Assembly (NCBI RefSeq): GCF_028736035.1
Contig: NZ_CP117866.1
Span: 8,101,001 to 8,165,000 of the forward strand
Direction: 5' to 3'
From: Streptomyces sp. T12
Lineage (GTDB): Bacteria > Actinomycetota > Actinomycetes > Streptomycetales > Streptomycetaceae
Length of the DNA: 64,000 nt
Part shown: in pieces, positions 1 through 64,000 of the stretch
Layout: each line of letters begins with the position of its first letter
Numbering within the stretch: position 1 is the stretch's first letter
Program-made: the position numbers and the translations under genes
The notes under the pieces: model-generated
Seen by the model: only the letters and a program-made list of their open reading frames with translations
Database searches by the model: none
What the model was told of the DNA's origin: nothing

Positions 1-854
1 AGCAGCGCTTCCTCGGTCTCGGCCTGGACCTTGAAGGCGATGTCCTTGGTGAACTGGTGTCGCCAGGAGCCCTTCCGCCTGGCGTCGTAGCCGTCTCCCT
101 GAGAGGCGGACCAGGCCTCCCATGCCTGCTCCATGTCCTCGGTTCGCACCACCACATCACCGGCCTTGACCGTGACCAGCCGCTGCCACTCGGGACGGGG
201 GCGGCCGTACGGTGCCAGGCCCATGGTCTTGCCGGGCTCGGTGTAGCCGCCGCAGCCGAAGTCACCGTATTCGGGGTGTCCCCAGGGCGTGACGAAACCG
301 AGCTTCGCGGAGAAGAAGCTGTAGAAGAGCCCGAGCCCCACGTCCTTCCAGCCCTCCGGCAGGGTCTCAGCGTGCACCCGTCGCAGCGAGGTCCCCTCGC
401 CGTCGAAGATGGTGTGCTTCTCGGTGCGCCCCGCGCCCGGTACTGTGCTGCCCAGGCCGTCGACGACCAGGACCGCGGCTTCGTCGAACGGCGAGGCGAG
501 GTACCCGGCGTAGGCGTGCGCGAGGTGATGTGACGGCATCGGCAGGCTGTGAATCTTGCTCTTGTCGCGTATCGGCAGCTCTTGCCGGAGGTGCTCCCGG
601 GCGCCATCCTCCAGCGGCCGGTTGCCCACGACCATATCGAGGTCGTCGATGCCGATGCGGGCCGCGTCCAGGCAGTAAGTGATCGCCTTCATCGGCAGGG
701 CCCTCGACAGCCTCTCGAAGTGGCCGTGGACGAGGTAGCCCTCGGAGTGCTTTGACCGGTCCAGCCGCTCTTCCTCCACCGCGGCCACGATCCGTGCGTC
801 CTTTAGCAGGCAGGCGGCACGGTCGTGGCTCAGATTGACACCGAGTGTGTACAT
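1..854 (-). CDS. Carbamoyltransferase, NodU/CmcH family (N-terminal part, cut by window edge)
   Basis: About 284 N-terminal residues of a protein family that is usually 550-600 residues long; the reading frame stays open to the left window edge. The ATG at 854 begins MYTLGVNLSHDRAACLL, the hallmark opening of these enzymes, and the later stretches MPSHHLAHAYAGY (His-rich metal and adenylate site), VVDGLGS, GYGDFGCGGYTEPGKTMGL-like spacing and QFTKDIAFKVQAETEEAL are all family features. The family transfers a carbamoyl group from carbamoyl phosphate, via carbamoyl-adenylate, to a hydroxyl of a natural product. It is the last visible gene of the leftward arm, 42 bp after the flavoprotein gene, so O-carbamoylation is probably a late tailoring step. 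The C-terminal half with the carbamoyl-transfer active site lies outside the window and cannot be judged. Confidence 0.9.
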   Translation of the reverse strand, partial: MYTLGVNLSHDRAACLLKDARIVAAVEEERLDRSKHSEGYLVHGHFERLSRALPMKAITYCLDAARIGIDDLDMVVGNRPLEDGAREHLRQELPIRDKSKIHSLPMPSHHLAHAYAGYLASPFDEAAVLVVDGLGSTVPGAGRTEKHTIFDGEGTSLRRVHAETLPEGWKDVGLGLFYSFFSAKLGFVTPWGHPEYGDFGCGGYTEPGKTMGLAPYGRPRPEWQRLVTVKAGDVVVRTEDMEQAWEAWSASQGDGYDARRKGSWRHQFTKDIAFKVQAETEEAL

Positions 855-896
855 GTAACGGTCTCCATCGGGTTGGCCTTCCAGCGTCGACTTCCG

Positions 897-2072
897 TCAT
901 GCCAGGGACACTGCGGTGTCCACGAGGCTGAGTGCACCGTTGACGGTCCACAGACGGTCGTTCGCATAGTTCAGGCTGGCCGAGCGCAGGTCCCGCAGGT
1001 GTCGCTCGAGAGGCACGGGGGAGTCGGTGGAGTAACCGACGGACAGCCCGGCGAGATCCACCATGCGGTCCACCGCGCGGAAACACAGGTCCGACGCGGC
1101 CAGCTTCAGGGAATTCACATGAATCTGCGTCACCCCTGTGCTGAGGGAGCGAGCGGTGTCACGCAGTTCGACGATCTCGTCGGCCACCCGCAGCAAATAC
1201 GCGTGGACCAGCTCCAGGTCGAGGCGGATGCGGGCGAGCCGCTCCCGGACCAGGTCGGACGAGATGTCAGGGCCTCCGCCGCGCTGCGGGCTGCGCAGGT
1301 GTCGGAGGAGAGCACCGAACGCCTCCCGGGCGGCACCCAGCCAGCAGGCGGAGAGACCGAGGTGAGCAAGCGGGATGCTGCTTTCGGCCGCCACCACGTG
1401 GAACCCCGCAGCGTCTCCCACTACCTGGTGCCCAGGCACGGTGCCGGTGAGTCGGAGAGCGACGTTCTCCATGCCGCGCATTCCGAGCGTGTTCCAGTTA
1501 CGGGTGTGTTCAACGGTCACCTGGTCGCGGCCCACGTACACCAGTGAGACGGCGTGGTCCGGGGCATGTGGTGAGGCCCGCATCGTCAGCAGGAAACCAT
1601 CGGCGTGTGCCCCGCCGCTGACCACGGGAGCCTGTCTGTCCAGGTGGTAGCCGTCCGGTCGGGGGACCAGCGGCGAGCGGGCGGTGAGGAAGCTCCATCC
1701 CTTTACGGCCTCGGTGGTCACCGACGCCAAGTAGATGTCGCCGCGCGCGACGGAGGGAAGCACCCGCTCCTTGAGCGCCGGTGTGGCGTACCGGACCAGG
1801 GCGTCGACCTGCTGGCAGTGCATCACCCACACGGAGGCCGTGCTGAGACAGGCCCCGGCCAGTTGCTGGGCTGCCACCACCATGGCCCGGACATCCTGCT
1901 CCCAACCGCCGTACGAGGTGGGCACGAGGAACCCCAGCAGGCCCGAGTCGCGCAACACCTTTAGGCTGCGGGCGGGAAACGAGGCCTCCGCGTCAGCCTG
2001 CGCGGCGTACGCACGCACCTCAGCCAGCACAGCGGTCATGACGTCGCTGGGCAAGCGATCCACAGCTGTCAT
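897..2072 (-). CDS. Acyl-CoA-dehydrogenase-like flavoprotein
   Basis: A 391-residue protein with acyl-CoA dehydrogenase architecture: helical N-domain (RDSGLLGFLVPTSYGG), middle beta-domain (WNTLGMRGMENVALRL) and helical C-domain ending PLERHLRDLRSASLNYANDR. The C-domain looks like the type-2 branch that also holds flavin monooxygenases. A GTG at 2081 is possible, but the ATG at 2072 overlaps the stop of the carrier-protein gene as ATGA, so translational coupling favours 2072. Next to an adenylating enzyme, a PLP decarboxylase and a carrier protein, it probably desaturates or hydroxylates a carrier-bound acyl or aminoacyl chain, not a free CoA ester. I cannot identify a catalytic glutamate with confidence, so dehydrogenase and oxygenase remain alternatives. 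Confidence 0.82.
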   Translation of the reverse strand: MTAVDRLPSDVMTAVLAEVRAYAAQADAEASFPARSLKVLRDSGLLGFLVPTSYGGWEQDVRAMVVAAQQLAGACLSTASVWVMHCQQVDALVRYATPALKERVLPSVARGDIYLASVTTEAVKGWSFLTARSPLVPRPDGYHLDRQAPVVSGGAHADGFLLTMRASPHAPDHAVSLVYVGRDQVTVEHTRNWNTLGMRGMENVALRLTGTVPGHQVVGDAAGFHVVAAESSIPLAHLGLSACWLGAAREAFGALLRHLRSPQRGGGPDISSDLVRERLARIRLDLELVHAYLLRVADEIVELRDTARSLSTGVTQIHVNSLKLAASDLCFRAVDRMVDLAGLSVGYSTDSPVPLERHLRDLRSASLNYANDRLWTVNGALSLVDTAVSLA

Positions 2073-2338
2073 CCCCGCCACCCCCCGGCACTCAGTTCAC
2101 TGACCACTTTCCAGAGGGCGCCCGCAGTGGCGAAGGTGCTCGCCTGTAACAACTCGTCCGGGATCTGGATGGCGTAATGGTCCTCGAGGGTCAGCAGCAG
2201 CTCCACGCTGCCCATGGAGTCCAAGCCCGCGGTTGTCAAGTTCTGGTCCGGCTGTAGGGATGCCTCCTCCGGGAACGAGCGTAGGAAGGGACGCAGCAGA
2301 CGCTCGAACGTCGAGTCCCAGGGCGCTGAATCCGTCAT
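2069..2338 (-). CDS. Acyl/peptidyl carrier protein
   Basis: An 89-residue stand-alone carrier protein. The 4'-phosphopantetheine attachment serine is S41 in the motif TTAGLDSMGSVELLLTLE, followed by the usual acidic helix and IQIPDELL. The start ATG at 2338 is preceded by AGGAGG and overlaps the stop of the upstream decarboxylase gene. It most likely carries the amino acid activated by the adjacent AMP-ligase while the decarboxylase and the flavoprotein act on it. This organisation resembles known beta-amino-acid starter systems of macrolactam polyketides, where a discrete carrier protein holds the substrate during decarboxylation. That parallel is inference from gene content. Confidence 0.92.
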   Translation of the reverse strand: MTDSAPWDSTFERLLRPFLRSFPEEASLQPDQNLTTAGLDSMGSVELLLTLEDHYAIQIPDELLQASTFATAGALWKVVSELSAGGWRG

Positions 2339-3582
2339 GTGCCGCGACCTCCTAAGCGTGTCTCACACAGTTCCAATCTGCGGGCGTCCACCACCGTGTT
2401 CCCGTCGACAACGATTTCCGCCGCGAGCGGATGTCCGAGGAAGGCCAGCAGGCTGGCGGTAAGCCCATAGGCGCCCACATTGGGAACGCACAGCAGATCT
2501 CCGGGCGCCGGCACTCTCACGACGGCCGACCGGTTGAGCACGTCGAGTGGTGTGCACAACGGTCCCACCAGGCTCACGGACCGCGCGTCGCCCTGCTCCC
2601 CGGCACTCGGCGGTGACCAGGGCAGCACGGACGGGGGCATGATCCTACCCAGCCCTGACATCCCGCCGAGCACGTGCGTTCCCGCGTCCAGGACCACAAA
2701 CGTCCTGTCGCCGCTCGTCTTGACATCCAGGACCGTGGTCAGCAGAGTTCCGCAGGCCGCGACCAGATAGCGCCCCGACTCGAAAGCCACAGTCGGCTCA
2801 CCGTCACGCCAACCGGCGAAGCGCCGGCTCAGTTGTTGTTCGAGGGCGGTCCGCAGCCCCGGGTAGTCGGGACGGTCTCCTGGCTGGGCAAACGGCGCTG
2901 CGAATCCGCCGCCGAGGTCGATCAGTGACGCGTCCAGCCCCACCTTCTCTACCAGGACAGCCGCCGTTTCGATGCTGAGGGTGAACTCGTCGATGAGAGA
3001 GGCGGGGTCCGCCATGTTCGTAGCCGGGAAGAGGTGAACGCCCACGGGCCGGGCCGGGCCCAAGGGCTGGAACGCCTCGGGCCTGGAGTGAGCGAGGCGG
3101 TAGTCGATGCCGAACTGAGAAGGCACCCCTGACATGCGCAACCCTGAGGCGCCCGTCGCGCCCACGAGCGCATTGATCCTGATCAGGTACTCGACATCCC
3201 GGCCCTCCCTGGCGGCGGCGTCGGCCAAGCGCCGGCGCTCGGTGTCCGACTCCACGGAGAAATGGCGCAGCCCGGCCCTAACCGCCGCCCGGATGTCGCC
3301 TACCCTCTTGCCCGGCCCCGTGTACAGGATGTTCGACGGGCCCTGGCCCGCGGCCAAGGCGGCCCGCATCTCGCCGGTGGAGCTGACCTCAGATCTCAGC
3401 CCGAGTCGTGTCAGCTCATGGAGGATAAGAGGGTGGGGGTTGGCCTTCACCGAGTAGTAGAGGGCGGAAGGAGCGGGCAGGATGCGCAGCAGAGCCGCTG
3501 CCGCCTTCCTGACGTCCTGCAACTGGTAGACGTACAGCGGCGTTCCGTAGCGGCTCGCGTACTCCTTCAGGCGATCGTCCAC
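2335..3582 (-). CDS. PLP-dependent decarboxylase, fold type III (diaminopimelate/ornithine decarboxylase-like)
   Basis: A 415-residue alanine-racemase-fold decarboxylase. The PLP-binding lysine is K46 in ALYYSVKANPHPLIL. The C-terminal domain carries the GPLCTPLDVL cysteine motif and an NVGAYGLTASLLAF segment typical of DAP-decarboxylase relatives. The GTG start at 3582 has a strong GGAGGGG ribosome site and lies 16 nt inside the end of the AMP-ligase gene. Free-standing primary-metabolism LysA is unlikely: the gene sits between an adenylating enzyme and a carrier-protein gene. I infer decarboxylation of a carrier-bound or free amino acid for a specialised product. The substrate is not predictable from sequence alone. 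Confidence 0.88.
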   Translation of the reverse strand: MDDRLKEYASRYGTPLYVYQLQDVRKAAAALLRILPAPSALYYSVKANPHPLILHELTRLGLRSEVSSTGEMRAALAAGQGPSNILYTGPGKRVGDIRAAVRAGLRHFSVESDTERRRLADAAAREGRDVEYLIRINALVGATGASGLRMSGVPSQFGIDYRLAHSRPEAFQPLGPARPVGVHLFPATNMADPASLIDEFTLSIETAAVLVEKVGLDASLIDLGGGFAAPFAQPGDRPDYPGLRTALEQQLSRRFAGWRDGEPTVAFESGRYLVAACGTLLTTVLDVKTSGDRTFVVLDAGTHVLGGMSGLGRIMPPSVLPWSPPSAGEQGDARSVSLVGPLCTPLDVLNRSAVVRVPAPGDLLCVPNVGAYGLTASLLAFLGHPLAAEIVVDGNTVVDARRLELCETRLGGRGT

Positions 3583-5051
3583 TCACCCCTCCGAAGCCGC
3601 TGTTTGTCGACCTTGCCATGCACCGTGTGCGGCAGTCGGTCGCAGACCCAGCAGTGGTCGGGAAGCTTCGCGGGTTCCAGACGTTCGCCAAGGGCTCGGA
3701 GGATGTCAGTGGGGGAGTCCGTAGTACTCACCCACAAGTGGACTAGGCCGTCGGCGCCAGGGGGGAGGACCGCCGCCTCGGACACCCCGGGTATGTCGAG
3801 TGCCGCGCCTTCCAGTTCGGCGGTGCTCGTCCGCACGCCGTGCCGCTTGAATATCTCGTCCCGCCTCCCCAGGAAGGTCAGTCTGCCCTCCGTATCGAGC
3901 ACGCCGACATCGCCAGTGAACAGGCACCGCTCGCCTGTGGCGGGATGCAGTCCGTAACGCCGGGCCGTCTCCTCGGGGGCACGCCAGTAACCGTCCATCA
4001 GGTGCGGTCCCCTTACGACGATCTGGCCGGGCTGTCCGGGCGGGAGTATGGCCCCAGTGTCGCTTACGACATCGACGTAGGTGCCGGGCAGGGCGGTACC
4101 GACGCTGCCCGGATGGCGCACATCGTCATCGGTCTCGGCGATCGTCACTCGCTTGCACTCTGTCATGCCGTACATAAGGACCAGAGACGAGCCTGAGAAC
4201 AACGCGCGGAGCTGTGCCGCGGTGGAGGGCGACAACTCGGCACCCGTGTTGGTCAGTAGGCGAACCGGTGGCCGGACCGAGCTTCGGCGCGCGAGTCTGA
4301 CCAGGACATGAGCCAGGGTGGGCACCAGCGGCAGCACGGTCGCGCGGTACTTGCTGGCGTACCCCAGAACCGCCGCCTCCGGCTGACGGCCCGTCACAGC
4401 TAGCTCCGCAGAGGCCAGCGCGCACAGGAATACCTGGTATAGGCCGTAGTCGAAGGAGAACGGAAGCCGGCAGTAGACGACATCGTCCTCCTGGTAGGCC
4501 AGCCGCTCCGCGACGACGGAGGCAGCGAAGGCGATCTGGGCGTGTCGGCAGACGACCGCCTTGGGAGAGGACGTGGACCCGGAGGTGTACATGAGCAGGG
4601 CGATGTCCGTTGCCCTCGCCCTGTCCGACTCGCGCTCGGGAAGCGGTTCCGGAAGGTGTCGTGAGAGTTGGTCGATGTCCGTCGCGGGGACGTCGGCACC
4701 AACGGATGCCTCGTCGGCGTCGCTGGCTTTGATTACCAGGGCTGGTTCACAGTCCGTCAGTATCGATTTGAGGTGGTACGGCCGCACGTCCGGGTTCACC
4801 GGGACGCAGATGGCTCCGTACCGGATGACCCCGTATAACAACCCGACCGCAGCTCGTGAGTTGGGAATGCGGACCAGGACGCGCTCTCCCCTGCGGATGC
4901 CCTGAGCGCTCAGCCAGGCGCAGACCGAGCGGCTGAAGCGGTCAAGCTGTCGGTAGGTCCAGGCCCCGGTCTCATCTCTGACCGCGGTCGCTGAGGGCCG
5001 TCTGCGGGCCGCTTGGGCCATGGTCTCGTGGATCAGAGGTGCCCTGCTCAT
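3567..5051 (-). CDS. AMP-dependent ligase (amino acid or acyl adenylation enzyme)
   Basis: A 494-residue ANL-superfamily enzyme with its core motifs in order: LMYTSGSTSSPKAVV (phosphate-binding loop), LMYGMTE, LFTGDVGVLDTEGR, RRDEIFKRHG, and the C-terminal catalytic lysine in HTVHGKVDKQRL. An in-frame ATG at 5138 would overlap the regulator gene by 77 nt. The ATG at 5051 (MSRAPLIHETMAQAARR) has AGGTGA upstream and fits normal family length, so I chose it. It probably activates an amino acid or short carboxylic acid and loads it on the carrier protein encoded two genes downstream. The rest of the set argues for amino-acid activation, but I did not attempt a specificity code. Confidence 0.9.
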   Translation of the reverse strand: MSRAPLIHETMAQAARRRPSATAVRDETGAWTYRQLDRFSRSVCAWLSAQGIRRGERVLVRIPNSRAAVGLLYGVIRYGAICVPVNPDVRPYHLKSILTDCEPALVIKASDADEASVGADVPATDIDQLSRHLPEPLPERESDRARATDIALLMYTSGSTSSPKAVVCRHAQIAFAASVVAERLAYQEDDVVYCRLPFSFDYGLYQVFLCALASAELAVTGRQPEAAVLGYASKYRATVLPLVPTLAHVLVRLARRSSVRPPVRLLTNTGAELSPSTAAQLRALFSGSSLVLMYGMTECKRVTIAETDDDVRHPGSVGTALPGTYVDVVSDTGAILPPGQPGQIVVRGPHLMDGYWRAPEETARRYGLHPATGERCLFTGDVGVLDTEGRLTFLGRRDEIFKRHGVRTSTAELEGAALDIPGVSEAAVLPPGADGLVHLWVSTTDSPTDILRALGERLEPAKLPDHCWVCDRLPHTVHGKVDKQRLRRGEWTIA

Positions 5052-5061
5052 ACGGCCGTGG

Positions 5062-5835
5062 TCACCTGTCCAACGACTGGGCTGATCGAGGAACGCTGGC
5101 GGAGAGAAGGCCCAATTCAAGTGCCGCCATAACGGCACCCGCGCGGTTGGCGGCTCCCAGCTTCAACAGCAGACTGCTGACCAGGCGCTTCACGCTGTGG
5201 TGCGAGATGCCGAGCTTCTGGGCGATCTGCCGGTTGCTCAGCCCGTCGGCCACATGCTGGAGTACGTCCCGCTCGCGCACCGTCACCGAGGCTGCGATGG
5301 CGGGCGGATTATCCCGGACCCGGTCCAACAGCTGTCTGCCGAGCCCCCGTGGCATGGGCATCTGGTCGGATGCCAGTTGGGACAGGGCCTGGTGCAGAGA
5401 CTCGGCGGTCAGATTCTCGTGGAGCAGGTAGCCGTCCGCTGGAGAATGAGTCACATCCAGCCACATATCGGACCGCACATCCAGGATCATCAGGGTGCGT
5501 GGTGGAGACAGGGCACTTTTGGTCATCTCTGCCGACAGCGGGACGCGGTTGGAACTCGAGACGACTAGCACATCGACTGGAGCGTGCGTCAGCCTGAGGT
5601 TCAGCTCATCCACGGACGTGCATGAATCACGCAGATTTACCGCTGGTAATGTCTGGAGCATCCCTTCCAGTCCCAGCCTCAGCAGCTCGTTCTCCACAAA
5701 GAGCACGGCGCGGAGTGGGCTGCTCGCACATGGTCGAGGCGTACTGGTGGATACTTTCCGCGCGTGTGATTCCCCTTCGAACGTCGCCCTCTCCCTCCAC
5801 TCACGCGCTGTTGGTGAAGTAAATCGCGCGAGCAA
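5062..5835 (-). CDS. LuxR-family regulator with atypical receiver-like N-domain
   Basis: The C-terminus is a clear LuxR/NarL helix-turn-helix: SVTVRERDVLQHVADGLSN, RQIAQKLGISHHSVKRLVSS. The N-terminal 120 residues look like a response-regulator receiver (RAVLFVENELLRLGLEGML) but the strand that should end in the phospho-acceptor Asp reads VDVLVVSSSNRVPL, and the usual acidic pair is reduced to EN, so classical phosphorylation is unlikely. The TTG at 5835 is the only in-frame start with enough upstream room and has a weak site, so the start is uncertain. A TTA leucine codon lies at 5647-5649 (minus strand), suggesting bldA-dependent translation. It is the first gene of the leftward arm and faces the rSAM operon, so it is the likely pathway activator. 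Confidence 0.85.
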   Translation of the reverse strand: MLARFTSPTAREWRERATFEGESHARKVSTSTPRPCASSPLRAVLFVENELLRLGLEGMLQTLPAVNLRDSCTSVDELNLRLTHAPVDVLVVSSSNRVPLSAEMTKSALSPPRTLMILDVRSDMWLDVTHSPADGYLLHENLTAESLHQALSQLASDQMPMPRGLGRQLLDRVRDNPPAIAASVTVRERDVLQHVADGLSNRQIAQKLGISHHSVKRLVSSLLLKLGAANRAGAVMAALELGLLSASVPRSAQSLDR

Positions 5836-5941
5836 CCGGATGACCTGAAGAGATGGATCGGCTGCAGGTCGTCTGGCTGCGTTCTATCGAAACCTTTTCG
5901 GCGGTGAGGCCGGCAGGAAGCTGCTTCGCGTTTCAGCTCAG

Positions 5942-6052
5942 TCGAAGCGCTTCCGCCCTTCACGCTAAGGGCGATGCGGACGCAGGGCAAGGGGCTGTGA
6001 CGGGGTGCGCTTGATGTCGCTTATGGGTGGTTTGCTAGTCGATGCGCTTCGA
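5942..6052. promoter_or_regulatory. Candidate regulator binding sites in divergent promoter region
   Basis: The 457-bp gap between the LuxR-type gene and the rSAM gene contains two near-identical inverted repeats: TCGAAGCGCTTCCG at 5942-5955 (core GAAGCGCTTC is a perfect palindrome) and TCGATGCGCTTCGA at 6039-6052, 97 bp apart. They share the consensus TCGAWGCGCTTC. Position and symmetry fit operators for the neighbouring regulator controlling both arms of the cluster; the assignment is inference. Confidence 0.4.
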
Positions 6053-6114
6053 TTTCTGGTCGCTCTCCATTGGTATACGCCTTTGTCGCGGCTGGATCGG
6101 CAGCGCTTGCATGG

Positions 6115-6144
6115 TTGACATTTGAGAATTTCCGCGCCTAGCGT
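6115..6144 (+). promoter_or_regulatory. Sigma-70-type promoter for the rSAM/PEP-mutase operon
   Basis: TTGACA (6115-6120) and TAGCGT (6139-6144) are separated by 18 bp, close to the Streptomyces HrdB consensus. Transcription from here would give a leader of roughly 140 nt before the ATG at 6293, which is preceded by AAGGGAG at 6279-6285. It lies downstream of the palindromes at 5942-6052, a usual position for an activator. Confidence 0.5.
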
Positions 6145-6292
6145 GGTGAGCGTTCCTTGTTGTGGAACCGTGTGGGCGCGGTTGTATGTTCGGCGCCCTG
6201 CTCTCCTGCTCCATGCATCCGCGCAGGGCGGTTAATTTCTCCTGTGCGCGGGCTCTGCGGCGTCAGTAAAGGCCATCGAAGGGAGCATAGCC

Positions 6293-7384
6293 ATGTCTCA
6301 AGAAGCGAGCCCGTTAGCGACTCGTGTCGCGACGAAGCGACGCATCGACCACATGCGCATTGCCGTCTCCTATTACTGCAATCTCCGCTGCCAGCACTGC
6401 TACGTCCCCGAGTTGAACCGCACCAAGTACCGCACGCTGCTGGAGTCGAGTCAGCTCACCCTGGAGGAGATCACCTCTTTCATCGACCGGCTCGTTGACG
6501 AGATGGAACTACAGAAGGTCACCATCACCGGCGGTGAGGCCCTCCTGCATCCCGTGTGGCCGCGCACCAAGGTCGTGCTGCGCCATGCACTCGACCGCGG
6601 TCTGACCGTGCAACTGAACACCAGCGGTTCGGGGCAGGTGCGCATGGCCCAGATCGCGGAAGTCTGCGGTGCCGATCTGGATCAACTCATCCTCCACCTG
6701 AGCCTCGACGGTGTCGACGAGGAGCGGGTGGACGCCTTCCGGGGCCGCAAAGGCGCGATGCGGGACGCGCTGCGCTCCCTGCGCGATGCGCGAGACATCG
6801 GTATGGCCGTCGAAGCCCGCTACACCATCACCGAGGAGAACCAGCAGGACACGGTTCCTACGTACCAACTGGTCAGCGAGTACAACGCACGATCATTCCT
6901 GGCCAAGCCCATGTTCGCGGCCGGAGTGGCACGGGACAACGAGGCACTGCTACTGCGGAAGAAGAACCAGGTCAGGGACGTGCAACTGGCACTGCTGGAC
7001 CGCAGCATCGGCAACACCACGCGGTTGGGCCTGCCCGAGCCGGTCTATGTGCTGGAGGAGGACTTCCCAGCGGGTCACTCGGCGTACGTCATCAAGTGCG
7101 CCTGCGGCGACGCGGCCGGCTACCTGTCCACGAACGGCGACATCTATCCGTGCAGTTACCTGGTGGGCGCGCCGGACGACCGCCAGCACGTCCTGGGCAA
7201 CATCCGCGACGCCGACTTCGTGGAGATGTGGAGCGATCCCCTCGCCTACAGCGAGTTCAGGTCCGCGGCGAAGGACCAGAACTGCACTGCCCAGAACATC
7301 GTCAGCGCGGGCATGGGCGTGGAGACCAGTGCCACGAAAGGCTGCTCGTGCGGCGGTTCCCAGTCCGAATGCGCTTGTGGCTGA
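6293..7384 (+). CDS. Radical SAM/SPASM-domain enzyme
   Basis: A 363-residue protein. The [4Fe-4S]-SAM motif is C29-x3-C33-x2-C36 (YYCNLRCQHCYVPE), followed by VTITGGEALLHPVW (GGE motif for SAM amino group) and a TIM-barrel core. The C-terminal third has a SPASM-like cysteine set (IKCACGD, IYPCSYL, QNCTAQN, KGCSCGGSQSECACG) for additional clusters. The family modifies peptides or small molecules by radical chemistry at unactivated carbons. No precursor peptide is visible next to it, so a small-molecule substrate made by the operon is more likely. Codon 8 is TTA (6314-6316), a rare codon placed early in the first gene of the operon. The very Cys-rich tail is unusual and worth noting. Confidence 0.93.
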   Translation: MSQEASPLATRVATKRRIDHMRIAVSYYCNLRCQHCYVPELNRTKYRTLLESSQLTLEEITSFIDRLVDEMELQKVTITGGEALLHPVWPRTKVVLRHALDRGLTVQLNTSGSGQVRMAQIAEVCGADLDQLILHLSLDGVDEERVDAFRGRKGAMRDALRSLRDARDIGMAVEARYTITEENQQDTVPTYQLVSEYNARSFLAKPMFAAGVARDNEALLLRKKNQVRDVQLALLDRSIGNTTRLGLPEPVYVLEEDFPAGHSAYVIKCACGDAAGYLSTNGDIYPCSYLVGAPDDRQHVLGNIRDADFVEMWSDPLAYSEFRSAAKDQNCTAQNIVSAGMGVETSATKGCSCGGSQSECACG

Positions 7385-7411
7385 GTGCAGGGGACCGGCT
7401 TCGGAGGCAGC

Positions 7412-8287
7412 ATGACATCGCTACGCCATCACCTTCACTCCGCCGATGAGCCCATCCGGTTCATCGGTGTCTACGACGGCTTGTCCGGACACCTCGCCGA
7501 GCGGTCGGGCGCGGTGGCCCTGTGGGCGAGTGGTCTTTGCATATCGGCGTCCAAGGCGCTCCCCGACGGAGAGGCCGTCACTTACGAGACGCTGCTCCGG
7601 CGCGCTGAAGACATACGGCGTGGAACCTGCCTCCCCATCCTGGTGGACGGCAACACCGGCTTCGGGGACGTCACCGTCGTCCGGCACGTGGTACGCCTGC
7701 TGGAGAGCCGGGGCGTCGACGGCATCTGTCTGGAGGACAAGTCATTCCCCCGCCGGAACAGCTTCGCCGACGGCCAGCCTTACCCCCTGGAAGCGCCCGA
7801 AGTCTTAGCGGAGAAGCTGGAGGCCGCGACGAGTGCGCGCCGCAACCGTGAGTTCCTGGTCGTGGCCCGCACGGAGGGGTTCATCGCGGGTGAGTCGATG
7901 GACGAGGTCCTGGGCCGGGCGCACGTCTATGAGGAGGCCGGGGCAGACGCGCTCGTCGTGCACTCCAAGTCCACGGACGGGCAGGAGGTGCTGGCCTTCG
8001 CCAAGGCGTGGGCGCGGCGTATTCCGCTCATCGTGATTCCGACGACCTATCCCACGCTGTCGTTCCGTGACGCGGGCGAACATGGTGTGGCCGGCGTGAT
8101 CTGCGCCAACCAGCTGATGCGGGTCTCCATGCATGCGATGCGGACATTCCTGACGGACCTCATCTCGGCGGACCGGATGACCGACTGCCCCACGGACATG
8201 GCCTCACTCGACGGGCTGCTGGCCTATGTGCAAGGGCTGGAAGCCACCCCGGGCAACGCGTTGTCGCTGCGTCTGGAGTCGTGTTGA
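7412..8287 (+). CDS. PEP-mutase family protein (PEP mutase/phosphonopyruvate hydrolase/isocitrate lyase superfamily)
   Basis: A 291-residue barrel enzyme. The ATG at 7412 with CGGAGGC upstream is preferred over the GTG at 7385. Relative to PEP mutases it keeps the loop WASGLCISAS, gating Asp D52, metal ligand D79 (VDGNTGFGD), E108-D109-K110 and N116-S117 in the diagnostic EDKSFPRRNS, R153 (VARTEGF) and H184 (VHSKS). Two positions differ: the second Asp of the usual DxDTG motif is N81, and the Lys before x-N-S is R114. PEP mutase forms the C-P bond of nearly all phosphonates by converting PEP to phosphonopyruvate. The equilibrium is unfavourable, so a following step must pull it. No decarboxylase gene follows; the next gene is a dehydrogenase. 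A TTA codon occurs at 7805-7807. A related lyase or hydrolase activity is the main alternative. Confidence 0.85.
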   Translation: MTSLRHHLHSADEPIRFIGVYDGLSGHLAERSGAVALWASGLCISASKALPDGEAVTYETLLRRAEDIRRGTCLPILVDGNTGFGDVTVVRHVVRLLESRGVDGICLEDKSFPRRNSFADGQPYPLEAPEVLAEKLEAATSARRNREFLVVARTEGFIAGESMDEVLGRAHVYEEAGADALVVHSKSTDGQEVLAFAKAWARRIPLIVIPTTYPTLSFRDAGEHGVAGVICANQLMRVSMHAMRTFLTDLISADRMTDCPTDMASLDGLLAYVQGLEATPGNALSLRLESC

Positions 8288-9342
8288 CAGCGGTGTGCGA
8301 CGACAAATGGTGGGAAGGAGTCGGCGAGCAGAACGTCCGCGCCAGCGCTGAGGAGGTGGAGGGGGCCGCCACCCGGGTCCTGGTCTCCCACCACGTCCCA
8401 GTGGACGACGCGGCCCTGACCGCACGGCACTTGGTCGACGGAAGTCTACGAGGTCACTTCGCTCATGGGGTGGAGCGGCTGCCGCAGATGATCGCGATGC
8501 TGCGCCGAGGTACGCTCAACCCCGCACCCAAGCGGACCATCGTACGGAAGTCGTCGGCCGTCGCCATCCTCAACGGCGACAACGGCCTCGGGCCGCCCGC
8601 CGCCGCAGAAGCCGTGGCCCAGGCCCGCAGCATGGCGGCCTCCTGCGGTGTCGGGGTGGTCGGACTGTGCGCGAGCGGACACCAGGGAACCCTGGGACCC
8701 TTGGCAGAGGGATGCGCCGGAGATGACTCCTTCGGACTGGTGGTGAGCGCCTCCGAACCCGGGGTGATCACCATGGCAGGGACCAAAGCGATCTTCGGCA
8801 CCAACCCCATCGCGTACGCCTGGCCGAGCGCCCAAGGTCCGGTGGTCGCGGATTTCTCCACCGCCGCGATGACACGCAGCGAGCTGCTGCGCAGAGCGGA
8901 GGCCGGGGAACCGCTGCCGTCCGGCACCGCGGTCGACACCGACGGCCTCCCCACGCGCGATGCGCGAGCCGCCCTCGACGGTGGCCTGTTGCCTCTGCGC
9001 GACGATCACAAGGGCGCCCTTCTCTCCCTCCTGGCCGCGATGCTCGCCGGGCCGGTCGTCGACGGCCCCGCTCCTCACCAGGTGGTCGGGACACGCAAGG
9101 CTGACGCGTTCCCCAACAAGGCCGACTTCTTCCTCACGATCAACCTGAGGGCCACCACGGCTCTGAGCGACTTCTACGTGCGAGGCGAGACCCTGAGGCA
9201 AGTCCTCGACTCCCCGGGCGCGGGGGATTTCACCCTGCCGGGAACCGGCGCCAAGGCGCGCATCGCAAAGGCGAGGCAGGAAGGGTTGTACCTGAGCAGC
9301 GGCACCGCTCGACTGCTCTGGGCAGAAGGGGAACGTCCATGA
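8284..9342 (+). CDS. Ldh2-family dehydrogenase (malate/L-lactate/sulfolactate type)
   Basis: About 352 residues of the Ldh2/MDG2 family of NAD(P)-dependent 2-hydroxyacid dehydrogenases. Visible family features are the N-terminal helical start (VLVSHHVPVDDAALTARHLV), DGSLRGHFAHGVERLP, LNGDNGLGPPAA, GVVGLCASGHQGTLGPLAE, TKAIFGTNPIAYAWP and VVADFSTAAMTRSEL. The TTG at 8284 overlaps the stop of the PEP-mutase gene as TTGA with GGAG five bases upstream; GTG at 8281 is an alternative. Family members reduce 2-oxo acids such as oxaloacetate, pyruvate or sulfopyruvate. Its place directly after pepM makes reduction of phosphonopyruvate to phosphonolactate the obvious proposal, which would also drive the mutase forward. 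That step is inference. Confidence 0.88.
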   Translation: MTAVCDDKWWEGVGEQNVRASAEEVEGAATRVLVSHHVPVDDAALTARHLVDGSLRGHFAHGVERLPQMIAMLRRGTLNPAPKRTIVRKSSAVAILNGDNGLGPPAAAEAVAQARSMAASCGVGVVGLCASGHQGTLGPLAEGCAGDDSFGLVVSASEPGVITMAGTKAIFGTNPIAYAWPSAQGPVVADFSTAAMTRSELLRRAEAGEPLPSGTAVDTDGLPTRDARAALDGGLLPLRDDHKGALLSLLAAMLAGPVVDGPAPHQVVGTRKADAFPNKADFFLTINLRATTALSDFYVRGETLRQVLDSPGAGDFTLPGTGAKARIAKARQEGLYLSSGTARLLWAEGERP

Positions 9343-10502
9343 GAGCCCCGGTCTCCGCCCTGGAGAGACGGACTGCCCGTCCGGAGAGTGATCTGCTGCT
9401 CGCCCTGACCTGGCTCCGGCTGCTCCCCGAACAGGTGGAAGCGTGCCGACAGCACCTGCGCGACCACCGGGAACGCTTCGACTGGGGCTTCTTCATCGAC
9501 CAGGCGGGCCGTCACAAGGTGTTGCCGCTGATCGGACATCACATAGCCCGTCACCGCCTGCACCACAGCGGGGACGGCAAGCCGCTGATCCCCCACTTCG
9601 ACACCTACGCCGCCGTGTACCAGGGAAACCGGCTACGCAACGAAGCACTCGGGGAGGAGTTCGGGCCGGTTCTTGACGACCTGACCGCCTCGGGCATCCC
9701 CTACGCAGTCCGCAAGGGGCCAGCTCTTGCGGAGGGACTCTACAAAGACCCGGGACTGCGCCGCATGAACGATCTGGACCTCCTGCTGAGACGCGACGAC
9801 GTCGACGGCGTGGGACAGGTACTCCGCGCTCATGGCTACGCTCAGGGACACCCCACGGCGACCGGTACCGTCGTCGAGCCGTTCGACCGCCGGACGCGCG
9901 CCTTCTGGCGCCTGCACGTGAACAACGAGCTCCCCTTCCACAAGCCGGGGAACCGCCTGGGCGTGGACGTCTTCGCCATCGATCTCTGCCTCGATGTGTT
10001 CCAGCACCGCCCTACGTCCGGCTCGGCGGTCGGTGACCTGCTCGCCCGGCGCCGGTCAGCGCGGCTCTTCGGAAGGCAGACCTTCACCTTGTCGCTGTCC
10101 GACCAGATGCTCGACCTCTGCGCGCACTTCCACAAGGAGGCGACGGCCCGTTACTACATCGAGGCCGGCGCCGACCTCCACCTGCTCAAATTCCTCGACA
10201 TCGCCCTGATGGGCGACCGGGTGAGCCGTGCTAGCGGCTGGGAGGACGTCGTGCGGAAGGCATACGAGTACCAGGCGTCGTCCGTCGTCTACTTCGCCCT
10301 GCAACACGTGGCGTGGCTGTATCCCACCGCCGTACCCAAGGACCGACTCGCCGAGCTTCGCCCGGACAGCACCGACCTGCTGGACGAGTACGGAGCGCTG
10401 GACGGCGACACTGAGCGATGGCAGCTTCCCTTCCTGGAACGGCTGTTCCGAACCGATCGGGGCGGGCTGGTACGCGGCACGTCGGTGATTCCCCATGTCT
10501 GA
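9339..10502 (+). CDS. NTP_transf_5 (uncharacterised nucleotidyltransferase-fold) protein
   Basis: A 387-residue protein of the nucleotidyltransferase-fold family often found in peptide and other natural-product clusters. The family signature is the segment YAVRKGPALAEGLYKDPG followed by RMNDLDLLLRRDDV, whose D-L-D pair corresponds to metal-binding acids of the fold. The remainder is mostly helical and not informative to me. The gene begins with ATGA overlap on the dehydrogenase gene and overlaps the next gene by 8 nt. The biochemical role of this family is poorly defined; a nucleotidylation (for example to a nucleotide-activated phosphonate) would fit the NUDIX hydrolase encoded further down, but that is speculative. 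Confidence 0.8.
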   Translation: MRAPVSALERRTARPESDLLLALTWLRLLPEQVEACRQHLRDHRERFDWGFFIDQAGRHKVLPLIGHHIARHRLHHSGDGKPLIPHFDTYAAVYQGNRLRNEALGEEFGPVLDDLTASGIPYAVRKGPALAEGLYKDPGLRRMNDLDLLLRRDDVDGVGQVLRAHGYAQGHPTATGTVVEPFDRRTRAFWRLHVNNELPFHKPGNRLGVDVFAIDLCLDVFQHRPTSGSAVGDLLARRRSARLFGRQTFTLSLSDQMLDLCAHFHKEATARYYIEAGADLHLLKFLDIALMGDRVSRASGWEDVVRKAYEYQASSVVYFALQHVAWLYPTAVPKDRLAELRPDSTDLLDEYGALDGDTERWQLPFLERLFRTDRGGLVRGTSVIPHV

Positions 10503-11346
10503 GAACAGGCTCAGGCACCCCGCCGCCGTCACCATGTTCCTGGGGACCGGGGCCTTCTCGTCGAAGACCCTGCTGTCCGTCGCGCTGCTGCGGTACCTGT
10601 CGAACCACGGCGTCGACGCCGTGCCGTACAAGGCCGTGACCGTGCTGCGCGATCGTGACATCAGACAGTCACCCGCCATGGACCTTGGCCTCCCGCACCA
10701 CATCCTCGCCGCGCGTGTCGGCGCCGACCCGCGGCAGTGCCCAGTCGTCGTACGCCAGACAGGCCCGTGCCAGGGCGACCTGCACCTGCGCGGCGAGAGG
10801 CTGGCGAACGTGGCTGTGCCGTGCAAGGACACAGTGGACCTGGCGTCGTTGCCTCCCGGGACGCGGGACAACATCGTCGCGGCGGCCCACTCCGCGGCGG
10901 AGCACCTAGTGAGCACTCATCGCCATGTCGTGGTCGAGGGCGCGGGCAGTGCGATCGTCCTCTCCGCGGACCAGGACTTGCCGAACATAGCCGTCGCTCG
11001 CCGACTGCGGCCCGCCATTGTTCTCGTGAGTGAGTTCTCCGGTGGAGGCGCCGCCGCCGCGTTGATAGGGACCTTCCAGTGCCTGCCGGCCGACGTCCAA
11101 ACCATGGTCCGTGGATACGTCGTGGCGAACACACATGAATCGAGCGCCCTCCACCGGACGATGACCCTCGTGACGCGTACGTCGGGCATACGGCCGCTCG
11201 GGATCATCCCGGCCAACGACGAGCTCGCGTACAGCGACCTGTACACCGACTCCGCCATCGACGGATGGGCCGCGCGTCTGCACGAGAACGTCGACATGGA
11301 GGCGTTGCTGGAATCCTCCCTAGCGGGGGCCCCGATTGCGGAGTGA
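10495..11346 (+). CDS. CobQ/BioD-like P-loop protein with degenerate Walker A
   Basis: A 283-residue protein that resembles the N-terminal nucleotide-binding domain of cobyric acid synthase and dethiobiotin synthetase: MFLGTGAFSSKTLLSVALL at the start, then VDAVPYKAVTVLRDR, VVEGAGSAIVL and LVSEFSGGGAAAALIGTF. In active relatives the loop reads GTxSxxGKS/T. Here it is GTGAFSSKT (residues 17-25), so the glycine before the lysine is serine. The class-I glutaminase domain of CobQ is absent. The gene is therefore neither a cobalamin gene by context (no other cob genes) nor a normal amidase. It may be an ATP-dependent amide or ring-forming ligase on a pathway intermediate, or a non-hydrolysing relative. 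Confidence 0.75.
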   Translation: MSENRLRHPAAVTMFLGTGAFSSKTLLSVALLRYLSNHGVDAVPYKAVTVLRDRDIRQSPAMDLGLPHHILAARVGADPRQCPVVVRQTGPCQGDLHLRGERLANVAVPCKDTVDLASLPPGTRDNIVAAAHSAAEHLVSTHRHVVVEGAGSAIVLSADQDLPNIAVARRLRPAIVLVSEFSGGGAAAALIGTFQCLPADVQTMVRGYVVANTHESSALHRTMTLVTRTSGIRPLGIIPANDELAYSDLYTDSAIDGWAARLHENVDMEALLESSLAGAPIAE

Positions 11347-11350
11347 ACTC

Positions 11351-12595
11351 TTGACCGATCTTGTCATCGATTGTGACTGGAACGGCCCAGCCGACGCTTC
11401 CCTGGTGGGCGAGAAGGCAGCAGAACTGCTGAGTCTCTACAACCTGTCATCGCACGGCGGCTTCCGCGTCCCCCAGTTCTGCGTCCTACCCGCTTCGGTG
11501 CTGGGGGAGTTCTACCGCCAAGTGGACTGGGACGTGCCACTTCAGTACGAAATGCTGCCCGGAACGCGGAGCGTGCCCGAGGGCGTGCTCCGGAAGCTGC
11601 TCCCGTTCCCGTCCTTCGCCGACGCGATCATCAGCGAATGCACGCGCCGACTCGAGCGACCGGCCATGCTGCGCACCAGTCTCGTACAGTCGACGAGGGA
11701 CAACGGAACCGGGTACGGGATCAACTCGACGGTACTTCTCGACCGGGACCAGGCCATGGCCATCCACCGCACGCGTGTACTGCCGGACCTGCTGGCGGGG
11801 CTCTACAAGGCGTATACGACCTGGGACAGCTGGGACCGGCACCCATGGACCGCGCGGGAGGCGGGCATTGTTTTCATGGACGCCGTACCCTTCACCTGCC
11901 TAGGCGCCGCCTATGTGGAGGTCGGCCGGGTGACCGTCGAAGTGGACGCAAAAAGGCCGCCCGAACGGCACCAACTAGTCCTCGACCGGCGAGCGCCGGA
12001 GGACGACCACGGTGTGCTCGGCCGCAGGCGTCGCGACCGGCTGCTGAGAGCCTGTCACGACATCTGGGAGACCAGAGACACGGGGAGTGGTTTGGTCGAG
12101 GTGGAGTTCGGCTTCGGTGCTGAGGACGAGCTGTTCATCGTCCAAACCCGGCAGCTACCTGGTGACAGGGCGGGGGCCTTCCATTCCATTGGTGAGGTCA
12201 CCGGTCAGGTATGCGATCTGCGGAATCTGCCCCGGGAACCGGGGGCGGTCCATGAGGCCCTGTCCCACGTGGGACCCCACTCCATTCTGGTGTTGCGGAG
12301 AAACGACCCGCACTGGTTCGACGCCTTCGCCCTGGCATGGATCTCACGGCTCTACGCTCTCCCCAGCCCGCCAGCCGCTGTGGTACTGGAAGACCGTGGA
12401 ATCGTTGGACGGGACCCGGGCTTCCGCAATCACCTGGCCCACGCCCTCATGACGCAGCGGTCAGCCCCATTCGTAGCACAGGTGACACCCGGCCAATGGC
12501 CCAGCGGAGCGAAGGAAGTAACCATGACTTCAGATGGATCACTGCTCGACATCCGTGCCCGATCAACACAGATGATGGGACCTTCCACCTGGTGA
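11351..12595 (+). CDS. Stand-alone PPDK/PEP-synthase-type ATP-binding domain protein
   Basis: A protein of about 414 residues resembling only the N-terminal ATP-grasp part of pyruvate phosphate dikinase and PEP synthase. Seen features are LVGEKAAELLSLYNLSSHGG then RVPQFCVLPASV (usual GGKGxNL...VPPGF region), MLRTSLVQSTRDNGTGYGIN (usual VRSS region) and the end motif VEVEFGFGAEDELFIVQTRQ (usual IEWxxDxxxLxxLQxR). The swivelling phosphohistidine domain and the PEP/pyruvate barrel are missing. TTG at 11351 with GGAGTGA 5-10 bases upstream is a better start than TTG at 11336. Known relatives phosphorylate small molecules (for example rifampin phosphotransferase, which does keep the His domain). 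Here a kinase or ligase role on a pathway intermediate is possible, but no function is established. Confidence 0.68.
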   Translation: MTDLVIDCDWNGPADASLVGEKAAELLSLYNLSSHGGFRVPQFCVLPASVLGEFYRQVDWDVPLQYEMLPGTRSVPEGVLRKLLPFPSFADAIISECTRRLERPAMLRTSLVQSTRDNGTGYGINSTVLLDRDQAMAIHRTRVLPDLLAGLYKAYTTWDSWDRHPWTAREAGIVFMDAVPFTCLGAAYVEVGRVTVEVDAKRPPERHQLVLDRRAPEDDHGVLGRRRRDRLLRACHDIWETRDTGSGLVEVEFGFGAEDELFIVQTRQLPGDRAGAFHSIGEVTGQVCDLRNLPREPGAVHEALSHVGPHSILVLRRNDPHWFDAFALAWISRLYALPSPPAAVVLEDRGIVGRDPGFRNHLAHALMTQRSAPFVAQVTPGQWPSGAKEVTMTSDGSLLDIRARSTQMMGPSTW

Positions 12596-13026
12596 AACTG
12601 CGTGATAAGGCGTTGTGTTGCCTTCGAGTCGCTGACTCCTTCCTCTTCACTGTCCGGTACGACGGACAGCCACCCGCGACCACGTTTCTCATCCCGCCTG
12701 GAGGAGGGATCGAGGATGGGGAGACACCCAGGGAGGCGGCGACCCGGGAGGCGCATGAGGAACTCGGCTGCGAAATCACGGCCTGGGACGACCTGGGGAT
12801 CACGGTGGACGAGTTCACCTTCCGGGGCGAGGAGTACCGCGAAACCGTGCACATCTTCGCCGCCGATCTTCCCTCCGGGGCGAGGATCGCCGCTTGCGCC
12901 CACGAGTCCAATGGCGAGACCCACCCGCTCCAGTGGCTCGCGGTGAGTGACCTCCAGGACGGTGGTCTGTTGATCTATCCGCCGGGCCTACCGGAGGTGC
13001 TCATCCGATATGCCGAGTCGAAATGA
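12592..13026 (+). CDS. NUDIX hydrolase
   Basis: A 144-residue protein with a complete NUDIX box: GGGIEDGETPREAATREA followed by HEELG, matching G-x5-E-x7-R-E-x-x-E-E-x-G. The reading frame extends far upstream, but the GTG at 12592 overlaps the stop of the preceding gene as GTGA and gives the usual NUDIX length, so I take it as the start. NUDIX enzymes hydrolyse nucleoside diphosphates linked to another group. In at least one phosphonate pathway (FR-900098) a NUDIX enzyme removes CMP from a nucleotide-protected intermediate. A similar deprotection here would pair with the NTP_transf_5 protein, which is inference. Confidence 0.92.
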   Translation: MKLRDKALCCLRVADSFLFTVRYDGQPPATTFLIPPGGGIEDGETPREAATREAHEELGCEITAWDDLGITVDEFTFRGEEYRETVHIFAADLPSGARIAACAHESNGETHPLQWLAVSDLQDGGLLIYPPGLPEVLIRYAESK

Positions 13027-13032
13027 GTGCGC

Positions 13033-13818
13033 ATGGAGCTCACCGACGCCGTGTTCCTCACCTCCGCCGCCTATGCGGACCCCCGGCGGTTCGCTGCGCG
13101 CCAGGGGCTCTACCGTTGGCAGAGCCCCCACCACGACCTGCCCGCCCTCGTCATCGAAGCAATCTCTGACCTCACCGGACTGGTCGTCGACGTGGGCTGC
13201 GGCAACGGGACGTATGTGCATCGGCTCCGGTCCGCCCGGCCCGACCTGGACGTCCTCGGTGTCGATCTGTCCCTGGGGATGCTCAAGAGCATCGCTCCGC
13301 CGGTGGTGGTGGCTGACGGCCGCCGCCTGCCGCTGCCGCACGCGTCCGCCGACGCCACGCTGGCCCTGCACATGCTGTACCACCTGCCCGACATCGGTGC
13401 TGGGATCGCTGAGTTGAAGAGAATTCTCCGCCCCGGTGGCAAGGCGGTCATCGCGACCAACTCCGCCACCGACAAAAGCGAACTCCAAGCGCTCTGGCAG
13501 CAGGCGCACCAGGACGCCGACGTGCCCCTCACCAGCCGCAGCCTCTCGTTCAGCGCACGGTTCACTCTGGAGGACGCACAGGAAACGCTGCCACGGTACT
13601 TCTCGCACACCGAACTTCTGCGCCTGGACTCCACCATCACCGTTCCCAGCTCCCGACCCGTGATGGAGTACTTCCACTCCTATCTCCCGCTGCCAGGGCA
13701 TGACGAGAGGACGACGCGACGCGTCATCGCCGCGCTGACCGACCGCGTGCGGGCCGAGGTCGCGCGCGCCGGCAGCTTCCGCATCACCTGCCGAGGAGGG
13801 CTGTTCGTCTGCTCCTAG
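13033..13818 (+). CDS. Class I SAM-dependent methyltransferase
   Basis: A 261-residue Rossmann-fold methyltransferase. Motif I is VVDVGCGNGTYVHRL, the acidic residue binding the SAM ribose is in VLGVDLSLGML, motif II region is VVADGRRLPLP, and the post-motif segment is LALHMLYHLPD then LKRILRPGGKAVIATN. A GTG at 13027 abuts the NUDIX stop codon; the ATG at 13033 is the likelier start, and neither has a strong ribosome site, so coupling to the upstream gene is expected. It is a typical O-, N- or C-methylation tailoring enzyme; its substrate cannot be read from the sequence. Confidence 0.9.
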   Translation: MELTDAVFLTSAAYADPRRFAARQGLYRWQSPHHDLPALVIEAISDLTGLVVDVGCGNGTYVHRLRSARPDLDVLGVDLSLGMLKSIAPPVVVADGRRLPLPHASADATLALHMLYHLPDIGAGIAELKRILRPGGKAVIATNSATDKSELQALWQQAHQDADVPLTSRSLSFSARFTLEDAQETLPRYFSHTELLRLDSTITVPSSRPVMEYFHSYLPLPGHDERTTRRVIAALTDRVRAEVARAGSFRITCRGGLFVCS

Positions 13819-13861
13819 CGTTCCGGAGACCGCTGCACGTTGACAGTGAGGAGGGCGCTCC

Positions 13862-14635
13862 ATGCACTATCTGTTGCTGGCCGAGCACCAAGCCCGGGTC
13901 CGTTGGGTCGATGTGCCTGGTGTGCGTCCCGCTCGCGTGTACGTGCACGGCCTGGGCTCCGCGGCGGTGGACTTCTTCTCCCTCGCGGCTCATCCTCTCC
14001 TCGCTGGCCATCGAACCATTCTGGTCGATCTCCTCGGTTTCGGTTTCAGCGACCGACCGGAAAGCTTCGGATACACGGTCGACGACCACGCGGAAGTAGT
14101 CGAGCGAGTACTGGACGAACTGCACCTTTCCGATTGCGAGGTGGTAGCTCACAGCATGGGGGGCGCCGTCACGGTGGCACTGGCTCGGAAGCGGCCTGAC
14201 CTGGTGTCCCGCCTGGTCCTCGCCGAGCCCTGCCTCACAGGTGGCGGCAAACTGAGTGGACGGATCGCCACACTCTCGGAACACGACTACGTGCGCCGCG
14301 GGCACGCCATGATCGCGGCGCGACTCGGAAACAGCCGTAATGTCACGGATCTTGAGGCGTTACCTGCCTTCCAGGCAGCCTCACCCCTCGCCGTTCACCG
14401 GTCCGCCGTTGGACTCGTGCGCGGCACGCGTGAGGACCTGCGCCATGTTCTCCAGGAACTTCCCCTGCCGCGTGCCTACCTCGTCGGCGAACACAGCCTG
14501 CCCGATCTAGCGGCTGAGACACTACGTGCTTCGGGAGTGGCCGTTCTCATCGTGCGGGGAGCCGGTCACATGATGATGCATGACGCTCCGCAGACGTTCG
14601 CCGAGTCCGTGCATCGGGCGATCAGCAGCGCCTGA
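13862..14635 (+). CDS. Alpha/beta-hydrolase fold protein
   Basis: A 257-residue alpha/beta hydrolase. The nucleophile elbow is VVAHSMGGAVTVAL (serine in A-H-S-M-G-G), the oxyanion region is VYVHGLGSAAVDFF, and the catalytic histidine is in IVRGAGHMMMHD near the C-terminus. A short cap region lies between residues about 130 and 190. The ATG at 13862 has GAGGAGG upstream. It may release or trim a pathway intermediate (ester, thioester or carbamate). A TTA codon occurs at 14360-14362, consistent with developmental control of the operon. Confidence 0.9.
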   Translation: MHYLLLAEHQARVRWVDVPGVRPARVYVHGLGSAAVDFFSLAAHPLLAGHRTILVDLLGFGFSDRPESFGYTVDDHAEVVERVLDELHLSDCEVVAHSMGGAVTVALARKRPDLVSRLVLAEPCLTGGGKLSGRIATLSEHDYVRRGHAMIAARLGNSRNVTDLEALPAFQAASPLAVHRSAVGLVRGTREDLRHVLQELPLPRAYLVGEHSLPDLAAETLRASGVAVLIVRGAGHMMMHDAPQTFAESVHRAISSA

Positions 14636-14686
14636 CACGCGTGCACACGTACTTCCACTCCCGGACAGGAAAGGTGGCCGCCTGAC

Positions 14687-16141
14687 ATGCCGCGAAAGAT
14701 CGTCCTCGTAGGGCTGGGCTTCCACGCACGGCACCATTACCTACATCTGCTGGCAGACCTCGTACGTCGGCAGGAGGTGCGACTGGTCGCCGTGGTGGAA
14801 CTCGAAAAACGACGAGCACACACCGCACAAGTTCTGAGCGACGCCGGCATCCCCGCCGCCCACTTCGTGGGTGTACGTGCGACCGATGCGCTCGCGCAAG
14901 CCGAAGCACTGGCGAACCTGAGCAGAGTCAAGGCCCAGCACGGCTGCGACGGACTGATCATCTCCACCGACCCCCGCAACCACCTCCCCTATCTGGAATG
15001 GGGCGCGGTGGAAGGGGTCGATGTCCTGGTGGACAAACCACTGACCGCCACCGACATGGACTTCTCCCCAGAGTCCGCCCGAGCGCTGACCAACGCATTC
15101 GAATCAGTCAGGGACCTCTTCGCGAAATCTGCTGCCACCGCCACTGTCATGGTGACCCGTCGCTCCCACGATGGATACCTCATCGCACGCCGCGTCCTGC
15201 ATGAGGTGGCCGCGGAATTCGGCATACCCATCACCTTCATCAACGCCTACCACGCCAACGGCTATTGGAACTTCCCCGATGAGTTCCGCAGTCGTGAGAA
15301 CCACCCGTACAAGTACGGTTTCGGCGCCCTTCTGCACGGGGGCTACCACGTGGTCGACCTGGCTGCCTGGCTGCTGTCCGTCAACGAGAACGCTCTCCGC
15401 GACGACTGGGCGGACAGCGTAGAGGTACTCACCCAGCACACCACGCCCGACGACTTCCTGGAGCAGGTACCCGAAGCCGTGTACAGCAGGTTAGGTCTGG
15501 GGCAATCCATGCAGGCGCCCTTCAGCTCTGCCGGTCGTCGTTTCGCGCGGTCGTGCGGTGAGACGGATGTGAACATCGCTTTCTCGGCCAGACGGAACGA
15601 CCGCGTGATCACCATGGGCAATATCCAGGTGATGGAGACGGCGCTTAGCACCCGAGCCTGGCGAGACCTCCCGGAGGACACGTACAAGAGCAACGGCCGC
15701 CACTCTCAGGAACGGCTCACCATTCACATGGGACACCTCCTGACTCTGCACACCGAGGACTACCGTTCCTGGTCCGGCGACGCGGATCCGGATGGCCTCG
15801 CGCCTGCACGATTCGTCATCCGGGTACTGCGCAACAGCAAGCTGATCGGTGGGGAGCCCTACTCCGAACACGTGCTGACGCGTCCGCCGAACCCGGCCGG
15901 CCACCGCGACGAATCCCTCACCGAACGCAGTCGCCGCCAGGCCTTCCACCAGTGGATAGCCGGAACTGGTCACGCCAGCGCGCTGGACACTCACGGACTG
16001 TCCATACGGCTGCTGACAGCTGCGCACGAGAGCATGTTCCGCCGCCGTCGCGGCCTCGCGCCCATGGCCACGTTTCCGATGCGGACACCTACGCTGACCC
16101 AGGAACCGGAATCAGTGCGGTGGGGCAACGCCAATGTCTGA
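14687..16141 (+). CDS. Gfo/Idh/MocA-family oxidoreductase
   Basis: A 484-residue protein, longer than the typical 330-400. It starts with a nucleotide-binding Rossmann segment (KIVLVGLGFHARHHYL), followed by LIISTDPRNHLPYLEWG and the conserved lysine motif VDVLVDKPLTATD that in this family carries the catalytic Lys-Pro. The C-terminal domain includes GFGALLHGGYHVVDLAAWLL, with the histidines expected near the substrate. The extra length is in the C-terminal 120 residues, which I do not recognise. The family oxidises or reduces sugars, inositols or cyclic imines with NAD(P). A ribosome site GGAAAGGTGG precedes the ATG. A TTA codon lies at 15491-15493. The substrate is unknown. Confidence 0.85.
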   Translation: MPRKIVLVGLGFHARHHYLHLLADLVRRQEVRLVAVVELEKRRAHTAQVLSDAGIPAAHFVGVRATDALAQAEALANLSRVKAQHGCDGLIISTDPRNHLPYLEWGAVEGVDVLVDKPLTATDMDFSPESARALTNAFESVRDLFAKSAATATVMVTRRSHDGYLIARRVLHEVAAEFGIPITFINAYHANGYWNFPDEFRSRENHPYKYGFGALLHGGYHVVDLAAWLLSVNENALRDDWADSVEVLTQHTTPDDFLEQVPEAVYSRLGLGQSMQAPFSSAGRRFARSCGETDVNIAFSARRNDRVITMGNIQVMETALSTRAWRDLPEDTYKSNGRHSQERLTIHMGHLLTLHTEDYRSWSGDADPDGLAPARFVIRVLRNSKLIGGEPYSEHVLTRPPNPAGHRDESLTERSRRQAFHQWIAGTGHASALDTHGLSIRLLTAAHESMFRRRRGLAPMATFPMRTPTLTQEPESVRWGNANV

Positions 16142-17087
16142 ACTGCTCGTGATCGGCGCCCCGAGCGACACAGCTCGCGAAGTGGTGAGAGAAGCCCTGT
16201 GGCCCCATCAGATGACGGTGTCCTTCTGGCCCGACCCGGCTTCCGTGCCCCGAGACATCAGGCGCCTGGCGACAGGCGTGATCATCGACGGCCCAGGAGC
16301 TGACGGAGATTTCGTCCACAGCCTCGCAAGGCTGAAGGCATGGGTACGGGTCACCCGAACGCCGTGCAGCTACGCGTCGGAGTACGCCGCCCTTCAGCTA
16401 AGGGGCGTGGCGGTCCGAGGGGGCACGCCGGGCCGCTCTATCGCTGAGACGGCGGAGTTCTCCGTTCTGATGATGCTCATGCTGGTCCGCAGAGCGATCG
16501 ACGTGGAACAGGCACTGCGAGGTGGAGACGTTAAGGCCATCGAATCTCTCAACCACGCGACCGGCACGCTGGGCGACGAGACCGTTGGCCTCGTTGGTCT
16601 CGGCCGCGTCGGCAAGGCGGTGACCAACCTCCTGACCCCCTACGGTCCGCTGATCCTCCACGCCGCTAGACGCTCCCCGCAGGACTGTTGCGCTGGAGCG
16701 GCCGGGCGCTACGGCGACCACGTGCCGTTGAGTGAACTGCTGGCACGATCCACGATTGTCTCCCTCCACCTGAGAGACCGGGAAGGCACCTGGCGCTTGG
16801 GTGAGGAACAACTGGCCGCGATGAGACGCGACGCGATTCTCATTAACACGGCACAGGGCCGTCTGGTCGACGAGACGGCCCTGTGCGCCCATCTGGAGCG
16901 TGGGCGACTTCGGGCGGCCGGACTCGATGTCTTCGAGCGTGAGCCACTGCCCGCCGACTCACCGCTGCGCTCGGCGCCCAACCTGCTGCTCACGCCCCAC
17001 ATAGCAGGCAAGACACGCGGAGCGGCACAACGGTTGTGGAAGGAGGCGTGCGAGGCCGTGATCGGCGTTCTGTACTCGGCCACGTAG
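16134..17087 (+). CDS. D-2-hydroxyacid dehydrogenase family protein with altered active site
   Basis: A 317-residue protein of the D-isomer-specific 2-hydroxyacid dehydrogenase family. The NAD fold is clear (VGLVGLGRVGKAVTNLL) and the acid-base pair is kept as E270 (FEREPLP) and H289 (LTPHIAGKT). The catalytic arginine that binds the substrate carboxylate, normally in the motif NTARG, is glutamine here: Q241 in LINTAQGRLVDE. This suggests a different substrate head group or a changed reaction. It overlaps the preceding oxidoreductase by 8 nt and is the last gene of the operon. With the Ldh2 homologue it makes two potential 2-oxoacid reductases in one cluster. Confidence 0.86.
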   Translation: MSELLVIGAPSDTAREVVREALWPHQMTVSFWPDPASVPRDIRRLATGVIIDGPGADGDFVHSLARLKAWVRVTRTPCSYASEYAALQLRGVAVRGGTPGRSIAETAEFSVLMMLMLVRRAIDVEQALRGGDVKAIESLNHATGTLGDETVGLVGLGRVGKAVTNLLTPYGPLILHAARRSPQDCCAGAAGRYGDHVPLSELLARSTIVSLHLRDREGTWRLGEEQLAAMRRDAILINTAQGRLVDETALCAHLERGRLRAAGLDVFEREPLPADSPLRSAPNLLLTPHIAGKTRGAAQRLWKEACEAVIGVLYSAT

Positions 17088-17089
17088 GT

Positions 17090-17430
17090 GCGGCTTACCC
17101 ACCCGAAGACGTGGCCTGCTGGGTCTCCTCGGCGTTGCTGAAAGAAGACGGCGTCGTAGTCGTCCAGCTTCACGTCCTCAAGCGCGATCGGGTGCCGCAG
17201 TTCGCCGATGACATCGAGGCTGGCGGCCATCTCCTCGGCGCCTTCCTGGCCGCCGTTGAACTCGGGAGCGAGGCTGGACTTGTCCATGGTCGGGACGACC
17301 CCGCCGGGGGTGGCTACGGTGCTGGTGGCCGGCGGCCGTGAACACCTGGTACGGGGCGACTGCCTCTTCGGCCCAGAAACCGGTCGGGTGCTTGGTGCCG
17401 TCCGCCAGCGTCCAGCGGCGCGCACTTCAT
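17090..17430 (-). pseudogene. DJ-1/PfpI-family (class I glutamine amidotransferase-like) pseudogene
   Basis: Read leftward, the sequence gives WTLADGTKHPTGFWAEEAVA, then after a one-base shift near 17320 TVATPGGVVPTMDKSSLAPE, FNGGQEGAEEMA and LDDYDAVF, the familiar N-terminal half of a DJ-1/PfpI-type protein. The beginning is also disrupted (ATGAAGTGC at 17430 runs out of frame into WTLADG) and the half containing the nucleophile Cys is missing; the frame ends in unrelated sequence near the end of the dehydrogenase gene. Multiple lesions mean a dead gene, probably left by the rearrangement that placed the cluster here. Confidence 0.75.
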
Positions 17431-17450
17431 GGTCCGCAACCTCACCGTGG

Positions 17451-17475
17451 CCCAGCCCAGCCCAGCCCAGCCCAG
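17451..17475. repeat. Short tandem repeat, five copies of CCCAG
   Basis: Five perfect head-to-tail copies of CCCAG (17451-17475) followed by a degenerate CCCGG. The tract lies just upstream (leftward sense) of the DJ-1 relic. It is a simple slippage repeat; no function is proposed. Confidence 0.8.
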
Positions 17476-18437
17476 CCCGGACCCGGAGTTGGACGCCCCG
17501 ATGGACTCGGCGAGCCCCGAGCGGTTCCGCGGCGCCCTGCCCCCCGTTTCGACGGCTCACCGACTTTCGTGCCAGCATCGCCGAACGCGTGCTGCCCGCA
17601 TGGGTGACATCGCCGTCGGCCGGGTCGGCCTCCCCCGTACAACGCACCATCGTGGCGACCCACTTGCTATCCGCGCTCATCAACCATGAGTACCAGCACG
17701 ACCAGTGGATCGGCGAAGTCCGTGCGGGCGACCTTGGCCGCGTGCTCCCGCCGGACCCCAACGGCGCCCCCGTACGACAGCCCACCTGCGGCCACACGCG
17801 GACAGTGGTGGGACTACTCCCGCTCCCAGGAAAACCGCGACATGATCTTCCTCCTCATCGGCGACAGTCTTAGACGCCTCGGCCTCAACGACTGGTGGCC
17901 GGCGGGGGAAGGAAAGTCGCACGATCCGATGATCGACGTCCCCCAGAACTACTACAACACGACTTCGCTGGTCTTCTTCTTCGACGGCCGCTCCTCACCT
18001 GACCGCCTCGTGCAGGACGCACGCACACGGGCTCTTCACGAGCGATACCCCCCTACAGCCTGGTCGACGGCATAGGGAATTGCCGGGTGCATGCATTCAT
18101 CCGGTCTCCGCACGAACTGGCGTGCTCCCTGGATGACTGTCAACTCTTCGTCGAAGTCGTGCGGATCGAGGTGGCTGTGACGTCGCTCAGCGGGTCCTGG
18201 CGTGAATTCCGTGAAGGTGATCATGCTTCCGTGCGCCGGTGACACACGGTCACGCTGCGGGATGCTGGTGGACGTGTGAGGGCCTGGTCGAGAGGCTGTT
18301 CCCGCATCTCAAGGAAGTGATGGTGGAGCAACTGATGGCCGATAATTGAGAGCCATTTGCAGTTCGCTGGCAGTGTAGGAATCCAACGGCGGAGTGTGGC
18401 GGGACAAATTATCGGTTCCAGCTGGCCGACGCCGATG
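17476..18437. other. Relic/intergenic region with decayed coding fragments
   Basis: About 1 kb without a convincing intact gene. Rightward fragments in shifting frames include RTIVATHLLSALINHEYQHD and ENRDMIFLLIGDSLRRLG with NYYNTTSLVFFFDG (frame ending 18075), which look like conserved protein but which I cannot assign. A leftward 69-residue frame (18036-18245) contains FTPGPAERRHSHLDPHDFDE. Near 18290-18348 RLFPHLKEVMVEQLMADN followed by a stop vaguely recalls the N-terminus of an ISL3-type transposase. Taken together this is decayed DNA between the cluster and the integrase region. Confidence 0.4.
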
Positions 18438-18466
18438 AGAGCAGGCGTTTAGAAGGCGCCTGCTCT
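18438..18466. terminator. Hairpin, possible terminator
   Basis: AGAGCAGGCG (18438-18447) pairs perfectly with CGCCTGCTCT (18457-18466) around a 9-nt loop. There is no U-tract, which is usual for Streptomyces terminators. It lies in non-coding DNA; the 350 bp that follow, up to the gene at 18815, show nothing I recognise. Confidence 0.4.
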
Positions 18467-18814
18467 GTTCTACCGCTTTCGGACGTCCAGGCCGAGCCGC
18501 AGGCGAGTGCCCGGTGGTTGGAAGGGCGCGCGCCCCTGTGATTCCGGGGGGGGGTGAGTTGCTTCGCCGACGGCAGACACATTGAGGCCGACACGGACTG
18601 GAATACAGCGGCGAAGGAAGTCAACCTAGAGCGGTCCTCGGGGAGAGCCGTGATATGGCGCCCTCTCTGCCCATCCATGTGGGTGCTTCTGGTGAAGGGG
18701 TGGGCGGAATATATACGACGATCGCCGGTTAGCGAAACCGGCGCTTCTCTGGACTATTGAATCACCACGGGGACGTCGCCGCGTCCCGCCGCCTTGTGTG
18801 AGGAGCCAAGTACC

Positions 18815-19438
18815 TTGTCGCATACTGCAATAGATGAACATTCCCTGCTCTCCGTGGAGCACATCCGTTCCCTGCTGGGATGGGTTCAGCAATCCCCCGA
18901 GGCGTCGGGGGCGGTGTTTCCTTTCCTCGCCTCGATGGCAGGTGCGGCCCTGCTCCCCAGCGAGGCAGCCGCGCTTCGAGTGGACGACGCCACGCTCCCG
19001 GAAGGGGAGTTCGGTGAGTTGCTCGTCCGCGCCGACGAAGAGCGGAAGGTCCCTGTCACTCCGGAACTCGCCGGTGTGCTTCAGGAGTGGATCGACGAGG
19101 CCAGCCTGAAGCCCGGCGATTTGCTGTTCCCCGGTGAGCACGGCGGGGAGTTGTCGTCGTCGCTGTACCGGCGGGTGTGGAAGCAGGCCCGTGAGGCGGT
19201 GCTGACCCCGGACGAGGTGACAGCAGGTTTGGGGGAACGCGTCACCAGTCTGCGGGATTCCTGCCTGGATGCATGGCTCAAGGCGGGTGTTCCTGCGTGG
19301 GGCGTCGCCGAGTGGGCCGGCGTGAGCGCGAGCTGGCTTGCGCTGCGCTACCCGCATCGGTTCCGCCTGGAGGACGTCGACCTCGACTGGGGTCACCTGG
19401 CCGAGGTCATGGCGCTTCCGGACTCGCTCAAGCGGTGA
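18815..19438 (+). CDS. Degenerate tyrosine-recombinase-like protein
   Basis: A protein of about 207 residues resembling the catalytic half of Streptomyces tyrosine recombinases: LLPSEAAALRVDDATLPEG, KVPVTPELAGVLQEWI, LLFPGEHGGELSSSLYRRVW and LRYPHRF in register. Catalytic positions are mostly gone: the first Arg (LRxGEA) is Leu, the H-x-x-R box (DLRHA) reads SLRDSC so His is lost, and only the second Arg and the C-terminal Tyr region remain. It also lacks the N-terminal arm-binding domain. TTG at 18815 is preceded by GAGGAG and is chosen over TTG at 18794. It is probably inactive as a recombinase; a DNA-binding or regulatory remnant role cannot be excluded. Confidence 0.65.
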   Translation: MSHTAIDEHSLLSVEHIRSLLGWVQQSPEASGAVFPFLASMAGAALLPSEAAALRVDDATLPEGEFGELLVRADEERKVPVTPELAGVLQEWIDEASLKPGDLLFPGEHGGELSSSLYRRVWKQAREAVLTPDEVTAGLGERVTSLRDSCLDAWLKAGVPAWGVAEWAGVSASWLALRYPHRFRLEDVDLDWGHLAEVMALPDSLKR

Positions 19439-19446
19439 TTTCGCGC

Positions 19447-19477
19447 CCCGCGCTCTGGTCGACGATCAGAGCGCGGG
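19447..19477. terminator. Terminator hairpin after the degenerate recombinase gene
   Basis: CCCGCGCTCTG (19447-19457) pairs with CAGAGCGCGGG (19467-19477), an 11-bp perfect stem with a 9-nt loop starting 8 bases after the stop codon. Position and strength fit a factor-independent terminator of the actinobacterial type without U-tract. Confidence 0.6.
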
Positions 19478-19660
19478 CTTCCGCCATCGACTCTTGAACT
19501 TCAGCGGTCTGCACATCAAGGACGTTGTCACGTGATGATTCTCCGTGATGTGGTCCCACTGCCCTGACGGGGCTGGTTGACCTTCGTCCTGGCCCGCCTG
19601 ATGTCCCGGCTGAACCGATTTGCCGATTGACCTTCTCACCCTCATCTCAAGGACTCACTC

Positions 19661-19867
19661 ATGCCTGCCCGTTTGCTGTCCATTCCTGCCGTCGCCGCCG
19701 CTTTGGACGTGGACCGGCGCACCGTCTATCGGTTCATCGCCGCCGGGGAACTGCCGGTGGTCGACCTGCGCACCGGAGCGGGCCGCTCTCGTGTCCGTGT
19801 CCCCGCTGCTGGGCTGGAGGAGTTCATCACCAGCAGGTCGGTCGCTGCCCCGCAGACCCGCCGCTGA
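19661..19867 (+). CDS. Excisionase-type helix-turn-helix protein
   Basis: A 68-residue protein with a MerR-like/HTH_17 winged helix: LLSIPAVAAALDVDRRTVYR followed by FIAAGELPVVDL and a basic GRSRVRVPAAGLEEFI. These small proteins are directionality factors (Xis) of integrative elements and lie just before the integrase, as here (67 bp). The ATG at 19661 has AAGGA upstream. No other conjugation or replication gene of such an element is seen nearby, so it is probably a remnant of a larger element. Confidence 0.82.
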   Translation: MPARLLSIPAVAAALDVDRRTVYRFIAAGELPVVDLRTGAGRSRVRVPAAGLEEFITSRSVAAPQTRR

Positions 19868-19933
19868 CCCCTCGCCGTCAGCTCAGCCCTCCACGTTCCC
19901 GAACAAAGGAGTAGTACCGCGTACCTGCGCAAG

Positions 19934-21022
19934 TTGAAGTCCGGCAAGTGGCAGGCGACCGTACGCAACCGGGCAGGAGACCGGTTCAGTGAATCCTTCC
20001 CCCTCAAGTCGCAGGCGCGCGCCTGGGGCACCGAGATGGAGACCCAGTTCGCCCGTGGAGGTATGCGCGATCCGCGGGCCGGTGAAATGTCGTTCCGCGA
20101 GTGGCACGACCGGTGGTGGAACGCCCGCATCGTTGAGCCCCACACGCTGCGAGGCGACGCCTCCAGCATCAAGAACCATGTCATGCCCTGCTGGGCGGAC
20201 TGGGAGATGCGGGCCATCACTCGTATGGACGTCCAGAGCTGGATCCGGACCCTGGTCGAGAAGGGTGCGGGGGCCGCGGCGATCAAGCGGGCCTACAACC
20301 TGACGTCCTCTATAATGCGCGCGGCCGTCGACGACGACGTCTTGGCGGTGACCCCGTGCCGCAGCATCGACCTGCCCCAGATCGCGGTCAAGCCGCCGCA
20401 GTGGTTCACGCTCGACCAGGCGCAGAGCATCCTGGACGAACTCCCCGCCGCGTGGCGGACGATGTGCCTGCTCGGCTTCTACACCGGACTGCGCTGGGGA
20501 GAACTCTCTGGCCTGCATCGCCACCGCATCGACACACGTCGCTCGCGCCTGTTCGTGGTGGAGGTCAACACCAAGAGCGGTATCAAGGAGTACCCGAAGA
20601 GCTCCAAGAGCCGCCGGGAGGTCCCCCTCCCGCCCCACGTCATGGAGGCACTCGAACGCCATATCCACCGGCTCGACCGGGACGCCGTGGTGTTCACCAC
20701 CATCACCAAGGGCCGTGCCGGACGCCTCCTCGCCGACAGCAACTGGCGCCGCCAGACCTGGTGGCCCACCGTCGAAGGTGCCCACTACTTCGACTCCGAC
20801 GGCGAGCAGCAGCTCGTCCCGCACTATCCACCGCACTCCATGCGCCACACCTGCGCCTCGTGGCTGGTCCAGAAGGGAGTCTCGCTCTACGAGGTCCAGC
20901 ACCTCCTCGGCCACGAGAGCTTCCAGACCACCCAGCGCTACGCGCACTTGCAACCGGACGCGCACAAGGCCGTCCTCGGAGCCTGGGAACGTCTCGACGT
21001 TCCGTTGACCATCGCCGCATGA
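19934..21022 (+). CDS. Tyrosine-type site-specific integrase
   Basis: A full-length recombinase (362 residues from this start). Catalytic residues are all present: Arg in FYTGLRWGELSGLH, the beta-hairpin region SSKSRREVPLP, H-x-x-R in PPHSMRHTCASWL, His in LLGHESFQTT and the nucleophile Tyr in QRYAHLQP. The start is odd. The family usually opens MAYxxKLxSGKWxAxxR, and the frame here reads AYLRKLKSGKWQATVR, but the codon where the ATG should be (19916-19918, ideally spaced from AAAGGAG at 19905-19910) is ACC. TTG at 19934 is the first acceptable start. Either translation begins at a weak site or the start codon has been lost. It should integrate and, with the excisionase, excise its element; no att site was identified. 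Confidence 0.88.
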   Translation: MKSGKWQATVRNRAGDRFSESFPLKSQARAWGTEMETQFARGGMRDPRAGEMSFREWHDRWWNARIVEPHTLRGDASSIKNHVMPCWADWEMRAITRMDVQSWIRTLVEKGAGAAAIKRAYNLTSSIMRAAVDDDVLAVTPCRSIDLPQIAVKPPQWFTLDQAQSILDELPAAWRTMCLLGFYTGLRWGELSGLHRHRIDTRRSRLFVVEVNTKSGIKEYPKSSKSRREVPLPPHVMEALERHIHRLDRDAVVFTTITKGRAGRLLADSNWRRQTWWPTVEGAHYFDSDGEQQLVPHYPPHSMRHTCASWLVQKGVSLYEVQHLLGHESFQTTQRYAHLQPDAHKAVLGAWERLDVPLTIAA

Positions 21023-21028
21023 ACGTTC

Positions 21029-21059
21029 CTCCGCCCTGTCCTCAACGGACAGGGCGGAG
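21029..21059. terminator. Strong bidirectional terminator after the integrase gene
   Basis: CTCCGCCCTGTCC (21029-21041) and GGACAGGGCGGAG (21047-21059) form a perfect 13-bp stem with a 5-nt loop (TCAAC). It begins 7 bases after the integrase stop and ends 11 bases before the stop of the converging gene, so it can serve both. Confidence 0.8.
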
Positions 21060-21070
21060 TCGTTTGCGGG

Positions 21071-22522
21071 TCACAGGCGCTGGTCGGCTGGATCTTCCGT
21101 AGGAAGGATCCAGCGATCCTGGGCGTCGAACGGCCAAGGGTACGTGCGCAGGTTGTCCTTCAGCAGTTCGTGCAGCGCCTCACGACTGGCTGGGGGATTT
21201 GGCGGTGTACGCAGTGTCGAGCCAAGCGGGTTAGTTCGCGCCGCGTAGCCTTCGGCCCACTCCAGCCATTCCACCTCGTCCGCCGGAATCGGTGCGTCGC
21301 CGACTCGTGCCCGGGCAGCGTGGCAGAAGGAGCGGATCTCCAGAGCCTGCTGCCACGCCCTCACTTGCTCGGTCAGGACCTTCGCCCGGTGCCGCTCGAC
21401 CTGCTGCTCGCGTGCCTGCGCAACGGCTGCGTACCAGCGGTGCCGCTGCTCGGCCTCGCGGAGCTCCTTCTCTCGCTGTTGGCGCTCGGCCTCTGCCGCC
21501 AGGTGCTCGAGCTTCTGCAGCAGGCGCCCCAGCCGCGACTCCAAGGTCCATCGGGCGCCATCGCTGTACGAGTACGCATGCTCATACCGGCTTCCGACCG
21601 GTGCGCCGATCGCCAGACGCCCGTCGAACTTCTCGTCGTACGTGGGTGGCTGCGTCCAGGGGCTGCGTGGCTGCCGGCGGATCTCCTGGGGAGTTGGTTC
21701 GTGCGGGACCTTGGCCGTCCGCTCGGTGAGGACGAGGGGGAAGGCCCGGCCGTGGACGACGATGGCCAGCGTATGTACAGCCTTCTCATGGTCGATATCG
21801 GTCCGGGTTTCCACGGCATGGCCGCGGTTCTCGGCTTCGGTCAGGAGCGCGTGCATGATGCGCAGAGCGCGGTCGACCAGCGGACGTGACAGGTACAGGG
21901 GGATGACCTCGGGCTTGCCCCGGGTGTCGACTACGGTCCGGGACCTGCCGAGAGCCTTGCGTGTCGCGCGGACCAGACGATGAGGGCGGACCACGCTCTC
22001 GGGTACGCCGACAATCGGCACCGGTGGAGACTGGGCCGCCTTTTCGGCTTCCTCGTCGACCAGCGCGAAGACGCAGTCGCCTCGCCGCCGACCGGACCAG
22101 CGCAGCTTGTGCCCCTCCGGCACGTGACCGTGGTGCAGCGCGTCGTAGTAGGCAGCCCGCCACCGCCCCCTCGTCTGAGGAGCAGGATCCGGGACTGTGA
22201 TCTTCCCCGAGGCGGAGCGCAGCTGGGAGATCAGCTCGACTCCGTCGGCAGGGGCACGAGCAGCTTCGTCGGCGTCCTCTGCCAGCCGTTCCTTTGCTGC
22301 CTGTACCTCGCGAGGGTGCTTGCCGTACTTGAGGTAGTAGCGGCCGTCCGCCGTGACGACCGCGACGGGTAGCCCGCTGCTGCGCCACGTTCTCTTGATC
22401 AATCCGCGCTTCTCAAGCGCCGCAGCGGTATGGATGGCCTTGGGCGGGAGAACCACGGCCTCAGAAGCAGACGCGATCTCTCGCAGCATCGCGGCTTGCC
22501 TCTCCGACAATGCGTACTTCAC
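21071..22522 (-). CDS. Large hypothetical protein with coiled-coil region
   Basis: A 483-residue protein from the GTG at 22522 (GCGGAG upstream; GTG 22564 and ATG 22561 have no ribosome site). The N-terminus, ALSERQAAMLREIASA then HTAAALEKRGLIKRTWR and DGRYYLKYGKHP, looks like a winged helix-turn-helix. The middle is mixed and unrecognised, and residues about 345-410 form a charged coiled coil (AEAERQQREKELREAEQRH). The C-terminus ends PWPFDAQDRWILP. I cannot assign a family. Its position beside an integrase and an AbiEii-type gene suggests accessory cargo; a sensor or nucleic-acid-binding defence component is possible but unsupported. Confidence 0.7.
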   Translation of the reverse strand: MKYALSERQAAMLREIASASEAVVLPPKAIHTAAALEKRGLIKRTWRSSGLPVAVVTADGRYYLKYGKHPREVQAAKERLAEDADEAARAPADGVELISQLRSASGKITVPDPAPQTRGRWRAAYYDALHHGHVPEGHKLRWSGRRRGDCVFALVDEEAEKAAQSPPVPIVGVPESVVRPHRLVRATRKALGRSRTVVDTRGKPEVIPLYLSRPLVDRALRIMHALLTEAENRGHAVETRTDIDHEKAVHTLAIVVHGRAFPLVLTERTAKVPHEPTPQEIRRQPRSPWTQPPTYDEKFDGRLAIGAPVGSRYEHAYSYSDGARWTLESRLGRLLQKLEHLAAEAERQQREKELREAEQRHRWYAAVAQAREQQVERHRAKVLTEQVRAWQQALEIRSFCHAARARVGDAPIPADEVEWLEWAEGYAARTNPLGSTLRTPPNPPASREALHELLKDNLRTYPWPFDAQDRWILPTEDPADQRL

Positions 22523-22642
22523 GGCCCAGGACTCCGCTCGGCTCACTGCAGGGAGGAGCATCACGATAGGCGGCAGCGGCAGGGTGCTGCGGGTTTCATA
22601 GCCCGTTTGGGTGGCTAGAGCCGTGTGAGGGTCCGGACATGA

Positions 22643-23320
22643 TCAGTCGATGTCCGGATCATCGGCCTCTTCCAGGAGCCGGGTCGCGAGGCCGTCGGCC
22701 CACTCCACAGCCCAAACGCGGAGCGCGGTGATGGTGGCGTCATCGAGGCCATAGGCGGCGAAGGCTTCGTCGTCGATCCACTCGGCGCCCGAGAGATTCG
22801 CCTGCAGATCCTCGTGCTCGAAGCGGCCACGGGCGTGGCGGCGGCCGAACTCCTCCAGCTCGGCATTGGACCAGCGGCGGGAGGCCGCGAACACGTCGAT
22901 CAGATCACGGGGCGCTCCGCGGTCGGCGAGGGCGCGGACCTTGGTCCCGATCACATCCTCCTCCGCGAGGACGGGCCCGTACGGGCTCTGGGCGACCGGC
23001 CGCCAGAAGATCTCCTTGAGGATGTCGACCTCGCACTCTTGCCCAGTGGCTGGGTCAGTCACGGTGAAGCGGGCGGACAGCGGGGCGGTCTCCAGCGCCC
23101 GTACCTTCCAGCCACGGGCTTCGAGGCCGCTGCGGAGTGTGGCCGCGATGTCGGCCATGGGTGCCGGGTTCTCGGTGGCGACATCGAGGTCCTGACTCGG
23201 ACGGTTCACGAGGTGGTGCGCCCGCACGGCATACCCGCCGGTGAGAACCAGCGGATACGAGGAGCCGAGCGCGATCACATCCGCCAGGAGCCGCGTGTGC
23301 AGCTCCGGCATGTCTGTCAC
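22643..23320 (-). CDS. AbiEii-like nucleotidyltransferase (putative toxin)
   Basis: A 225-residue protein of the nucleotidyltransferase AbiEii/AbiGii family. The active-site motif is LVLTGGYAVRAHHLVNRPSQ followed by DLDVAT (G-G-x..D-x-D), and the helical half contains VLAEEDVIGTKVRALADRG and APRDLIDVFAASRR, the family's K-x-R-A...R-x-x-R-D pattern. The GTG at 23320 overlaps the stop of the upstream small gene as GTGA, so I chose it over a long upstream extension. AbiE systems are type IV toxin-antitoxin modules active in phage resistance; the toxin nucleotidylates RNA targets. The partner here is not a recognisable AbiEi antitoxin. Confidence 0.82.
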   Translation of the reverse strand: MTDMPELHTRLLADVIALGSSYPLVLTGGYAVRAHHLVNRPSQDLDVATENPAPMADIAATLRSGLEARGWKVRALETAPLSARFTVTDPATGQECEVDILKEIFWRPVAQSPYGPVLAEEDVIGTKVRALADRGAPRDLIDVFAASRRWSNAELEEFGRRHARGRFEHEDLQANLSGAEWIDDEAFAAYGLDDATITALRVWAVEWADGLATRLLEEADDPDID

Positions 23321-23709
23321 GCGGCTGCCCGGGTGCGGGAGGCGAGCTGGGGGAAGGCGTCTTCCCAGACGGTGCGCACGGTGCGGCCGACGAGGGTGCG
23401 CAGTACCGGCCACAGCTGGAGGAGCAGGTCCCGGTTGAGGTACCGGGGCAGGTCATCACGCAGGCCCTCGTGCAGGACGGTGCGGTACAGGCCCATGCGC
23501 TGGCGCGGCTTGCCCAGGTCGTACGAGGTCATCCCGGACCAGGCCATGTGCAGCGGCAGATCCACGATCCCCTGGGTCGGGCCGTGCAACTCGTCCAGCG
23601 ACTCCGGCAGACGCCGCCGGAACTTCTCCCGGTAGAGCGCGAGGTCCTCGGCGACCGCGCCCGGGAAATCGCTCGGCGTGGGTGCGGGGTGCTGTGGGCT
23701 GGAGGGCAT
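23317..23709 (-). CDS. Small partner protein of the AbiEii-like gene
   Basis: A 130-residue protein starting at the ATG at 23709 (MPSSPQHPAPTPSDFPGAVA); the open frame continues upstream but without coding character. It is alpha-helical in appearance, with FRRRLPESLDELHGPTQGIV and LPLHMAWSGMTSYDLGKPRQ. Stop and start of the two genes overlap by 4 nt, so they are made together. By position it should be the antitoxin or a co-factor of the nucleotidyltransferase, but it lacks the wHTH of classical AbiEi. The name is positional only. Confidence 0.68.
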   Translation of the reverse strand: MPSSPQHPAPTPSDFPGAVAEDLALYREKFRRRLPESLDELHGPTQGIVDLPLHMAWSGMTSYDLGKPRQRMGLYRTVLHEGLRDDLPRYLNRDLLLQLWPVLRTLVGRTVRTVWEDAFPQLASRTRAAA

Positions 23710-23902
23710 GAGTCCATTATGGCGGCCGGAGAGGTGGCGTGGGTCATGATGAGCGAGCTGGCGTCTGGAGTGAGCGGGACGGAGCCTGCTGGGGGAGCTG
23801 GTCGTGGCAGCTCGGTCTGCCCTAGTAGGCGGGACGGGCTGTCGGCCGTGACGCTCGTTTGACGCTCTGGGCGCCCTCACGCTGCGCAGCGAGCCGAGAA
23901 AG

Positions 23903-24069
23903 CGCCTCTGACCTGGCCTTTTCCACGACTCACTCAGGCCGACATCTTTCCGATGACTCATCATGTGGAGTGCGTGGCGATCCTCGAACCCGCTGCGAAG
24001 AGCCTTTGACCTGGGTTTTCTCTGGCGTACGCGGCTTCTGACGAACGCCTCTGACCTGCGGTTCTGTGG
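23903..24069. repeat. Three imperfect direct repeats in a 514-bp gene-free gap
   Basis: CGCCTCTGACCTGGCCTTTTCC (23903-23924), a variant beginning AGCCTTTGACCTGGGTTTTC (24001-24025) and a variant beginning CGCCTCTGACCTGCGGTTCT (24046-24069) share the core GCCTYTGACCTG. They occupy the gap 23710-24223, which otherwise shows no gene. They could be recombinase core or arm sites marking the right border of the inserted DNA, or regulator half-sites; neither is proved. Confidence 0.45.
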
Positions 24070-24223
24070 ACGGCGTGTGGGATGGGGGATCCGCTGCCTC
24101 AGTCTTCGCGGGGGCGGTGAGAAGTCATTTCGACGCTCACCCGACGCTGATTCTGACGGGCTGTCAGGCGTATTGACCCGTTGGTCATGCCCGGTGGAAT
24201 TCTCGTCCTCGACTCGTTCGCAG

Positions 24224-25138
24224 TCAGCTGTGCGGTGGCGGTGCCTGCGCTGTGGTCGTGGTCAGTTGGGTCGCTATGGCGGTGAGGCGTTCGGCCAGCG
24301 CACCGGGGGTGGATCTCGTCATGGCGGTGAGTTCGATGGTCGCCGTCGCGTGACGGAGGGGTCTGAAGCGGACGGCGGGGTGTGTCGCGGACGCCGCCGC
24401 GGCGGGAACGACGGTGACGCCGAGGCCGCATTCGACCATGGCGATCTGTGAGGTCACCGACCGTGCCCAGTGGGTCGGGACGGGGCTGAAACCGGCGGCT
24501 CGGCACAGGGTCGCCATGGCGTCGTGGTAGTCGGGCGAGATGTGGCGGTGCAGCCATACCCACGGAGCGCCCGCGAGGTCCGCCAGGTCCAGCGGTCCGG
24601 TGGCTGCGGCGGTGGGGTGTCGGAGCGGCAGGGCGGCGACGAACCGGTCGGCGAAGAGCGAGGTCGCCGTGGTGCCGCGTACGGGGGCGGTCTGGCGCAC
24701 GATCGCCCAGTCGAGCGAGCGGTCGAGGAGCCCTGCCGCGGCCTCGTGGGTGTCGATCTCCTGGGTGCGGATCTCGACGTCCGGCAGGGCCGCGTGGAAC
24801 CGCTCCAGCACCCGCGGCAGGGGCCAGGAGAAGGCCGAGGCGACGGCGCCCAGGCTCAGTCGTCCGCCGCGCCCGGTGGCGGCCTGGCGGGCGGCGGTTT
24901 CGGCTTCCTCGGCGTGCCGGATCAGGGCGCGGCAGTGGTCCAGGAACACGGTTCCGGCGGGGCTGAGGGCGACCGACCGCTGGGTGCGGTGCAGGAGTTC
25001 ACAGCCGAGCTGCTGTTCCAGCTGCTTGATCGCCTGGGAGAGCGGCGGCTGGGACATCTGCAGCCGCCTGGCCGCACGGCCGAAGTGGAGTTCTTCGGCG
25101 ACGGCGACGAAGTACCGGGCCTGTCGGATCTCGACCAT
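24224..25138 (-). CDS. LysR-family transcriptional regulator
   Basis: A 304-residue LysR-type protein. The N-terminal winged helix is RQARYFVAVAEELHFGRAAR followed by LQMSQPPLSQAIKQLEQQLG, and the effector domain starts around GGRLSLGAVASAFSWPLPRV. The sequence style is that of the CatM/BenM-like branch that senses aromatic-derived acids. It is divergent from the RraA operon with a 74-bp gap, the standard arrangement for a LysR activator and its target. Sensing of a dicarboxylate or aromatic breakdown product is inferred. Confidence 0.92.
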   Translation of the reverse strand: MVEIRQARYFVAVAEELHFGRAARRLQMSQPPLSQAIKQLEQQLGCELLHRTQRSVALSPAGTVFLDHCRALIRHAEEAETAARQAATGRGGRLSLGAVASAFSWPLPRVLERFHAALPDVEIRTQEIDTHEAAAGLLDRSLDWAIVRQTAPVRGTTATSLFADRFVAALPLRHPTAAATGPLDLADLAGAPWVWLHRHISPDYHDAMATLCRAAGFSPVPTHWARSVTSQIAMVECGLGVTVVPAAAASATHPAVRFRPLRHATATIELTAMTRSTPGALAERLTAIATQLTTTTAQAPPPHS

Positions 25139-25212
25139 GATTCGCGCAGCCTCTTACTGAGAGAGGAAATCAGACCTTCCGAATATATCTGCGGGCTGTT
25201 GAAGTGGAAGCC

Positions 25213-25878
25213 ATGAGCAACTCCTCTCTCCTGGATCGTTTCGCGGCGCTCGACTCCGCCGCTGTCAGCGACGCGCTCGACCAGCTCGGGCTTCCCTGCG
25301 GAGTCGGCGGCATCAGCCCGGTGTGGGGTCCCGCAGCCGTCGTGGGATTCGCTGTCACGGTGGGGCTCGAAGCGCGAACCGAAGGGCCGGCCGGAGCCCA
25401 CATCGCCACTACGGCCGTCGAGAGCGCGGACGACCAGAGCGTGATCGTCGTCGACAACCAGGGCCGCACCGACGTGTCGTGCTGGGGCGGCATCCTGAGC
25501 CTGGGCGCGTCCCGGCGCGGGGTTCGCGGTGTCGTCGCCGACGGCGTGTGCCGCGACGTGGCGGAGGCTCGCGAGCTGGGTTTCCCGGTGTTCTCGCGGG
25601 GGTCGATCCCGGCCACGGCGCGGGGCAGGTTGCAGCAGCGCTCCACCGGCGAGCCGGTCGGCGTCGCCGGGCTCACGGTCGAGCAGGGCGACGTCGTCCT
25701 CGCCGACGAGACCGGTCTCGTCGTCGTCCCGCGGGACCGGGCCGAGGAAGTGGCCGAGATCGCCACAGCGATCGTCGCCCGGGAGCGGGCCGTCGCGGAC
25801 GAGGTCCGCGCGGGCGTGCCGCTGTCGCACGCCATGCACGACGCCCGCCTCGCCGGAGAGAAGGAGTCGGCTCGATGA
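25213..25878 (+). CDS. RraA-family aldolase/decarboxylase, paralogue 1
   Basis: A 221-residue RraA/MenG-fold protein. Key pattern: WGGILSLGASRRGVRGVVAD then GVCRDVAEA, where the Arg-Asp pair (C-R-D) binds substrate and metal in 4-hydroxy-4-methyl-2-oxoglutarate (HMG) aldolases. The ATG at 25213 is preferred over the GTG at 25204. Family enzymes split HMG or 4-carboxy-4-hydroxy-2-oxoadipate to pyruvate units and can decarboxylate oxaloacetate; true RNase E regulators are less likely in this context. First of three successive paralogues, with a 4-nt ATGA overlap to the next. Confidence 0.87.
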   Translation: MSNSSLLDRFAALDSAAVSDALDQLGLPCGVGGISPVWGPAAVVGFAVTVGLEARTEGPAGAHIATTAVESADDQSVIVVDNQGRTDVSCWGGILSLGASRRGVRGVVADGVCRDVAEARELGFPVFSRGSIPATARGRLQQRSTGEPVGVAGLTVEQGDVVLADETGLVVVPRDRAEEVAEIATAIVARERAVADEVRAGVPLSHAMHDARLAGEKESAR

Positions 25879-26540
25879 GTGACCCCACCGCCACCGCGAA
25901 CCTCGCCACCGATCCGTCCACCGCGTCGGTCTCCGACGCCCTCGACTCGCTCGGACTCCCCGGATCCCTCCACGGCATCGGCGCTCTGCGTCAGGGCCAG
26001 CGGACCATCGGGCCGGTCTTCACCGTGACCTACGAGCCGGTCGACGAGACCGGCGGCACGGTGGGCGACTTCCTCGACGACGTCCCCGCCGGCGCGGTGA
26101 TCCTGATCGACAACGCCGGCCGCACCGACTGCACGGTGTGGGGCGGCATCATGAGCCAGACCGCCCACGCGCGCGGCATCGCGGGCACGGTCATCAACGG
26201 CACCTGCCGCGACGTCGCCGTCGCCTGCGCCGCCGGTTACCCGATCTGGTCGGTCTCCCGGTTCATGCGCACCGGCAAGGACCGCGTCCGCGTGGCCGCG
26301 ATCCAGACGCCCCTCACCATCGACGGCGTGCTCATCCACCCCGGCGACATCCTCGTCGCGGATGACGACGGCGCCGTCGTGGTCCCGGCCGCCCGCTGGG
26401 ACGAGGTCGCGGACGTCGCCCGCCGTATCGACCGCGTCGAGGAGGCCATCGTCGAGGCCGTCCGCGGCGGCGCCACGCTCGCCGAGGCGCGAGCGCGGCA
26501 CGGCTACCACTCGCTCCAGACTCGGAAGGACCCCTCGTGA
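25875..26540 (+). CDS. RraA-family aldolase/decarboxylase, paralogue 2
   Basis: A 221-residue RraA-fold protein. Active-site pattern: TVWGGIMSQTAHARGIAGTV and INGTCRDVAVACAAGYPIW, again with the Arg-Asp pair. The ATG at 25875 overlaps the previous stop and has AAGGAG upstream; the much longer upstream frame is an artefact of high GC. It has clearly diverged from paralogue 1 (different loops around VTYEPVDETGGTVGDFLDD and VSRFMRTGKDRVRVAAIQ), so a distinct substrate or a hetero-oligomer with its neighbours is plausible. Confidence 0.86.
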   Translation: MSDPTATANLATDPSTASVSDALDSLGLPGSLHGIGALRQGQRTIGPVFTVTYEPVDETGGTVGDFLDDVPAGAVILIDNAGRTDCTVWGGIMSQTAHARGIAGTVINGTCRDVAVACAAGYPIWSVSRFMRTGKDRVRVAAIQTPLTIDGVLIHPGDILVADDDGAVVVPAARWDEVADVARRIDRVEEAIVEAVRGGATLAEARARHGYHSLQTRKDPS

Positions 26541-27175
26541 ACGACTGCGTCACCAACGACCGCGTCGCGAGCGACCTCGCCCGCGGCCACTCCAGCGCGA
26601 CCCTGTCCGAGGCGTCCGGACTCCCCGTGGCGCTGTCCCCGGAGATCCGACCGCTGTGGGCCGGTGCCCGGCTGTGCGGCCCGGCGTTCACCGTGCAGGG
26701 CGCAGGCGGCGACAACCTCGCCCTGCACCACGCCGTACTGCAGGCCCCGCCCGGGTCCGTCCTGGTCGCCGACCTCGGCGGCGCCCCCTTCGGTCACTGG
26801 GGCGAGATCCTCACGGTGGCCGCCCAGCACCGGGACATCGCGGGCCTGCTCATCGACGGCGGCGTCCGCGACGCCGACGAGATCAAGGCGCTCGGCTTCC
26901 CGGTCTTCTCGCGCAACAACGCCATCCTCGGCACCCGCAAGGACTTCCGCGGCGTTCTCGGGCGCCCCGTCGACGTCGGTGGGGTCACGGTCCACACCGG
27001 TGACCTCGTCGTCGGGGACATCGACGGAGTCGTGGCGCTTCCCGCGTCCGACACCGACCGGATCCTGGACCGCGCCGACGCGCGCGTCGCCCACGAGAAC
27101 GAACTCATGCAGAGACTGCGGGAAGGCCACAGCACACTCGACCTGTACAACAACTTCGAAGCCGCCGGGCGGTGA
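26537..27175 (+). CDS. RraA-family aldolase/decarboxylase, paralogue 3
   Basis: A 212-residue RraA-fold protein starting at GTG 26537 in a GTGA overlap. Pattern: APFGHWGEILTVAAQHRDIA and LLIDGGVRDADEIKALGFP, with the Arg-Asp pair and the G-x-x-x-WGE motif closest of the three to classical HMG/CHA aldolases. Three adjacent, coupled RraA genes suggest either sequential C-C cleavages or a mixed complex. The downstream aminotransferase could remove or add an amino group on the same 2-oxo acid skeleton. Confidence 0.86.
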   Translation: MNDCVTNDRVASDLARGHSSATLSEASGLPVALSPEIRPLWAGARLCGPAFTVQGAGGDNLALHHAVLQAPPGSVLVADLGGAPFGHWGEILTVAAQHRDIAGLLIDGGVRDADEIKALGFPVFSRNNAILGTRKDFRGVLGRPVDVGGVTVHTGDLVVGDIDGVVALPASDTDRILDRADARVAHENELMQRLREGHSTLDLYNNFEAAGR

Positions 27176-28365
27176 CGACCCCTATGACGGACAACCCGAT
27201 CTTCGCCGTGGCCGCCAAGGCCGAAGCGCTACGGGCCCAGGGCGCGGACATCATCACCCTCGCCGCCGGCGAACCCCAGGCGGCCACCAGCGCCGCGGTC
27301 GTGGAGGCCGCCGTGGCCGCCGTCCGTGACCCCGCCACCCACCACTACGGAACGGCCCAGGGCGACCCCGCCCTGCGCGCGCTCGTCGCCACCGCCCTCG
27401 CAGGCGACACCCAACTCCCCTGGAGCGAGGACGACGTTCAGATCGCCCTCGGAGCGAAGCACGCCCTCTTCCTCGCCACCCAGGCCCTGATCGACACCGG
27501 CGACGAGGTCCTGGTCGCCGCGCCCGGCTGGCCCGGGCACGCCGAGGTCGTCACCGCGGCCGGCGGCGTCCCCGCCCAGGTCGCCACCGACGACGAGTTC
27601 CGTGTCCAGGCCGAGGCCCTCGACCGCTGCCGTACCCCGCGCACCCGGGCGGTGATCCTCTCCAGCCCCGGCAACCCCACCGGCGCCGTCCATCCCGAGT
27701 CCCACTTGCGGCAGATCGCCGACTGGGCCGAGCGGCACGGCATCTGGGTCGTCAGCGACGACATCTACCGGGCGTTCGACTACACCGGCACCTACCGGTC
27801 GATCCTCAGCGTGTCTCCACAACTGCGCCCCCGTACCGTCGTCGTGGGCGGAGTGTCCAAGGAACACGCCATGACCGGCTGGCGCGTCGGCTGGCTCGCG
27901 GCGCCGCCGGAGGTCATCGCCTCGGCGCGGCTGCACGTGTCCCGCACCATCACCCACGTCCCGACGGTCAACCAGCGGGCCGCCCTCGCCGCCCTGGGCG
28001 ACACCGGCACGCCCGTCGAGGCCGCCCGCGACTACCGGCGCCGGCGCGCGCTGCTCGTGGACGCGCTGAACGACATCGACGGCATCGACTGCCCGTTGCC
28101 CGACGGCGGCATGTTCGCCTTCCCCGACGTCAGCCGGCTCCTGAGCGACCGCGGCTGGACCACCAGCGCCGACCTCGCCGCGTGGCTCCTCGACACCGCC
28201 CATCTCGCGGTCGTACCCGGCGAGGCGTTCAACGCCCCCGGACGCATCCGGGTGTGCTTCGCCGTCGACGACGACACACTGATCACCGCGATCGAACGAC
28301 TGCGGACCGCCCTCGGGCCCACGGAGCACGAGCCGGTCGTACACCAGTTGGAGGAGGCCCGATGA
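27172..28365 (+). CDS. Class I/II aminotransferase
   Basis: A 397-residue fold-type I PLP enzyme of the aspartate-aminotransferase branch. Visible motifs: IITLAAGEPQAATSAAV, HYGTAQGDPALRALVA, ILSSPGNPTGAVHPES (substrate and PLP contact N-P-T-G), WVVSDDIYRAFDY, the Schiff-base lysine in GGVSKEHAMTGWRVGWL, and the C-terminal substrate Arg in APGRIRVCFA. The GTG at 27172 overlaps the previous stop; ATG at 27184 is possible. It likely interconverts an amino acid and a 2-oxo acid used by the adjacent aldolases; the substrate is not known. Confidence 0.9.
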   Translation: MTTPMTDNPIFAVAAKAEALRAQGADIITLAAGEPQAATSAAVVEAAVAAVRDPATHHYGTAQGDPALRALVATALAGDTQLPWSEDDVQIALGAKHALFLATQALIDTGDEVLVAAPGWPGHAEVVTAAGGVPAQVATDDEFRVQAEALDRCRTPRTRAVILSSPGNPTGAVHPESHLRQIADWAERHGIWVVSDDIYRAFDYTGTYRSILSVSPQLRPRTVVVGGVSKEHAMTGWRVGWLAAPPEVIASARLHVSRTITHVPTVNQRAALAALGDTGTPVEAARDYRRRRALLVDALNDIDGIDCPLPDGGMFAFPDVSRLLSDRGWTTSADLAAWLLDTAHLAVVPGEAFNAPGRIRVCFAVDDDTLITAIERLRTALGPTEHEPVVHQLEEAR

Positions 28366-29183
28366 GCGCCGTCAGGAAACTCGAACGCTTCACGCTCCCG
28401 CTCACCGTCGGCGGTACCCGCGTCGAGGTGTCCGGCCTCCACCGCGGTGGCACCGGCACGCCCCTGGTGTTCCTCCACGGCTTCGGCTCGACGAAGGAGG
28501 ACTACGCGGACGTCGTCCAGCAGGCACAGCTCGCCGACCGCCCCGTACTGGCCTACGACGCACCCGGCTGCGGCGCCAGCACCTGCTCCGACCTCGGCGC
28601 CGTCTCCATCCCCTTCCTCGTCTCCGTCGCCGAACAGGTCCTCAAGGCGCGGCAGATCGACCGGTTCCACATCGTCGGGCACTCGATGGGCGGCCTGACC
28701 GCACTCCTGCTCGCCGACGGTGACCCCGGCAGGGTCGCGAGCTTCACCAACATCGAAGGCAACGTCGCACCCGAGGACTGCTTCCTCAGCCGCCAGATCG
28801 TCACCCACGCCCACGACGATCCCGACGAGTTCCTCGCCCGGTTCGCCGAACGCGTCGGCGGGTCACGCTTCTACGGCGGCGCCCTGTACGCGTCGAGCCT
28901 CCCCCACAAGGTCCGGGCCGGAGCGGTCAGGGCGATCTTCGAGTCCATGGTCGACCTCTCCGACCACGGCAAGCTGCTCGACCGTTTCCTCGGCCTCCCC
29001 GCGCCGAAGATGTTCATGTACGGGGAGCAGAACAACTCGCTGTCCTATCTCCCGGCGCTGGCCGAAGGCGGTGTCGAGCTCGCCGAGATCAGCCACTGTG
29101 CGCATTTCCCGATGTACTCCAACGCGCCGGAGATGTGGGCCCGCATCGCTGACCTCGTCTCACGCGCCGACGCCGGAACCTGA
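28362..29183 (+). CDS. Alpha/beta-hydrolase fold protein
   Basis: A 273-residue hydrolase. Nucleophile serine in FHIVGHSMGGLTALLLADGD, oxyanion strand LVFLHGFGSTKEDY, acid in the PKMFMYGEQNNSL region and histidine in EISHCAHFPMYSNAPEMW. It closes the rightward operon and overlaps the aminotransferase stop by 4 nt. In a catabolic operon it may open a lactone or hydrolyse an ester or C-C bond of the growth substrate; that is inference. Confidence 0.88.
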   Translation: MSAVRKLERFTLPLTVGGTRVEVSGLHRGGTGTPLVFLHGFGSTKEDYADVVQQAQLADRPVLAYDAPGCGASTCSDLGAVSIPFLVSVAEQVLKARQIDRFHIVGHSMGGLTALLLADGDPGRVASFTNIEGNVAPEDCFLSRQIVTHAHDDPDEFLARFAERVGGSRFYGGALYASSLPHKVRAGAVRAIFESMVDLSDHGKLLDRFLGLPAPKMFMYGEQNNSLSYLPALAEGGVELAEISHCAHFPMYSNAPEMWARIADLVSRADAGT

Positions 29184-29210
29184 CGACACGAGCCTGTCGG
29201 CCGGCCGCTG

Positions 29211-30062
29211 TCAGGTTGCGGTGTGCGGTCCGTGCGGTCCGTGCGGTCCGTGCGACCCGCACGGACCGTGGGCCAGTGCCAGGACGCGTCGTGCGCGTTC
29301 CAGCACCGGCTTGTCGACCATGTGCCCGGCGACCGTGGTGACCGAGTCCCCGGCGTCGAGGACCGCGCGCGCCCACCGCACTTCCTCGGCCGAGGGCGCG
29401 AACCCCTCGGCCACTCGGGGGAGTTGGCGCGGGTGGATGCAGAGTTTGCCGGTGAAGCCCAGCCGTCGGGCTTGGGCGATGTCGGCGGAGAGCGTGTCCA
29501 TGTCCCGTACGGCGGTGGTGACGCCGTCGATGGGCGGGCAGATGCCCGCTGCGGCCGAGGCGACGACCAGTCTGGAGCGGGCGTGGGCAAGCGCCGTGTG
29601 GTCGTCGTGGGCGACGCCGAGCTGGGCGGCGAGGTCGACGTTGCCGAAGGCGGCACGGGTGACGCCCGGTGCGGCGCACACCTCGCGCGCCCGTTCCACG
29701 CCGAGTGCGGTCTCGACGAGTGGGACGAGGTCGCATCGGCCGGCCGTCCGGGCGGCCAGGTCGGCCAGTACGGCGGAGTCCTCTGCCTTGGGCACCATGA
29801 CCGGGCAGCCGTGGTCGGCCGCCACGCGCAGGTCGGCCTCGGACCACGGGGTCCCGGGCGCGTTGATCCGTACGATCGCGCGGTTGCCCAGGGCGAGCCA
29901 GGCCGCGGCGTTGTCGCGGGCGCGGTCCTTGTCCTCGGCGGCGACTGCGTCCTCAAGGTCGATGATCACCACGTCGGCGCCGGAGGAGGCGGCCTTGTCG
30001 AAGCGGTCGGGTCGGTGTCCCGGCACGAAGAGGAGGCTGCGAGCGGAAGGGGTCGGGGTCAC
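29211..30062 (-). CDS. CitE-like CoA-ester lyase (HpcH/HpaI family)
   Basis: A 283-residue protein starting at GTG 30062 (GTGA overlap with the hydratase gene). Family motifs: RSLLFVPGHRPDRFDKAASS, VVIIDLEDAVAAEDKDRARD (metal-binding E-D), VRINAPGTPW, VPLVETALGVERAREV and KLCIHPRQLPRVAEGF. Relatives cleave malyl-CoA, citramalyl-CoA or beta-methylmalyl-CoA, or are citrate-lyase beta-like. With a CaiB CoA-transferase and a MaoC hydratase in the same region, (S)-citramalyl-CoA lyase giving acetyl-CoA and pyruvate is the best guess. The C-terminal tail is a repeat-derived run HGPCGSHGPHGPHGPH not expected in the family. Confidence 0.86.
   Translation of the reverse strand: MTPTPSARSLLFVPGHRPDRFDKAASSGADVVIIDLEDAVAAEDKDRARDNAAAWLALGNRAIVRINAPGTPWSEADLRVAADHGCPVMVPKAEDSAVLADLAARTAGRCDLVPLVETALGVERAREVCAAPGVTRAAFGNVDLAAQLGVAHDDHTALAHARSRLVVASAAAGICPPIDGVTTAVRDMDTLSADIAQARRLGFTGKLCIHPRQLPRVAEGFAPSAEEVRWARAVLDAGDSVTTVAGHMVDKPVLERARRVLALAHGPCGSHGPHGPHGPHTAT
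29221..29265. repeat. 9-bp tandem repeats at the end of the lyase gene
   Basis: Three near-perfect copies of a CGGTCCGTG unit, then an inverted variant CCGCACGGACCG, lie inside the 3' end of the lyase gene and encode its Gly-Pro-His tail. The arrangement can also form a hairpin in the 27-bp convergent gap region. It may be a slippage product. Confidence 0.6.
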
Positions 30063-30928
30063 GCGAAGGTCACCTCCGCCGCGGCGTGCCGTTCCTCCCG
30101 ATGGGTGGCGATGCGCAGTTCGGCGCGGTCGCCGCGGGGCGTACCGCAGGCCACGAGGTGTTCGCCGGCGAACACCGGCCGACGCAGCCGGTACGACAGG
30201 GAGCGCACCCGTCGGTCGGGGGCGTGGCGGCGGGCGAGTTCCAGCATGAGCAGAGCCAGCAGGGGGCCGTGGACTACGACTCCGGGATAGCCCTCCTCCT
30301 CCCGGCAGTACAGGGCGTCGTAGTGGATGCGGTGGGCGTTCGCGGTGAGGGCGCTGAAGCGGAAGAGCAGCGCAGGGTCGGGGCGTAGGGGAAGCTGCCA
30401 CGGCTCGTCGGGGTGGGGGTGGGCGGACTCGTCGACGGCGGCCGGGTGTTGTCCGGCACTGCGTCCGGACCGGTAGACGATGTCCTGCTCCTCGACGAGG
30501 CACGTCCGGCCGTGCTGGCGGAACTCGCGGCGCTCGGTGACGAACAGCATCTCCCCGGTGCGCCCCCGCTTGGCGGTCACGGAACCGAGGGAGCTGACTC
30601 GTTCGGCGGGTTCGCCGAGGCGGAGCGGCTCGGTGATCTCGCAGCGGCCGCCGGCCCACATGCGCTGCCGGTGGGGGAGCGGCGGCAGGAAGTGGCCGTT
30701 CGACGGGTGGCCGTCGGCGCCGAGTTCCCGCCCGGCGGGCCAGTTCAGGAAGTAGAGCCACTGCCACAGCGGGGGGAGCGGCTCGCCGGCCTTCGGGCTG
30801 GGGTCGGGCAGGTTCAGGACTGCCGACAGGGCCGCCGCCGGGCCGACGCCCAGCGGGTCCTCGTCCTTGACCGGCCCGGGAGTCCACGACTCCACGTAGG
30901 TGCTGAGCGGGGGTGGGGTAGGGTGCAT
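30059..30928 (-). CDS. MaoC/FAS1-type dehydratase-hydratase (itaconyl- or mesaconyl-CoA hydratase-like)
   Basis: A 289-residue double hot-dog protein starting at the ATG at 30928. The N-terminal hot-dog has LNLPDPSPKAGEPLPPLWQW and NGHFLPPLPHRQRMWAGG. The C-terminal hot-dog keeps FRFSALTANAHRIHYD then YPGVVVHGPLLALLMLELAR, where Asp/His of the hydratase motif are in A-N-x-H-R-I-H-Y-D. This architecture is that of mesaconyl-C4-CoA and itaconyl-CoA hydratases. It is coupled to the lyase gene by GTGA and would produce its citramalyl-CoA-type substrate. Confidence 0.86.
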   Translation of the reverse strand: MHPTPPPLSTYVESWTPGPVKDEDPLGVGPAAALSAVLNLPDPSPKAGEPLPPLWQWLYFLNWPAGRELGADGHPSNGHFLPPLPHRQRMWAGGRCEITEPLRLGEPAERVSSLGSVTAKRGRTGEMLFVTERREFRQHGRTCLVEEQDIVYRSGRSAGQHPAAVDESAHPHPDEPWQLPLRPDPALLFRFSALTANAHRIHYDALYCREEEGYPGVVVHGPLLALLMLELARRHAPDRRVRSLSYRLRRPVFAGEHLVACGTPRGDRAELRIATHREERHAAAEVTFA

Positions 30929-31011
30929 CGTCCGTCTGTCCTTCTTGTGCGTCTGGCCTTCTGGCCGTCTGGCCTTCTGTCCTGGTGGTCCTGCGTGCGG
31001 CTGGGCCGTGG

Positions 31012-32385
31012 TCAGGTGAGCGGTGCTGCCTTCGGTCGGGTACGGGAAGCAGGGGTCTCGGGAGCCTCGGCGGCCTCCAGGAGCGACGTGCGGGACGGCT
31101 CGGGTACGAGGAGGGTGGCCAGGAAGGTCAGTGCGATGCACCCGGTGACGTACCAGAAGAAGCCCCTTTCGTGGCCGCTGTTCTTGAGGCCCAGCGCGAT
31201 GGGTTCCGTCATCCCGCCGAAGGTTGCGGTGACCAGGGCGTGCGGGAGGCCGACGCCCAGGGCCCGGACCTTGGTGGGGAACATCTCCGCCTTGATGATG
31301 GCGGCCAGGGCCGAGTAGCCGCTCACGAAGGTGAGGGCGATCGTCATCAGCAGGAAGGCGATCCACGGATTGGCGGTATGGCCGAGGAAGGTCATGATCG
31401 GGACGGTGAGCAGCATGCCGCCGACGGAGAAGACGAACATCACCGGGCGTCGTCCGACGCGGTCGGACAGATGGCCGGTCACCGGCTGGAGCAACATGTA
31501 GACGAACAGCGCGGCGAAGCCGATGACGGAGACCGTCGACTTGGGGATGCCCGCGGTGTTCACCAGGTACTTCTGCAGGTATGTGGTGTACGTGTAGAAG
31601 GCGACGGTGCCGCCGATGGCCAGCCCGAAGACGGCGATCAACTGGCGCGGGTACTCGGCGAACAGGGCCCGCAGCCCCTTGCGCTCCTTGACGACCGGAT
31701 CCTGTACGGCGGCTCTCGCCTGCTCCTCCTGGAAGTGCCGCGACTCCTCCATGGTCCGGCGCAGGTACATCACGATTAGGCCGGCGACAGCGCCGATCGC
31801 GAAGGGGATACGCCAGCCCCAGCTCTGCAGCTGGTCCTCGGTCAGCAGGTTCTGCAGCACGATCATCACGAGCAGCGCGGCGAGCTGGCCGAGCACGATG
31901 GACACGTACTGGAAGCTGGAGTAGAAGCCCCGTCGGCCGGGCGGGGCGATCTCGGCGAGGTAGGAGGCGCTGGAGCCGAACTCGCCGCCGACGGACAGCC
32001 CTTGGGTGAGCCTCGCCAGCACCAGGAGGGCCGGTGCCCAGAGACCGATGGTGTCGTGGGAGGGGGTGAACGCGATGGTCAGTGAGCCGATGCTCATGAG
32101 CGTGACCGACAGGGTCAGTGCCCGGCGGCGGCCGAAGCGGTCGGCGTACGCGCCGAGCAGCCAGCCGCCGAGCGGGCGCATCAGGAAGCCGACGGCGAAG
32201 ACGACTGCTGTGGACAGGAGTTGGGCCGTCTGGTTGCCCTTGGGGAAGAACACGGACGCGAAGTAGACGCTGAAGGTGGCGTAGACGAACCAGTCGTACC
32301 ACTCGACGAGGTTGCCCAGACAGCCGCGTACGACGTTGGCGGTGACCCGGGTCGGTGCGGGGACGGGGGTGCCGGACTGCGACAT
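31012..32385 (-). CDS. MFS transporter, metabolite:H+ symporter (KgtP/ShiA-like)
   Basis: A 457-residue protein with 12 predicted membrane helices. The subfamily signature is GNLVEWYDWFVYATFSVYFA at the N-terminus, with RPLGGWLLGAYADRFGRRRA (loop 2-3 motif), LTQGLSVGGEFGSSASYLAE and the second-half copy HLSDRVGRRPVMF. This branch imports small carboxylic acids such as 2-oxoglutarate, shikimate, citrate or proline. It therefore probably supplies the dicarboxylate broken down by the surrounding enzymes. The spacers on either side (30929-31011 and 32386-32482) are low-complexity T/G-rich repeats. Confidence 0.92.
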   Translation of the reverse strand: MSQSGTPVPAPTRVTANVVRGCLGNLVEWYDWFVYATFSVYFASVFFPKGNQTAQLLSTAVVFAVGFLMRPLGGWLLGAYADRFGRRRALTLSVTLMSIGSLTIAFTPSHDTIGLWAPALLVLARLTQGLSVGGEFGSSASYLAEIAPPGRRGFYSSFQYVSIVLGQLAALLVMIVLQNLLTEDQLQSWGWRIPFAIGAVAGLIVMYLRRTMEESRHFQEEQARAAVQDPVVKERKGLRALFAEYPRQLIAVFGLAIGGTVAFYTYTTYLQKYLVNTAGIPKSTVSVIGFAALFVYMLLQPVTGHLSDRVGRRPVMFVFSVGGMLLTVPIMTFLGHTANPWIAFLLMTIALTFVSGYSALAAIIKAEMFPTKVRALGVGLPHALVTATFGGMTEPIALGLKNSGHERGFFWYVTGCIALTFLATLLVPEPSRTSLLEAAEAPETPASRTRPKAAPLT

Positions 32386-32482
32386 GGGAAGCTCCGTTGC
32401 TCGTGTCGCCGGGAGATGTCCTTGTGGGGTCCTGTGGTCCTTGTGGAGCCTTGCGGGGTCCTTGGGGGCCTTGGGGGGCCTT

Positions 32483-33881
32483 TCAGCGCAGGACGAACGG
32501 ATTGCCGGTGGCCGCGCCGGTGTTGATCCAGACGCTCTTGTCCTCCAGGTACGCCGTGATGGCGCCGATGCCGTTCTCGCGGCCGATGCCGGAGTCCTTG
32601 AAGCCGCCGAAGGGCGTCAGGTAGCTGACCGCGCGGTAGGTGTTGACCCAGACGGTGCCGGAGCGGATGCGGTCGGCCATGCGGAAGGCGCGGCCGATGT
32701 CGCCGGTCCAGACGCCGGCGCCGAGGCCGTAGCGGCTGTCGTTGGCGAGCGCGACGGCCTCCTCCTCGTCGTGGAAGGGGATGACCGCGAGGACGGGACC
32801 GAAGACCTCCTCCTGGGCGATGCGCATGCTGTTGCGCACGCCGGTGAAGACGGTCGGTTCGACGAACCGGCCTCCGACGTCCGCGGCCTTGCCGCCGAGG
32901 GCGAGCCGGGCGCCTTCCCGCTGCGCGATGTCGATGTAGTCGAGGACCTTGGCGTACTGGGCCGCGGTGGTGATGGGTCCCACCTGGGTGGCCTCGTCCA
33001 TGGGGTCGCCCATCCGGGCGGTGCGCGCGAGGTCGACCAGGCGGCCCACGACCTCGTCGTGCACGCTCTGCTGCACCAGGAGCCGGGAGCCGGCGATGCA
33101 GGTCTGTCCGGTGGCGGCGAAGATGCCGGAGACGGCGCCGTTGACGGCGGCGTCCAGGTCGGCGTCGGCGAAGACGATGTTGGGTGACTTGCCGCCGAGT
33201 TCGAGGCTGACGTGCTTGAAGTCGCGCGCGGCGGCCTGGTTGATGCGGCGGCCGGTGGCGTCCGAGCCGGTGAACGTGATCTTGCGGACGAGGGGGTGCT
33301 CGACGAGGGCGGATCCGACGTCCTGGCCGAAGCCGGTGACGACGTTGACCACACTGGGCGGCAGCCCCGCCTCGTGGAGGAGCCGGACCAGTTCGACGGT
33401 GGAGGCGAAGGTGAACTCCGACGGTTTGATCACCACCGTGCAGCCGGCCGCGAGCGCCGGGGCGATCTTCCAGGCCAGCAGCAACAGCGGGGCCACGCGG
33501 CGGTAGCCGCACATTGAATGCAGCCAGGGCGTGATGACCGCGACGACCCCGACGGGCTCCTTCTTCGTGTAGGCGAAGTAGCCCTTCTTGTCCAACGGGG
33601 GGACGGTGCCCTCGACCTTGTCGGCGAGCCCGCCGTAGTAGTGGAACCACTGGGGGACGTAGCAGTCGGAGCAGCGAGCCGCGGGCGCCGGCGGTGAGTT
33701 CGGCCCAGGGTCCGCTGTGCAGGGCGCGGTGGGCGGCTCGGACGGCGTCGTCGACGTCTTCCGCGGTGCCCTTGGCGATCTCGGCCCATGGGGTGCCCAG
33801 GTAGGGGTTGTCGGTGGGGAACCATTCGCCCGCGCCGGGCTTGCGGCTCTCCCCGTCGATGAACATCTCGTAGCGCTGCAT
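32483..33881 (-). pseudogene. Aldehyde dehydrogenase with internal deletion and frameshift
   Basis: The C-terminal 370 residues form one frame with all catalytic parts (LELGGKSPNIVFADADLDA, the nucleophile in GIFAATGQTCIAGSRLL, EEVFGPVLAVIPF, PFGGFKDSGIGRENG). The N-terminal 70 residues (MQRYEMFIDGESRKPGAGEW to WAELTAGARGSLLRLL) are in another frame starting at ATG 33881. They meet at about 33665, where YVPQWFHYYGGLADKVEG resumes in the second frame. Compared with normal family members roughly 30 residues that link the two parts are missing, so this is a deletion plus frame change, not a simple base-call error. A shortened protein from an internal start is possible but would lack the NAD-domain N-terminus. 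Confidence 0.85.
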
Positions 33882-33907
33882 GGGGGGAGTCCCGTCGGCT
33901 AGGTCGG

Positions 33908-34513
33908 CTAGAAGGTGCTCAGGCCGAGTGCGGCGCGGAAGGAGTTCTTGTTGGCGACGCCGTCGCGGGGCGGCAGGGCGCGCGGCGGCTCGTCGGTGGT
34001 GATCAGCACCTGTGCGTACGTCGTCGCCGCGCGCGCCTTGATACGTGTGGCGAGGTCGTCCGTCTGGTCGAGGTCGGTGATCCGCAGGGTGTCGCGGATG
34101 CCGAAGCCCTGGGCGACGGCGACGAGGTCGGTGCCCAGGCCGGTGTGGCTGGGCTGCATGCCGGTTTCGCCGAAGTGGGCGTTGTCCAGCACCACGACCG
34201 TGAGGTTGGGCGGGAGCTGGGCGCCGATCGTGGCCAAGGTGCCGATGCCCATGAGGTGTTCTCCGTCCCCGGTGATGGCGACGACCGGGCGGTCCGGCTG
34301 GGCCAGGGCCAGGCCGAGGGCGAGCGGGGCGGCGGCGCCCATCGCGCCCCAGAGGTAGAAGGTGCCGGGCCGGTCACCGGCGGCGAAGACGTCGTAGCTG
34401 GGCGAGCCGAGGCCGGTGACGATCAGGGCGTCCTCGGGAAGGCGGCCGATCAGGTCGGCGACGAAGCGGCGCCGGTCGAGGCGGGGGAGAGGGGTGGTCA
34501 TCAGTGCGGTCAT
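33908..34513 (-). CDS. TPP-dependent decarboxylase, C-terminal (TPP-binding) subunit
   Basis: A 201-residue protein matching the C-terminal half of split thiamine-diphosphate enzymes such as sulfopyruvate decarboxylase beta. The TPP/Mg motif is AITGDGEHLMGIGTLATIGA (G-D-G-x~26-N) with NLTVVVLDNAHFGETGMQ. ATG 34513 overlaps the stop of the alpha gene by one base (TGATG). The family decarboxylates 2-oxo acids bearing an acidic group (sulfopyruvate, phosphonopyruvate, and relatives). In this operon a dicarboxylic 2-oxo acid is more likely, with the neighbouring aldehyde dehydrogenase (now broken) oxidising the product. Confidence 0.86.
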   Translation of the reverse strand: MTALMTTPLPRLDRRRFVADLIGRLPEDALIVTGLGSPSYDVFAAGDRPGTFYLWGAMGAAAPLALGLALAQPDRPVVAITGDGEHLMGIGTLATIGAQLPPNLTVVVLDNAHFGETGMQPSHTGLGTDLVAVAQGFGIRDTLRITDLDQTDDLATRIKARAATTYAQVLITTDEPPRALPPRDGVANKNSFRAALGLSTF

Positions 34514-35049
34514 CAGTCGCGCTCCCACTTCTTGCGGCCGATCAGCTTCTGTCCGAGGAGCACGGCGACGCGCTCACCGGCCTCGAACACCGAGTCCAAC
34601 GCCGCCTCGACGGTCTCCTCGACGTCCTCGGGGTCGTCGGCCCGCAGGACGGTGATGCCCATGAGTTCCAGGGCCTGCTGGGTGGTGCGGCCCATGGGGC
34701 CCTGCCACGGATTGAACTCGGCGTACTCGCCGCGCATCGTCACCAGCGTGAGGAAGGGGAACCAGGCCATCTGCAGCAGGGAGAACATGTTGACGCAGTT
34801 GCCGACGCCACTGCTCTGCATCAGCAGCACCGCCCGCTGACCGCCCAGCCATGCCCCGCTGACCACGGCGACACCCTCCTCCTCGGTGGTCAGCACCACG
34901 TCATGGATGGCGGGGTCGCGTCGGGCCTCACGGATGGTGTGGGCGTGCCCGGAGTCCGGGACGTAGGCGATCTGCTGGACTCCGCGCTTCTTGAGCGCGG
35001 TGAACACGTCCTCCTGCCAGGAGGGTGCCGGGGCATGTGTCTGGCTCAT
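34513..35049 (-). CDS. TPP-dependent decarboxylase, N-terminal (Pyr-domain) subunit
   Basis: A 178-residue protein corresponding to the pyrimidine-binding half of the same split enzyme: QEDVFTALKKRGVQQIAYVP, VVLTTEEEGVAVVSGAWLGG (the Glu that activates TPP lies in T-T-E-E-E-G), VLLMQSSGVGNCVNMFSLLQ and QGPMGRTTQQALELMGI. It resembles sulfopyruvate decarboxylase alpha and the N-half of phosphonopyruvate decarboxylase. It is the first gene of the leftward operon and is co-translated with the beta subunit. Confidence 0.86.
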   Translation of the reverse strand: MSQTHAPAPSWQEDVFTALKKRGVQQIAYVPDSGHAHTIREARRDPAIHDVVLTTEEEGVAVVSGAWLGGQRAVLLMQSSGVGNCVNMFSLLQMAWFPFLTLVTMRGEYAEFNPWQGPMGRTTQQALELMGITVLRADDPEDVEETVEAALDSVFEAGERVAVLLGQKLIGRKKWERD

Positions 35050-35193
35050 CCGTAGCGACTCCGCTGATCGGTCGGCTCAAGGTGCCACACATCATGGGTG
35101 CTGATGGATGAGGTTGGACAATAGAAAGACGTGATACCCGCATGCCTCGCTCGCATAGCAGGGAGCCGCAGGCCCCGATGACCTGTGGTTCGG

Positions 35194-35690
35194 CTACGAC
35201 CGTTCGTTGAGGAACGTCTCGACGAGCGGACCGGCCTCCGCGCGGCACTCCTCGAAGCAGGCGTGGCGGGCGCCCGGGAACAGATGCGTCCGGGCGTCGG
35301 GGATACGGGTGGCGAGCAGGGGGAGGTTGTCCAGCGGAGTGAGCCGGTCCTGGTCACCGTGCGGGATCAAGGTGGGCGCGGTGATGAGGGGGGCCAGGCC
35401 GGGGGAGTACGTGAGGTCGGTCAGCGCCAGCCGGGCGGCCTCCGGGTCCGGCTGGGCCAGGGCCCGTCGTACGGACCTGTCGCGCTCGACGGCGTGCGGG
35501 CCGCCGGGGGAGGGTAGCCCAGGACGAGTCGCCGCACGCGGTCCGGATGGTGGGCGGCGATCCTCCCCCAGAGTAGGTACCCCCAGCGACCCGGCCGCCC
35601 ATGGAGGTGCCGTACACGTCGGCCCGCTCGACATCCGCGGGCGATGGCGGTGAGCTGAGGGCCGGTGTCGTTCACGGGGGCTCCGGCGAT
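35194..35690 (-). pseudogene. Alpha/beta-hydrolase pseudogene
   Basis: Pieces of one hydrolase appear in three frames: VYGTSMGGRVAG (nucleophile elbow), AAHHPDRVRRLVLGYP, then LTAPTLIPHGDQDRLTPLD-like acid region and THLFPGARHACFEECRAEAG with the catalytic His. At least two frame changes and lost segments separate them (for example near 35520 and 35580), so no functional protein can be made. It lies between the TPP decarboxylase operon and the LysR gene. Confidence 0.75.
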
Positions 35691-35712
35691 GGTGTCCTCG
35701 GGGTACTGCGCG

Positions 35713-36666
35713 TCACTCGTCCTCGGCGGCAACGTCGGTGCCCTGGATCCGGGCGGACGGCCATCTGCCCTGGGCCACCGCCGAGTTGACCCTGCGGACC
35801 AGCTCACGCGCGACGACCTCCACGGCGGGCGGGGTGCGCCCGGACCGCGGAGTGCCGAGGACGACCGAGCGCCACACGTCGGGCTCGCTCAGCGGTGCGG
35901 CACTCAGGTCGCCGTGCGCGACATCCTCGGCGATGCCGACGCCGGGCAGCACCGTCCAGCCGTGCCCCGCCCGGACGAGCTGCTTCTGCACCCGCATGGA
36001 GTTGGTCTGCACGACGACGTCCAGGGCGGAGCCGGCGCGCACCGCCGCCGCGTCGATCAGCCGGCGCAGCGCATGCCCCGAGGCGGGCATGACGAGCGGA
36101 TGCCCCGCCGCCTCCGCGAACGGCACCGGACGGTCGGCGCGCAGGCCGGCCGACGGCGGAGCGACCGCCCACAGACGCTCGCGCACCAGCGGGTGGGCGT
36201 TGAGCGAGGGCGTGCTGTCCAGGTTGTAGAGCAGGGTCAGATCCAGGTCGCCGTCGTCGAGCCACTGCTGGAGGTGCCCCGAGTAGGCGGTCATCAGGCG
36301 AAGTTCGACGCCGGGATGGCTGCGGGCGACGGCGGTCACCAGCGGCTCGGAGAGCAGGTCGCTGGTGCTTTCCAACAGGCCGACGGTGACGATGCCGGAC
36401 ACCTCGCCCGGGGCCGGTTGCACCTCGGCACGGGCCCGCTCCAGCTCGTTCAGGGCCCGCCGGGCACGGTCGACCATGATCGCGCCCGCCTCGGTGGGCC
36501 GCATGCCCGTCCCGGTCCGCTCGAAGAGGTCGACGCCGAGTTCCTGTTCCAGGGTGCGGATCTGCCGGGTCACCGCGGGCTGCACCAGATGCAGCAGCTC
36601 CGCGGCACGCGTGACGCTGCCCACCTCGGCGACCGTGACGATCGCCTTGAGCTGCTTGATGTCCAA
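35713..36666 (-). CDS. LysR-family transcriptional regulator
   Basis: A 317-residue LysR-type regulator: DIKQLKAIVTVAEVGSVTRA followed by LLHLVQPAVTRQIRTLEQEL for the DNA-binding domain, and an effector domain from GIVTVGLLESTSDLLSEPLV. It belongs to the CbbR/NAC-like group by general look only. It is divergent from the CoA-transferase/acyl-CoA dehydrogenase operon, with a 131-bp gap holding the inverted repeat at 36744-36758, and probably controls that operon in response to an organic acid. Confidence 0.92.
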   Translation of the reverse strand: MDIKQLKAIVTVAEVGSVTRAAELLHLVQPAVTRQIRTLEQELGVDLFERTGTGMRPTEAGAIMVDRARRALNELERARAEVQPAPGEVSGIVTVGLLESTSDLLSEPLVTAVARSHPGVELRLMTAYSGHLQQWLDDGDLDLTLLYNLDSTPSLNAHPLVRERLWAVAPPSAGLRADRPVPFAEAAGHPLVMPASGHALRRLIDAAAVRAGSALDVVVQTNSMRVQKQLVRAGHGWTVLPGVGIAEDVAHGDLSAAPLSEPDVWRSVVLGTPRSGRTPPAVEVVARELVRRVNSAVAQGRWPSARIQGTDVAAEDE

Positions 36667-36743
36667 AAGGGGGCCTTCCTTCCACCGCCATCCGGAGCGA
36701 GCATGGGGGTATCACGCATTGCTATTTCACTGACATCACCATG

Positions 36744-36758
36744 ACCATCCATGATGGT
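36744..36758. promoter_or_regulatory. Inverted repeat, candidate LysR operator
   Basis: ACCATC-CAT-GATGGT is a perfect 6-bp inverted repeat with a 3-bp centre located 39 bp before the CoA-transferase start codon, in the divergent gap to the LysR gene. Size and place fit a LysR activation site. Confidence 0.45.
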
Positions 36759-36797
36759 AGCCCCGGCACGGGACCCGCATCCTCCTGGAGGTCGCCC

Positions 36798-38006
36798 ATG
36801 ACCGAGCTCCCCGAAGCGTCCGAAGCGCTGCCGCTGGCCGGCGTCACCGTCGTCAGCGTCGAGCAGGCGGTGGCCGCCCCCTTCGCCACCCGCCAGCTGG
36901 CCGACCTCGGCGCCCGGGTCATCAAGGTGGAGCGGCCGGGCGGAGGTGACTTCGCCCGACGCTACGACACCACGGTGCACGGCGAGTCCAGTTACTTCGT
37001 GTGGCTCAACCGGTCCAAGGAGTCCGTCACGCTCGACCTGAAGTCGGAGGCGGGAAGGGCCGTCCTGGAACAACTCCTCGCAGACGCGGACGTGTTCGTG
37101 CAGAACCTTGCCCCCGGTGCGGCCGCACGAATGGGCCTGGGCGCCGATGCGCTCGCCGAACGCTTTCCCTCTCTCATTCCGTGTTCCCTCTCGGGCTACG
37201 GCTCCAGCGGCCCGTGGGCCGACCGCAAGGCATACGACCTGCTGGTGCAGTGCCAGACCGGCCTCGTCTCGCTCACCGGCAACGAGCACGGCTCCGCCCG
37301 TGTCGGCGTATCGATCGCCGACATCGCCGCAGGCATGTATGCCTACTCCGGCATCCTCACCGCCCTGTTCACCCGCGCCACCACCGGCGTCGCCCGTGCC
37401 GTGGAGGTCTCGCTGTTCGAGGCACTGGCCGAGTGGGTCAGCCAGCCCGCCTACTACACCCGCTTCGGCGGCACCCAGCCCCCGCGCCTCGGCACCCAGC
37501 ACGCCACCATCGCCCCGTACGGCGCCTACACCGCCGCCGACGGCAAGGACGTGCTGTTCTCCATCCAGAACGAGCGCGAATGGGCCGCCCTGTGCGGTCG
37601 GTTCCTCGGCCTGCCGAGGCTCGTCGCAGATCCACGCTTCGCCACCGGATCCGCCCGAGTGGCCCATCGTGAGGAGCTGAACGCGATCGTGGCCGAGCGC
37701 TTCGACGAGCTGAACAGTGATGAGGTGATGAAACTGCTGGATGAGGCGGGCATCGCCAACGCGGGGGTGAACGACGTGGCGGCGTTCCTTGACCACCCGG
37801 TGCTCAGCAGCCGGAACCGCCGACGGGACGTACGGATCGCCGGCGGAGCCACGGTGGAGGCGCTGCTGCCGCCGGCGGACCTGGCCGGCCTCGCTCCGCG
37901 CATGGATCCCGTCCCCGCGGTCGGCGAGCACACCGAGACGATCCTGGCCGAGCTGGGGTACAGCACGGCCGACATCGACAGCCTGAGGGCCGAACGCGTC
38001 ATCTGA
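36798..38006 (+). CDS. CaiB/BaiF-family (class III) CoA-transferase
   Basis: A 402-residue formyl-CoA-transferase-type enzyme. The ATG at 36798 has a good GGAGG site; the ATG at 36741 overlaps the operator and is rejected. Motifs: LPLAGVTVVSVEQAVAAPFA, GARVIKVERPGGGDFARRYD, SKESVTLDLKSEAGRAVLEQ, and the catalytic Asp region WADRKAYDLLVQCQTGLVSL (Y-D). Family members move CoA between dicarboxylic acids, including succinyl-CoA:itaconate or citramalate transferases. With the hydratase and lyase upstream this would complete an itaconate-like pathway, which is inference from three families together. Confidence 0.9.
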   Translation: MTELPEASEALPLAGVTVVSVEQAVAAPFATRQLADLGARVIKVERPGGGDFARRYDTTVHGESSYFVWLNRSKESVTLDLKSEAGRAVLEQLLADADVFVQNLAPGAAARMGLGADALAERFPSLIPCSLSGYGSSGPWADRKAYDLLVQCQTGLVSLTGNEHGSARVGVSIADIAAGMYAYSGILTALFTRATTGVARAVEVSLFEALAEWVSQPAYYTRFGGTQPPRLGTQHATIAPYGAYTAADGKDVLFSIQNEREWAALCGRFLGLPRLVADPRFATGSARVAHREELNAIVAERFDELNSDEVMKLLDEAGIANAGVNDVAAFLDHPVLSSRNRRRDVRIAGGATVEALLPPADLAGLAPRMDPVPAVGEHTETILAELGYSTADIDSLRAERVI

Positions 38007-38049
38007 ACAGCCCTTCGCCACCCGCTAGTTCAGCAAGGAGCCTCGCCCC

Positions 38050-39219
38050 ATGAGCACCCTCGACATCCTGTCCGAGGACGAGCAGTTCATCGTCCATACG
38101 GTGCGCGACTTCGTCGACAAGGAGGTGAAACCGGTCGTCCGGGAACTGGAGCACGCGAACACCTACCCCGAGGCTCTGATCGAGCAGATGAAGCGGCTCG
38201 GCGTCTTCGGCCTCGCCGTCCCCGAGGAATACGGCGGCACCCCGGTCTCCACCCCGTGCTATGTCCTGATCACCGAGGAACTGGCCCGCGGCTGGATGAG
38301 CCTGGCCGGCGCGATGGGCGGCCACACCGTGGTCGCCAAGCTGCTGCTGCACTTCGGCACGGAGGAGCAGAAGCGCCGGTACCTGCCGAAGATGGCCACC
38401 GGCGAGATCCGCGCGACCATGGCCCTGACCGAGCCGGGCGGCGGCTCGGACCTGCAGGCCATGCGCACGGTCGCCCGCAAGGACGGCGATCGCGGATACG
38501 TGGTCGACGGGGCGAAGACCTGGATCACCAACTCCCGCCGGTCCGGCCTGATCGCCCTGCTGTGCAAGACGGATCCGGACGCCGTCCCCGCCCACCGGGG
38601 CATCTCGATCCTGCTGGTCGAACACGGTCCCGGTCTCACCGTCTCCCGCGACCTGCCCAAGCTCGGCTACAAGGGAGTGGAGAGCTGCGAGCTGTCCTTC
38701 GAGGACTACCGGGCCCCGGCCGACGCCGTACTCGGCGGTGGGGAGGGGAAGGGCTTCGCGCAGATGATGAAGGGCCTGGAGACCGGACGCCTCCAGGTCG
38801 CCGCCCGCGCGCTCGGCGTCGGCCGGGCGGCGTTCGAGGACTCCCTCGCCTACGCCCAGGAGCGGGAGTCGTTCGGCAAGCCGATCTGGAAGCACCAGTC
38901 GGTCGGCAACTACCTGGCGGACATGGCCACTTCACTGACTGCGGCCCGTCAGCTCACCCTGTACGCGGCCCGGGAGGCGGATGCCGGCCGTCGGGTGGAC
39001 ATGGAGGCGGGGATGGCGAAGCTGTTCGCCTCCGAGACCGCCATGCAGATCGCCCTCAACGCTGTGCGCGTCCACGGCGGTTACGGCTACTCCACCGAGT
39101 TCGACGTCGAACGCTACTTCCGTGACGCCCCGCTGATGATCGTCGGCGAGGGCACGAACGAGATCCAGCGGAACGTCATCGCGAGCCAGCTCGTCAAGCG
39201 CGGTGGTCTGGACGCATGA
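38050..39219 (+). CDS. Acyl-CoA dehydrogenase
   Basis: A 389-residue canonical acyl-CoA dehydrogenase. FAD/substrate motifs: ATMALTEPGGGSDLQAMRTV, TWITNSRRSGLIALL, GYKGVESCELSFEDY, GRLQVAARALGVGRAAFEDS and the C-terminal VHGGYGYSTEFDVERYFRDA followed by IVGEGTNEIQRNVIA, where the catalytic Glu is in G-E-G-T-N-E. It lies 43 bp after the CoA-transferase gene. It could oxidise a methylsuccinyl-, glutaryl- or branched acyl-CoA that feeds the hydratase step. Confidence 0.92.
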   Translation: MSTLDILSEDEQFIVHTVRDFVDKEVKPVVRELEHANTYPEALIEQMKRLGVFGLAVPEEYGGTPVSTPCYVLITEELARGWMSLAGAMGGHTVVAKLLLHFGTEEQKRRYLPKMATGEIRATMALTEPGGGSDLQAMRTVARKDGDRGYVVDGAKTWITNSRRSGLIALLCKTDPDAVPAHRGISILLVEHGPGLTVSRDLPKLGYKGVESCELSFEDYRAPADAVLGGGEGKGFAQMMKGLETGRLQVAARALGVGRAAFEDSLAYAQERESFGKPIWKHQSVGNYLADMATSLTAARQLTLYAAREADAGRRVDMEAGMAKLFASETAMQIALNAVRVHGGYGYSTEFDVERYFRDAPLMIVGEGTNEIQRNVIASQLVKRGGLDA

Positions 39220-39358
39220 GGAGCGGTGCCCGTCCTGAGCAGTGGCCGCTCCAGAGCCGGGTCAGGGCGGAGGGAGAAGCAGCGGACACCCACCCGGCCA
39301 CTGCGTGTTGGATCCACCACTACCCACCCTCGTCTCGAATGGTACGGAGGCGACCCGC

Positions 39359-40390
39359 TCATGCCTCCCGCGCGCCGAGCACAGGCTGCTCGCCCGAGCC
39401 TCGGACGATCAGGCGGGTGGGGACCGTGATGGTCCGTGCCCGAGATCGGTCGCCGTCCAAGCGGGCGAGGGCGGCCGTCGCTGCTGTTCTGCCGATTTCC
39501 CCGGGGTCCTGGGCGACGACGGTCAGGGCCGGTTCGAGGGCCTCGGCGAGCGAGACGTCGTCGAAGGCGACGACGGCGACGTCCTTGCGCTTGCTGCGGG
39601 CGAGTTGGGCGACTATTCCCAGGGCCATGATGTTGTTGCCGGCGTACAGGGCCGTGGGGGCATCGGCCAGGTCGAGCAGCTTCGAGGTCGCGGCCTCGGC
39701 CCCCTGTTGGTCGTGTGCGCTGACGACCAGTGAGCGATCGTAGGGAATGTCGGCTTCCTGCAGGGCGGCGCGGTAGCCGGCGAGGCGTTCGCGGCGGGTG
39801 TAGAGCTTGGTGGGCAGGTCGCCGATGAAGCCGATGCGCCGGTGTCCGTGGGCGATCAGGTGGGCGACGCCCTCGTGGGAGCCGTCCCGGTTGGAGCTGA
39901 CGACGCTGTCCGTGGCCAGGCCCGCGCCGGGGCGGTCGATGAAGACCACGGGCAGTCCCGCGGTGCGGTGGGCCTTGAGGTGGCAGTGGTCGGCGCCGAC
40001 GGACGGCACGACCATGAGGATGCTGACGCGGCGGGCGAGGAACTTGTCCGTCAACGAGCGCTCGCGGTCGGGATCGTCCGCGGAGGAGCCCACGAGCAAG
40101 GTCAGGCCACGGTCGCGGACCGTGTCCTCGATGCTCCTGGCCACGGCTCCGAAGAACGGGTTGGCCAGGTCGGGGATGACCAGTCCGATCGTGGTGTCGG
40201 GTCCTCCGACCCGGATGTTGCGGGCCATGAGGTTCGGCTGGAAGCCGAGCTTGGCAACGGCGGCGAGAACCTGCTCCCTGGTCTGTTCCGAGGCGTATCC
40301 GTCCTCGTTGAGAACCCGGGAGACGGTCTTGGCGCTGACGCCCACTTCTCGGGCGACGTCTGCCATGGTCGGGCGGCGGTTCGCTGCCAT
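39359..40390 (-). CDS. LacI-family transcriptional regulator (importer-linked)
   Basis: A 343-residue LacI regulator: PTMADVAREVGVSAKTVSRV and NEDGYASEQTREQVLAAVAK form the HTH and hinge region, followed by a periplasmic-binding-like domain starting TTIGLVIPDLANPFFGAVAR. The ATG at 40390 is the first in register with the HTH; GGAG lies a little far upstream (13 nt). It is the last gene of the importer operon and is a candidate repressor for it, alongside the second LacI gene at 47879. Confidence 0.9.
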   Translation of the reverse strand: MAANRRPTMADVAREVGVSAKTVSRVLNEDGYASEQTREQVLAAVAKLGFQPNLMARNIRVGGPDTTIGLVIPDLANPFFGAVARSIEDTVRDRGLTLLVGSSADDPDRERSLTDKFLARRVSILMVVPSVGADHCHLKAHRTAGLPVVFIDRPGAGLATDSVVSSNRDGSHEGVAHLIAHGHRRIGFIGDLPTKLYTRRERLAGYRAALQEADIPYDRSLVVSAHDQQGAEAATSKLLDLADAPTALYAGNNIMALGIVAQLARSKRKDVAVVAFDDVSLAEALEPALTVVAQDPGEIGRTAATAALARLDGDRSRARTITVPTRLIVRGSGEQPVLGAREA

Positions 40391-40466
40391 GGAGGAAACG
40401 GTCTCCTGTGCTCGTCGGTCCCGGCCGCGGCCTCGGCCGGAACCTGTGAGTGCTGCGGTCCTGTCG

Positions 40467-41303
40467 TCAGTTGGCCTGGACTCCCGCGGCCTTCGCCGCC
40501 TCGGAATCCGCCACGACAGTACCTCCGGCCGCATCGACGGTGAGTGCGCCGGTCATGATGGCCACGACCTCCGCCATGGAGTAGTCGGACGGCTTGATCA
40601 CGGCGGCGCGCCGGCCCAGCCGGTGGACGTGGATCCGGTCGGCGATCTCGAAGACGTGCGGCATGTTGTGGCTGATCAGGACCACCGGCATGCCCTTGTC
40701 CCGGACTCGGCGGATGAGGTCCAGAACCTGCCCCGACTCCTTGACGCCGAGCGCGGCGGTGGGCTCGTCCATGACGACGACACTGCGCGCCCAGGCGACG
40801 GAACGGGCCACCGCGACGGCCTGCCGCTGTCCGCCGGAGAGCGTCTCGACCGCCTGCGTCAGCGAGCGCAGACCGATCTTCAGGTCCGCCATGTGCTCGG
40901 CGGCCTCCTGACGCATGCGCTTCTTGTCGAGCATGCGGAAGACACTGCCGAGGACACCGGGGCGGCGCAGCTCGCGCCCGAGGAACATGTTCGAGGCGAT
41001 GTCCATGGACGCGGCCACGGCGAGGTCCTGATAGACCGTCTCGATGCCGTGGGCACGGGCACTCTGCGGCCCGGAGAACTGGATCGGCTTGCCGTTGAGG
41101 CGTATCTCGCCCTCGTCCGGGACCACCGCACCGGTGAGGGCCTTGATCAGGCTGGTCTTGCCCGCTCCGTTGTCTCCGATGACGGCGAGGACCTCGCCGG
41201 GCATCAGGTCGAAGTCGGCGCCGTCGATGGCGGTGACGTGGCCGTAGCGCTTGACCAGACCGCGGGCCTGAAGGACAGGGGTGGGGGAGGTCGTGGCGCT
41301 CAT
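40467..41303 (-). CDS. frcA: Sugar ABC transporter ATP-binding protein (single-domain, FrcA-like)
   Basis: A 278-residue ATPase with one ABC domain: Walker A in VIGDNGAGKTSLIKALTG, Q-loop in GIETVYQDLAVAAS, signature TLSGGQRQAVAVARSVAW, Walker B VVVMDEPTAALGVKESG and H-loop VVLISHNMPHV. Most CUT2 sugar ATPases (RbsA-like) have two fused domains; a single domain is the mark of the FrcA fructose type. The ATG at 41303 overlaps the permease stop by 4 nt. It energises uptake of the sugar bound by the lipoprotein encoded upstream; fructose is inferred from the kinase and fructanase nearby. Confidence 0.82.
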   Translation of the reverse strand: MSATTSPTPVLQARGLVKRYGHVTAIDGADFDLMPGEVLAVIGDNGAGKTSLIKALTGAVVPDEGEIRLNGKPIQFSGPQSARAHGIETVYQDLAVAASMDIASNMFLGRELRRPGVLGSVFRMLDKKRMRQEAAEHMADLKIGLRSLTQAVETLSGGQRQAVAVARSVAWARSVVVMDEPTAALGVKESGQVLDLIRRVRDKGMPVVLISHNMPHVFEIADRIHVHRLGRRAAVIKPSDYSMAEVVAIMTGALTVDAAGGTVVADSEAAKAAGVQAN

Positions 41304-42313
41304 CGGGCCTTCTTCCGGGAGATCTGGTCGACGGTCACCGCGAGGATCACCAGGACGCCGGTGATCAGGGTCTGGTAGATGGAGGCGACGCCCATCAGCT
41401 GCAGGCCGTTGCGGAAGACACCGACGATGAGGACGCCGATGAAGGTGCCAAGCACCGAACCGCGTCCGCCGAAGAGGCTGGTGCCGCCGAGGACCACGGC
41501 GGTGATGCTGTCGAGGTTGTCGGTCTGGCCGGCCTGCGGGTCGCCGACTCCGGTGCGGGAGATGAGCAGCAGGGCGGCGAGGCCGTAGAGGAGACCCGCC
41601 ACGGTGTAGACGCCGATGGTCAGGCGGGAGGTGCGGATGCCGTTCAGCCGCGCCGCTTCCTGGCTGTTGCCCAGCGCGTAGACGTGCCGGCCCCAACCGG
41701 TGCTGCTCAGCGCGTAGGCGAGGAGGAGGAACAGGCCGATGGTGACCAGGGAGCCGTAGGTGATGTCGGTGTGGCCGAGCGGGAACGTCTCCCCGAGCGC
41801 CGTCAGCGGGCCCGGCAGGTTGGTGACCGTCTGCTCCTCGGAGTAGATGTGGGTCAGCGCGAACGCCACGTTGAGCATGCCGAGGGTGACGATGAACGGC
41901 GGCAGCGGGATCTTCTGCACCAACAGCCCGTTGAGCAGACCGAATCCGCCGCAGACGGCGATGCCCACGGCGATGGCGACGAGCGGGGGCATGGAGCCCT
42001 CGGCGGCCATCTTGGCGATCATGATGCTGCCGAAGGCCATGACGGCACCGCACGACAGGTCGATGCCCGCCGTGAGGATGATCAGGGTCTGGCCGATGGC
42101 GAGGGTGCCGACGACCATGACCTGCTGCACGATCAGCGAGAAGTTGCCGCCCGTGAGGAACTGGTCGGTCGAGAAGGAGAAGAAGGCGCAGGCCAGGAGG
42201 AGGGCGGCCAGCGGGCCGGTGGTGGGTGCCGTGAGCAGTCTGCGGGCCGTGGTCGGCGCTTTGAGCTCGGCATACGGCGAGGACGTGCTCGGAGGCGTGG
42301 ACGTGGCGGTCAT
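41300..42313 (-). CDS. frcC: Sugar ABC transporter permease (CUT2/FrcC-like)
   Basis: A 337-residue integral membrane protein of the RbsC/XylH/FrcC group with about 8-10 helices. Characteristic segments: LILTAGIDLSCGAVMAFGSI, GGFGLLNGLLVQKIPLPPFI, VTLGMLNVAFALTHIY and ITAVVLGGTSLFGGRGSVLG (the conserved G-G-T-S-L-x-G-G-x-G loop). Coupled to the ATPase by an ATGA overlap, 181 bp after the binding-protein gene. Confidence 0.85.
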   Translation of the reverse strand: MTATSTPPSTSSPYAELKAPTTARRLLTAPTTGPLAALLLACAFFSFSTDQFLTGGNFSLIVQQVMVVGTLAIGQTLIILTAGIDLSCGAVMAFGSIMIAKMAAEGSMPPLVAIAVGIAVCGGFGLLNGLLVQKIPLPPFIVTLGMLNVAFALTHIYSEEQTVTNLPGPLTALGETFPLGHTDITYGSLVTIGLFLLLAYALSSTGWGRHVYALGNSQEAARLNGIRTSRLTIGVYTVAGLLYGLAALLLISRTGVGDPQAGQTDNLDSITAVVLGGTSLFGGRGSVLGTFIGVLIVGVFRNGLQLMGVASIYQTLITGVLVILAVTVDQISRKKAR

Positions 42314-42494
42314 GCGGAGTCCTTGTCGGAAGACAGAGTCCTTGTCCGTCCCCGTCCGTCCTCGTGGGAGGAACCGGAGGAATCGAAGAAGTCGGAGGAC
42401 AAGGGCACGAGGCGGCCGTCCCCACGGTCGGGGAGGAGGGGGCGGCCGCCCCGCTTAAGGGGGAGGCGGCGAACGTACGGTCGTCGGGGGCGGC

Positions 42495-43511
42495 TCAGCC
42501 CCAGCAGTTCTCCAGGCCGTAGGCGGTGTCCTTGGACGTGACCCCGTCCTGCGCCTTGTCGGTGATCAGGGTGACGCCCGTGTCCGTGTAACCGGACGCC
42601 TTCTTGCCGTCCTTGGCGTACGCCACGACGGCCTTGACACCCTCGGCGGCCATCTTCAGCGGGTACTGCTGGGACGTCGCGGCGATCTTGCCGTCCTTGA
42701 CCGCCTGGGTGCCGGTGCAGCCGCCGTCGACGGAGACGATCAGCACGTCCTTCTCCCGGCCCTTGGCCTTCAGCGCGGTGTACGCGCCCAGGGCGGCCGG
42801 TTCGTTGATCGTGTAGACGACGTTGATGCCGGGTTCCTTCTGGAGGCAGTTCTCCATGGCGGTCTGGCCCTTGGCCTGGTCGCCGCCGGTGTCCTGGGCG
42901 CAGGCGACATCCTTCTCGGTGGCGCCGAAGCCCTTCAGGAAGCCGTCGTGCCGCTGGACGCCGACGGAGACGCCCGGCGCGAGGTCGAGGGCGGCTATCT
43001 TCGCCGTCTTGCCCTTCATGGCGGCCTTGGCGTACTCGCCGATCAGCTCGCCCGCCTTGAGGTTGTCGGTGGCGAAGAGGGCGTCGACCGCGCTCTCCGG
43101 GTCGGTCGGGGTGTCCAGGGCGATGACCAGAACACCCTTGGCCTTGGCCTTCTCGATCGCGGGCACGATGGCCTTGGAGTCGCTCGGGGTGATCAGGATG
43201 CCCTTCACGCCGGCGGCGACCATGTTCTCGAGGGCGGTGACCTGCCCGGCGTTGTCCCCGTCGAACTTGCCTGCGGCGGTGGACAGTTCGGCGCCGTTCT
43301 CCTTGGCGGCCTTCTCCGCGCCCTCCTTCATCTTCACGAAGAACGGGTTGGTGTCGGTCTTGGTGATCAGACCGACCTTGACGCTGCCCGAACCGGAGCC
43401 CGTGGAGTCCGAACCGGAGCCGGATCCGCAGGCCGTCAGGGTGAGGGCCGCGACGCCCGTGACGGCGGCCGCTCTGAGGAGGGAGGAGGACAGACGAGTG
43501 GTGCGAGGCAT
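42495..43511 (-). CDS. frcB: Sugar ABC transporter substrate-binding lipoprotein (FrcB-like)
   Basis: A 338-residue secreted lipoprotein. The ATG at 43511 has CAGGAG upstream. Signal peptide with lipobox LTLTACGSGSG (lipid-modified Cys), then a Gly/Ser linker and a type-I periplasmic binding fold: VKVGLITKTDTNPFFVKMKE, NMVAAGVKGILITPSDSKAI, NVVYTINEPAALGAYTALKA, VSVDGGCTGTQAVKDGKIAA. It captures a pentose or hexose, most likely fructose given the genomic context. First gene of the importer operon, with LacI-type operators upstream at 43571-43600. Confidence 0.87.
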   Translation of the reverse strand: MPRTTRLSSSLLRAAAVTGVAALTLTACGSGSGSDSTGSGSGSVKVGLITKTDTNPFFVKMKEGAEKAAKENGAELSTAAGKFDGDNAGQVTALENMVAAGVKGILITPSDSKAIVPAIEKAKAKGVLVIALDTPTDPESAVDALFATDNLKAGELIGEYAKAAMKGKTAKIAALDLAPGVSVGVQRHDGFLKGFGATEKDVACAQDTGGDQAKGQTAMENCLQKEPGINVVYTINEPAALGAYTALKAKGREKDVLIVSVDGGCTGTQAVKDGKIAATSQQYPLKMAAEGVKAVVAYAKDGKKASGYTDTGVTLITDKAQDGVTSKDTAYGLENCWG

Positions 43512-43570
43512 GTTCGACTCCTGAGGTGTGGCGAGCGGCACGGGGTGGGTGTCAGAGCATGCCGCCCGGG

Positions 43571-43600
43571 TGTCATCGTTGACTTATGTCATCGTTGACA
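43571..43600. promoter_or_regulatory. Tandem LacI-type operator sites between importer and kinase genes
   Basis: TGTCATCGTTGAC at 43571-43583 and TGTCATCGTTGACA at 43587-43600, starts 16 bp apart. Each is an imperfect palindrome centred on CG, the usual LacI-family operator form, and they match the sites at 44782-44810 before the fructanase gene. They sit 60-90 bp before the importer start and about 140 bp before the kinase start, so they could control both directions. Confidence 0.7.
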
Positions 43601-43736
43601 CTGCATGGCGAGGATGATGGACTCCGGCTCCCGGAAACGTCAATGCCTTGCACGCGTCACAAGTCCGCAACGTCCCCTGCGGCCGCCCGTTTCGTGCCCG
43701 CTTTTTTGCCCGTACGTTCGCAGAGAAGAGCAGCCC

Positions 43737-44699
43737 ATGAGCCCGCGCCAGATCACCGTCCTGGGAGAGTGCGTCGCGGACGCGTTCGTCGATCCCGCCA
43801 GCACCTCGAACGAACTCGCCCTGCGTGTGCTGCCCGGCGGCGGACCTGCGAATACGGCGGTGTCACTGGCCCGCCTCGGCACCCCGGCCCGCTTCCTCGC
43901 GCGGTTGTCGGGCGATGTGTTCGGCCGCCTGTTCCGTGCCCACCTGGAGACATCCGGGGTGGACCTGTCGAGCGCCGTCCCGGCCGCGGAGCCCAGCACG
44001 CTGGCCGTGGCGGAGCTGGACGCCCAGGGGCAGGCCGCGTTCTCCTTCCATGCGCAGAACACGGCGGACTGGCAGTGGACGGCACAGGAACTGGCGCGGG
44101 TGGACCTGTCCGAAACCGCCTGCGTGCACACCGGATCCCTGGCCCTGGTGCAGGAACCGGGGGCCGCGGTGGTGGAGGACTTCCTGGCGGCGGCCGCCCC
44201 GCACGCGACCATCAGCATCGACCCCAATGTCCGGCCGCTGCTGGTGCACCCCGACGTCTACCGCGCCCGGCTGGCGCACTGGTGCGCCCTCGCGGACGTG
44301 CTCCGGCTGAGCGAGGACGACCTGGAACTGCTGCTGCCGGGCACGTCGCCCGAGGAGGCGTGCGACCTCTGGCACGCGGCCGGAGCGCGGCTCGTGGTGA
44401 TCACACGTGGCGCCGACGGCGCCCTGGCCTCGCTCGACGGCGAACGGGTCGAGGTGCCTGCCGTGCCGACGAACGTCGTCGACACGGTCGGAGCGGGGGA
44501 CTCCTTCACGGCGGGGCTGCTGCACCACCTCGGCGTCCGCGGACTGCTCGGTGGCCGGCTGACGGAAATCCGTCTCGACGACGTCGCGGAAGCCTGCCGG
44601 TTCGCCGCCCGGGTCGCGGCCCTGACCTGCTCGGTTGCCGGCCCCAACCCCCCGTGGCAGAGCCAGTTGGAGCAGCTGGCCACGGCCGATCACACCTGA
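43737..44699 (+). CDS. PfkB-family sugar kinase (fructokinase-like)
   Basis: A 320-residue ribokinase-fold enzyme from the ATG at 43737. Motifs: ITVLGECVADAFVDPAST, the di-Gly signature VLPGGGPANTAVSLARLG, and the anion-hole/catalytic Asp motif VVDTVGAGDSFTAGLLHHLG. It phosphorylates an imported sugar, presumably fructose to fructose 6-phosphate or 1-phosphate. It is divergent from the importer operon and shares the operators at 43571-43600; the weak AGAGAAGAG ribosome site suits a regulated kinase. Confidence 0.9.
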   Translation: MSPRQITVLGECVADAFVDPASTSNELALRVLPGGGPANTAVSLARLGTPARFLARLSGDVFGRLFRAHLETSGVDLSSAVPAAEPSTLAVAELDAQGQAAFSFHAQNTADWQWTAQELARVDLSETACVHTGSLALVQEPGAAVVEDFLAAAAPHATISIDPNVRPLLVHPDVYRARLAHWCALADVLRLSEDDLELLLPGTSPEEACDLWHAAGARLVVITRGADGALASLDGERVEVPAVPTNVVDTVGAGDSFTAGLLHHLGVRGLLGGRLTEIRLDDVAEACRFAARVAALTCSVAGPNPPWQSQLEQLATADHT

Positions 44700-44781
44700 C
44701 GGACAGTCGGGCCGCGCAGCGGACATCACGGCCGAACCGTTGACGCGTTGGCGGGATTGCGTCCATCATCGGGCCACTCGA

Positions 44782-44810
44782 TGTCATCGATGACACAAGT
44801 CAACGTTGAC
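44782..44810. promoter_or_regulatory. Pair of palindromic LacI-type operators before the fructanase gene
   Basis: TGTCATCGATGACA (44782-44795) is a perfect 14-bp palindrome and GTCAACGTTGAC (44799-44810) a perfect 12-bp palindrome. Both fit the consensus TGTCAWCGWTGACA shared with 43571-43600. They lie about 120 bp before the fructanase start, in the 227-bp gap after the kinase gene. Shared operators define a small regulon. Confidence 0.75.
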
Positions 44811-44926
44811 ACCCCGTCCCCTTTTCGGCGCCGTGGACGACGGCGTCGGCAAGGCGTCACTTTTCGGTCGGTTCCGCGCCGGGCATCAGGCTCCGCTGCG
44901 CGGACGGCCGCGGCACAGGAGACACC

Positions 44927-47485
44927 ATGAGCTCTGAACGTGTATCCCGGCATGCCCGTATACGGATGATCGCGGCGGTGGCGACCGTCTGTGCCCTGTC
45001 TGCAGCCCCGCTTGCCCCCCAGGCCGTCGCCGCAGACATCTCGCCGTACTCCGAGACCTACCGGCCCCAGTTCCACTTCACCCCGGAGAAGAACTGGATG
45101 AACGACCCCAACGGCCTCGTGTACCACAAGGGCGAGTACCACCTCTTCTACCAGTACAACCCCAACGGCAACTCGTGGGGCGACATGTCCTGGGGGCACG
45201 CGGTGAGCACCGACCTCGTGCACTGGAAGGAGCTGCCGCTCGCCCTGTCGCACGACGACAAGGAGATGGTGTTCTCCGGCAGCGCGGTCGTCGACTGGAA
45301 CAACAGCACCGGGTTCGGTACCAAGGAGAACCCGCCCATGGTGGCGATCTACACCAGCTACGCCAAGGACACGGGCATCCAGGCCCAGTCGCTCGCCTAC
45401 AGCACCGACCGCGGCCGCACCTGGACCAAGTACCAGGGCAACCCGGTCATCGACATCGGCTCCAGGGAGTTCCGCGATCCCAAGGTCCAGTGGTACGCGC
45501 CGACCAAGAGCTGGCTGATGACGGTGTCTCTGTCCACCGAGCACAAAGTGCAGTTCTACTCGTCCAAGAACCTCAAGGACTGGAAGCTCCAGAGCGAGTT
45601 CGGACCGGCCGGTGCGACGGGCGGCGTGTGGGAGTGCCCCGATCTGTTCCCCCTCGCGGTCGACGGGGACAAGAACAACATCAAGTGGGTCCTCGTCGTC
45701 AACATCAACCCCGGCGGTATCGCGGGCGGTTCGGCCGCCCAGTACTTCATCGGTGACTTCGACGGCAAGAAGTTCACCGCCGAGGACAAGGGCACCTACA
45801 CCCCGCCCACCGGCACGGTGGTGCAGGACTTCGAGAACACCGACTTCGGCGCGTGGACGACCACCGGCACCGCGTTCGGCGCCGGACCGGCGGCCGGGGC
45901 GGTGGAGGGACAGGGCGCCGTCTCCGGCTTCGACGGCACGGGCCTCGCCAACAGCTTCCACGGCGGTGACGCGGCCACCGGCATCCTCACCTCGCCCGAG
46001 TTCACCGTCGACAGCCGCTACCTGAACTTCAAGGTCGGTGGCGGACGGCACCCGCACGAACCCGGGACGCTCCTGGAGCAGGGAGACCCGCCCGCGGGGA
46101 CGGTCCTGGCCGACTTCGAAGGAGGCAGCTACGGCGACTGGACGACGACCGGAGACGCCTTCGGCTCGGCACCGGCCACCGGCACCCTCCCCAACCAGCA
46201 GGAAGTCTCCGGATTCCGGGGCAATGGCCTGGTCAACAGCTACCTGAACGGCGACTCCACCACCGGCACCCTCACCTCGCCGGAATTCACCATCGACAAG
46301 GACTACGTCAACTTCCTCGTCGGCGGCGGCAACCACCCCGCCGGCTCCGACAACCCCACCGCCGTCGAACTCCTCGTCGACGGCCAGGTGGTGCGCAGCA
46401 CGACCGGAAAGGACGGCGAGGCGCTCAACTGGGCCTCCTGGGACGTCAAGGTCCTCGCCGGCAAGAAGGCGCAGATCAGGATCGTCGACGACAACAGCGG
46501 CGGCTGGGGCCACATCAACGTCGACCACGTCATGCTGTCCGACGCTTTGGCCCAGCCGGTCTCCCAGGAGACCTCCGTCAACCTGGTCGTCGACGGCCAG
46601 ATCGTCCGCAGCGCCACCGGCGCCAACAGCGAGGCCCTGGACTGGGCGTCCTTCGACCTGCGTCCCTACGCCGGCAAGAAGGCGCAGATCCAGGTCGTCG
46701 ACATGAACACCGCCGGCTGGGGCCACATCCTGGCCGACCGGTTCACCGCCGCCGACGCCCCCGCCAAGTCGGTCGTACAGCGCGCCGACTGGGCCGACTA
46801 CGGCAAGGACTACTACGCGGCCGTGTCCTGGGAGAACGCACCGGGCGGCAAGCGCTACATGATCGGCTGGATGAACAACTGGGACTACAGCGGAGCCATC
46901 CCCACCTCCCCCTGGCGTGGCGCGCAGAGCATCCCCCGGGAGATGGCCCTGCGTACGGTCGACGGCCGGATCCGGCTGACCAGCAAGCCGGTGAACAGCG
47001 TGGCGTCCCTGCGGCAGGACCCGGTGTCCGCGACCGGGGTCACCGTCAAGAACACCGCCCAGCCCCTCATCGGACCCGCGGCCAAGGGCAAGGCGCTCGA
47101 CATCGAGGCGACCTTCTCCCTCAAGGACGCCGAACGCTTCGGCCTGAAGGTGCGCACCGGCGCAGGCGGCGAGGAGACCGTCATCGGCTACGACACCACG
47201 ACACAGGAGCTGTACGTCGACCGCACCCGCTCCGGCGCCGTGGACTTCAACAGCACCTTCCCCGGTGTCCAGACCGCACCGCTGAAGGCCAAGAACGGCA
47301 AGGTGAAGCTGCGGATCCTCGTCGACTGGTCGTCCGTCGAGGTCTTCGGCGGCAGCGGCGAGGCCGTGATCACCGACCAGATCTTCCCCGACCCCGCCGG
47401 CCAGGGAGTGGAGGTCTTCGCCGAGAACGGCTCGGTGAAGCTGGACCAGGCCGTCGTCTGGCACCTCGACTCCGCCCACAACTGA
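44927..47485 (+). CDS. Secreted GH32 fructan hydrolase (levanase/inulinase type) with nested insert domains
   Basis: An 852-residue enzyme with a Sec signal peptide (basic start, hydrophobic core MIAAVATVCALSAAPL, cleavage near AVAA-DI). The GH32 triad is complete: nucleophile D60 in NWMNDPNG, transition-state D184 in FRDPKV and acid/base E236 in WECPDLF. Residues about 298-613 interrupt the five-bladed propeller; the fold resumes at DYYAAVSWENAPGGKRYMIG and ends with a beta-sandwich (VDWSSVEVFGGSGEAVITD). The insert has two copies of a module. Copy 2 (396-543) is continuous and sits inside copy 1, whose halves are 301-376 and 549-612. The enzyme should release fructose from levan or inulin outside the cell for the adjacent importer and kinase. 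Exo or endo mode cannot be told from sequence. Confidence 0.93.
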   Translation: MSSERVSRHARIRMIAAVATVCALSAAPLAPQAVAADISPYSETYRPQFHFTPEKNWMNDPNGLVYHKGEYHLFYQYNPNGNSWGDMSWGHAVSTDLVHWKELPLALSHDDKEMVFSGSAVVDWNNSTGFGTKENPPMVAIYTSYAKDTGIQAQSLAYSTDRGRTWTKYQGNPVIDIGSREFRDPKVQWYAPTKSWLMTVSLSTEHKVQFYSSKNLKDWKLQSEFGPAGATGGVWECPDLFPLAVDGDKNNIKWVLVVNINPGGIAGGSAAQYFIGDFDGKKFTAEDKGTYTPPTGTVVQDFENTDFGAWTTTGTAFGAGPAAGAVEGQGAVSGFDGTGLANSFHGGDAATGILTSPEFTVDSRYLNFKVGGGRHPHEPGTLLEQGDPPAGTVLADFEGGSYGDWTTTGDAFGSAPATGTLPNQQEVSGFRGNGLVNSYLNGDSTTGTLTSPEFTIDKDYVNFLVGGGNHPAGSDNPTAVELLVDGQVVRSTTGKDGEALNWASWDVKVLAGKKAQIRIVDDNSGGWGHINVDHVMLSDALAQPVSQETSVNLVVDGQIVRSATGANSEALDWASFDLRPYAGKKAQIQVVDMNTAGWGHILADRFTAADAPAKSVVQRADWADYGKDYYAAVSWENAPGGKRYMIGWMNNWDYSGAIPTSPWRGAQSIPREMALRTVDGRIRLTSKPVNSVASLRQDPVSATGVTVKNTAQPLIGPAAKGKALDIEATFSLKDAERFGLKVRTGAGGEETVIGYDTTTQELYVDRTRSGAVDFNSTFPGVQTAPLKAKNGKVKLRILVDWSSVEVFGGSGEAVITDQIFPDPAGQGVEVFAENGSVKLDQAVVWHLDSAHN

Positions 47486-47500
47486 CAAGGACACGAGACC

Positions 47501-47794
47501 ATGAAGAAGACCCTGCTCGCCGAGTTCACCGCCCGCGAGGGAGCGGAGGCCGAGGTCGCCCGCATGATCGGGGACTACGCCCTGAAGGTGCGCGAGGAAG
47601 AAGGCAACATCGCCTTCGACGTCTACACCAAGGCAGCCCACCCGCGCGCCTTCTGGATCTTCGAGGTGTACCGGGACGAGGACGCCTTCCAGGCGCACCT
47701 GAACGCCCCGTACGGCGGCCCCTTCAACGCCGCCCTCACCCCGCTGATCGAGGAGGACGCCTCCGTGCTGACGTTCTTGGATCCGCTCGTTTGA
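47501..47794 (+). CDS. ABM-domain protein (putative monooxygenase or sugar mutarotase-like helper)
   Basis: A 97-residue dimeric ferredoxin-like-fold protein: KKTLLAEFTAREGAEAEVAR, VREEEGNIAFDVYTKAAHPR, FWIFEVYRDEDAFQAHLNAP are the typical antibiotic-biosynthesis-monooxygenase (YgiN/LsrG) pattern. It starts 16 bp after the fructanase gene and is cotranscribed with it. Similar small proteins ride in sugar operons without a defined role. Confidence 0.82.
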   Translation: MKKTLLAEFTAREGAEAEVARMIGDYALKVREEEGNIAFDVYTKAAHPRAFWIFEVYRDEDAFQAHLNAPYGGPFNAALTPLIEEDASVLTFLDPLV

Positions 47795-47810
47795 CGGCGT
47801 CTACGAGATG

Positions 47811-47873
47811 TTGACAAGCGGCCCCACCCCGGCGCAATCTCATCCCGCACTCACTTGCCAAAACGATTGGGCA
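47811..47873 (+). promoter_or_regulatory. Promoter and candidate operator of the second LacI gene
   Basis: TTGACA (47811-47816) and CAATCT (47835-47840) spaced by 18 bp form a likely sigma-70 promoter. Just before the start codon TGCCAAAACGATTGGGCA (47856-47873) is an imperfect palindrome centred near CG, a plausible autoregulatory LacI site, different from the TGTCAWCGWTGACA sites. Confidence 0.42.
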
Positions 47874-47878
47874 CCGCA

Positions 47879-48913
47879 ATGGGCAGGCGGATCGGGATCA
47901 AGGACGTGGCGGAAGCCGCCGGAGTCTCGGTCACGACCGTTTCCCACATCCTCAACGAGGCCGAGGGCAAGCGCATCAACCCCGAGACCCGGCAGCGCGT
48001 CCTGGAGACGGCCCAGCGGCTGGGGTACGCGCCCAACGGTCTGGCCCGTGGCCTGCGGCTGAAGCGGTCGAGCACCGTCGGCTTCGTCAGCGACCGGATC
48101 GCCACCACCCCCTTCGCCGGCCAGATCATCCTGGGAGCCCAGGAAGAGGCGGCCAAGCACGACCTGCTGTTGCTGTTGCTGAACACCGGCGGAGACCCGG
48201 AGCTGGAGCGCAAGGAGATCGAACTGCTGCTCCAGCGCCAGGTCGACGGGGTGCTGTACGCGTCGATGTACCACCGGGTCGTGGAGGTGCCGGAGCAGTT
48301 GCGCTCGGTCCCCACGGTTCTGCTCGACGCACGCGCGGACGACCCCGCCGTCCCGTCGGTGGTGCCGGACGAGGTCCAGGGCGGCTACACCGCCGTACAC
48401 GAACTGCTCCGGCACGGCCACCGCCGTATCGGCTTCCTCAACAACGTCGACAACATCCCGGCCACCCACGGGCGGCTGGCCGGCTACCGCCAGGCCCTCG
48501 CGGAAGCAGGTGTCGCCTTCGATCCCGGGCTGGTGGTGACCGAGACCTCCGACGCGGCGGGCGGCTACCGGGCGGCACTCGGGCTGCTGCAGGCGGCGGA
48601 GCGGCCCACCGCGCTGTTCTGCTTCACCGACCGGATGGCGATGGGCGCCTACCACGCCGCCGCCCAGCTGGGGCTGTCGATCCCGGCCGATCTGTCGGTC
48701 ATCGGTTTCGACAACCAGGAACTGATCTGCGACGGCATGTTCCCAGGGCTGACCACCGTCGCCCTGCCGCACTACGAGATGGGGGCGCGAGCCGTCGTAC
48801 AACTGCTCGCGCTCACGGGCGCCCCGGACCGGGAGACTGGTCCGGTTGCCCAGGAAATGCTGCCGTGCCCGCTGGTGGCACGGGCATCGGTCGCTTCGCC
48901 GCCCCGACTCTGA
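47879..48913 (+). CDS. LacI-family transcriptional regulator (fructanase-linked)
   Basis: A 344-residue LacI regulator starting MGRRIGIKDVAEAAGVSVTT then VSHILNEAEGKRINPETRQR; effector domain from TVGFVSDRIATTPFAGQIIL with the usual sugar-site pattern VIGFDNQELICDGMFPGLTT. TTG at 47855 is an upstream alternative but covers the palindrome. It follows the fructanase and ABM genes and is the most likely reader of the shared operators in the locus. Confidence 0.9.
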   Translation: MGRRIGIKDVAEAAGVSVTTVSHILNEAEGKRINPETRQRVLETAQRLGYAPNGLARGLRLKRSSTVGFVSDRIATTPFAGQIILGAQEEAAKHDLLLLLLNTGGDPELERKEIELLLQRQVDGVLYASMYHRVVEVPEQLRSVPTVLLDARADDPAVPSVVPDEVQGGYTAVHELLRHGHRRIGFLNNVDNIPATHGRLAGYRQALAEAGVAFDPGLVVTETSDAAGGYRAALGLLQAAERPTALFCFTDRMAMGAYHAAAQLGLSIPADLSVIGFDNQELICDGMFPGLTTVALPHYEMGARAVVQLLALTGAPDRETGPVAQEMLPCPLVARASVASPPRL

Positions 48914-48942
48914 CCCCGAGACGGCGAAGCACCACCGATACA

Positions 48943-48964
48943 GGCGGCCGCATCACCGGCCGCC
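48943..48964. terminator. Hairpin after the LacI gene
   Basis: GGCGGCCG (48943-48950) pairs with CGGCCGCC (48957-48964) around a 6-nt loop, 30 bases after the stop codon. A short but GC-only stem fitting an actinobacterial terminator. Confidence 0.5.
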
Positions 48965-49007
48965 GACATGGTCTTGCGGGACCGTGCCCAGTGAAGTGGA
49001 GGAACCC

Positions 49008-49130
49008 GTGGAATCGAGAACCAGGCGCCTCGCGGCGTCGGATCTATCCGCCCTGACCACCGCGACGCTGGTCGCGGGCTGCGGGGGCGGTGGCACCGCG
49101 GCCGGCTCGGGAACCGACGGCAACCCCTGA
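49008..49130 (+). pseudogene. Truncated lipoprotein (binding-protein) remnant
   Basis: GTG at 49008 with GGAGG upstream opens a 40-codon frame VESRTRRLAASDLSALTTAT then LVAGCGGGGTAAGSG, an N-terminal lipoprotein signal with lipobox V-A-G-C and the Gly/Ser linker typical of sugar-binding lipoproteins. It stops at TGA 49128-49130 right after the linker. The mature protein is gone, so this is the start of a deleted importer gene that once followed the LacI regulator. Confidence 0.7.
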
Positions 49131-49147
49131 CCCTGTGGATCCACATG

Positions 49148-49999
49148 TCAGTCCGTCAGGCGCCGCTTGCTGAGCCAGCTGACCATCTCGGGGTCACGGT
49201 GGTCGAAGAACAGGGAGGCGCCGGTGTCCAGGGTGGCGATGGACGCCATCTGCTCGTCGGTCAGCTGGAAGTCGAAGACATCGATGTTCTCCGCCATCCG
49301 CTCGGGGCGGACCGACTTCGGGATGGCGACGACGCCGCGCTGGACGAGCCAGCGCAGGACGACCTGTGCCACGGACTTGCCGTGCCGGCTGCTGATCGCG
49401 CTCAGGAGCGGGTGGGTGAAGAGGTTGTTCTTGCCCTCGGCGAACCCGCCCCACGACTGGATCTGGACCCCGCGCTCGCGCATCAGCTCCTGATCGGCGA
49501 CCCGCTGGAAGAACGGATGGGTCTCGATCTGGTTGACCGCGGGCGTGATCTCGTTGTTGAGGACGAGGTCGAGGAGGCGGTCGGGGTAGAAGTTGGCGAC
49601 GCCGATCGCCTTGATACGGCCGTCGCGGTGCAGGCTCTCCATGGCACGCCACTGACCGTAGACGTCGCCGTAGGGCTGGTGCATCAGGTAGAGGTCGAGG
49701 TAGTCCAGGCCGAGCTTGCTCAGCGAGGTCTCGAAGGCGTGCTTGGTGTTCTCTTCGGCGGGCGCGTCCTGGACCCACAGCTTGGTGGTGACGAACAGCT
49801 CTTCGCGCGGGATGCCGCTGTTCTTGATGGCGTGTCCGACTGCTTCCTCGTTGCCGTAGGCGGCGGCCGTGTCGAGCAGCCGGTAGCCGGCGGCGAGGGC
49901 GTCGGTGACGGCCTGCTCGGTCTGCTCCGGCGGGATCTGGTAAACGCCGAATCCGAGGACGGGCATCTCGATGCCGTTGTTGAGGGTGACGGTGTGCAT
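49148..49999 (-). CDS. Aldo/keto reductase (AKR5-like)
   Basis: A 283-residue intact aldo/keto reductase: [20 protein letters not shown], the catalytic Asp/Tyr in [20 protein letters not shown], Lys in [12 protein letters not shown], His in [14 protein letters not shown] and the NADPH-binding [20 protein letters not shown]. It resembles 2,5-diketo-gluconate reductase and related small-aldehyde reductases. It stands alone among broken genes, so its physiological substrate is not suggested by context. Confidence 0.92.
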
Positions 50000-50029
50000 G
50001 GGGGGCTTCCTTGTCGTACTGGTAGGAGG

Positions 50030-50347
50030 TCAGAAGGTGATGAGCGCCTTGAGGACGCGGCGGTCGGCCATGGCCCGGTAGGCGTCCCGGACCTGGTCGA
50101 GGGAGAAGTCCTGATCGAAGACGCGGCCCGGTTCGATGGCGCCGTCCAGCACGTCCGGCATCAGCTCGTCGATGCAGGCGCGGGCCGGGCTGGCACCGCC
50201 GGTGAGGGTGATGTTCCGCATGATCATGGAAGGGCCGACGGGGCCTTCCTCGTACTGCGGGACGCCCAGGCGGCTGACGGTGCCTCCGTCGACGACCGTT
50301 CCGAGGGCGGTCTCCAGCGTCTGGCGGGTGCCGACGGCCTCGATCAC
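50030..50347 (-). pseudogene. Zinc-type alcohol dehydrogenase C-terminal fragment
   Basis: About 105 residues, VIEAVGTRQTLETALGTVVD, GGTVSRLGVPQYEEGP and DFSLDQVRDAYRAMADRRVL, match the end of a medium-chain alcohol dehydrogenase; the N-terminal two thirds with the zinc ligands and Rossmann loop are missing. The fragment joins directly to an aldo/keto reductase N-terminus at 50344-50347, showing a deletion that fused two genes out of frame. Confidence 0.8.
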
Positions 50348-50481
50348 CGCTCCAGTGCCCGGTGCAGGGTGCGCGTGGATTCCGCGTCGTCGGTCCCGGA
50401 GCCGGTGTAGCCGTGGGACATTCCCATCGCGCCCAGGCCGATTCGGGAGACCTCCAGATCACGCAGCTTGATGTACTTCAT
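50344..50481 (-). pseudogene. Aldo/keto reductase N-terminal fragment
   Basis: MKYIKLRDLEVSRIGLGAMG and MSHGYTGSGTDDAESTRTLH are the first 45 residues of an AKR13-type aldo/keto reductase, starting at the ATG at 50481 with GGAAAGG upstream. The frame stops at 50344 exactly where alcohol-dehydrogenase sequence begins. The rest of the gene has been deleted. Confidence 0.8.
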
Positions 50482-50599
50482 TGACCTTTCCTTTCCTTTT
50501 TGGTCATTTGTCTCATTGGTCTGTGCTGTCGCAAGTGGAGTACCGCGCAGGTGCCGCACGGGTGCCGTGCCGCACCCCTCCCGGGCGTGGCTTGTCGTC

Positions 50600-50857
50600 T
50601 TACGCGGGGGCGGCGGGCCGGAGCAGGAAGCCGGCAGCCGAGGCGGCCACGAACACGACCAGCCCCACACCGAAGGTGCGGCGGGCCCCGAGCCGGTCGG
50701 CCCGGATGGACGGCAGCGCCACGTTGACGACCAAGGCGTCCAGCGTGATGACAAAGAACCCCAGCAGCGCGGCCCCCAGCGCCGCGGTGGCGCCAGGACG
50801 GCGCGGGCCCGCGGCCTCGCGCCCTTGTGCGGCGGTCGCGGTGAGGGGAGTGGACAC
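50600..50857 (-). pseudogene. MFS (DHA2-type) drug transporter fragment
   Basis: An 85-residue frame from GTG 50857 contains a first membrane helix TAALGAALLGFFVITLDALV then VNVALPSIRADRLGARRTFG and a last hydrophobic stretch. The first part is the signature TM1 of EmrB/QacA-type exporters; the join ADRLGARR skips about 10-12 helices. It is an internal-deletion relic of a 14-TM transporter. Confidence 0.72.
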
Positions 50858-51038
50858 GGGGCGGCGCTCCTGGGGGACGGGAATGAAGGTGAGGGGAAGG
50901 AAGTGGTGACGTCGTCCAACGTGCCGCCCCGAGCGCTGCACAGGCAGGCCGGATTCTTCCCGGGGGTGGCCAGCGGTGGGTATGACAGGGCCCCTCTCGC
51001 GGACACCGCGCTGGTGGCGGCGTTGCGACACTGGATCC

Positions 51039-51913
51039 ATGTCACCCGAGCAGCACACCAGCGGCGACGAACTGGCGCGCTTCCTGCGCGCCCGCCGCAC
51101 CCAGACCAGCCCCGAGAGCGCCGGCCTCACCCCCGGCCCCGGCGTACGCCGCACCCCCGGCCTGCGCCGCGAGGAACTGGCCACGCTCGCCGGGGTCAGC
51201 ATCGACTACTACACCCGCCTCGAGCGCGGCAAGGAAACCCGACCCAGCCCCGGTGTCATCGACGCCCTCGCCCGCGCCCTGCACCTCGACGACGAGGAAC
51301 ACCACCACCTGCGCGAGCTGGCCGCCCGGGCCGCCCGCTACGCCCCCGAACGCCTCCCCCGCCCAGCAGGACGGTCCGCCCGCACCTGAAGCTGCTGCTG
51401 GAGACGATGCGGCCGAACCCCGCCTACATCGTCAGCCGCAGCATGGACCTGCTCGCCTGGAACCCCGCCGGCCTGGCCCTGTACGCCGGCATCGCCGACT
51501 GGCCCGCCACCCAGCGGAACCTCGCCCGCTACCTCTTCCTGCACCCCACTGCCCACGAGCTATTCCCCGACTGGGACACCCAGGTCCGCGGCTGCGTCGC
51601 TCGCCTGCGCGCCGAAGCCGGCATCAACCCGGACGCACCCGATCTCACCAGCCTCGTGGGAGAACTTCTGCTCAAGAGTCCCGACTTCGCGAAGCTGTGG
51701 GAGCGCTACGAGGTCATCGGCCGCAAGAAGATCCAGAAGACCTTCCATCATCCCCAGGTCGGCGTCCTCACCCTGAGCGGCCAGAGCATGCACATCGAGG
51801 GCACCCCGGGCCAACGCCTCGGCACGTACACCGCCGAGCCCGGCACCCCCGCTCATGACGCCATGCTCCTGCTCGACATCGAGAGACGGCCATCGGCTGT
51901 GACGCTCGTATAG
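51039..51913 (+). pseudogene. XRE-family regulator (MmyB-like ligand domain) with a frameshift
   Basis: The ATG at 51039 opens MSPEQHTSGDELARFLRARR, GVRRTPGLRREELATLAGVS and DYYTRLERGKETRPSPGVID, a normal HTH_3 domain. At about 51355-51385 (tract CTCCCCCGCCC) this frame runs to a stop, while the continuation VRPHLKLLLETMRPNPAYIV, WNPAGLALYAGIADWPATQR and LLKSPDFAKLWERYEV is in the next frame up to 51913. Together they make one complete MmyB-type regulator of about 290 residues. A one-base slip in the C-run explains it; it is either a real pseudogene, a sequencing error, or phase-variable. Confidence 0.82.
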
Positions 51914-52034
51914 GGTCTCGTTGGTGGGGAGTTGGCGCCAGCAGAAGCCGAAGGCCACGTCGACCAGCGTCAGTGGCGTGGGATGGTTCGGCCGGAGCGG
52001 GCCTGGAGCAGGGGAAACAGGGAGCCGCTGATTC

Positions 52035-52817
52035 ATGACTGTCCACCGGTCGGATGAAGGGCAGCACCCTCACCCTGCCTCAACAGGTCACGATCCGGAG
52101 CGCCATCCACCGATCACGGCAGAGCACCGCAGGTCGACCGCGGTGCTGCCCCCGGCGTTGCGCGTGCGGCTCTGGCTGATGGCGGCCCTCGCCGCGCTGG
52201 TGGTCGTCGTGCTCGGGGTCCTGTACGCCGGCCACAGCGAGCCCGGCAGGGTGGACAGGTGGATCATCCAGCCGACGGCGGACAGTGTGCGGCCGCCGTG
52301 GCGGCACGTCGCTCTGGCCACGGACTTCTTGGGGGAGCCCGTGGGAGCGGCGATGCTGGTCGTGGCCGCTGTGACGGGCTGCCTGCTGCTTCGGCGTCCT
52401 CGCGCGGCGGTGCTCGTCGTCGCCGGCCCGGCCATGGCCGTGGGGACGGCGACGCTGCTCAAGCCCCTGGTGGGACGCACCATCCACGGCGACGGCAACC
52501 TGTCCTACCCGAGCGGGCACACCGCCTTCCTCACCGCGCTCGCCCTCGTGGTGGCGCTGCTCGCGGCCGGCCGGCTCGGCCTCGGCAGGACGGCCGGCAC
52601 GTCACTGGTACTCGCCGCGGCGCTGGTCGCCGGCGCCGCCATGGGCTGGGCGCAGGTCGCCCTGGGCGCGCACTACCCGACCGACGCCCTCGGCGGCTGG
52701 TGCACCGCGCTGGCGGTGATTCCGGCGACCGCGTGGCTGGTCGACCGGCTGGCTGACCGGCTGGCTGACCGGCTGGTCGATCGGATGGCCGATGCCGGTC
52801 GGCGGGAGCGTCGCTGA
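52035..52817 (+). CDS. PAP2-family membrane phosphatase
   Basis: A 260-residue protein with about six membrane helices. The three phosphatase motifs are present: KPLVGRTIHGDG (K-x6-R-x type, motif 1), LSYPSGHTAFLT (PSGH, motif 2) and QVALGAHYPTDALGGW (x5-H-x3-D, motif 3). It should dephosphorylate lipid phosphates such as undecaprenyl pyrophosphate or phosphatidic acid at the outer membrane face. The C-terminus ends in a repeat-derived DRLADRLADRLVDRMADAG helix. It converges on the glycan operon and could recycle its lipid carrier, though that is only positional. Confidence 0.9.
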   Translation: MTVHRSDEGQHPHPASTGHDPERHPPITAEHRRSTAVLPPALRVRLWLMAALAALVVVVLGVLYAGHSEPGRVDRWIIQPTADSVRPPWRHVALATDFLGEPVGAAMLVVAAVTGCLLLRRPRAAVLVVAGPAMAVGTATLLKPLVGRTIHGDGNLSYPSGHTAFLTALALVVALLAAGRLGLGRTAGTSLVLAAALVAGAAMGWAQVALGAHYPTDALGGWCTALAVIPATAWLVDRLADRLADRLVDRMADAGRRERR

Positions 52818-52854
52818 CGTCGCGTCACGTCACGTCTTGTCTCGTCACGCCTCG

Positions 52855-54219
52855 TCACGCCAAGCGGCGGAATACGGGCTTCACCGGTCGTCCGCCCAGC
52901 CAGGGGGTGGGGTCGGCGGCGTCCAGTGCCTTCCGGTACACCGCACACGCCTGGGCCACCACGTCGACGGTGTGATCGATGTCGGCGTCGTCGAGCGCGC
53001 TGCTCACCACGAACGACGGGGCCAGCACCCCGCCCGCGAGGAGGCGGCGCAGGAACAGGGTGCGGTACTCCTGCGACGGCTGCCCGTTCTCGTCGAGGGT
53101 GGCGAAGACGAGGTTGCTGGGCCGGCCCCGGACGACGATGTGGTCGCCGACGCCCATGCTCGCCGCGGCGTCGCGGACACCGGCGGCCAACCGCTCGCCG
53201 AGGGCGTGCAGCCGCGCGGTGACGCCCTCCTCGACGTAGGTGGTCTGCACGGCCATCGCGGCCGCCAGGGAGTGCGTTTCGGCACCGTGGGTGGTGGACA
53301 GCAGGAACACCCGGTCGCCGGAGTGCCGCAGCCCGCCCCGCTCCATCAGCTCGCGGCGCCCGGCCAGCGCGGAGACGGCGAACCCGTTGCCCAGCGCCTT
53401 GCCGAACGTGGAGAGGTCGGGGACGACGCCGTACAGGCCCTGGGCGCCCGCCTCGGACCAGCGGAAGCCGGTGATCATCTCGTCGAAGATCAGTACGCAG
53501 CCGTGCCGGTCGGCCAGCTCGCGCAGGCCGGCGAGGTACCCGGGCGGCGGCTCGGTGTGGGTGGCGGGTTCGAGGATCAGGCAGGCGATCTCGTCCTGGT
53601 ACCGGGTGAGCAGCTCCTCCGTGGCGGCCAGGTCCCCGTAAGGGAACGCCACGGTGAGGTCGGTGGTCGCCGCCGGAATACCCGCGGACATCGGCGTGGT
53701 GCCGATGAACCAGTCGTCGGTGGAGAAGAAGGGGTGGTCGGCGCAGAGGGCCACCCGCGGGCGGCCGGTGGCGGCGCGGGCGAGGCGCACCGCGGCGGTG
53801 GTGGCGTCGGAGCCGTTCTTCGCGAACTTCACCATCTCGGCAGTCGGCACCGTGGCCAGGAAGCGTTCCGCGGCCTCGACCTCCACGATGGACGGCCGGA
53901 CGAAGTTGCTGCCGCGGTCGAGTTCCCGCCGCACCGCCTCGATCACGCGTGGGTGGGCGTGGCCGAGGCTGACCGACCGCAGGCCGGAGCCGTACTCGAT
54001 GTAACGGTTGCCGTCGACGTCCCACACGTGGGCCCCGTGGCCGTGGCTGATGACCGGGGCCAGGTTCTCGGGGTACTGGTCGTCGCCCTTGGCGTAGGTG
54101 TGCGCGCCCCCGGGGATCAGGGCGTGCAGCCGCTGGTTCGCCGTCCGCGACCGGGTCAGGAGGAACTCCTCGGTCTCTTCGGTGTGTTCGGTATGTTCGG
54201 TGTCCACGCCGACCCTCAC
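52855..54219 (-). CDS. Class III aminotransferase (glutamate-1-semialdehyde aminomutase-like)
   Basis: A 454-residue PLP enzyme: LIPGGAHTYAKGDDQYPENL, VWDVDGNRYIEYGSGLRSVS, VKFAKNGSDATTAAVRLARA, LIFDEMITGFRWSEAGAQGL and the Schiff-base lysine in DLSTFGKALGNGFAVSAL. The GSA-aminomutase-like branch also holds sugar and side-chain aminotransferases in glycan clusters. GTG 54219 overlaps the upstream stop as GTGA; the first residues contain a repetitive TEHTEHTEETEE stretch. It is the last gene of the operon and may add an amino group to a keto-sugar or to a non-sugar decoration. Confidence 0.88.
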   Translation of the reverse strand: MRVGVDTEHTEHTEETEEFLLTRSRTANQRLHALIPGGAHTYAKGDDQYPENLAPVISHGHGAHVWDVDGNRYIEYGSGLRSVSLGHAHPRVIEAVRRELDRGSNFVRPSIVEVEAAERFLATVPTAEMVKFAKNGSDATTAAVRLARAATGRPRVALCADHPFFSTDDWFIGTTPMSAGIPAATTDLTVAFPYGDLAATEELLTRYQDEIACLILEPATHTEPPPGYLAGLRELADRHGCVLIFDEMITGFRWSEAGAQGLYGVVPDLSTFGKALGNGFAVSALAGRRELMERGGLRHSGDRVFLLSTTHGAETHSLAAAMAVQTTYVEEGVTARLHALGERLAAGVRDAAASMGVGDHIVVRGRPSNLVFATLDENGQPSQEYRTLFLRRLLAGGVLAPSFVVSSALDDADIDHTVDVVAQACAVYRKALDAADPTPWLGGRPVKPVFRRLA

Positions 54220-54767
54220 TTCTCTCCGTGCTTCAGGACCTCGGCGAGGCTCGGCGCCTCCCGGTCCCGCTGGGACATCGATGTGACCGGCAGCGGCCAG
54301 GGAATGGCGAGGTCCGGGTCGTCGAAGGCGATCGTCACGTCCTCGGCCGGATCGTGCGGGCGGTCGATCCGGTACGAGGTGTCGGCGGTCTCGGTGAGCG
54401 CCTGGAAGCCGTGCGCGCACCCCGCCGGGATGTACAGGGTCGTCTGTGTCTCGCCGGACAGCTCGAAGAAGGCCCGGCCCAGGTACGTCGGCGAGTCCGT
54501 CCGCAGGTCCACGACGACGTCGAAGATCCTCCCGTACGAGCACCGCACCAGCTTGGCCTCGCCGGCGCCGGAGCGCAGGTGCAGGCCGCGCAGCACGCCC
54601 CGGACCGAGCGGGACACGCTGTCCTGGATGAAGGCGTTCGGGTCGAGGCCCACCGAGCGGACCACGTCGGCGTCGAAGGTGCGGCAGAAGAAGCCGCGTT
54701 CGTCGGCGTACGGCGTCGGCTCGAACAGGTACGCGCCGGCGATCTCCGGGACTTCGGTCGCTTTCAT
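54216..54767 (-). CDS. dTDP-4-dehydrorhamnose 3,5-epimerase-like (RmlC family)
   Basis: A 183-residue cupin of the RmlC family: YADERGFFCRTFDADVVRSV, FIQDSVSRSVRGVLRGLHLR (catalytic His in L-R-G-L-H), VRCSYGRIFDVVVDLRTDSP, LYIPAGCAHGFQALTETADT and YRIDRPHDPAEDVTIAFDDP. ATG 54767 has GGAAGG upstream and overlaps the pyruvyltransferase stop by 4 nt. It epimerises C3 and/or C5 of an NDP-4-keto-6-deoxyhexose. No RmlB-type 4,6-dehydratase gene is visible in the window. Confidence 0.88.
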   Translation of the reverse strand: MKATEVPEIAGAYLFEPTPYADERGFFCRTFDADVVRSVGLDPNAFIQDSVSRSVRGVLRGLHLRSGAGEAKLVRCSYGRIFDVVVDLRTDSPTYLGRAFFELSGETQTTLYIPAGCAHGFQALTETADTSYRIDRPHDPAEDVTIAFDDPDLAIPWPLPVTSMSQRDREAPSLAEVLKHGEK

Positions 54768-55990
54768 GGAGCCTTCCGCAGGGGGTGAGTGAGGTCGGTC
54801 GCCGGGAACAGGGCCGCGGTCAAGGCCGTGAACTGGTGCCCCAGTTGCCGGGCGGCGGTCTGGTTCCGCTCGGTGAGGGTCTGCCGCAGCTGGGCCGAGC
54901 GCTTCTCCAGCTCCCGGAACTGCTCCAGCAGCCGATCGGCGTCGACCTCGCGAGCCGGGTGGCAGTACGCGCCGAGGCCCATCCGGTCCATGAGCGCGTC
55001 GCTCTTCGCCGCATAGCTGAGTGCGAGCGTCGGTGTGCCGGCCTTCAGCGCGCAGATCAGGTTGTGGTACCGGATCGCCACCACGGTGTCTGCAGCCGCC
55101 GTCTCCTTCATCAGGTCGGCCAGCGAGGCCGCCTCGGCAGCGGTGACCAGCGGCGAGTTCACCGCGTCGAGGATCGCGGCGACCACCGACGCATCGCACG
55201 CGTCGCCGGTGAGCAGCCGGACCGGCCTGCCCTCCTCGACCAGCGCGCGGACGAAACGGGTCGTCCCGTCGAGGTAGCGCCGGTGGATCTCCTCGGCCCG
55301 GGCGCGGTCGTCGTTGCTGCCGTGGAAGTCCATGACGCCGACGCAGACTTGGCCCGGCGGGCCCGAGGGGGTGCTCGTCGGCGGCGTCGGCGTAGGCAGG
55401 GCGAACGCCAGGTCCGGGTACACCTCGGCGCGCGCGGTGTCCACACCCATCGCCCGCATCGCCTCGCGGGACTGGGCGTCCCGGTACGACCGGTACGCGG
55501 CCAGCCGCGCCGACCAGCGGACCAGGGCCCGGGTCGGTCGGTTGCCGATCTCGGCGGCGCCGACGCTGACCAGCGCGACCCGGGTGCCGAACAACCGGCC
55601 GGACGCGCAGAGCAGGAACAGTGAGTACGGGAAGCCCCACGGCCGCAGGGGCAGCGTGGCCTCGAGAACACCCATGCCCGGCACGATCACCACGTCGTGC
55701 CGGCGCACCCAGGCGGCGGTGCGGAAGACGTCGACGAGTTTGCCGAGGCCCTTCCCCACGATCGCGCCCGCACGCGACGCGGTCCGGTACTCCCCGCGGT
55801 ACCAGTGCAGCCGCGTCGCGGGGATCCCGTACCGGGCCGCGACGACCTCGGGTCCGCCGCACAGCGCGTCCACGGCCGCCTCCGGGTGCGCGGCGCGCAG
55901 ATACCCGAGCACGGCTTCGAGCGACCCGTCGTTGCCGAGGTTGCCGGAGCCGAGGAGACCGAACACCCCCACACGTGTCGTCGGCTTCAT
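54764..55990 (-). CDS. Polysaccharide pyruvyltransferase family protein
   Basis: A 408-residue protein of the CsaB/WcaK-like family: VGVFGLLGSGNLGNDGSLEA (N-terminal Gly-rich loop), VIVPGMGVLEATLPLRPWGF, LVSVGAAEIGNRPTRALVRW and ADTVVAIRYHNLICALKAGT followed by PTLALSYAAKSDALMDRMG, the latter containing the conserved R-x-H and K residues. Members attach ketal pyruvate from PEP to sugars of capsules or cell-wall glycans; some act as glycosyltransferase-like enzymes. Coupled on both sides by 4-nt overlaps. Confidence 0.85.
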   Translation of the reverse strand: MKPTTRVGVFGLLGSGNLGNDGSLEAVLGYLRAAHPEAAVDALCGGPEVVAARYGIPATRLHWYRGEYRTASRAGAIVGKGLGKLVDVFRTAAWVRRHDVVIVPGMGVLEATLPLRPWGFPYSLFLLCASGRLFGTRVALVSVGAAEIGNRPTRALVRWSARLAAYRSYRDAQSREAMRAMGVDTARAEVYPDLAFALPTPTPPTSTPSGPPGQVCVGVMDFHGSNDDRARAEEIHRRYLDGTTRFVRALVEEGRPVRLLTGDACDASVVAAILDAVNSPLVTAAEAASLADLMKETAAADTVVAIRYHNLICALKAGTPTLALSYAAKSDALMDRMGLGAYCHPAREVDADRLLEQFRELEKRSAQLRQTLTERNQTAARQLGHQFTALTAALFPATDLTHPLRKAP

Positions 55991-56934
55991 GCCCGCCGCC
56001 CCTCACGGCCCGCGACGAGGGCGTCGACGGAGACAGCGAGCCGGTCCGGGTCGACCGGGGCGCGGTCCTCGACCCGCTCGCCGGCGCCCGGCCGGACCCG
56101 GCTGGTCATCCATGCGGCGAGGTGGCGGTAGCAGGCGCGCCGGTCGGCGGGGGACAACGGCGCCCGCCGGATCGCCGAGGCGAAGCCCCAGACGTACTCG
56201 GCGAGCAGCCGCGGCGTCGGGTGCAGCGGGCCTGCCCGGCGCGGGTCCAGGTTGACGCACCGGGAACGCTTGGAAGGGTTCGCCCGCTCGGCGCGGGTGG
56301 GGTGGTCGCGGCGGAAGTACAGCAGTTCCGGCACCTGGTGGAAGGGCCCGTGCAGGGTGATCTCGGCGACGAACGTGCGGTCCGCGTGGTGGTAGCTGTC
56401 GTGCGGCTTCACCCGGCGCAGCACGTCGGCCCGCATCACCCCGTAGAAGTCGTCGCCACCGGGCTCGAACAGCAGGCTGCGGAAGCGCTCCGGCGCGTGC
56501 GGTGAGTCGGTGGCGAGCCCGTACTCGTACGGCACCTTCACCTGGCCGTCGCCGTCGATGACCGCCTGGCCGGAGTGCGCGAGGATCACGTCCGGCCGCT
56601 CGTCCAGCGCCTGCACGCAGCGCCGCAGCAGGTCCCGGGCGTACAGGTCGTCGTGCGAGGCCCACTTGAACAGCTCGCCGCGGCACTCGGTGAACACGTA
56701 GTTGTGGTTCGGCGCGGCACCGATGTTCCGGGTCAGCCGGAGGTACCGGATGCGTGAGTCCTGCGCGGCGTACTTGCGGCAGATGTCCTGGGTCCCGTCG
56801 GTCGAGGCGTTGTCGGAGATGACCAGCTCGAAGTCCTCGTAGGTCTGGCCGAGCAGGGCGTCGAGCGACTCGGCGAGGTACTCCTCGCCGTTGTACACGG
56901 GCAGGCCGATGCTCAGCCTGGGTCGGTCGGTCAT
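55987..56934 (-). CDS. Glycosyltransferase family 2
   Basis: A 315-residue GT-A enzyme: LSIGLPVYNGEEYLAESLDA, FELVISDNASTDGTQDICRK (UDP-binding D-N-A-S-x-D), KWASHDDLYARDLLRRCVQA (D-D of the metal site), and PELLYFRRDHPTRAERANPS. It probably transfers one sugar in assembling the repeat unit on its lipid carrier or a related glycoconjugate. Start ATG 56934 overlaps the flippase stop by 4 nt. Confidence 0.9.
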   Translation of the reverse strand: MTDRPRLSIGLPVYNGEEYLAESLDALLGQTYEDFELVISDNASTDGTQDICRKYAAQDSRIRYLRLTRNIGAAPNHNYVFTECRGELFKWASHDDLYARDLLRRCVQALDERPDVILAHSGQAVIDGDGQVKVPYEYGLATDSPHAPERFRSLLFEPGGDDFYGVMRADVLRRVKPHDSYHHADRTFVAEITLHGPFHQVPELLYFRRDHPTRAERANPSKRSRCVNLDPRRAGPLHPTPRLLAEYVWGFASAIRRAPLSPADRRACYRHLAAWMTSRVRPGAGERVEDRAPVDPDRLAVSVDALVAGREGRRA

Positions 56935-58229
56935 GAAGTCCTCACTTCGGGAACGGAGTTGTGCCGGCGCTCGCGCAGGGCGGACCGCAGCTGCAGCCAC
57001 CACACGGCCGAGCCGCAGACGGTCGCGGCGGCGACGCCCCAGGCCGAGCCGACCGTGCCGGCCACGGCCGCCCCGCCGAGCCCGCCGCCGACGTAACAGA
57101 CGGAGGCGAACAGCTGGCTGCGCAGGCTGCGCCGGGCCGCGCCGAGCGCGCGCAGCCCGGCCGCCGCGCCGGTGCCGAGGCCGGCGCCCGCGACGCCGAG
57201 GGTGACCGGCACGATGAGCTCCGCGGCGGAGTGCCAGACGCCGCCGAGCACCAGCTCGCCGAGCCGGTCCGGCACCAGCAGCAGCGCCCCGCCCCAGAGC
57301 AGCGCGGCGGCGGCCTGCCCGCCACCCAGCAGGAGGCAGAACGAGCCGAGGCGGTGCGGGGCCTGCCGTAGCACCCGTGCCGCCTCCGGGACGGTGACCA
57401 GCGAAAGTCCCATCAGCACAGCGAGGAACGGGCCGAGCAGGAGCTCGGCGCCCCGCACCGCACCCACCGCGCCGACCCCGACGATCGCACCGAGCCCGTA
57501 CGCCCGCAGTTGGCTCGCGCCGCTGAGGCTGACGTTCTCGACCAGGTACCGGGAGCCGAGATCGCGCTGCTCGCGAAGCCACCCGCGCGCCCCGGTCACC
57601 CGGGGCCGGATGCCGGACTGGAGGTAGCCGTACCCCGCCGCCACCGCGGCGGACGCACCCCAGGCGAGCACGAAAGCGGCCACGCTGCCCACGCGGGCCG
57701 CCACGACCATGGCCGGGACGAGCGCGACGCCCCACACGACGTCGTTGACGAACGCCTTCCGCCCGCTGCCGGCGGCGAAGAACGAGAACCGCCAGGCGTC
57801 TTGCAGCAGCAGCCCCGGCAGCATGACGCCGAGGCAGGCGAACGCGGGCCCCACGCGGCCGCCGAGAGCAAGGCCGGCCACCAGACACGCCGCGCCGATG
57901 GCTGCGCCGACGCCGAGCGCGGTACCCGTCGCCCGGGCCACTGCTCCGCGCCAGGACGCGTCCGACACACCGCTGAAGCGCACCACGAGCGGGTCGGTGG
58001 CCAGCCCGCGGGAGACGTTGAGCACCACGCCGTAGGTCACCCAGGCCAGGCTGAACACGCCGAACGCGGTGACCCCCAGCGAGCGGGCCACGTAGATGCC
58101 CACCACGAAGTTGGACATGCTGGAGGCCGCCTGGTCGGCGAGTCCCCAGGACAGCCGGCCGGCGAGGGCCCGCTTGGCGGATCCGGCCGGTGTCGTCGTC
58201 TTCTCCTCCTCGGTGGTCATCGGCGTCAT
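56931..58229 (-). CDS. Polysaccharide/lipid-linked glycan flippase (MATE/Wzx-like)
   Basis: A 432-residue membrane protein with about 12 hydrophobic segments, beginning AGRLSWGLADQAASSMSNFV and VGIYVARSLGVTAFGVFSLA, the typical start of Wzx/RfbX-type exporters. Later segments such as VENVSLSGASQLRAYGLGAI and VTVPEAARVLRQAPHRLGS agree. It should move the lipid-linked product across the membrane. ATG 58229 or 58220 are both possible starts. It is the only transporter visible in the operon. Confidence 0.84.
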   Translation of the reverse strand: MTPMTTEEEKTTTPAGSAKRALAGRLSWGLADQAASSMSNFVVGIYVARSLGVTAFGVFSLAWVTYGVVLNVSRGLATDPLVVRFSGVSDASWRGAVARATGTALGVGAAIGAACLVAGLALGGRVGPAFACLGVMLPGLLLQDAWRFSFFAAGSGRKAFVNDVVWGVALVPAMVVAARVGSVAAFVLAWGASAAVAAGYGYLQSGIRPRVTGARGWLREQRDLGSRYLVENVSLSGASQLRAYGLGAIVGVGAVGAVRGAELLLGPFLAVLMGLSLVTVPEAARVLRQAPHRLGSFCLLLGGGQAAAALLWGGALLLVPDRLGELVLGGVWHSAAELIVPVTLGVAGAGLGTGAAAGLRALGAARRSLRSQLFASVCYVGGGLGGAAVAGTVGSAWGVAAATVCGSAVWWLQLRSALRERRHNSVPEVRTS

Positions 58230-59524
58230 GCCTTGATCAGCCCGGCGCCGTGCAGGGCGTCGGCCGCGGCGGCGACGGTGTCGAACGGCAGCCCGGACCG
58301 CTCGGCGACGTCCAGCAGACTGTGCTCGCCGTCGGAGAGGTTGAGCACCCAGAGCATGGCCATCTGGGCCTGCTTGGTGTCGCTGCGGCCGCCGAGCGCG
58401 TCGTACAACCCGCGCCGGCCCAGCTGTGGTTCGCCGTAGGGGCTGAGGTTGACGTACTGCCGGTTGCGGTCGAGGACGGTGAACGCCTCGCGGCAGACTG
58501 CGAGGGTGTCCGCCATCGCCTCCGGGGAGACGAAGTCCAGGTTGTCCGCCGAGGTGTGGTACTCGGGGTACCCGGCGTACGGGGTCCGGGTGAGCGAGCC
58601 CACGCCGAGGTCGAACCCGGGCGAGCAGAACTGCCGCTCGTCGTAGCCGTACGGGGTGAACTCGGCGACGCGGTGCGGGCGTTCGGATGCGGCCAGCACG
58701 TGCCGCATCACCCGGTCGATCTCGGCGTCGCCGCGCCTGCTCTGCTTGTACGTCAGCCCGCCCGGGTCGCCTGCGCAGGCCAGCACCAGGCCGTGCTTGA
58801 CCCGTTCCACCCGCTCCGCGTTGCGGGCCAGCCAGGTGATCGCCCCGATGGTGCCGGGCGCGAAGATGAACCGGTAGGTGTAGTACGGCGTCTGCTGTGC
58901 CAGCGCCCGGGCCAGGAACGTCGCCACCGCGATGCCGGCCAGGTTGTCGTTGGCCAGCGACGGGTGGCAGACGTGGCAGGAGACGATCACCTCGTCCGGG
59001 ACCTGCCCGGGGACCACGTGCTCGGCGTAGGTGAGGTGGCCGTCCGCGAGTGTGGAGTCGATGCGCACCTCGTACTCGCCGTCCGGCAGCGCGTCCAAGG
59101 TCTCCTGGGCCAGGCAGAAGCCCCAGTCCGGCTTGTAGTAGCTGGTGCGGTACGGCACCCAGGCCGGGTGGTCCGGCAGGGTGTGCAGGTGTCCGCGCAG
59201 CTCGGCCAGCGGCATGGTCGCCGACACCGGCACGCTGTAGCCGAGCACATGCAGGCTGGACGCGGCGAAGTCGACGACCCGGTGGCCGGCGGTGTCGGCG
59301 ATGTACGCGTCGCGGATGTTCCACTCCTGCGGCACCGTCCAGTCGAGCACCTGGGTCCCGGTCGGCACCTCGTGCACCTGCAGCGGGATGTGCTCCCCGA
59401 CGATGTCCAGGGTGGCGCGCACGCCGTCGCCCGTGATGCTGCGGCAGAGCGGGTACAGCCGCTCGACCAGCGCGTACATCTCGTCGCCGGCCGAGGTCGT
59501 CGGCTGTTCGCCGGCCGCGGTCAT
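58226..59524 (-). CDS. DUF4910-type aminopeptidase-like protein
   Basis: A 432-residue protein: DEMYALVERLYPLCRSITGD at the N-terminus, then VIVSCHVCHPSLANDNLAGI (metal-binding His-x-C-H...D-N), GLVLACAGDPGGLTYKQSRR, YGYDERQFCSPGFDLGVGSL and YPEYHTSADNLDFV with metal ligands typical of M28-like fold. The last 80 residues form a winged helix (LLDVAERSGLPFDTVAAAAD). These proteins recur in bacterial glycan and nucleotide-sugar clusters; their actual reaction (peptidase, deacylase or other) is unsettled. Confidence 0.82.
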   Translation of the reverse strand: MTAAGEQPTTSAGDEMYALVERLYPLCRSITGDGVRATLDIVGEHIPLQVHEVPTGTQVLDWTVPQEWNIRDAYIADTAGHRVVDFAASSLHVLGYSVPVSATMPLAELRGHLHTLPDHPAWVPYRTSYYKPDWGFCLAQETLDALPDGEYEVRIDSTLADGHLTYAEHVVPGQVPDEVIVSCHVCHPSLANDNLAGIAVATFLARALAQQTPYYTYRFIFAPGTIGAITWLARNAERVERVKHGLVLACAGDPGGLTYKQSRRGDAEIDRVMRHVLAASERPHRVAEFTPYGYDERQFCSPGFDLGVGSLTRTPYAGYPEYHTSADNLDFVSPEAMADTLAVCREAFTVLDRNRQYVNLSPYGEPQLGRRGLYDALGGRSDTKQAQMAMLWVLNLSDGEHSLLDVAERSGLPFDTVAAAADALHGAGLIKA

Positions 59525-60546
59525 CCGCGCCACCGCAGGGTGTCGTCGACGGCACCGGCGTCGGACGCCGCGCGCAGCACGGCGAGGCGCGTGAAGCGTC
59601 GCTCGAAGTCCTCCCCGGTCAGCCCGTGTTTGTGGTAGGCGTCGGCGAGTTCGAGCGCGCCCTGCTTCACCGTCCACTCGCAGTCGAAGCCGGGGATCGC
59701 GGCGCGGAACCGGGAGAAGTCCACCCGGTACGACCGCGGATCGGCGCCGGTCTCCCCGGTGATCACGACCTTCGAGCCGGACACCGCCTCGGCGACCTGC
59801 TCGGCGATCTCGGCGACCGTGACGTTGTTGGTCTCGCTGCCGATGTTGAACGCCCGGTCGTGCACGGCTTCGCGCGGCGCTGTCAGCGCGGCCGTGAAGG
59901 CCCGTGCGATGTCGGCGGCGTGCACCAGCGGGCGCCAGGGCGTGCCGTCGGAGAGCACCAGGACCTCACCGGACAGGAGCGCATGGCCCACCAGGTTGTT
60001 CAGCACGATGTCGGCGCGCAGCCGGGGTGAGTAGCCGAAGGCGGTGGCGTTGCGCATGAACACCGGGGTGAAGTCGCCGTCGGCCAGCGCGTGCAGGTCG
60101 TCCTCCACTCGCACCTTGGACTCCGCGTACGGCGTCACCGGGCGCAGCGGGGCGTCCTCGGTCACCAGGTCGTCGCCGCCGGCGGCGCCGTAGACCGAGC
60201 AGGTCGACGCGTACAGGAAGCGCCGCACTCCGGCGTCGCGGGCCAGTCGGGCCAGCCGTACGGACGCGTGGTGGTTGATGTCGTAGGTGAGCTCCGGCGC
60301 CAGCGAGCCCAGCGGGTCGTTGGACAGCGCGGCCAGGTGGATCACGGCGTCCACCCCGGCCACGTGGTCGGCCGTGACGTCGCGCAGGTCCACCCGGTGC
60401 CCCTGCGGGTCCGCGGGTGTCGGGCCGAGGACGCAGTCGGCGAACAGGCCGGCGTCAAGGCCGACGACCTCGTGCCCGGCGGCCGCGAGGACCGGGGCCA
60501 TCACGGTGCCCAGGTAGCCCTGGTGTCCGGTCAGCAGTACGCGCAA
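59521..60546 (-). CDS. NAD-dependent epimerase/dehydratase (SDR)
   Basis: A 341-residue extended short-chain dehydrogenase: nucleotide loop VLLTGHQGYLGTVMAPVL (G-x-x-G-x-x-G), VIHLAALSNDPLGSLAPELT, LYASTCSVYGAAGGDD and the catalytic Tyr-Lys in VTPYAESKVRVEDDL. Substrate-domain features (RNATAFGYSPRLRADIVLNN) place it with NDP-sugar epimerases of modified-sugar pathways. The start is TTG 60546 with GGGGGA upstream. Confidence 0.88.
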   Translation of the reverse strand: MRVLLTGHQGYLGTVMAPVLAAAGHEVVGLDAGLFADCVLGPTPADPQGHRVDLRDVTADHVAGVDAVIHLAALSNDPLGSLAPELTYDINHHASVRLARLARDAGVRRFLYASTCSVYGAAGGDDLVTEDAPLRPVTPYAESKVRVEDDLHALADGDFTPVFMRNATAFGYSPRLRADIVLNNLVGHALLSGEVLVLSDGTPWRPLVHAADIARAFTAALTAPREAVHDRAFNIGSETNNVTVAEIAEQVAEAVSGSKVVITGETGADPRSYRVDFSRFRAAIPGFDCEWTVKQGALELADAYHKHGLTGEDFERRFTRLAVLRAASDAGAVDDTLRWRG

Positions 60547-60549
60547 AGT

Positions 60550-61200
60550 TCAGTCCCCCAGATTGAGCGTGAGTTTGGTGACGGCGAACGCCTCGGCGTA
60601 GCGGGCGTGGCATTCGATGCCGCGGATCCGGGCGAGACCGAGGAAGGCCTCCCGGTCGTACCAGGGCCGGTGCCGCTGCGAGGGGTAGTGCTCCTGCAAC
60701 AGCCGTACCTTCTGTTCGGCGATCTCCGGTGACAGCGGCTGGTACGCCGCCATACGGCCGAGATCGCCGTCCCACTTGACGATCTCGTAGCCGAGCACGA
60801 GGTGGTCGCGGAACGCGGTGGGTATCAGCTGCGCCAGGCCGCGGTGGTCCTGGTGCGCGTCATCGGTACGCGGGGCAAGGATCAGATCCGGCTCGGTCTG
60901 CCCGCGCAGTTCCTCGACCGCGGCCTTGGCCTCGTCCCAGTGCACGGGCAGCCGGCCGTCCGGCAGCTTGTGCACGGTCAGCCGCAGGTCGGCGCCCGGG
61001 CAGAAGGCGGCGAGCGCGGCCTGCTCCTCCTGCTCCCGGTCGGTGCCGCCGCCGGAGAGCACCAGTGCGTCGACACGGATACCCGGCCGCGCGTGGCACA
61101 GCGTCAGCAGCGTGCCGCCGGCGCCGATGGCGATGTCGTCGCAGTGCGCGCCCACCGCGACGATCCGGTCCAGGTGCCGCCCGGCCCCGAGCCGGATCAC
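60550..61200 (-). CDS. PIG-L-family deacetylase
   Basis: A 216-residue zinc hydrolase: IVAVGAHCDDIAIGAGGTLL contains the A-H-x-D-D metal motif and ILAPRTDDAHQDHRGLAQLI the H-x-D-H partner. The GTG at 61200 overlaps the nucleotidylyltransferase stop as GTGA, so upstream extension is rejected. It most likely removes an N-acetyl group from a sugar residue or intermediate, providing a free amine. Confidence 0.9.
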   Translation of the reverse strand: MIRLGAGRHLDRIVAVGAHCDDIAIGAGGTLLTLCHARPGIRVDALVLSGGGTDREQEEQAALAAFCPGADLRLTVHKLPDGRLPVHWDEAKAAVEELRGQTEPDLILAPRTDDAHQDHRGLAQLIPTAFRDHLVLGYEIVKWDGDLGRMAAYQPLSPEIAEQKVRLLQEHYPSQRHRPWYDREAFLGLARIRGIECHARYAEAFAVTKLTLNLGD

Positions 61201-61991
61201 GCGCTCACCGCCGCGCTGTCCTGCTCCCACACGGCCCACGGGCGGTCGCCGCGGGCGTAGGCCTCGTCGAGCGCGGCCCGCTCCTTCACGGTGTCGGTCG
61301 GCTTCCAGAAGCCGCGGTGCTGGTGCGCCACCAGCCGCCCGCGCTTGGCCAGTTGGGCGCATCCGTCGGCGACCAGGTCCCCGTTCTCCGGGATGTGGTC
61401 GAAGACCTCCTGGCGGAGCACGAAGTAGCCGCCGTTCTCCCACAGCGGCATGTCGCTCACCGCGGTGATGCCCCCCACCAGGCCGTCCTCACCCAGCTCC
61501 ACGCAGTGGAACGACGACTGAGGCGGCACCACCATCATCGACGCACCGGCGTCGCGCCGGGCGAACCGGTCGATCATCTCCGGCAGCGGGGCGTCGGTGA
61601 GCACGTCGGCGTAGTTGGCGAGGAACATCTCGTCGCCGTCCAGGTGGTGCCGCACCCGGCGCAGCCGCTCCCCGATCGGTGACTCGATGCCGGTCTGCGC
61701 GAACGTGATCGTCCAGTCCGCGATGTCGGTGGACAGCAGCTCGGTCTGCCCGCCCCGCAGCACGAAGTCGTTGGACACCGTCTCCTCGTAGTTGAGGAAG
61801 AAGTCCTTGATGTGGTGCGCCCCGTACCCGAGGCACAGGATGAACTCCGTGTGCCCGAAGTGCGCGTAGTAGCGCATGACGTGCCAGATCAGCGGTCTCG
61901 GGCCGACCATCGCCATCGGCTTGGGCACGTCGTCTGCGGCACCGCTCCGCATCCGCATCCCGTAACCGCCGCAGAACAGTACGACCTTCAT
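61197..61991 (-). CDS. Sugar-1-phosphate nucleotidylyltransferase (RfbF-like)
   Basis: A 264-residue enzyme closest to glucose-1-phosphate cytidylyltransferase: VVLFCGGYGMRMRSGAADDV replaces the usual L-A-G-G-x-G-T-R-L, followed by PKPMAMVGPRPLIWHVMRYY, FILCLGYGAHHIKDFFLNY, MFLANYADVLTDAPL and HQHRGFWKPTDTVKERAAL. It activates a hexose-1-phosphate as a nucleotide sugar. ATG 61991 overlaps the C-methyltransferase stop. The partner CDP-glucose 4,6-dehydratase is not in this window and may lie to the right. Confidence 0.88.
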   Translation of the reverse strand: MKVVLFCGGYGMRMRSGAADDVPKPMAMVGPRPLIWHVMRYYAHFGHTEFILCLGYGAHHIKDFFLNYEETVSNDFVLRGGQTELLSTDIADWTITFAQTGIESPIGERLRRVRHHLDGDEMFLANYADVLTDAPLPEMIDRFARRDAGASMMVVPPQSSFHCVELGEDGLVGGITAVSDMPLWENGGYFVLRQEVFDHIPENGDLVADGCAQLAKRGRLVAHQHRGFWKPTDTVKERAALDEAYARGDRPWAVWEQDSAAVSA

Positions 61992-63232
61992 GCCTTGACC
62001 TCGACAATGCTCAGTTCCGGGATGGGAAAGACCAGCCGGCCGCCCCACTCGTGCACGAAGGACAGCTGCTCGACCAGCTCGGCCCGCAGGTTCCACGGGA
62101 GGACGAGGACGTAGTCCGGTTTGTCGGCGGCTATCTGCTCGGGCGGCAGGATCGGGATGCGGGTGCCCGGCGTGAACCTGCCGTGCTTGTAGGGGTTGCG
62201 GTCGACCGTGTACGCGAGCAGGTCGGGCCGGATGCCGCAGTGGTTGAGCAGGGTGTTGCCCTTGCCCGGGGCGCCGTAGCCGACGACCGTCTCGCCGCGC
62301 TCGGCCGCCTCGATGAGGAACTTGAGGAGGTCCCGGCGCACCTTGGCCACCCGGGCGGAGAACTCGGTGTACCCGGACAGCTCCTGCAGCCCGGCGGCCT
62401 TCTCCCGGGCCAGCACGTCGGCCACCCGCCGGGTCGGCTCACCGGCCACCTCGGCCGGCCGCGCCCACAGCCGGATGGAGCCGCCGTGCGTGGGCAGCAA
62501 CTCGACGTCCACGAGCGTGAGTCCGCCGCTGGCCAGCGCCCGTATCGCGGACGCGACCGTGTAGTACTGGAAGTGCTCGTGGTAGATCGTGTCGTACTGG
62601 TTCTCCTCGATCAGGGTCAGCAGGTGCTGCACCTCGATGGAGACCCAGCCGTCGTCGGCGACCAGGGCGCGCAGCCCCTGGGTGAACCCGATCACGTCGG
62701 GGATGTGCGCGTAGACGTTGTTGGCCACGACCAGATCCGCCGGGCCGTGCTCGGCGCGGACGGCGGATCCGGTCTCCGGGGACAGGAACTCCGTGAGCGT
62801 GGGCACACCCGCGTCCCGCGCCGCGGCGCCTACGTTCACCGACGGCTCGATGCCGAGGCAGCGGATCCCCCGGTCCACCACGTGCTTCAGCAAGTACCCG
62901 TCGTTGCTCGCGACCTCGACCACGAAGGCCTCGGAGCCGTCGGTGCCGAGCCCCACCCGCTGTACGGCATCGGCGACGAACGTCCGCGCGTGCTCCACCC
63001 AGGAGGTCGAGTACGAGGAGAAGTACGCGTACTCCTTGAACGTCTCCTCCGGCGTGATCAGCGGCGGGATCTGCGCCAGCCAGCAGTCGGTGCAGACCCG
63101 CAGGTGCAGCGGGTACGCCGGTTCCGGCAGGTCCAGCTGGTCCGCGGCGAGAAAGCTCTCGCATGGTGGCGTCGCCCCCAGATCGACGACGCTCGCCAGC
63201 GCCGCCGAGCCGCAGAGTCGGCATCGTGTCAT
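61988..63232 (-). CDS. SAM-dependent sugar C-methyltransferase (TylCIII-type)
   Basis: A 414-residue three-domain protein: N-terminal zinc domain C-x2-C...C-x2-C (MTRCRLCGSAALASVVDLGA, RVCTDCWLAQIPPLITPEET), SAM-binding VVEVASNDGYLLKHVVDRGI with LGIEPSVNVGAAARDAGV, and the C-terminal Rossmann-like domain GETVVGYGAPGKGNTLLNH then VLPWNLRAELVEQLSF. This is the layout of NDP-hexose 3-C-methyltransferases that make branched sugars such as mycarose or evalose. The acceptor is inferred to be a 3- or 4-keto NDP-sugar. Confidence 0.9.
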   Translation of the reverse strand: MTRCRLCGSAALASVVDLGATPPCESFLAADQLDLPEPAYPLHLRVCTDCWLAQIPPLITPEETFKEYAYFSSYSTSWVEHARTFVADAVQRVGLGTDGSEAFVVEVASNDGYLLKHVVDRGIRCLGIEPSVNVGAAARDAGVPTLTEFLSPETGSAVRAEHGPADLVVANNVYAHIPDVIGFTQGLRALVADDGWVSIEVQHLLTLIEENQYDTIYHEHFQYYTVASAIRALASGGLTLVDVELLPTHGGSIRLWARPAEVAGEPTRRVADVLAREKAAGLQELSGYTEFSARVAKVRRDLLKFLIEAAERGETVVGYGAPGKGNTLLNHCGIRPDLLAYTVDRNPYKHGRFTPGTRIPILPPEQIAADKPDYVLVLPWNLRAELVEQLSFVHEWGGRLVFPIPELSIVEVKA

Positions 63233-64000
63233 TTACTGCCCCCCAATAGTTCCGTCCGACCCGCGATCGCGGTGCGGTACTCCTCCACCAGGCGCTCAAG
63301 GCCGACGGTCGGGCTGAAACCCTGCTCGTAACGGCGCCGGGCCGCCTGGCCCATCTCCCGGTTGCGGGCCGGCTCGGCCGCGATCCGGCGTATGCAGGAC
63401 ACGAGCGAGGCGGACTCGCCCGGCCGGTGCAGCAGCCCGGTCACGCCGTCCTCGACGAGTTCGACGAAGGCGCCGTGACCGGCGGCGACGACCGGGACCC
63501 CGGCCGCCATCGCCTCCACGACCACCAGGCCGAACGCCTCCAGCCACGTCGAGGGAGCCACCACGGCGACCGACCGCGCGATGGCCTGACGGCACTGAGC
63601 CGGGTCGTACAGGCCGACGTAGCGCACGTCGTCCCGGCCCGCCGCCCAGGCGGTCACCTCTCGCTCCAGCGGCCCCGTGCCGGCGATGACGAGCGGCACG
63701 CCCACACCGCCGCTCGCTGCGATCTCGTCCCACGCGGTCATGAGCAGCCGTACGCCCTTGGCCTCCGCGAGCCGGCCCAGATAGAGCACATGCTCGCCGG
63801 CGCCTGTTCGGCGGGCGTCCGGCTCCGGCACGAAGTTGTGCTTCACCGCCAGCCGCTCGGCCGGCACGCCGGACCGCACCAGGACGTCGCGCTGCGCGGC
63901 GGAGATGCAGAAGAACCGCTCCACGCCGGACCACCACCGCCGCCGGTTGACCGACAGGCTGACCGCGAGCGGCACCGTCGCAAGACGGGAGTTCCGGTAG
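63229..64000 (-). CDS. Glycosyltransferase family 4/1 (C-terminal part, cut by window edge)
   Basis: About 257 residues of a GT-B enzyme whose frame stays open through the right edge (HN-like RNSRLATVPLAVSLSVNRRR). Visible: RFFCISAAQRDVLVRSGVPA, VLYLGRLAEAKGVRLLMTAW, VIAGTGPLEREVTAWAAGRD and the nucleotide-sugar site STWLEAFGLVVVEAMAAGVP then VVAAGHGAFVELVEDGVTGL (E-x7-E). Stop overlaps the C-methyltransferase start by 4 nt. It transfers a sugar from a nucleotide donor; the N-terminal acceptor domain is outside the window. Confidence 0.88.
   Translation of the reverse strand, partial: YRNSRLATVPLAVSLSVNRRRWWSGVERFFCISAAQRDVLVRSGVPAERLAVKHNFVPEPDARRTGAGEHVLYLGRLAEAKGVRLLMTAWDEIAASGGVGVPLVIAGTGPLEREVTAWAAGRDDVRYVGLYDPAQCRQAIARSVAVVAPSTWLEAFGLVVVEAMAAGVPVVAAGHGAFVELVEDGVTGLLHRPGESASLVSCIRRIAAEPARNREMGQAARRRYEQGFSPTVGLERLVEEYRTAIAGRTELLGGSK

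Follow-up and report, generated by a model that had tools for sequence, protein, structure and literature searches.

An eleven-gene operon in Streptomyces sp. T12 is, with moderate confidence, the core of a phosphonate cluster in which a PEP-mutase homologue of a distinct branch (the N/R clade) makes phosphonopyruvate, an adjacent Ldh2-type dehydrogenase pulls this step by reduction, and activation and tailoring follow. The reading is built on gene content, an active-site motif, clade membership, a coupled residue swap and a gene pairing found on some other contigs, all taken from sequence, and from these we infer every chemical step. Where a decarboxylase would normally be expected, the unusual mutase branch is joined by a reductase that matches it, so the product is probably an unknown phosphonate reached by a route that has been little explored. 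As passages of PMC12723261 describe, the standard marker in the search for phosphonate natural products is the PEP mutase gene. The N/R clade passes the marker motif yet differs at two near-fixed positions, and thus either the range of PEP mutase is widened or something else can carry the motif. Apparently new are the mutase clade, its reductase and the gene set, the last of which points to a phosphonate scaffold absent from the clusters examined here.

Layout and content of the operon

The window (the whole 64,000-nucleotide stretch that was analysed) contains eleven plus-strand open reading frames at 6293-17087, free of internal stops and either overlapping or separated by gaps within about 50 bases. 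Outlined in Table 1 are their domains, which agree with an earlier note on this DNA that had described an eleven-gene operon. Also borne out are its claims of an EDK-x5-NS motif in the PEP-mutase-type protein, present as EDKSFPRRNS, and of an Ldh2 gene directly behind, a pairing that can be found on some other contigs as well. Together with the radical SAM/SPASM protein, these two enzymes are accompanied by eight other proteins. Some starts are uncertain: the Ldh2 gene may begin at 8281, 8284 or 8293, and the NUDIX gene at GTG 12592 or ATG 12496 in a frame that opens at 12337.

Table 1 Features of the operon and its divergent arm, with coordinates in the window
Feature	Coordinates	Strand	Match or basis
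Acyl-CoA-dehydrogenase-like protein; likely cluster member	897..2081	-	PF02771, PF00441
PLP-dependent decarboxylase, DAP-decarboxylase type; likely cluster member	2335..3582	-	PF02784, PF00278; TIGR03099 230 bits, below cut-off
AMP-forming ligase; likely cluster member	3567..5138	-	PF00501 266 bits; TIGR03098 277 bits, below cut-off
LuxR-type regulator, divergent from operon; likely cluster member	5062..5835	-	PF00196
Radical SAM/SPASM protein, first gene of operon	6293..7384	+	PF04055 60 bits, PF13186 33 bits
PEP-mutase homologue, N/R clade	7412..8287	+	PF13714 (PEP_mutase) about 176-177 bits; possible GTG start at 7385
DGNTGFGDV codons, residues 79-87; Asn81 at Mytilus Asp87 position	7646..7672	+	Alignment to 1m1b
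EDKSFPRRNS codons, residues 108-117; Arg114 at Mytilus Lys120 position	7733..7762	+	Alignment
Ldh2-type dehydrogenase, proposed phosphonopyruvate reductase	8281..9342	+	PF02615 (Ldh_2) 241 bits
NTP_transf_5 nucleotidyltransferase	9339..10502	+	PF14907 133 bits
CobQ-like P-loop protein, 283 aa	10495..11346	+	PF13500 (AAA_26) 40.5 bits, sole Pfam match
PPDK-like / ATP-grasp-like protein	11336..12595	+	No Pfam match
NUDIX hydrolase	12592..13026	+	PF00293 55 bits
SAM-dependent methyltransferase	13027..13818	+	PF08241 64 bits
Alpha/beta hydrolase	13862..14635	+	PF00561 81 bits
Gfo/Idh/MocA-type oxidoreductase (GFO_IDH_MocA)	14687..16141	+	PF01408 31 bits
D-2-hydroxyacid dehydrogenase, NAD-binding domain (2-Hacid_dh_C)	16134..17087	+	PF02826 144 bits

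Several of these proteins sit far from curated families. The radical SAM protein reached the cut-off of no NCBIfam family among the best 25 of 62 matched, and the small ORFs upstream of its gene include no convincing precursor peptide. In its N-terminal part the CobQ-like protein matches TIGR00313 at 84 bits, against a cut-off of 309.9; it has no Pfam match to a glutaminase domain, and its P-loop, GTGAFSSKT, has Ser at a position usually taken by Gly. In the case of the PPDK-like protein, two relatives were found among 7,992 candidates scored, and the sole hint from profiles comes from one of the two, a PPDK_N match at E 0.071. The low-confidence model of the PPDK-like protein (pLDDT 46.7) ranks PPDK first and ATP-grasp ligases next, and does not allow the fold to be assigned firmly. 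Searches by sequence gave no solved relative for this protein (profile, E up to 1) or for the CobQ-like protein (E up to 0.001). For the D-2-hydroxyacid dehydrogenase, glyoxylate reductase and GhrB profiles stay below cut-off. A scan for promoter-like sites gave none (1.1 expected), and sites resembling terminators occur at chance level (5 observed, 5.0 expected).

A PEP-mutase branch with a coupled residue swap

The PEP-mutase homologue scores highest on TIGR02320 (PEP_mutase) among the five NCBIfam families listed, at 237.2 bits, with the TIGR02321 hydrolase at 169 bits, and the fold ranks of its model (pLDDT 89.8) agree with this placement. By sequence, then, PEP mutases are nearer to it than the hydrolase or the lyases are, and the identity given in the earlier note holds to that extent, while the score falls under the equivalog cut-off of 319.55. 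In structural alignments it is at most 34% identical to solved PEP mutases. Phosphonopyruvate hydrolase 2dua has PKDTS, with the Asn of the NS pair replaced, whereas the homologue has PRRNS and keeps N116-S117. Three of the four metal-site residues (Asp58, Asp85, Asp87 and Glu114) are kept; since Asp87 is replaced by Asn, we do not class the protein as a canonical PEP mutase. Two other PF13714 proteins in the same genome have higher Pfam scores (236 and 219 vs 177 bits) and lack the EDK-x5-NS motif.

The replacement is a property of the whole clade. Its 16 sequences have a single origin (support 99/96), and in all 16 Asn replaces the metal-shell Asp87 and Arg replaces Lys120 (Mytilus numbering). 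The two changes, which never occur apart in the sequences examined, set the clade off from the canonical enzymes of Mytilus (1m1b/1pym) and Streptomyces platensis (5unc). The 104 other homologues listed comprise 103 with Asp/Lys and one with Glu/Lys. Asn81, in the motif DGNTGFGDV, is invariant across the 14-member core clade. Passages of PMC7916636, the only paper among the matches listed for these residues that bore on PEP mutase, describe Asp87 of the Mytilus enzyme as holding a metal-bound water, so the swap could change activity. This swap was left out of the earlier note, as were the larger cluster and a TPP pair, both described below.

It is rather doubtful that the clade has ceased to be a PEP-to-phosphonopyruvate mutase, with substrate or reaction changed within the fold (for example, to a related enolpyruvyl phosphate, or to hydrolase or C-C lyase activity) and the product then reduced by Ldh2. 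The near-perfect separation of Asn/Arg from Asp/Lys, the single origin, the metal-shell role of Asp87, the low identity to solved enzymes and the missed TIGR02320 cut-off would all fit such a change. However, the swap is conservative, and the remaining catalytic and gating-loop residues checked, including N116, S117 and R153, are kept in 14/14 core members. We tentatively consider it possible that the N/R clade has a function of its own within the PEP-mutase fold, its metal shell and gating loop retuned by the coupled swap, either as a mutase tuned to an Ldh2 reductase dedicated to it or to accept another substrate. Such an enzyme would found a pathway to phosphonates or phosphonate-like compounds whose chemistry, by radical SAM, CobQ-like and PPDK-like proteins, is not on record for any known product.

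The clade is rare, and no second locus was found outside its own genome across overlapping genome draws. A genus draw gave a PEP-mutase match in 84/392 genomes at E 1e-20, none but the own genome exceeding 45% identity in that table. Matches, again with the own genome counted, were found in 5/296 genomes of a relatives draw (1e-62), 33/394 of a family draw queried with the clade alignment (1e-75), 1/363 of a second genus draw (1e-68) and 2/394 of a class draw (1e-85). A genome contig scan with the single PEP-mutase protein as query returned two 28% relatives, and all 433 records matched in a plasmid search were below 60% identity.

The Ldh2-type dehydrogenase and the proposed pathway

Among curated families the Ldh2 enzyme is closest to L-sulfolactate dehydrogenase (NF040650), yet it scores 192 bits where the cut-off is 500, and its nearest solved relative is 2x06 of the same activity. 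It belongs to a subfamily that matches the N/R clade and is present for 4/14 core members, own included, three of these by the indirect sign that both proteins come from contigs of equal length. Nine unmatched members lie on contigs of at most 5,050 bases, outside the pairing test, and for P0004, a core member on an 8.78 Mb contig, none of the 13 Ldh2 relatives listed comes from a contig of that length. Absences in the Ldh2 and PPDK-like searches are weak, since only the candidates sharing most words were scored (7,995 for Ldh2).

In the favoured pathway, the homologue would act as a PEP mutase to convert PEP to phosphonopyruvate, and Ldh2 would reduce this with NAD(P)H to phosphonolactate and so draw the uphill first step forward, the role that a decarboxylase would otherwise have. 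Activation of the phosphonate or its carboxylate might then fall to the nucleotidyltransferase, CobQ-like and PPDK-like proteins, and tailoring to the radical SAM, methyltransferase, Gfo/Idh, D-2-hydroxyacid dehydrogenase, hydrolase and NUDIX proteins. As expected of a phosphonolactate pathway, 2-hydroxyacid dehydrogenase genes accompany pepM, one directly behind it and one at the end of the operon. The phosphonolactate interpretation in the earlier note gains from the mutase-like enzyme, the relation of Ldh2 to L-sulfolactate dehydrogenase and the pairing elsewhere, but the logic of reduction is not new, since passages of a 2026 preprint (PMC12871164) count a 2-hydroxyacid dehydrogenase among the known pulls on the PEP mutase product, citing the valinophos paper. 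Passages of PMC12723261 add a second likeness, the ATP-grasp ligase VlpF of the valinophos cluster, comparable to the PPDK-like / ATP-grasp-like protein here. This operon may differ in its adjacent Ldh2-type reductase and in its radical SAM, NTP_transf_5, CobQ-like and PPDK-like proteins. Nothing on phosphonolactate was found in passages of the review PMC13302981, and no paper describing this gene set was recognised by title among the matches listed.

Comparison with other loci can reveal how far the gene set is shared. Four Streptomyces loci (L041, L042, L044 and L052) also have Ldh2 close to pepM, but their PEP mutases are Asp/Lys, a TPP enzyme absent here lies beside pepM in 4/4, and their Ldh2 proteins are just 28-31% identical to this one; the two scanned for neighbours, L041 and L044, have a glycerate kinase and TauD nearby. 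Locus L048 resembles the operon in a PEP mutase near a D-2-hydroxyacid dehydrogenase, an NTP_transf_5 protein (47% identity; 43% in L049) and an AMP ligase, yet it has an Asp/Lys PEP mutase and no Ldh2, radical SAM or PPDK-like match in the 19.9 kb covered. Across 20 other PEP-mutase neighbourhoods the eleven-gene set is not repeated, with at most 3/11 operon proteins matched, the maximum in L048. The combination that the earlier note could match to no known pathway appears to be new as a gene set; the reduction step is known.

Decarboxylase candidates and cluster extent

Pfam finds no TPP or phosphonopyruvate-type decarboxylase among the eleven operon proteins, so no Ppd is encoded with pepM. 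The absence of a partner decarboxylase noted earlier is thus correct for the operon and overlooks, in the same window, a split sulfopyruvate/phosphonopyruvate-decarboxylase-like TPP pair at 33911-35049, 17 kb away. An ordinary decarboxylase route in trans, with this pair acting on phosphonopyruvate and Ldh2 acting later on another keto acid, is unlikely. The pair matches the phosphonopyruvate decarboxylase family TIGR03297 in two pieces, Ppd can be two genes in actinomycete phosphonate clusters (passages of PMC12723261), and Ldh2 and a TPP enzyme occur together near pepM in the four loci above. However, the sulfopyruvate decarboxylase subunits fit better, every score falls short of its curated cut-off (134 against 221.5, 111 against 147.95, 108 and 66 against 312.5), and TIGR03297 matches below cut-off occur in 13/14 control genomes too. 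Together with the flank on its right (33.9-39.2 kb; CoA-transferase, acyl-CoA dehydrogenase), the pair is kept at 84-88% DNA identity in a genome, G033, that is not among the 84 with a PEP-mutase match. Two recombinase-type ORFs lie between operon and pair, and third-position GC is 0.92-0.94 in the pair vs 0.76-0.86 in the eight operon genes picked.

That the operon is a degenerate or silent cluster, a decaying remnant without product, is very unlikely: the rarity of the clade and the unusual P-loop Ser would suit this, but none of the eleven frames is interrupted, their spacing is tight, and Streptomyces sp. NPDC001401 has relatives of the PEP-mutase, Ldh2 and PPDK-like proteins (77, 71 and 59% identity), each on a contig of one and the same length, 289,912.

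The cluster is larger than first described, at about 28 kb, and extends left of both the operon and the window. No tRNA gene marking an integration site was found in the window. The PLP-type decarboxylase of the divergent arm is, by family, of the amino-acid type.

Active-site swap in the PEP-mutase clade

Among the best 120 of 933 PEP-mutase homologues, 14 sequences, query included, are at least 49% identical to the query over the alignment, and the score falls from 292 to 247 bits just after them. The three named relatives in this core clade come from Streptomyces sp. NPDC001401, CA-111067 and NPDC006335. For the proteins searched, the nearest relatives with a name are from Streptomyces, and the genome is taken as one of that genus. 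All 14 core members of the 120-row alignment carry Asn at position 81 and Arg at position 114, as do two further proteins, P0019 and P0107. The remaining 104 rows are Asp/Lys (103) or Glu/Lys (one, P0016), and neither Asn without Arg nor Arg without Asn occurs in this alignment. At the fetched genome loci, Asp/Lys was found in 60 of the 60 motif-bearing rows outside the own gene, many being the same gene fetched twice; three own-gene rows and five rows showing no motif were set apart from the 60.

By alignment, query positions 81 and 114 correspond to Asp87 and Lys120 of the Mytilus PEP mutase, the latter of which we take to belong to the gating loop. According to a review (PMC7916636), Asp85 and five waters hold the metal of PEP mutase, three of these waters being held in turn by Asp58, Asp87 and Glu114. 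The core clade keeps the remaining catalytic residues that were checked. All 16 Asn/Arg sequences fall into a single group (support 99/96) of a tree built from 48 of the 120 proteins and 36 genome loci, 84 rows in total; P0107 sits on a long branch, and the Asn/Arg label changes once, versus a mean of 14.8 when shuffled. Judged by sequence, the homologue can be assigned to a new clade. The earlier note had recognized a PEP-mutase-type protein, and the coupled active-site swap, absent from that note, is the most interesting point here; it marks a clade and is directly testable. P0016, which has Glu in place of Asp87 but retains Lys, is placed by the tree in the group next to the Asn/Arg clade.

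Ldh2 partner and decarboxylase candidates

L-sulfolactate dehydrogenase is both the best solved relative of the Ldh2 protein and its best curated family, the latter below cut-off. Scoring of 7,995 candidates gave 13 Ldh2 relatives at E 1e-40, the own one included. Asn/Arg mutases and Ldh2 relatives were found on equal-sized contigs in P0002/P0122 (289,912 bases), P0010/P0127 (4,157) and P0011/P0124 (398,365). With the own pair counted, pairing reaches 4 of the 14 core members, three of them by equal contig size, and nine of the other ten lie on contigs no longer than 5,050 bases. For the tenth, P0004, whose contig measures 8.78 Mb, none of the 13 relatives from the 7,995 candidates gives a match, which counts against strict pairing.

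Of the 20 gene neighbourhoods fetched around PEP mutases of other Streptomyces, four (L041, L042, L044 and L052) have an Ldh2 relative close to the PEP mutase gene (pepM), so the pairing is not unique. All four encode a TPP enzyme beside pepM, unlike the present operon, and their Ldh2 proteins are 28-31% identical to the present one. Among these five loci, the TPP enzyme is absent only from the present operon, and the earlier claim of no partner decarboxylase holds for the operon itself. The best decarboxylase candidate of the own genome is a split TPP pair farther along the window, which falls below every cut-off and is closer to sulfopyruvate decarboxylase. Together with its right flank it is also kept in G033 (84-88% DNA identity across the compared stretches), which is not among the genomes with a PEP-mutase match in the genus genome search. 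We read the pair as a separate catabolic module, though it may conceivably act as a helper. To its right lie a LysR-like regulator (by eye), a CoA-transferase and an acyl-CoA dehydrogenase.

Operon layout and cluster extent

All eleven ORFs of the previously claimed operon were found on the + strand at 6293-17087. Overlaps of 4 to 11 bases join five adjacent gene pairs (six with a NUDIX start at 12592), and the remaining gaps do not exceed about 50 bases, a layout suggestive of a single translationally coupled operon. Domain searches agree with the labels assigned earlier, that of the PPDK-like protein being weaker than the rest. This protein has no Pfam match; one relative matches PPDK_N at E 0.071, and its predicted structure (a poor model) has pyruvate phosphate dikinase as top Foldseek match, followed by ATP-grasp ligases. 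Relatives of it and of Ldh2 were found on contigs of the same size (289,912 and 24,372 bases), the latter a size shared by none of the contigs of the best 120 of 933 PEP-mutase homologues.

The cluster had been drawn too small, as further genes lie on the - strand and left of the window. Farther left, the fetched locus L077 encodes an AMP-binding protein, two ABC transporters, a condensation-domain protein, a leucine-rich-repeat protein and a sugar-nucleotide epimerase-type protein. The whole cluster may span about 28 kb, from L077:9392 to window position 17087, the left boundary being a guess. Third-position GC is 0.69-0.82 in the left part (picked ORFs), 0.76-0.86 in the operon (eight genes picked) and about 0.9 or more in many genes of the right window half, a rough contrast in that ORF picking left out three operon genes and took wrong frames in places. 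Horizontal acquisition of the cluster is plausible. The recombinase-type ORFs separate the cluster from the remainder of the window.

Features outside the operon (window coordinates unless stated; the window is 8101001-8165000 of contig C1 in the 11.46 Mb genome G000)
Feature	Location	Strand	Remarks
LuxR regulator	within 1-5835	-	divergent from operon
AMP-forming ligase	within 1-5835	-	divergent from operon
PLP decarboxylase	within 1-5835	-	divergent from operon
Acyl-CoA-dehydrogenase-like protein	within 1-5835	-	divergent from operon
Carbamoyltransferase	crosses left window edge	-	divergent from operon; C-terminal part read in L077
Leftward continuation of cluster	L077:9392-20000 (C1 8090392-8101000)		
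Two tyrosine-recombinase-type ORFs	18794-21022	+	first just below Pfam cut-off
Split TPP decarboxylase pair	33911-35049	-	sulfopyruvate/phosphonopyruvate decarboxylase-like

Relation to known phosphonate pathways

Known pulls listed in a 2026 preprint (PMC12871164) are decarboxylation, transamination, condensation and reduction by a 2-hydroxyacid dehydrogenase. Since this reduction is already a known pull, the proposed route would be a variation on known logic; the observation in the earlier note is confirmed and its interpretation partly supported. The route would follow the phosphonolactate logic given in that preprint, with a different mutase clade and, as far as seen, a different gene set. 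The candidate reductase, of Ldh2 type, would share its proposed step with the valinophos reductase. The nearest PEP mutase in the genus genomes searched (L037, 45% identity) neighbours homocitrate-synthase-like, aconitase and isocitrate-dehydrogenase-type genes, a condensation-type cluster unlike the present one. At L048 (genome G259), a PEP mutase has a D-2-hydroxyacid dehydrogenase next to it, along with a PALP enzyme, an AMP ligase and NTP_transf_5; this may be another phosphonolactate-type cluster.

Phosphonate pathways commonly use nucleotidyl activation via other families (PF12804, PF01467), and PF14907, the NTP_transf_5 family of the operon's nucleotidyltransferase, does not appear in the available text of the same source (PMC6697681). 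Two further PF14907 proteins above cut-off are encoded elsewhere in the own genome, and membership of this family is therefore no specific sign of phosphonates. At L048 and L049, two other Streptomyces PEP mutases have NTP_transf_5 relatives nearby, with 47% and 43% identity to the operon's protein.
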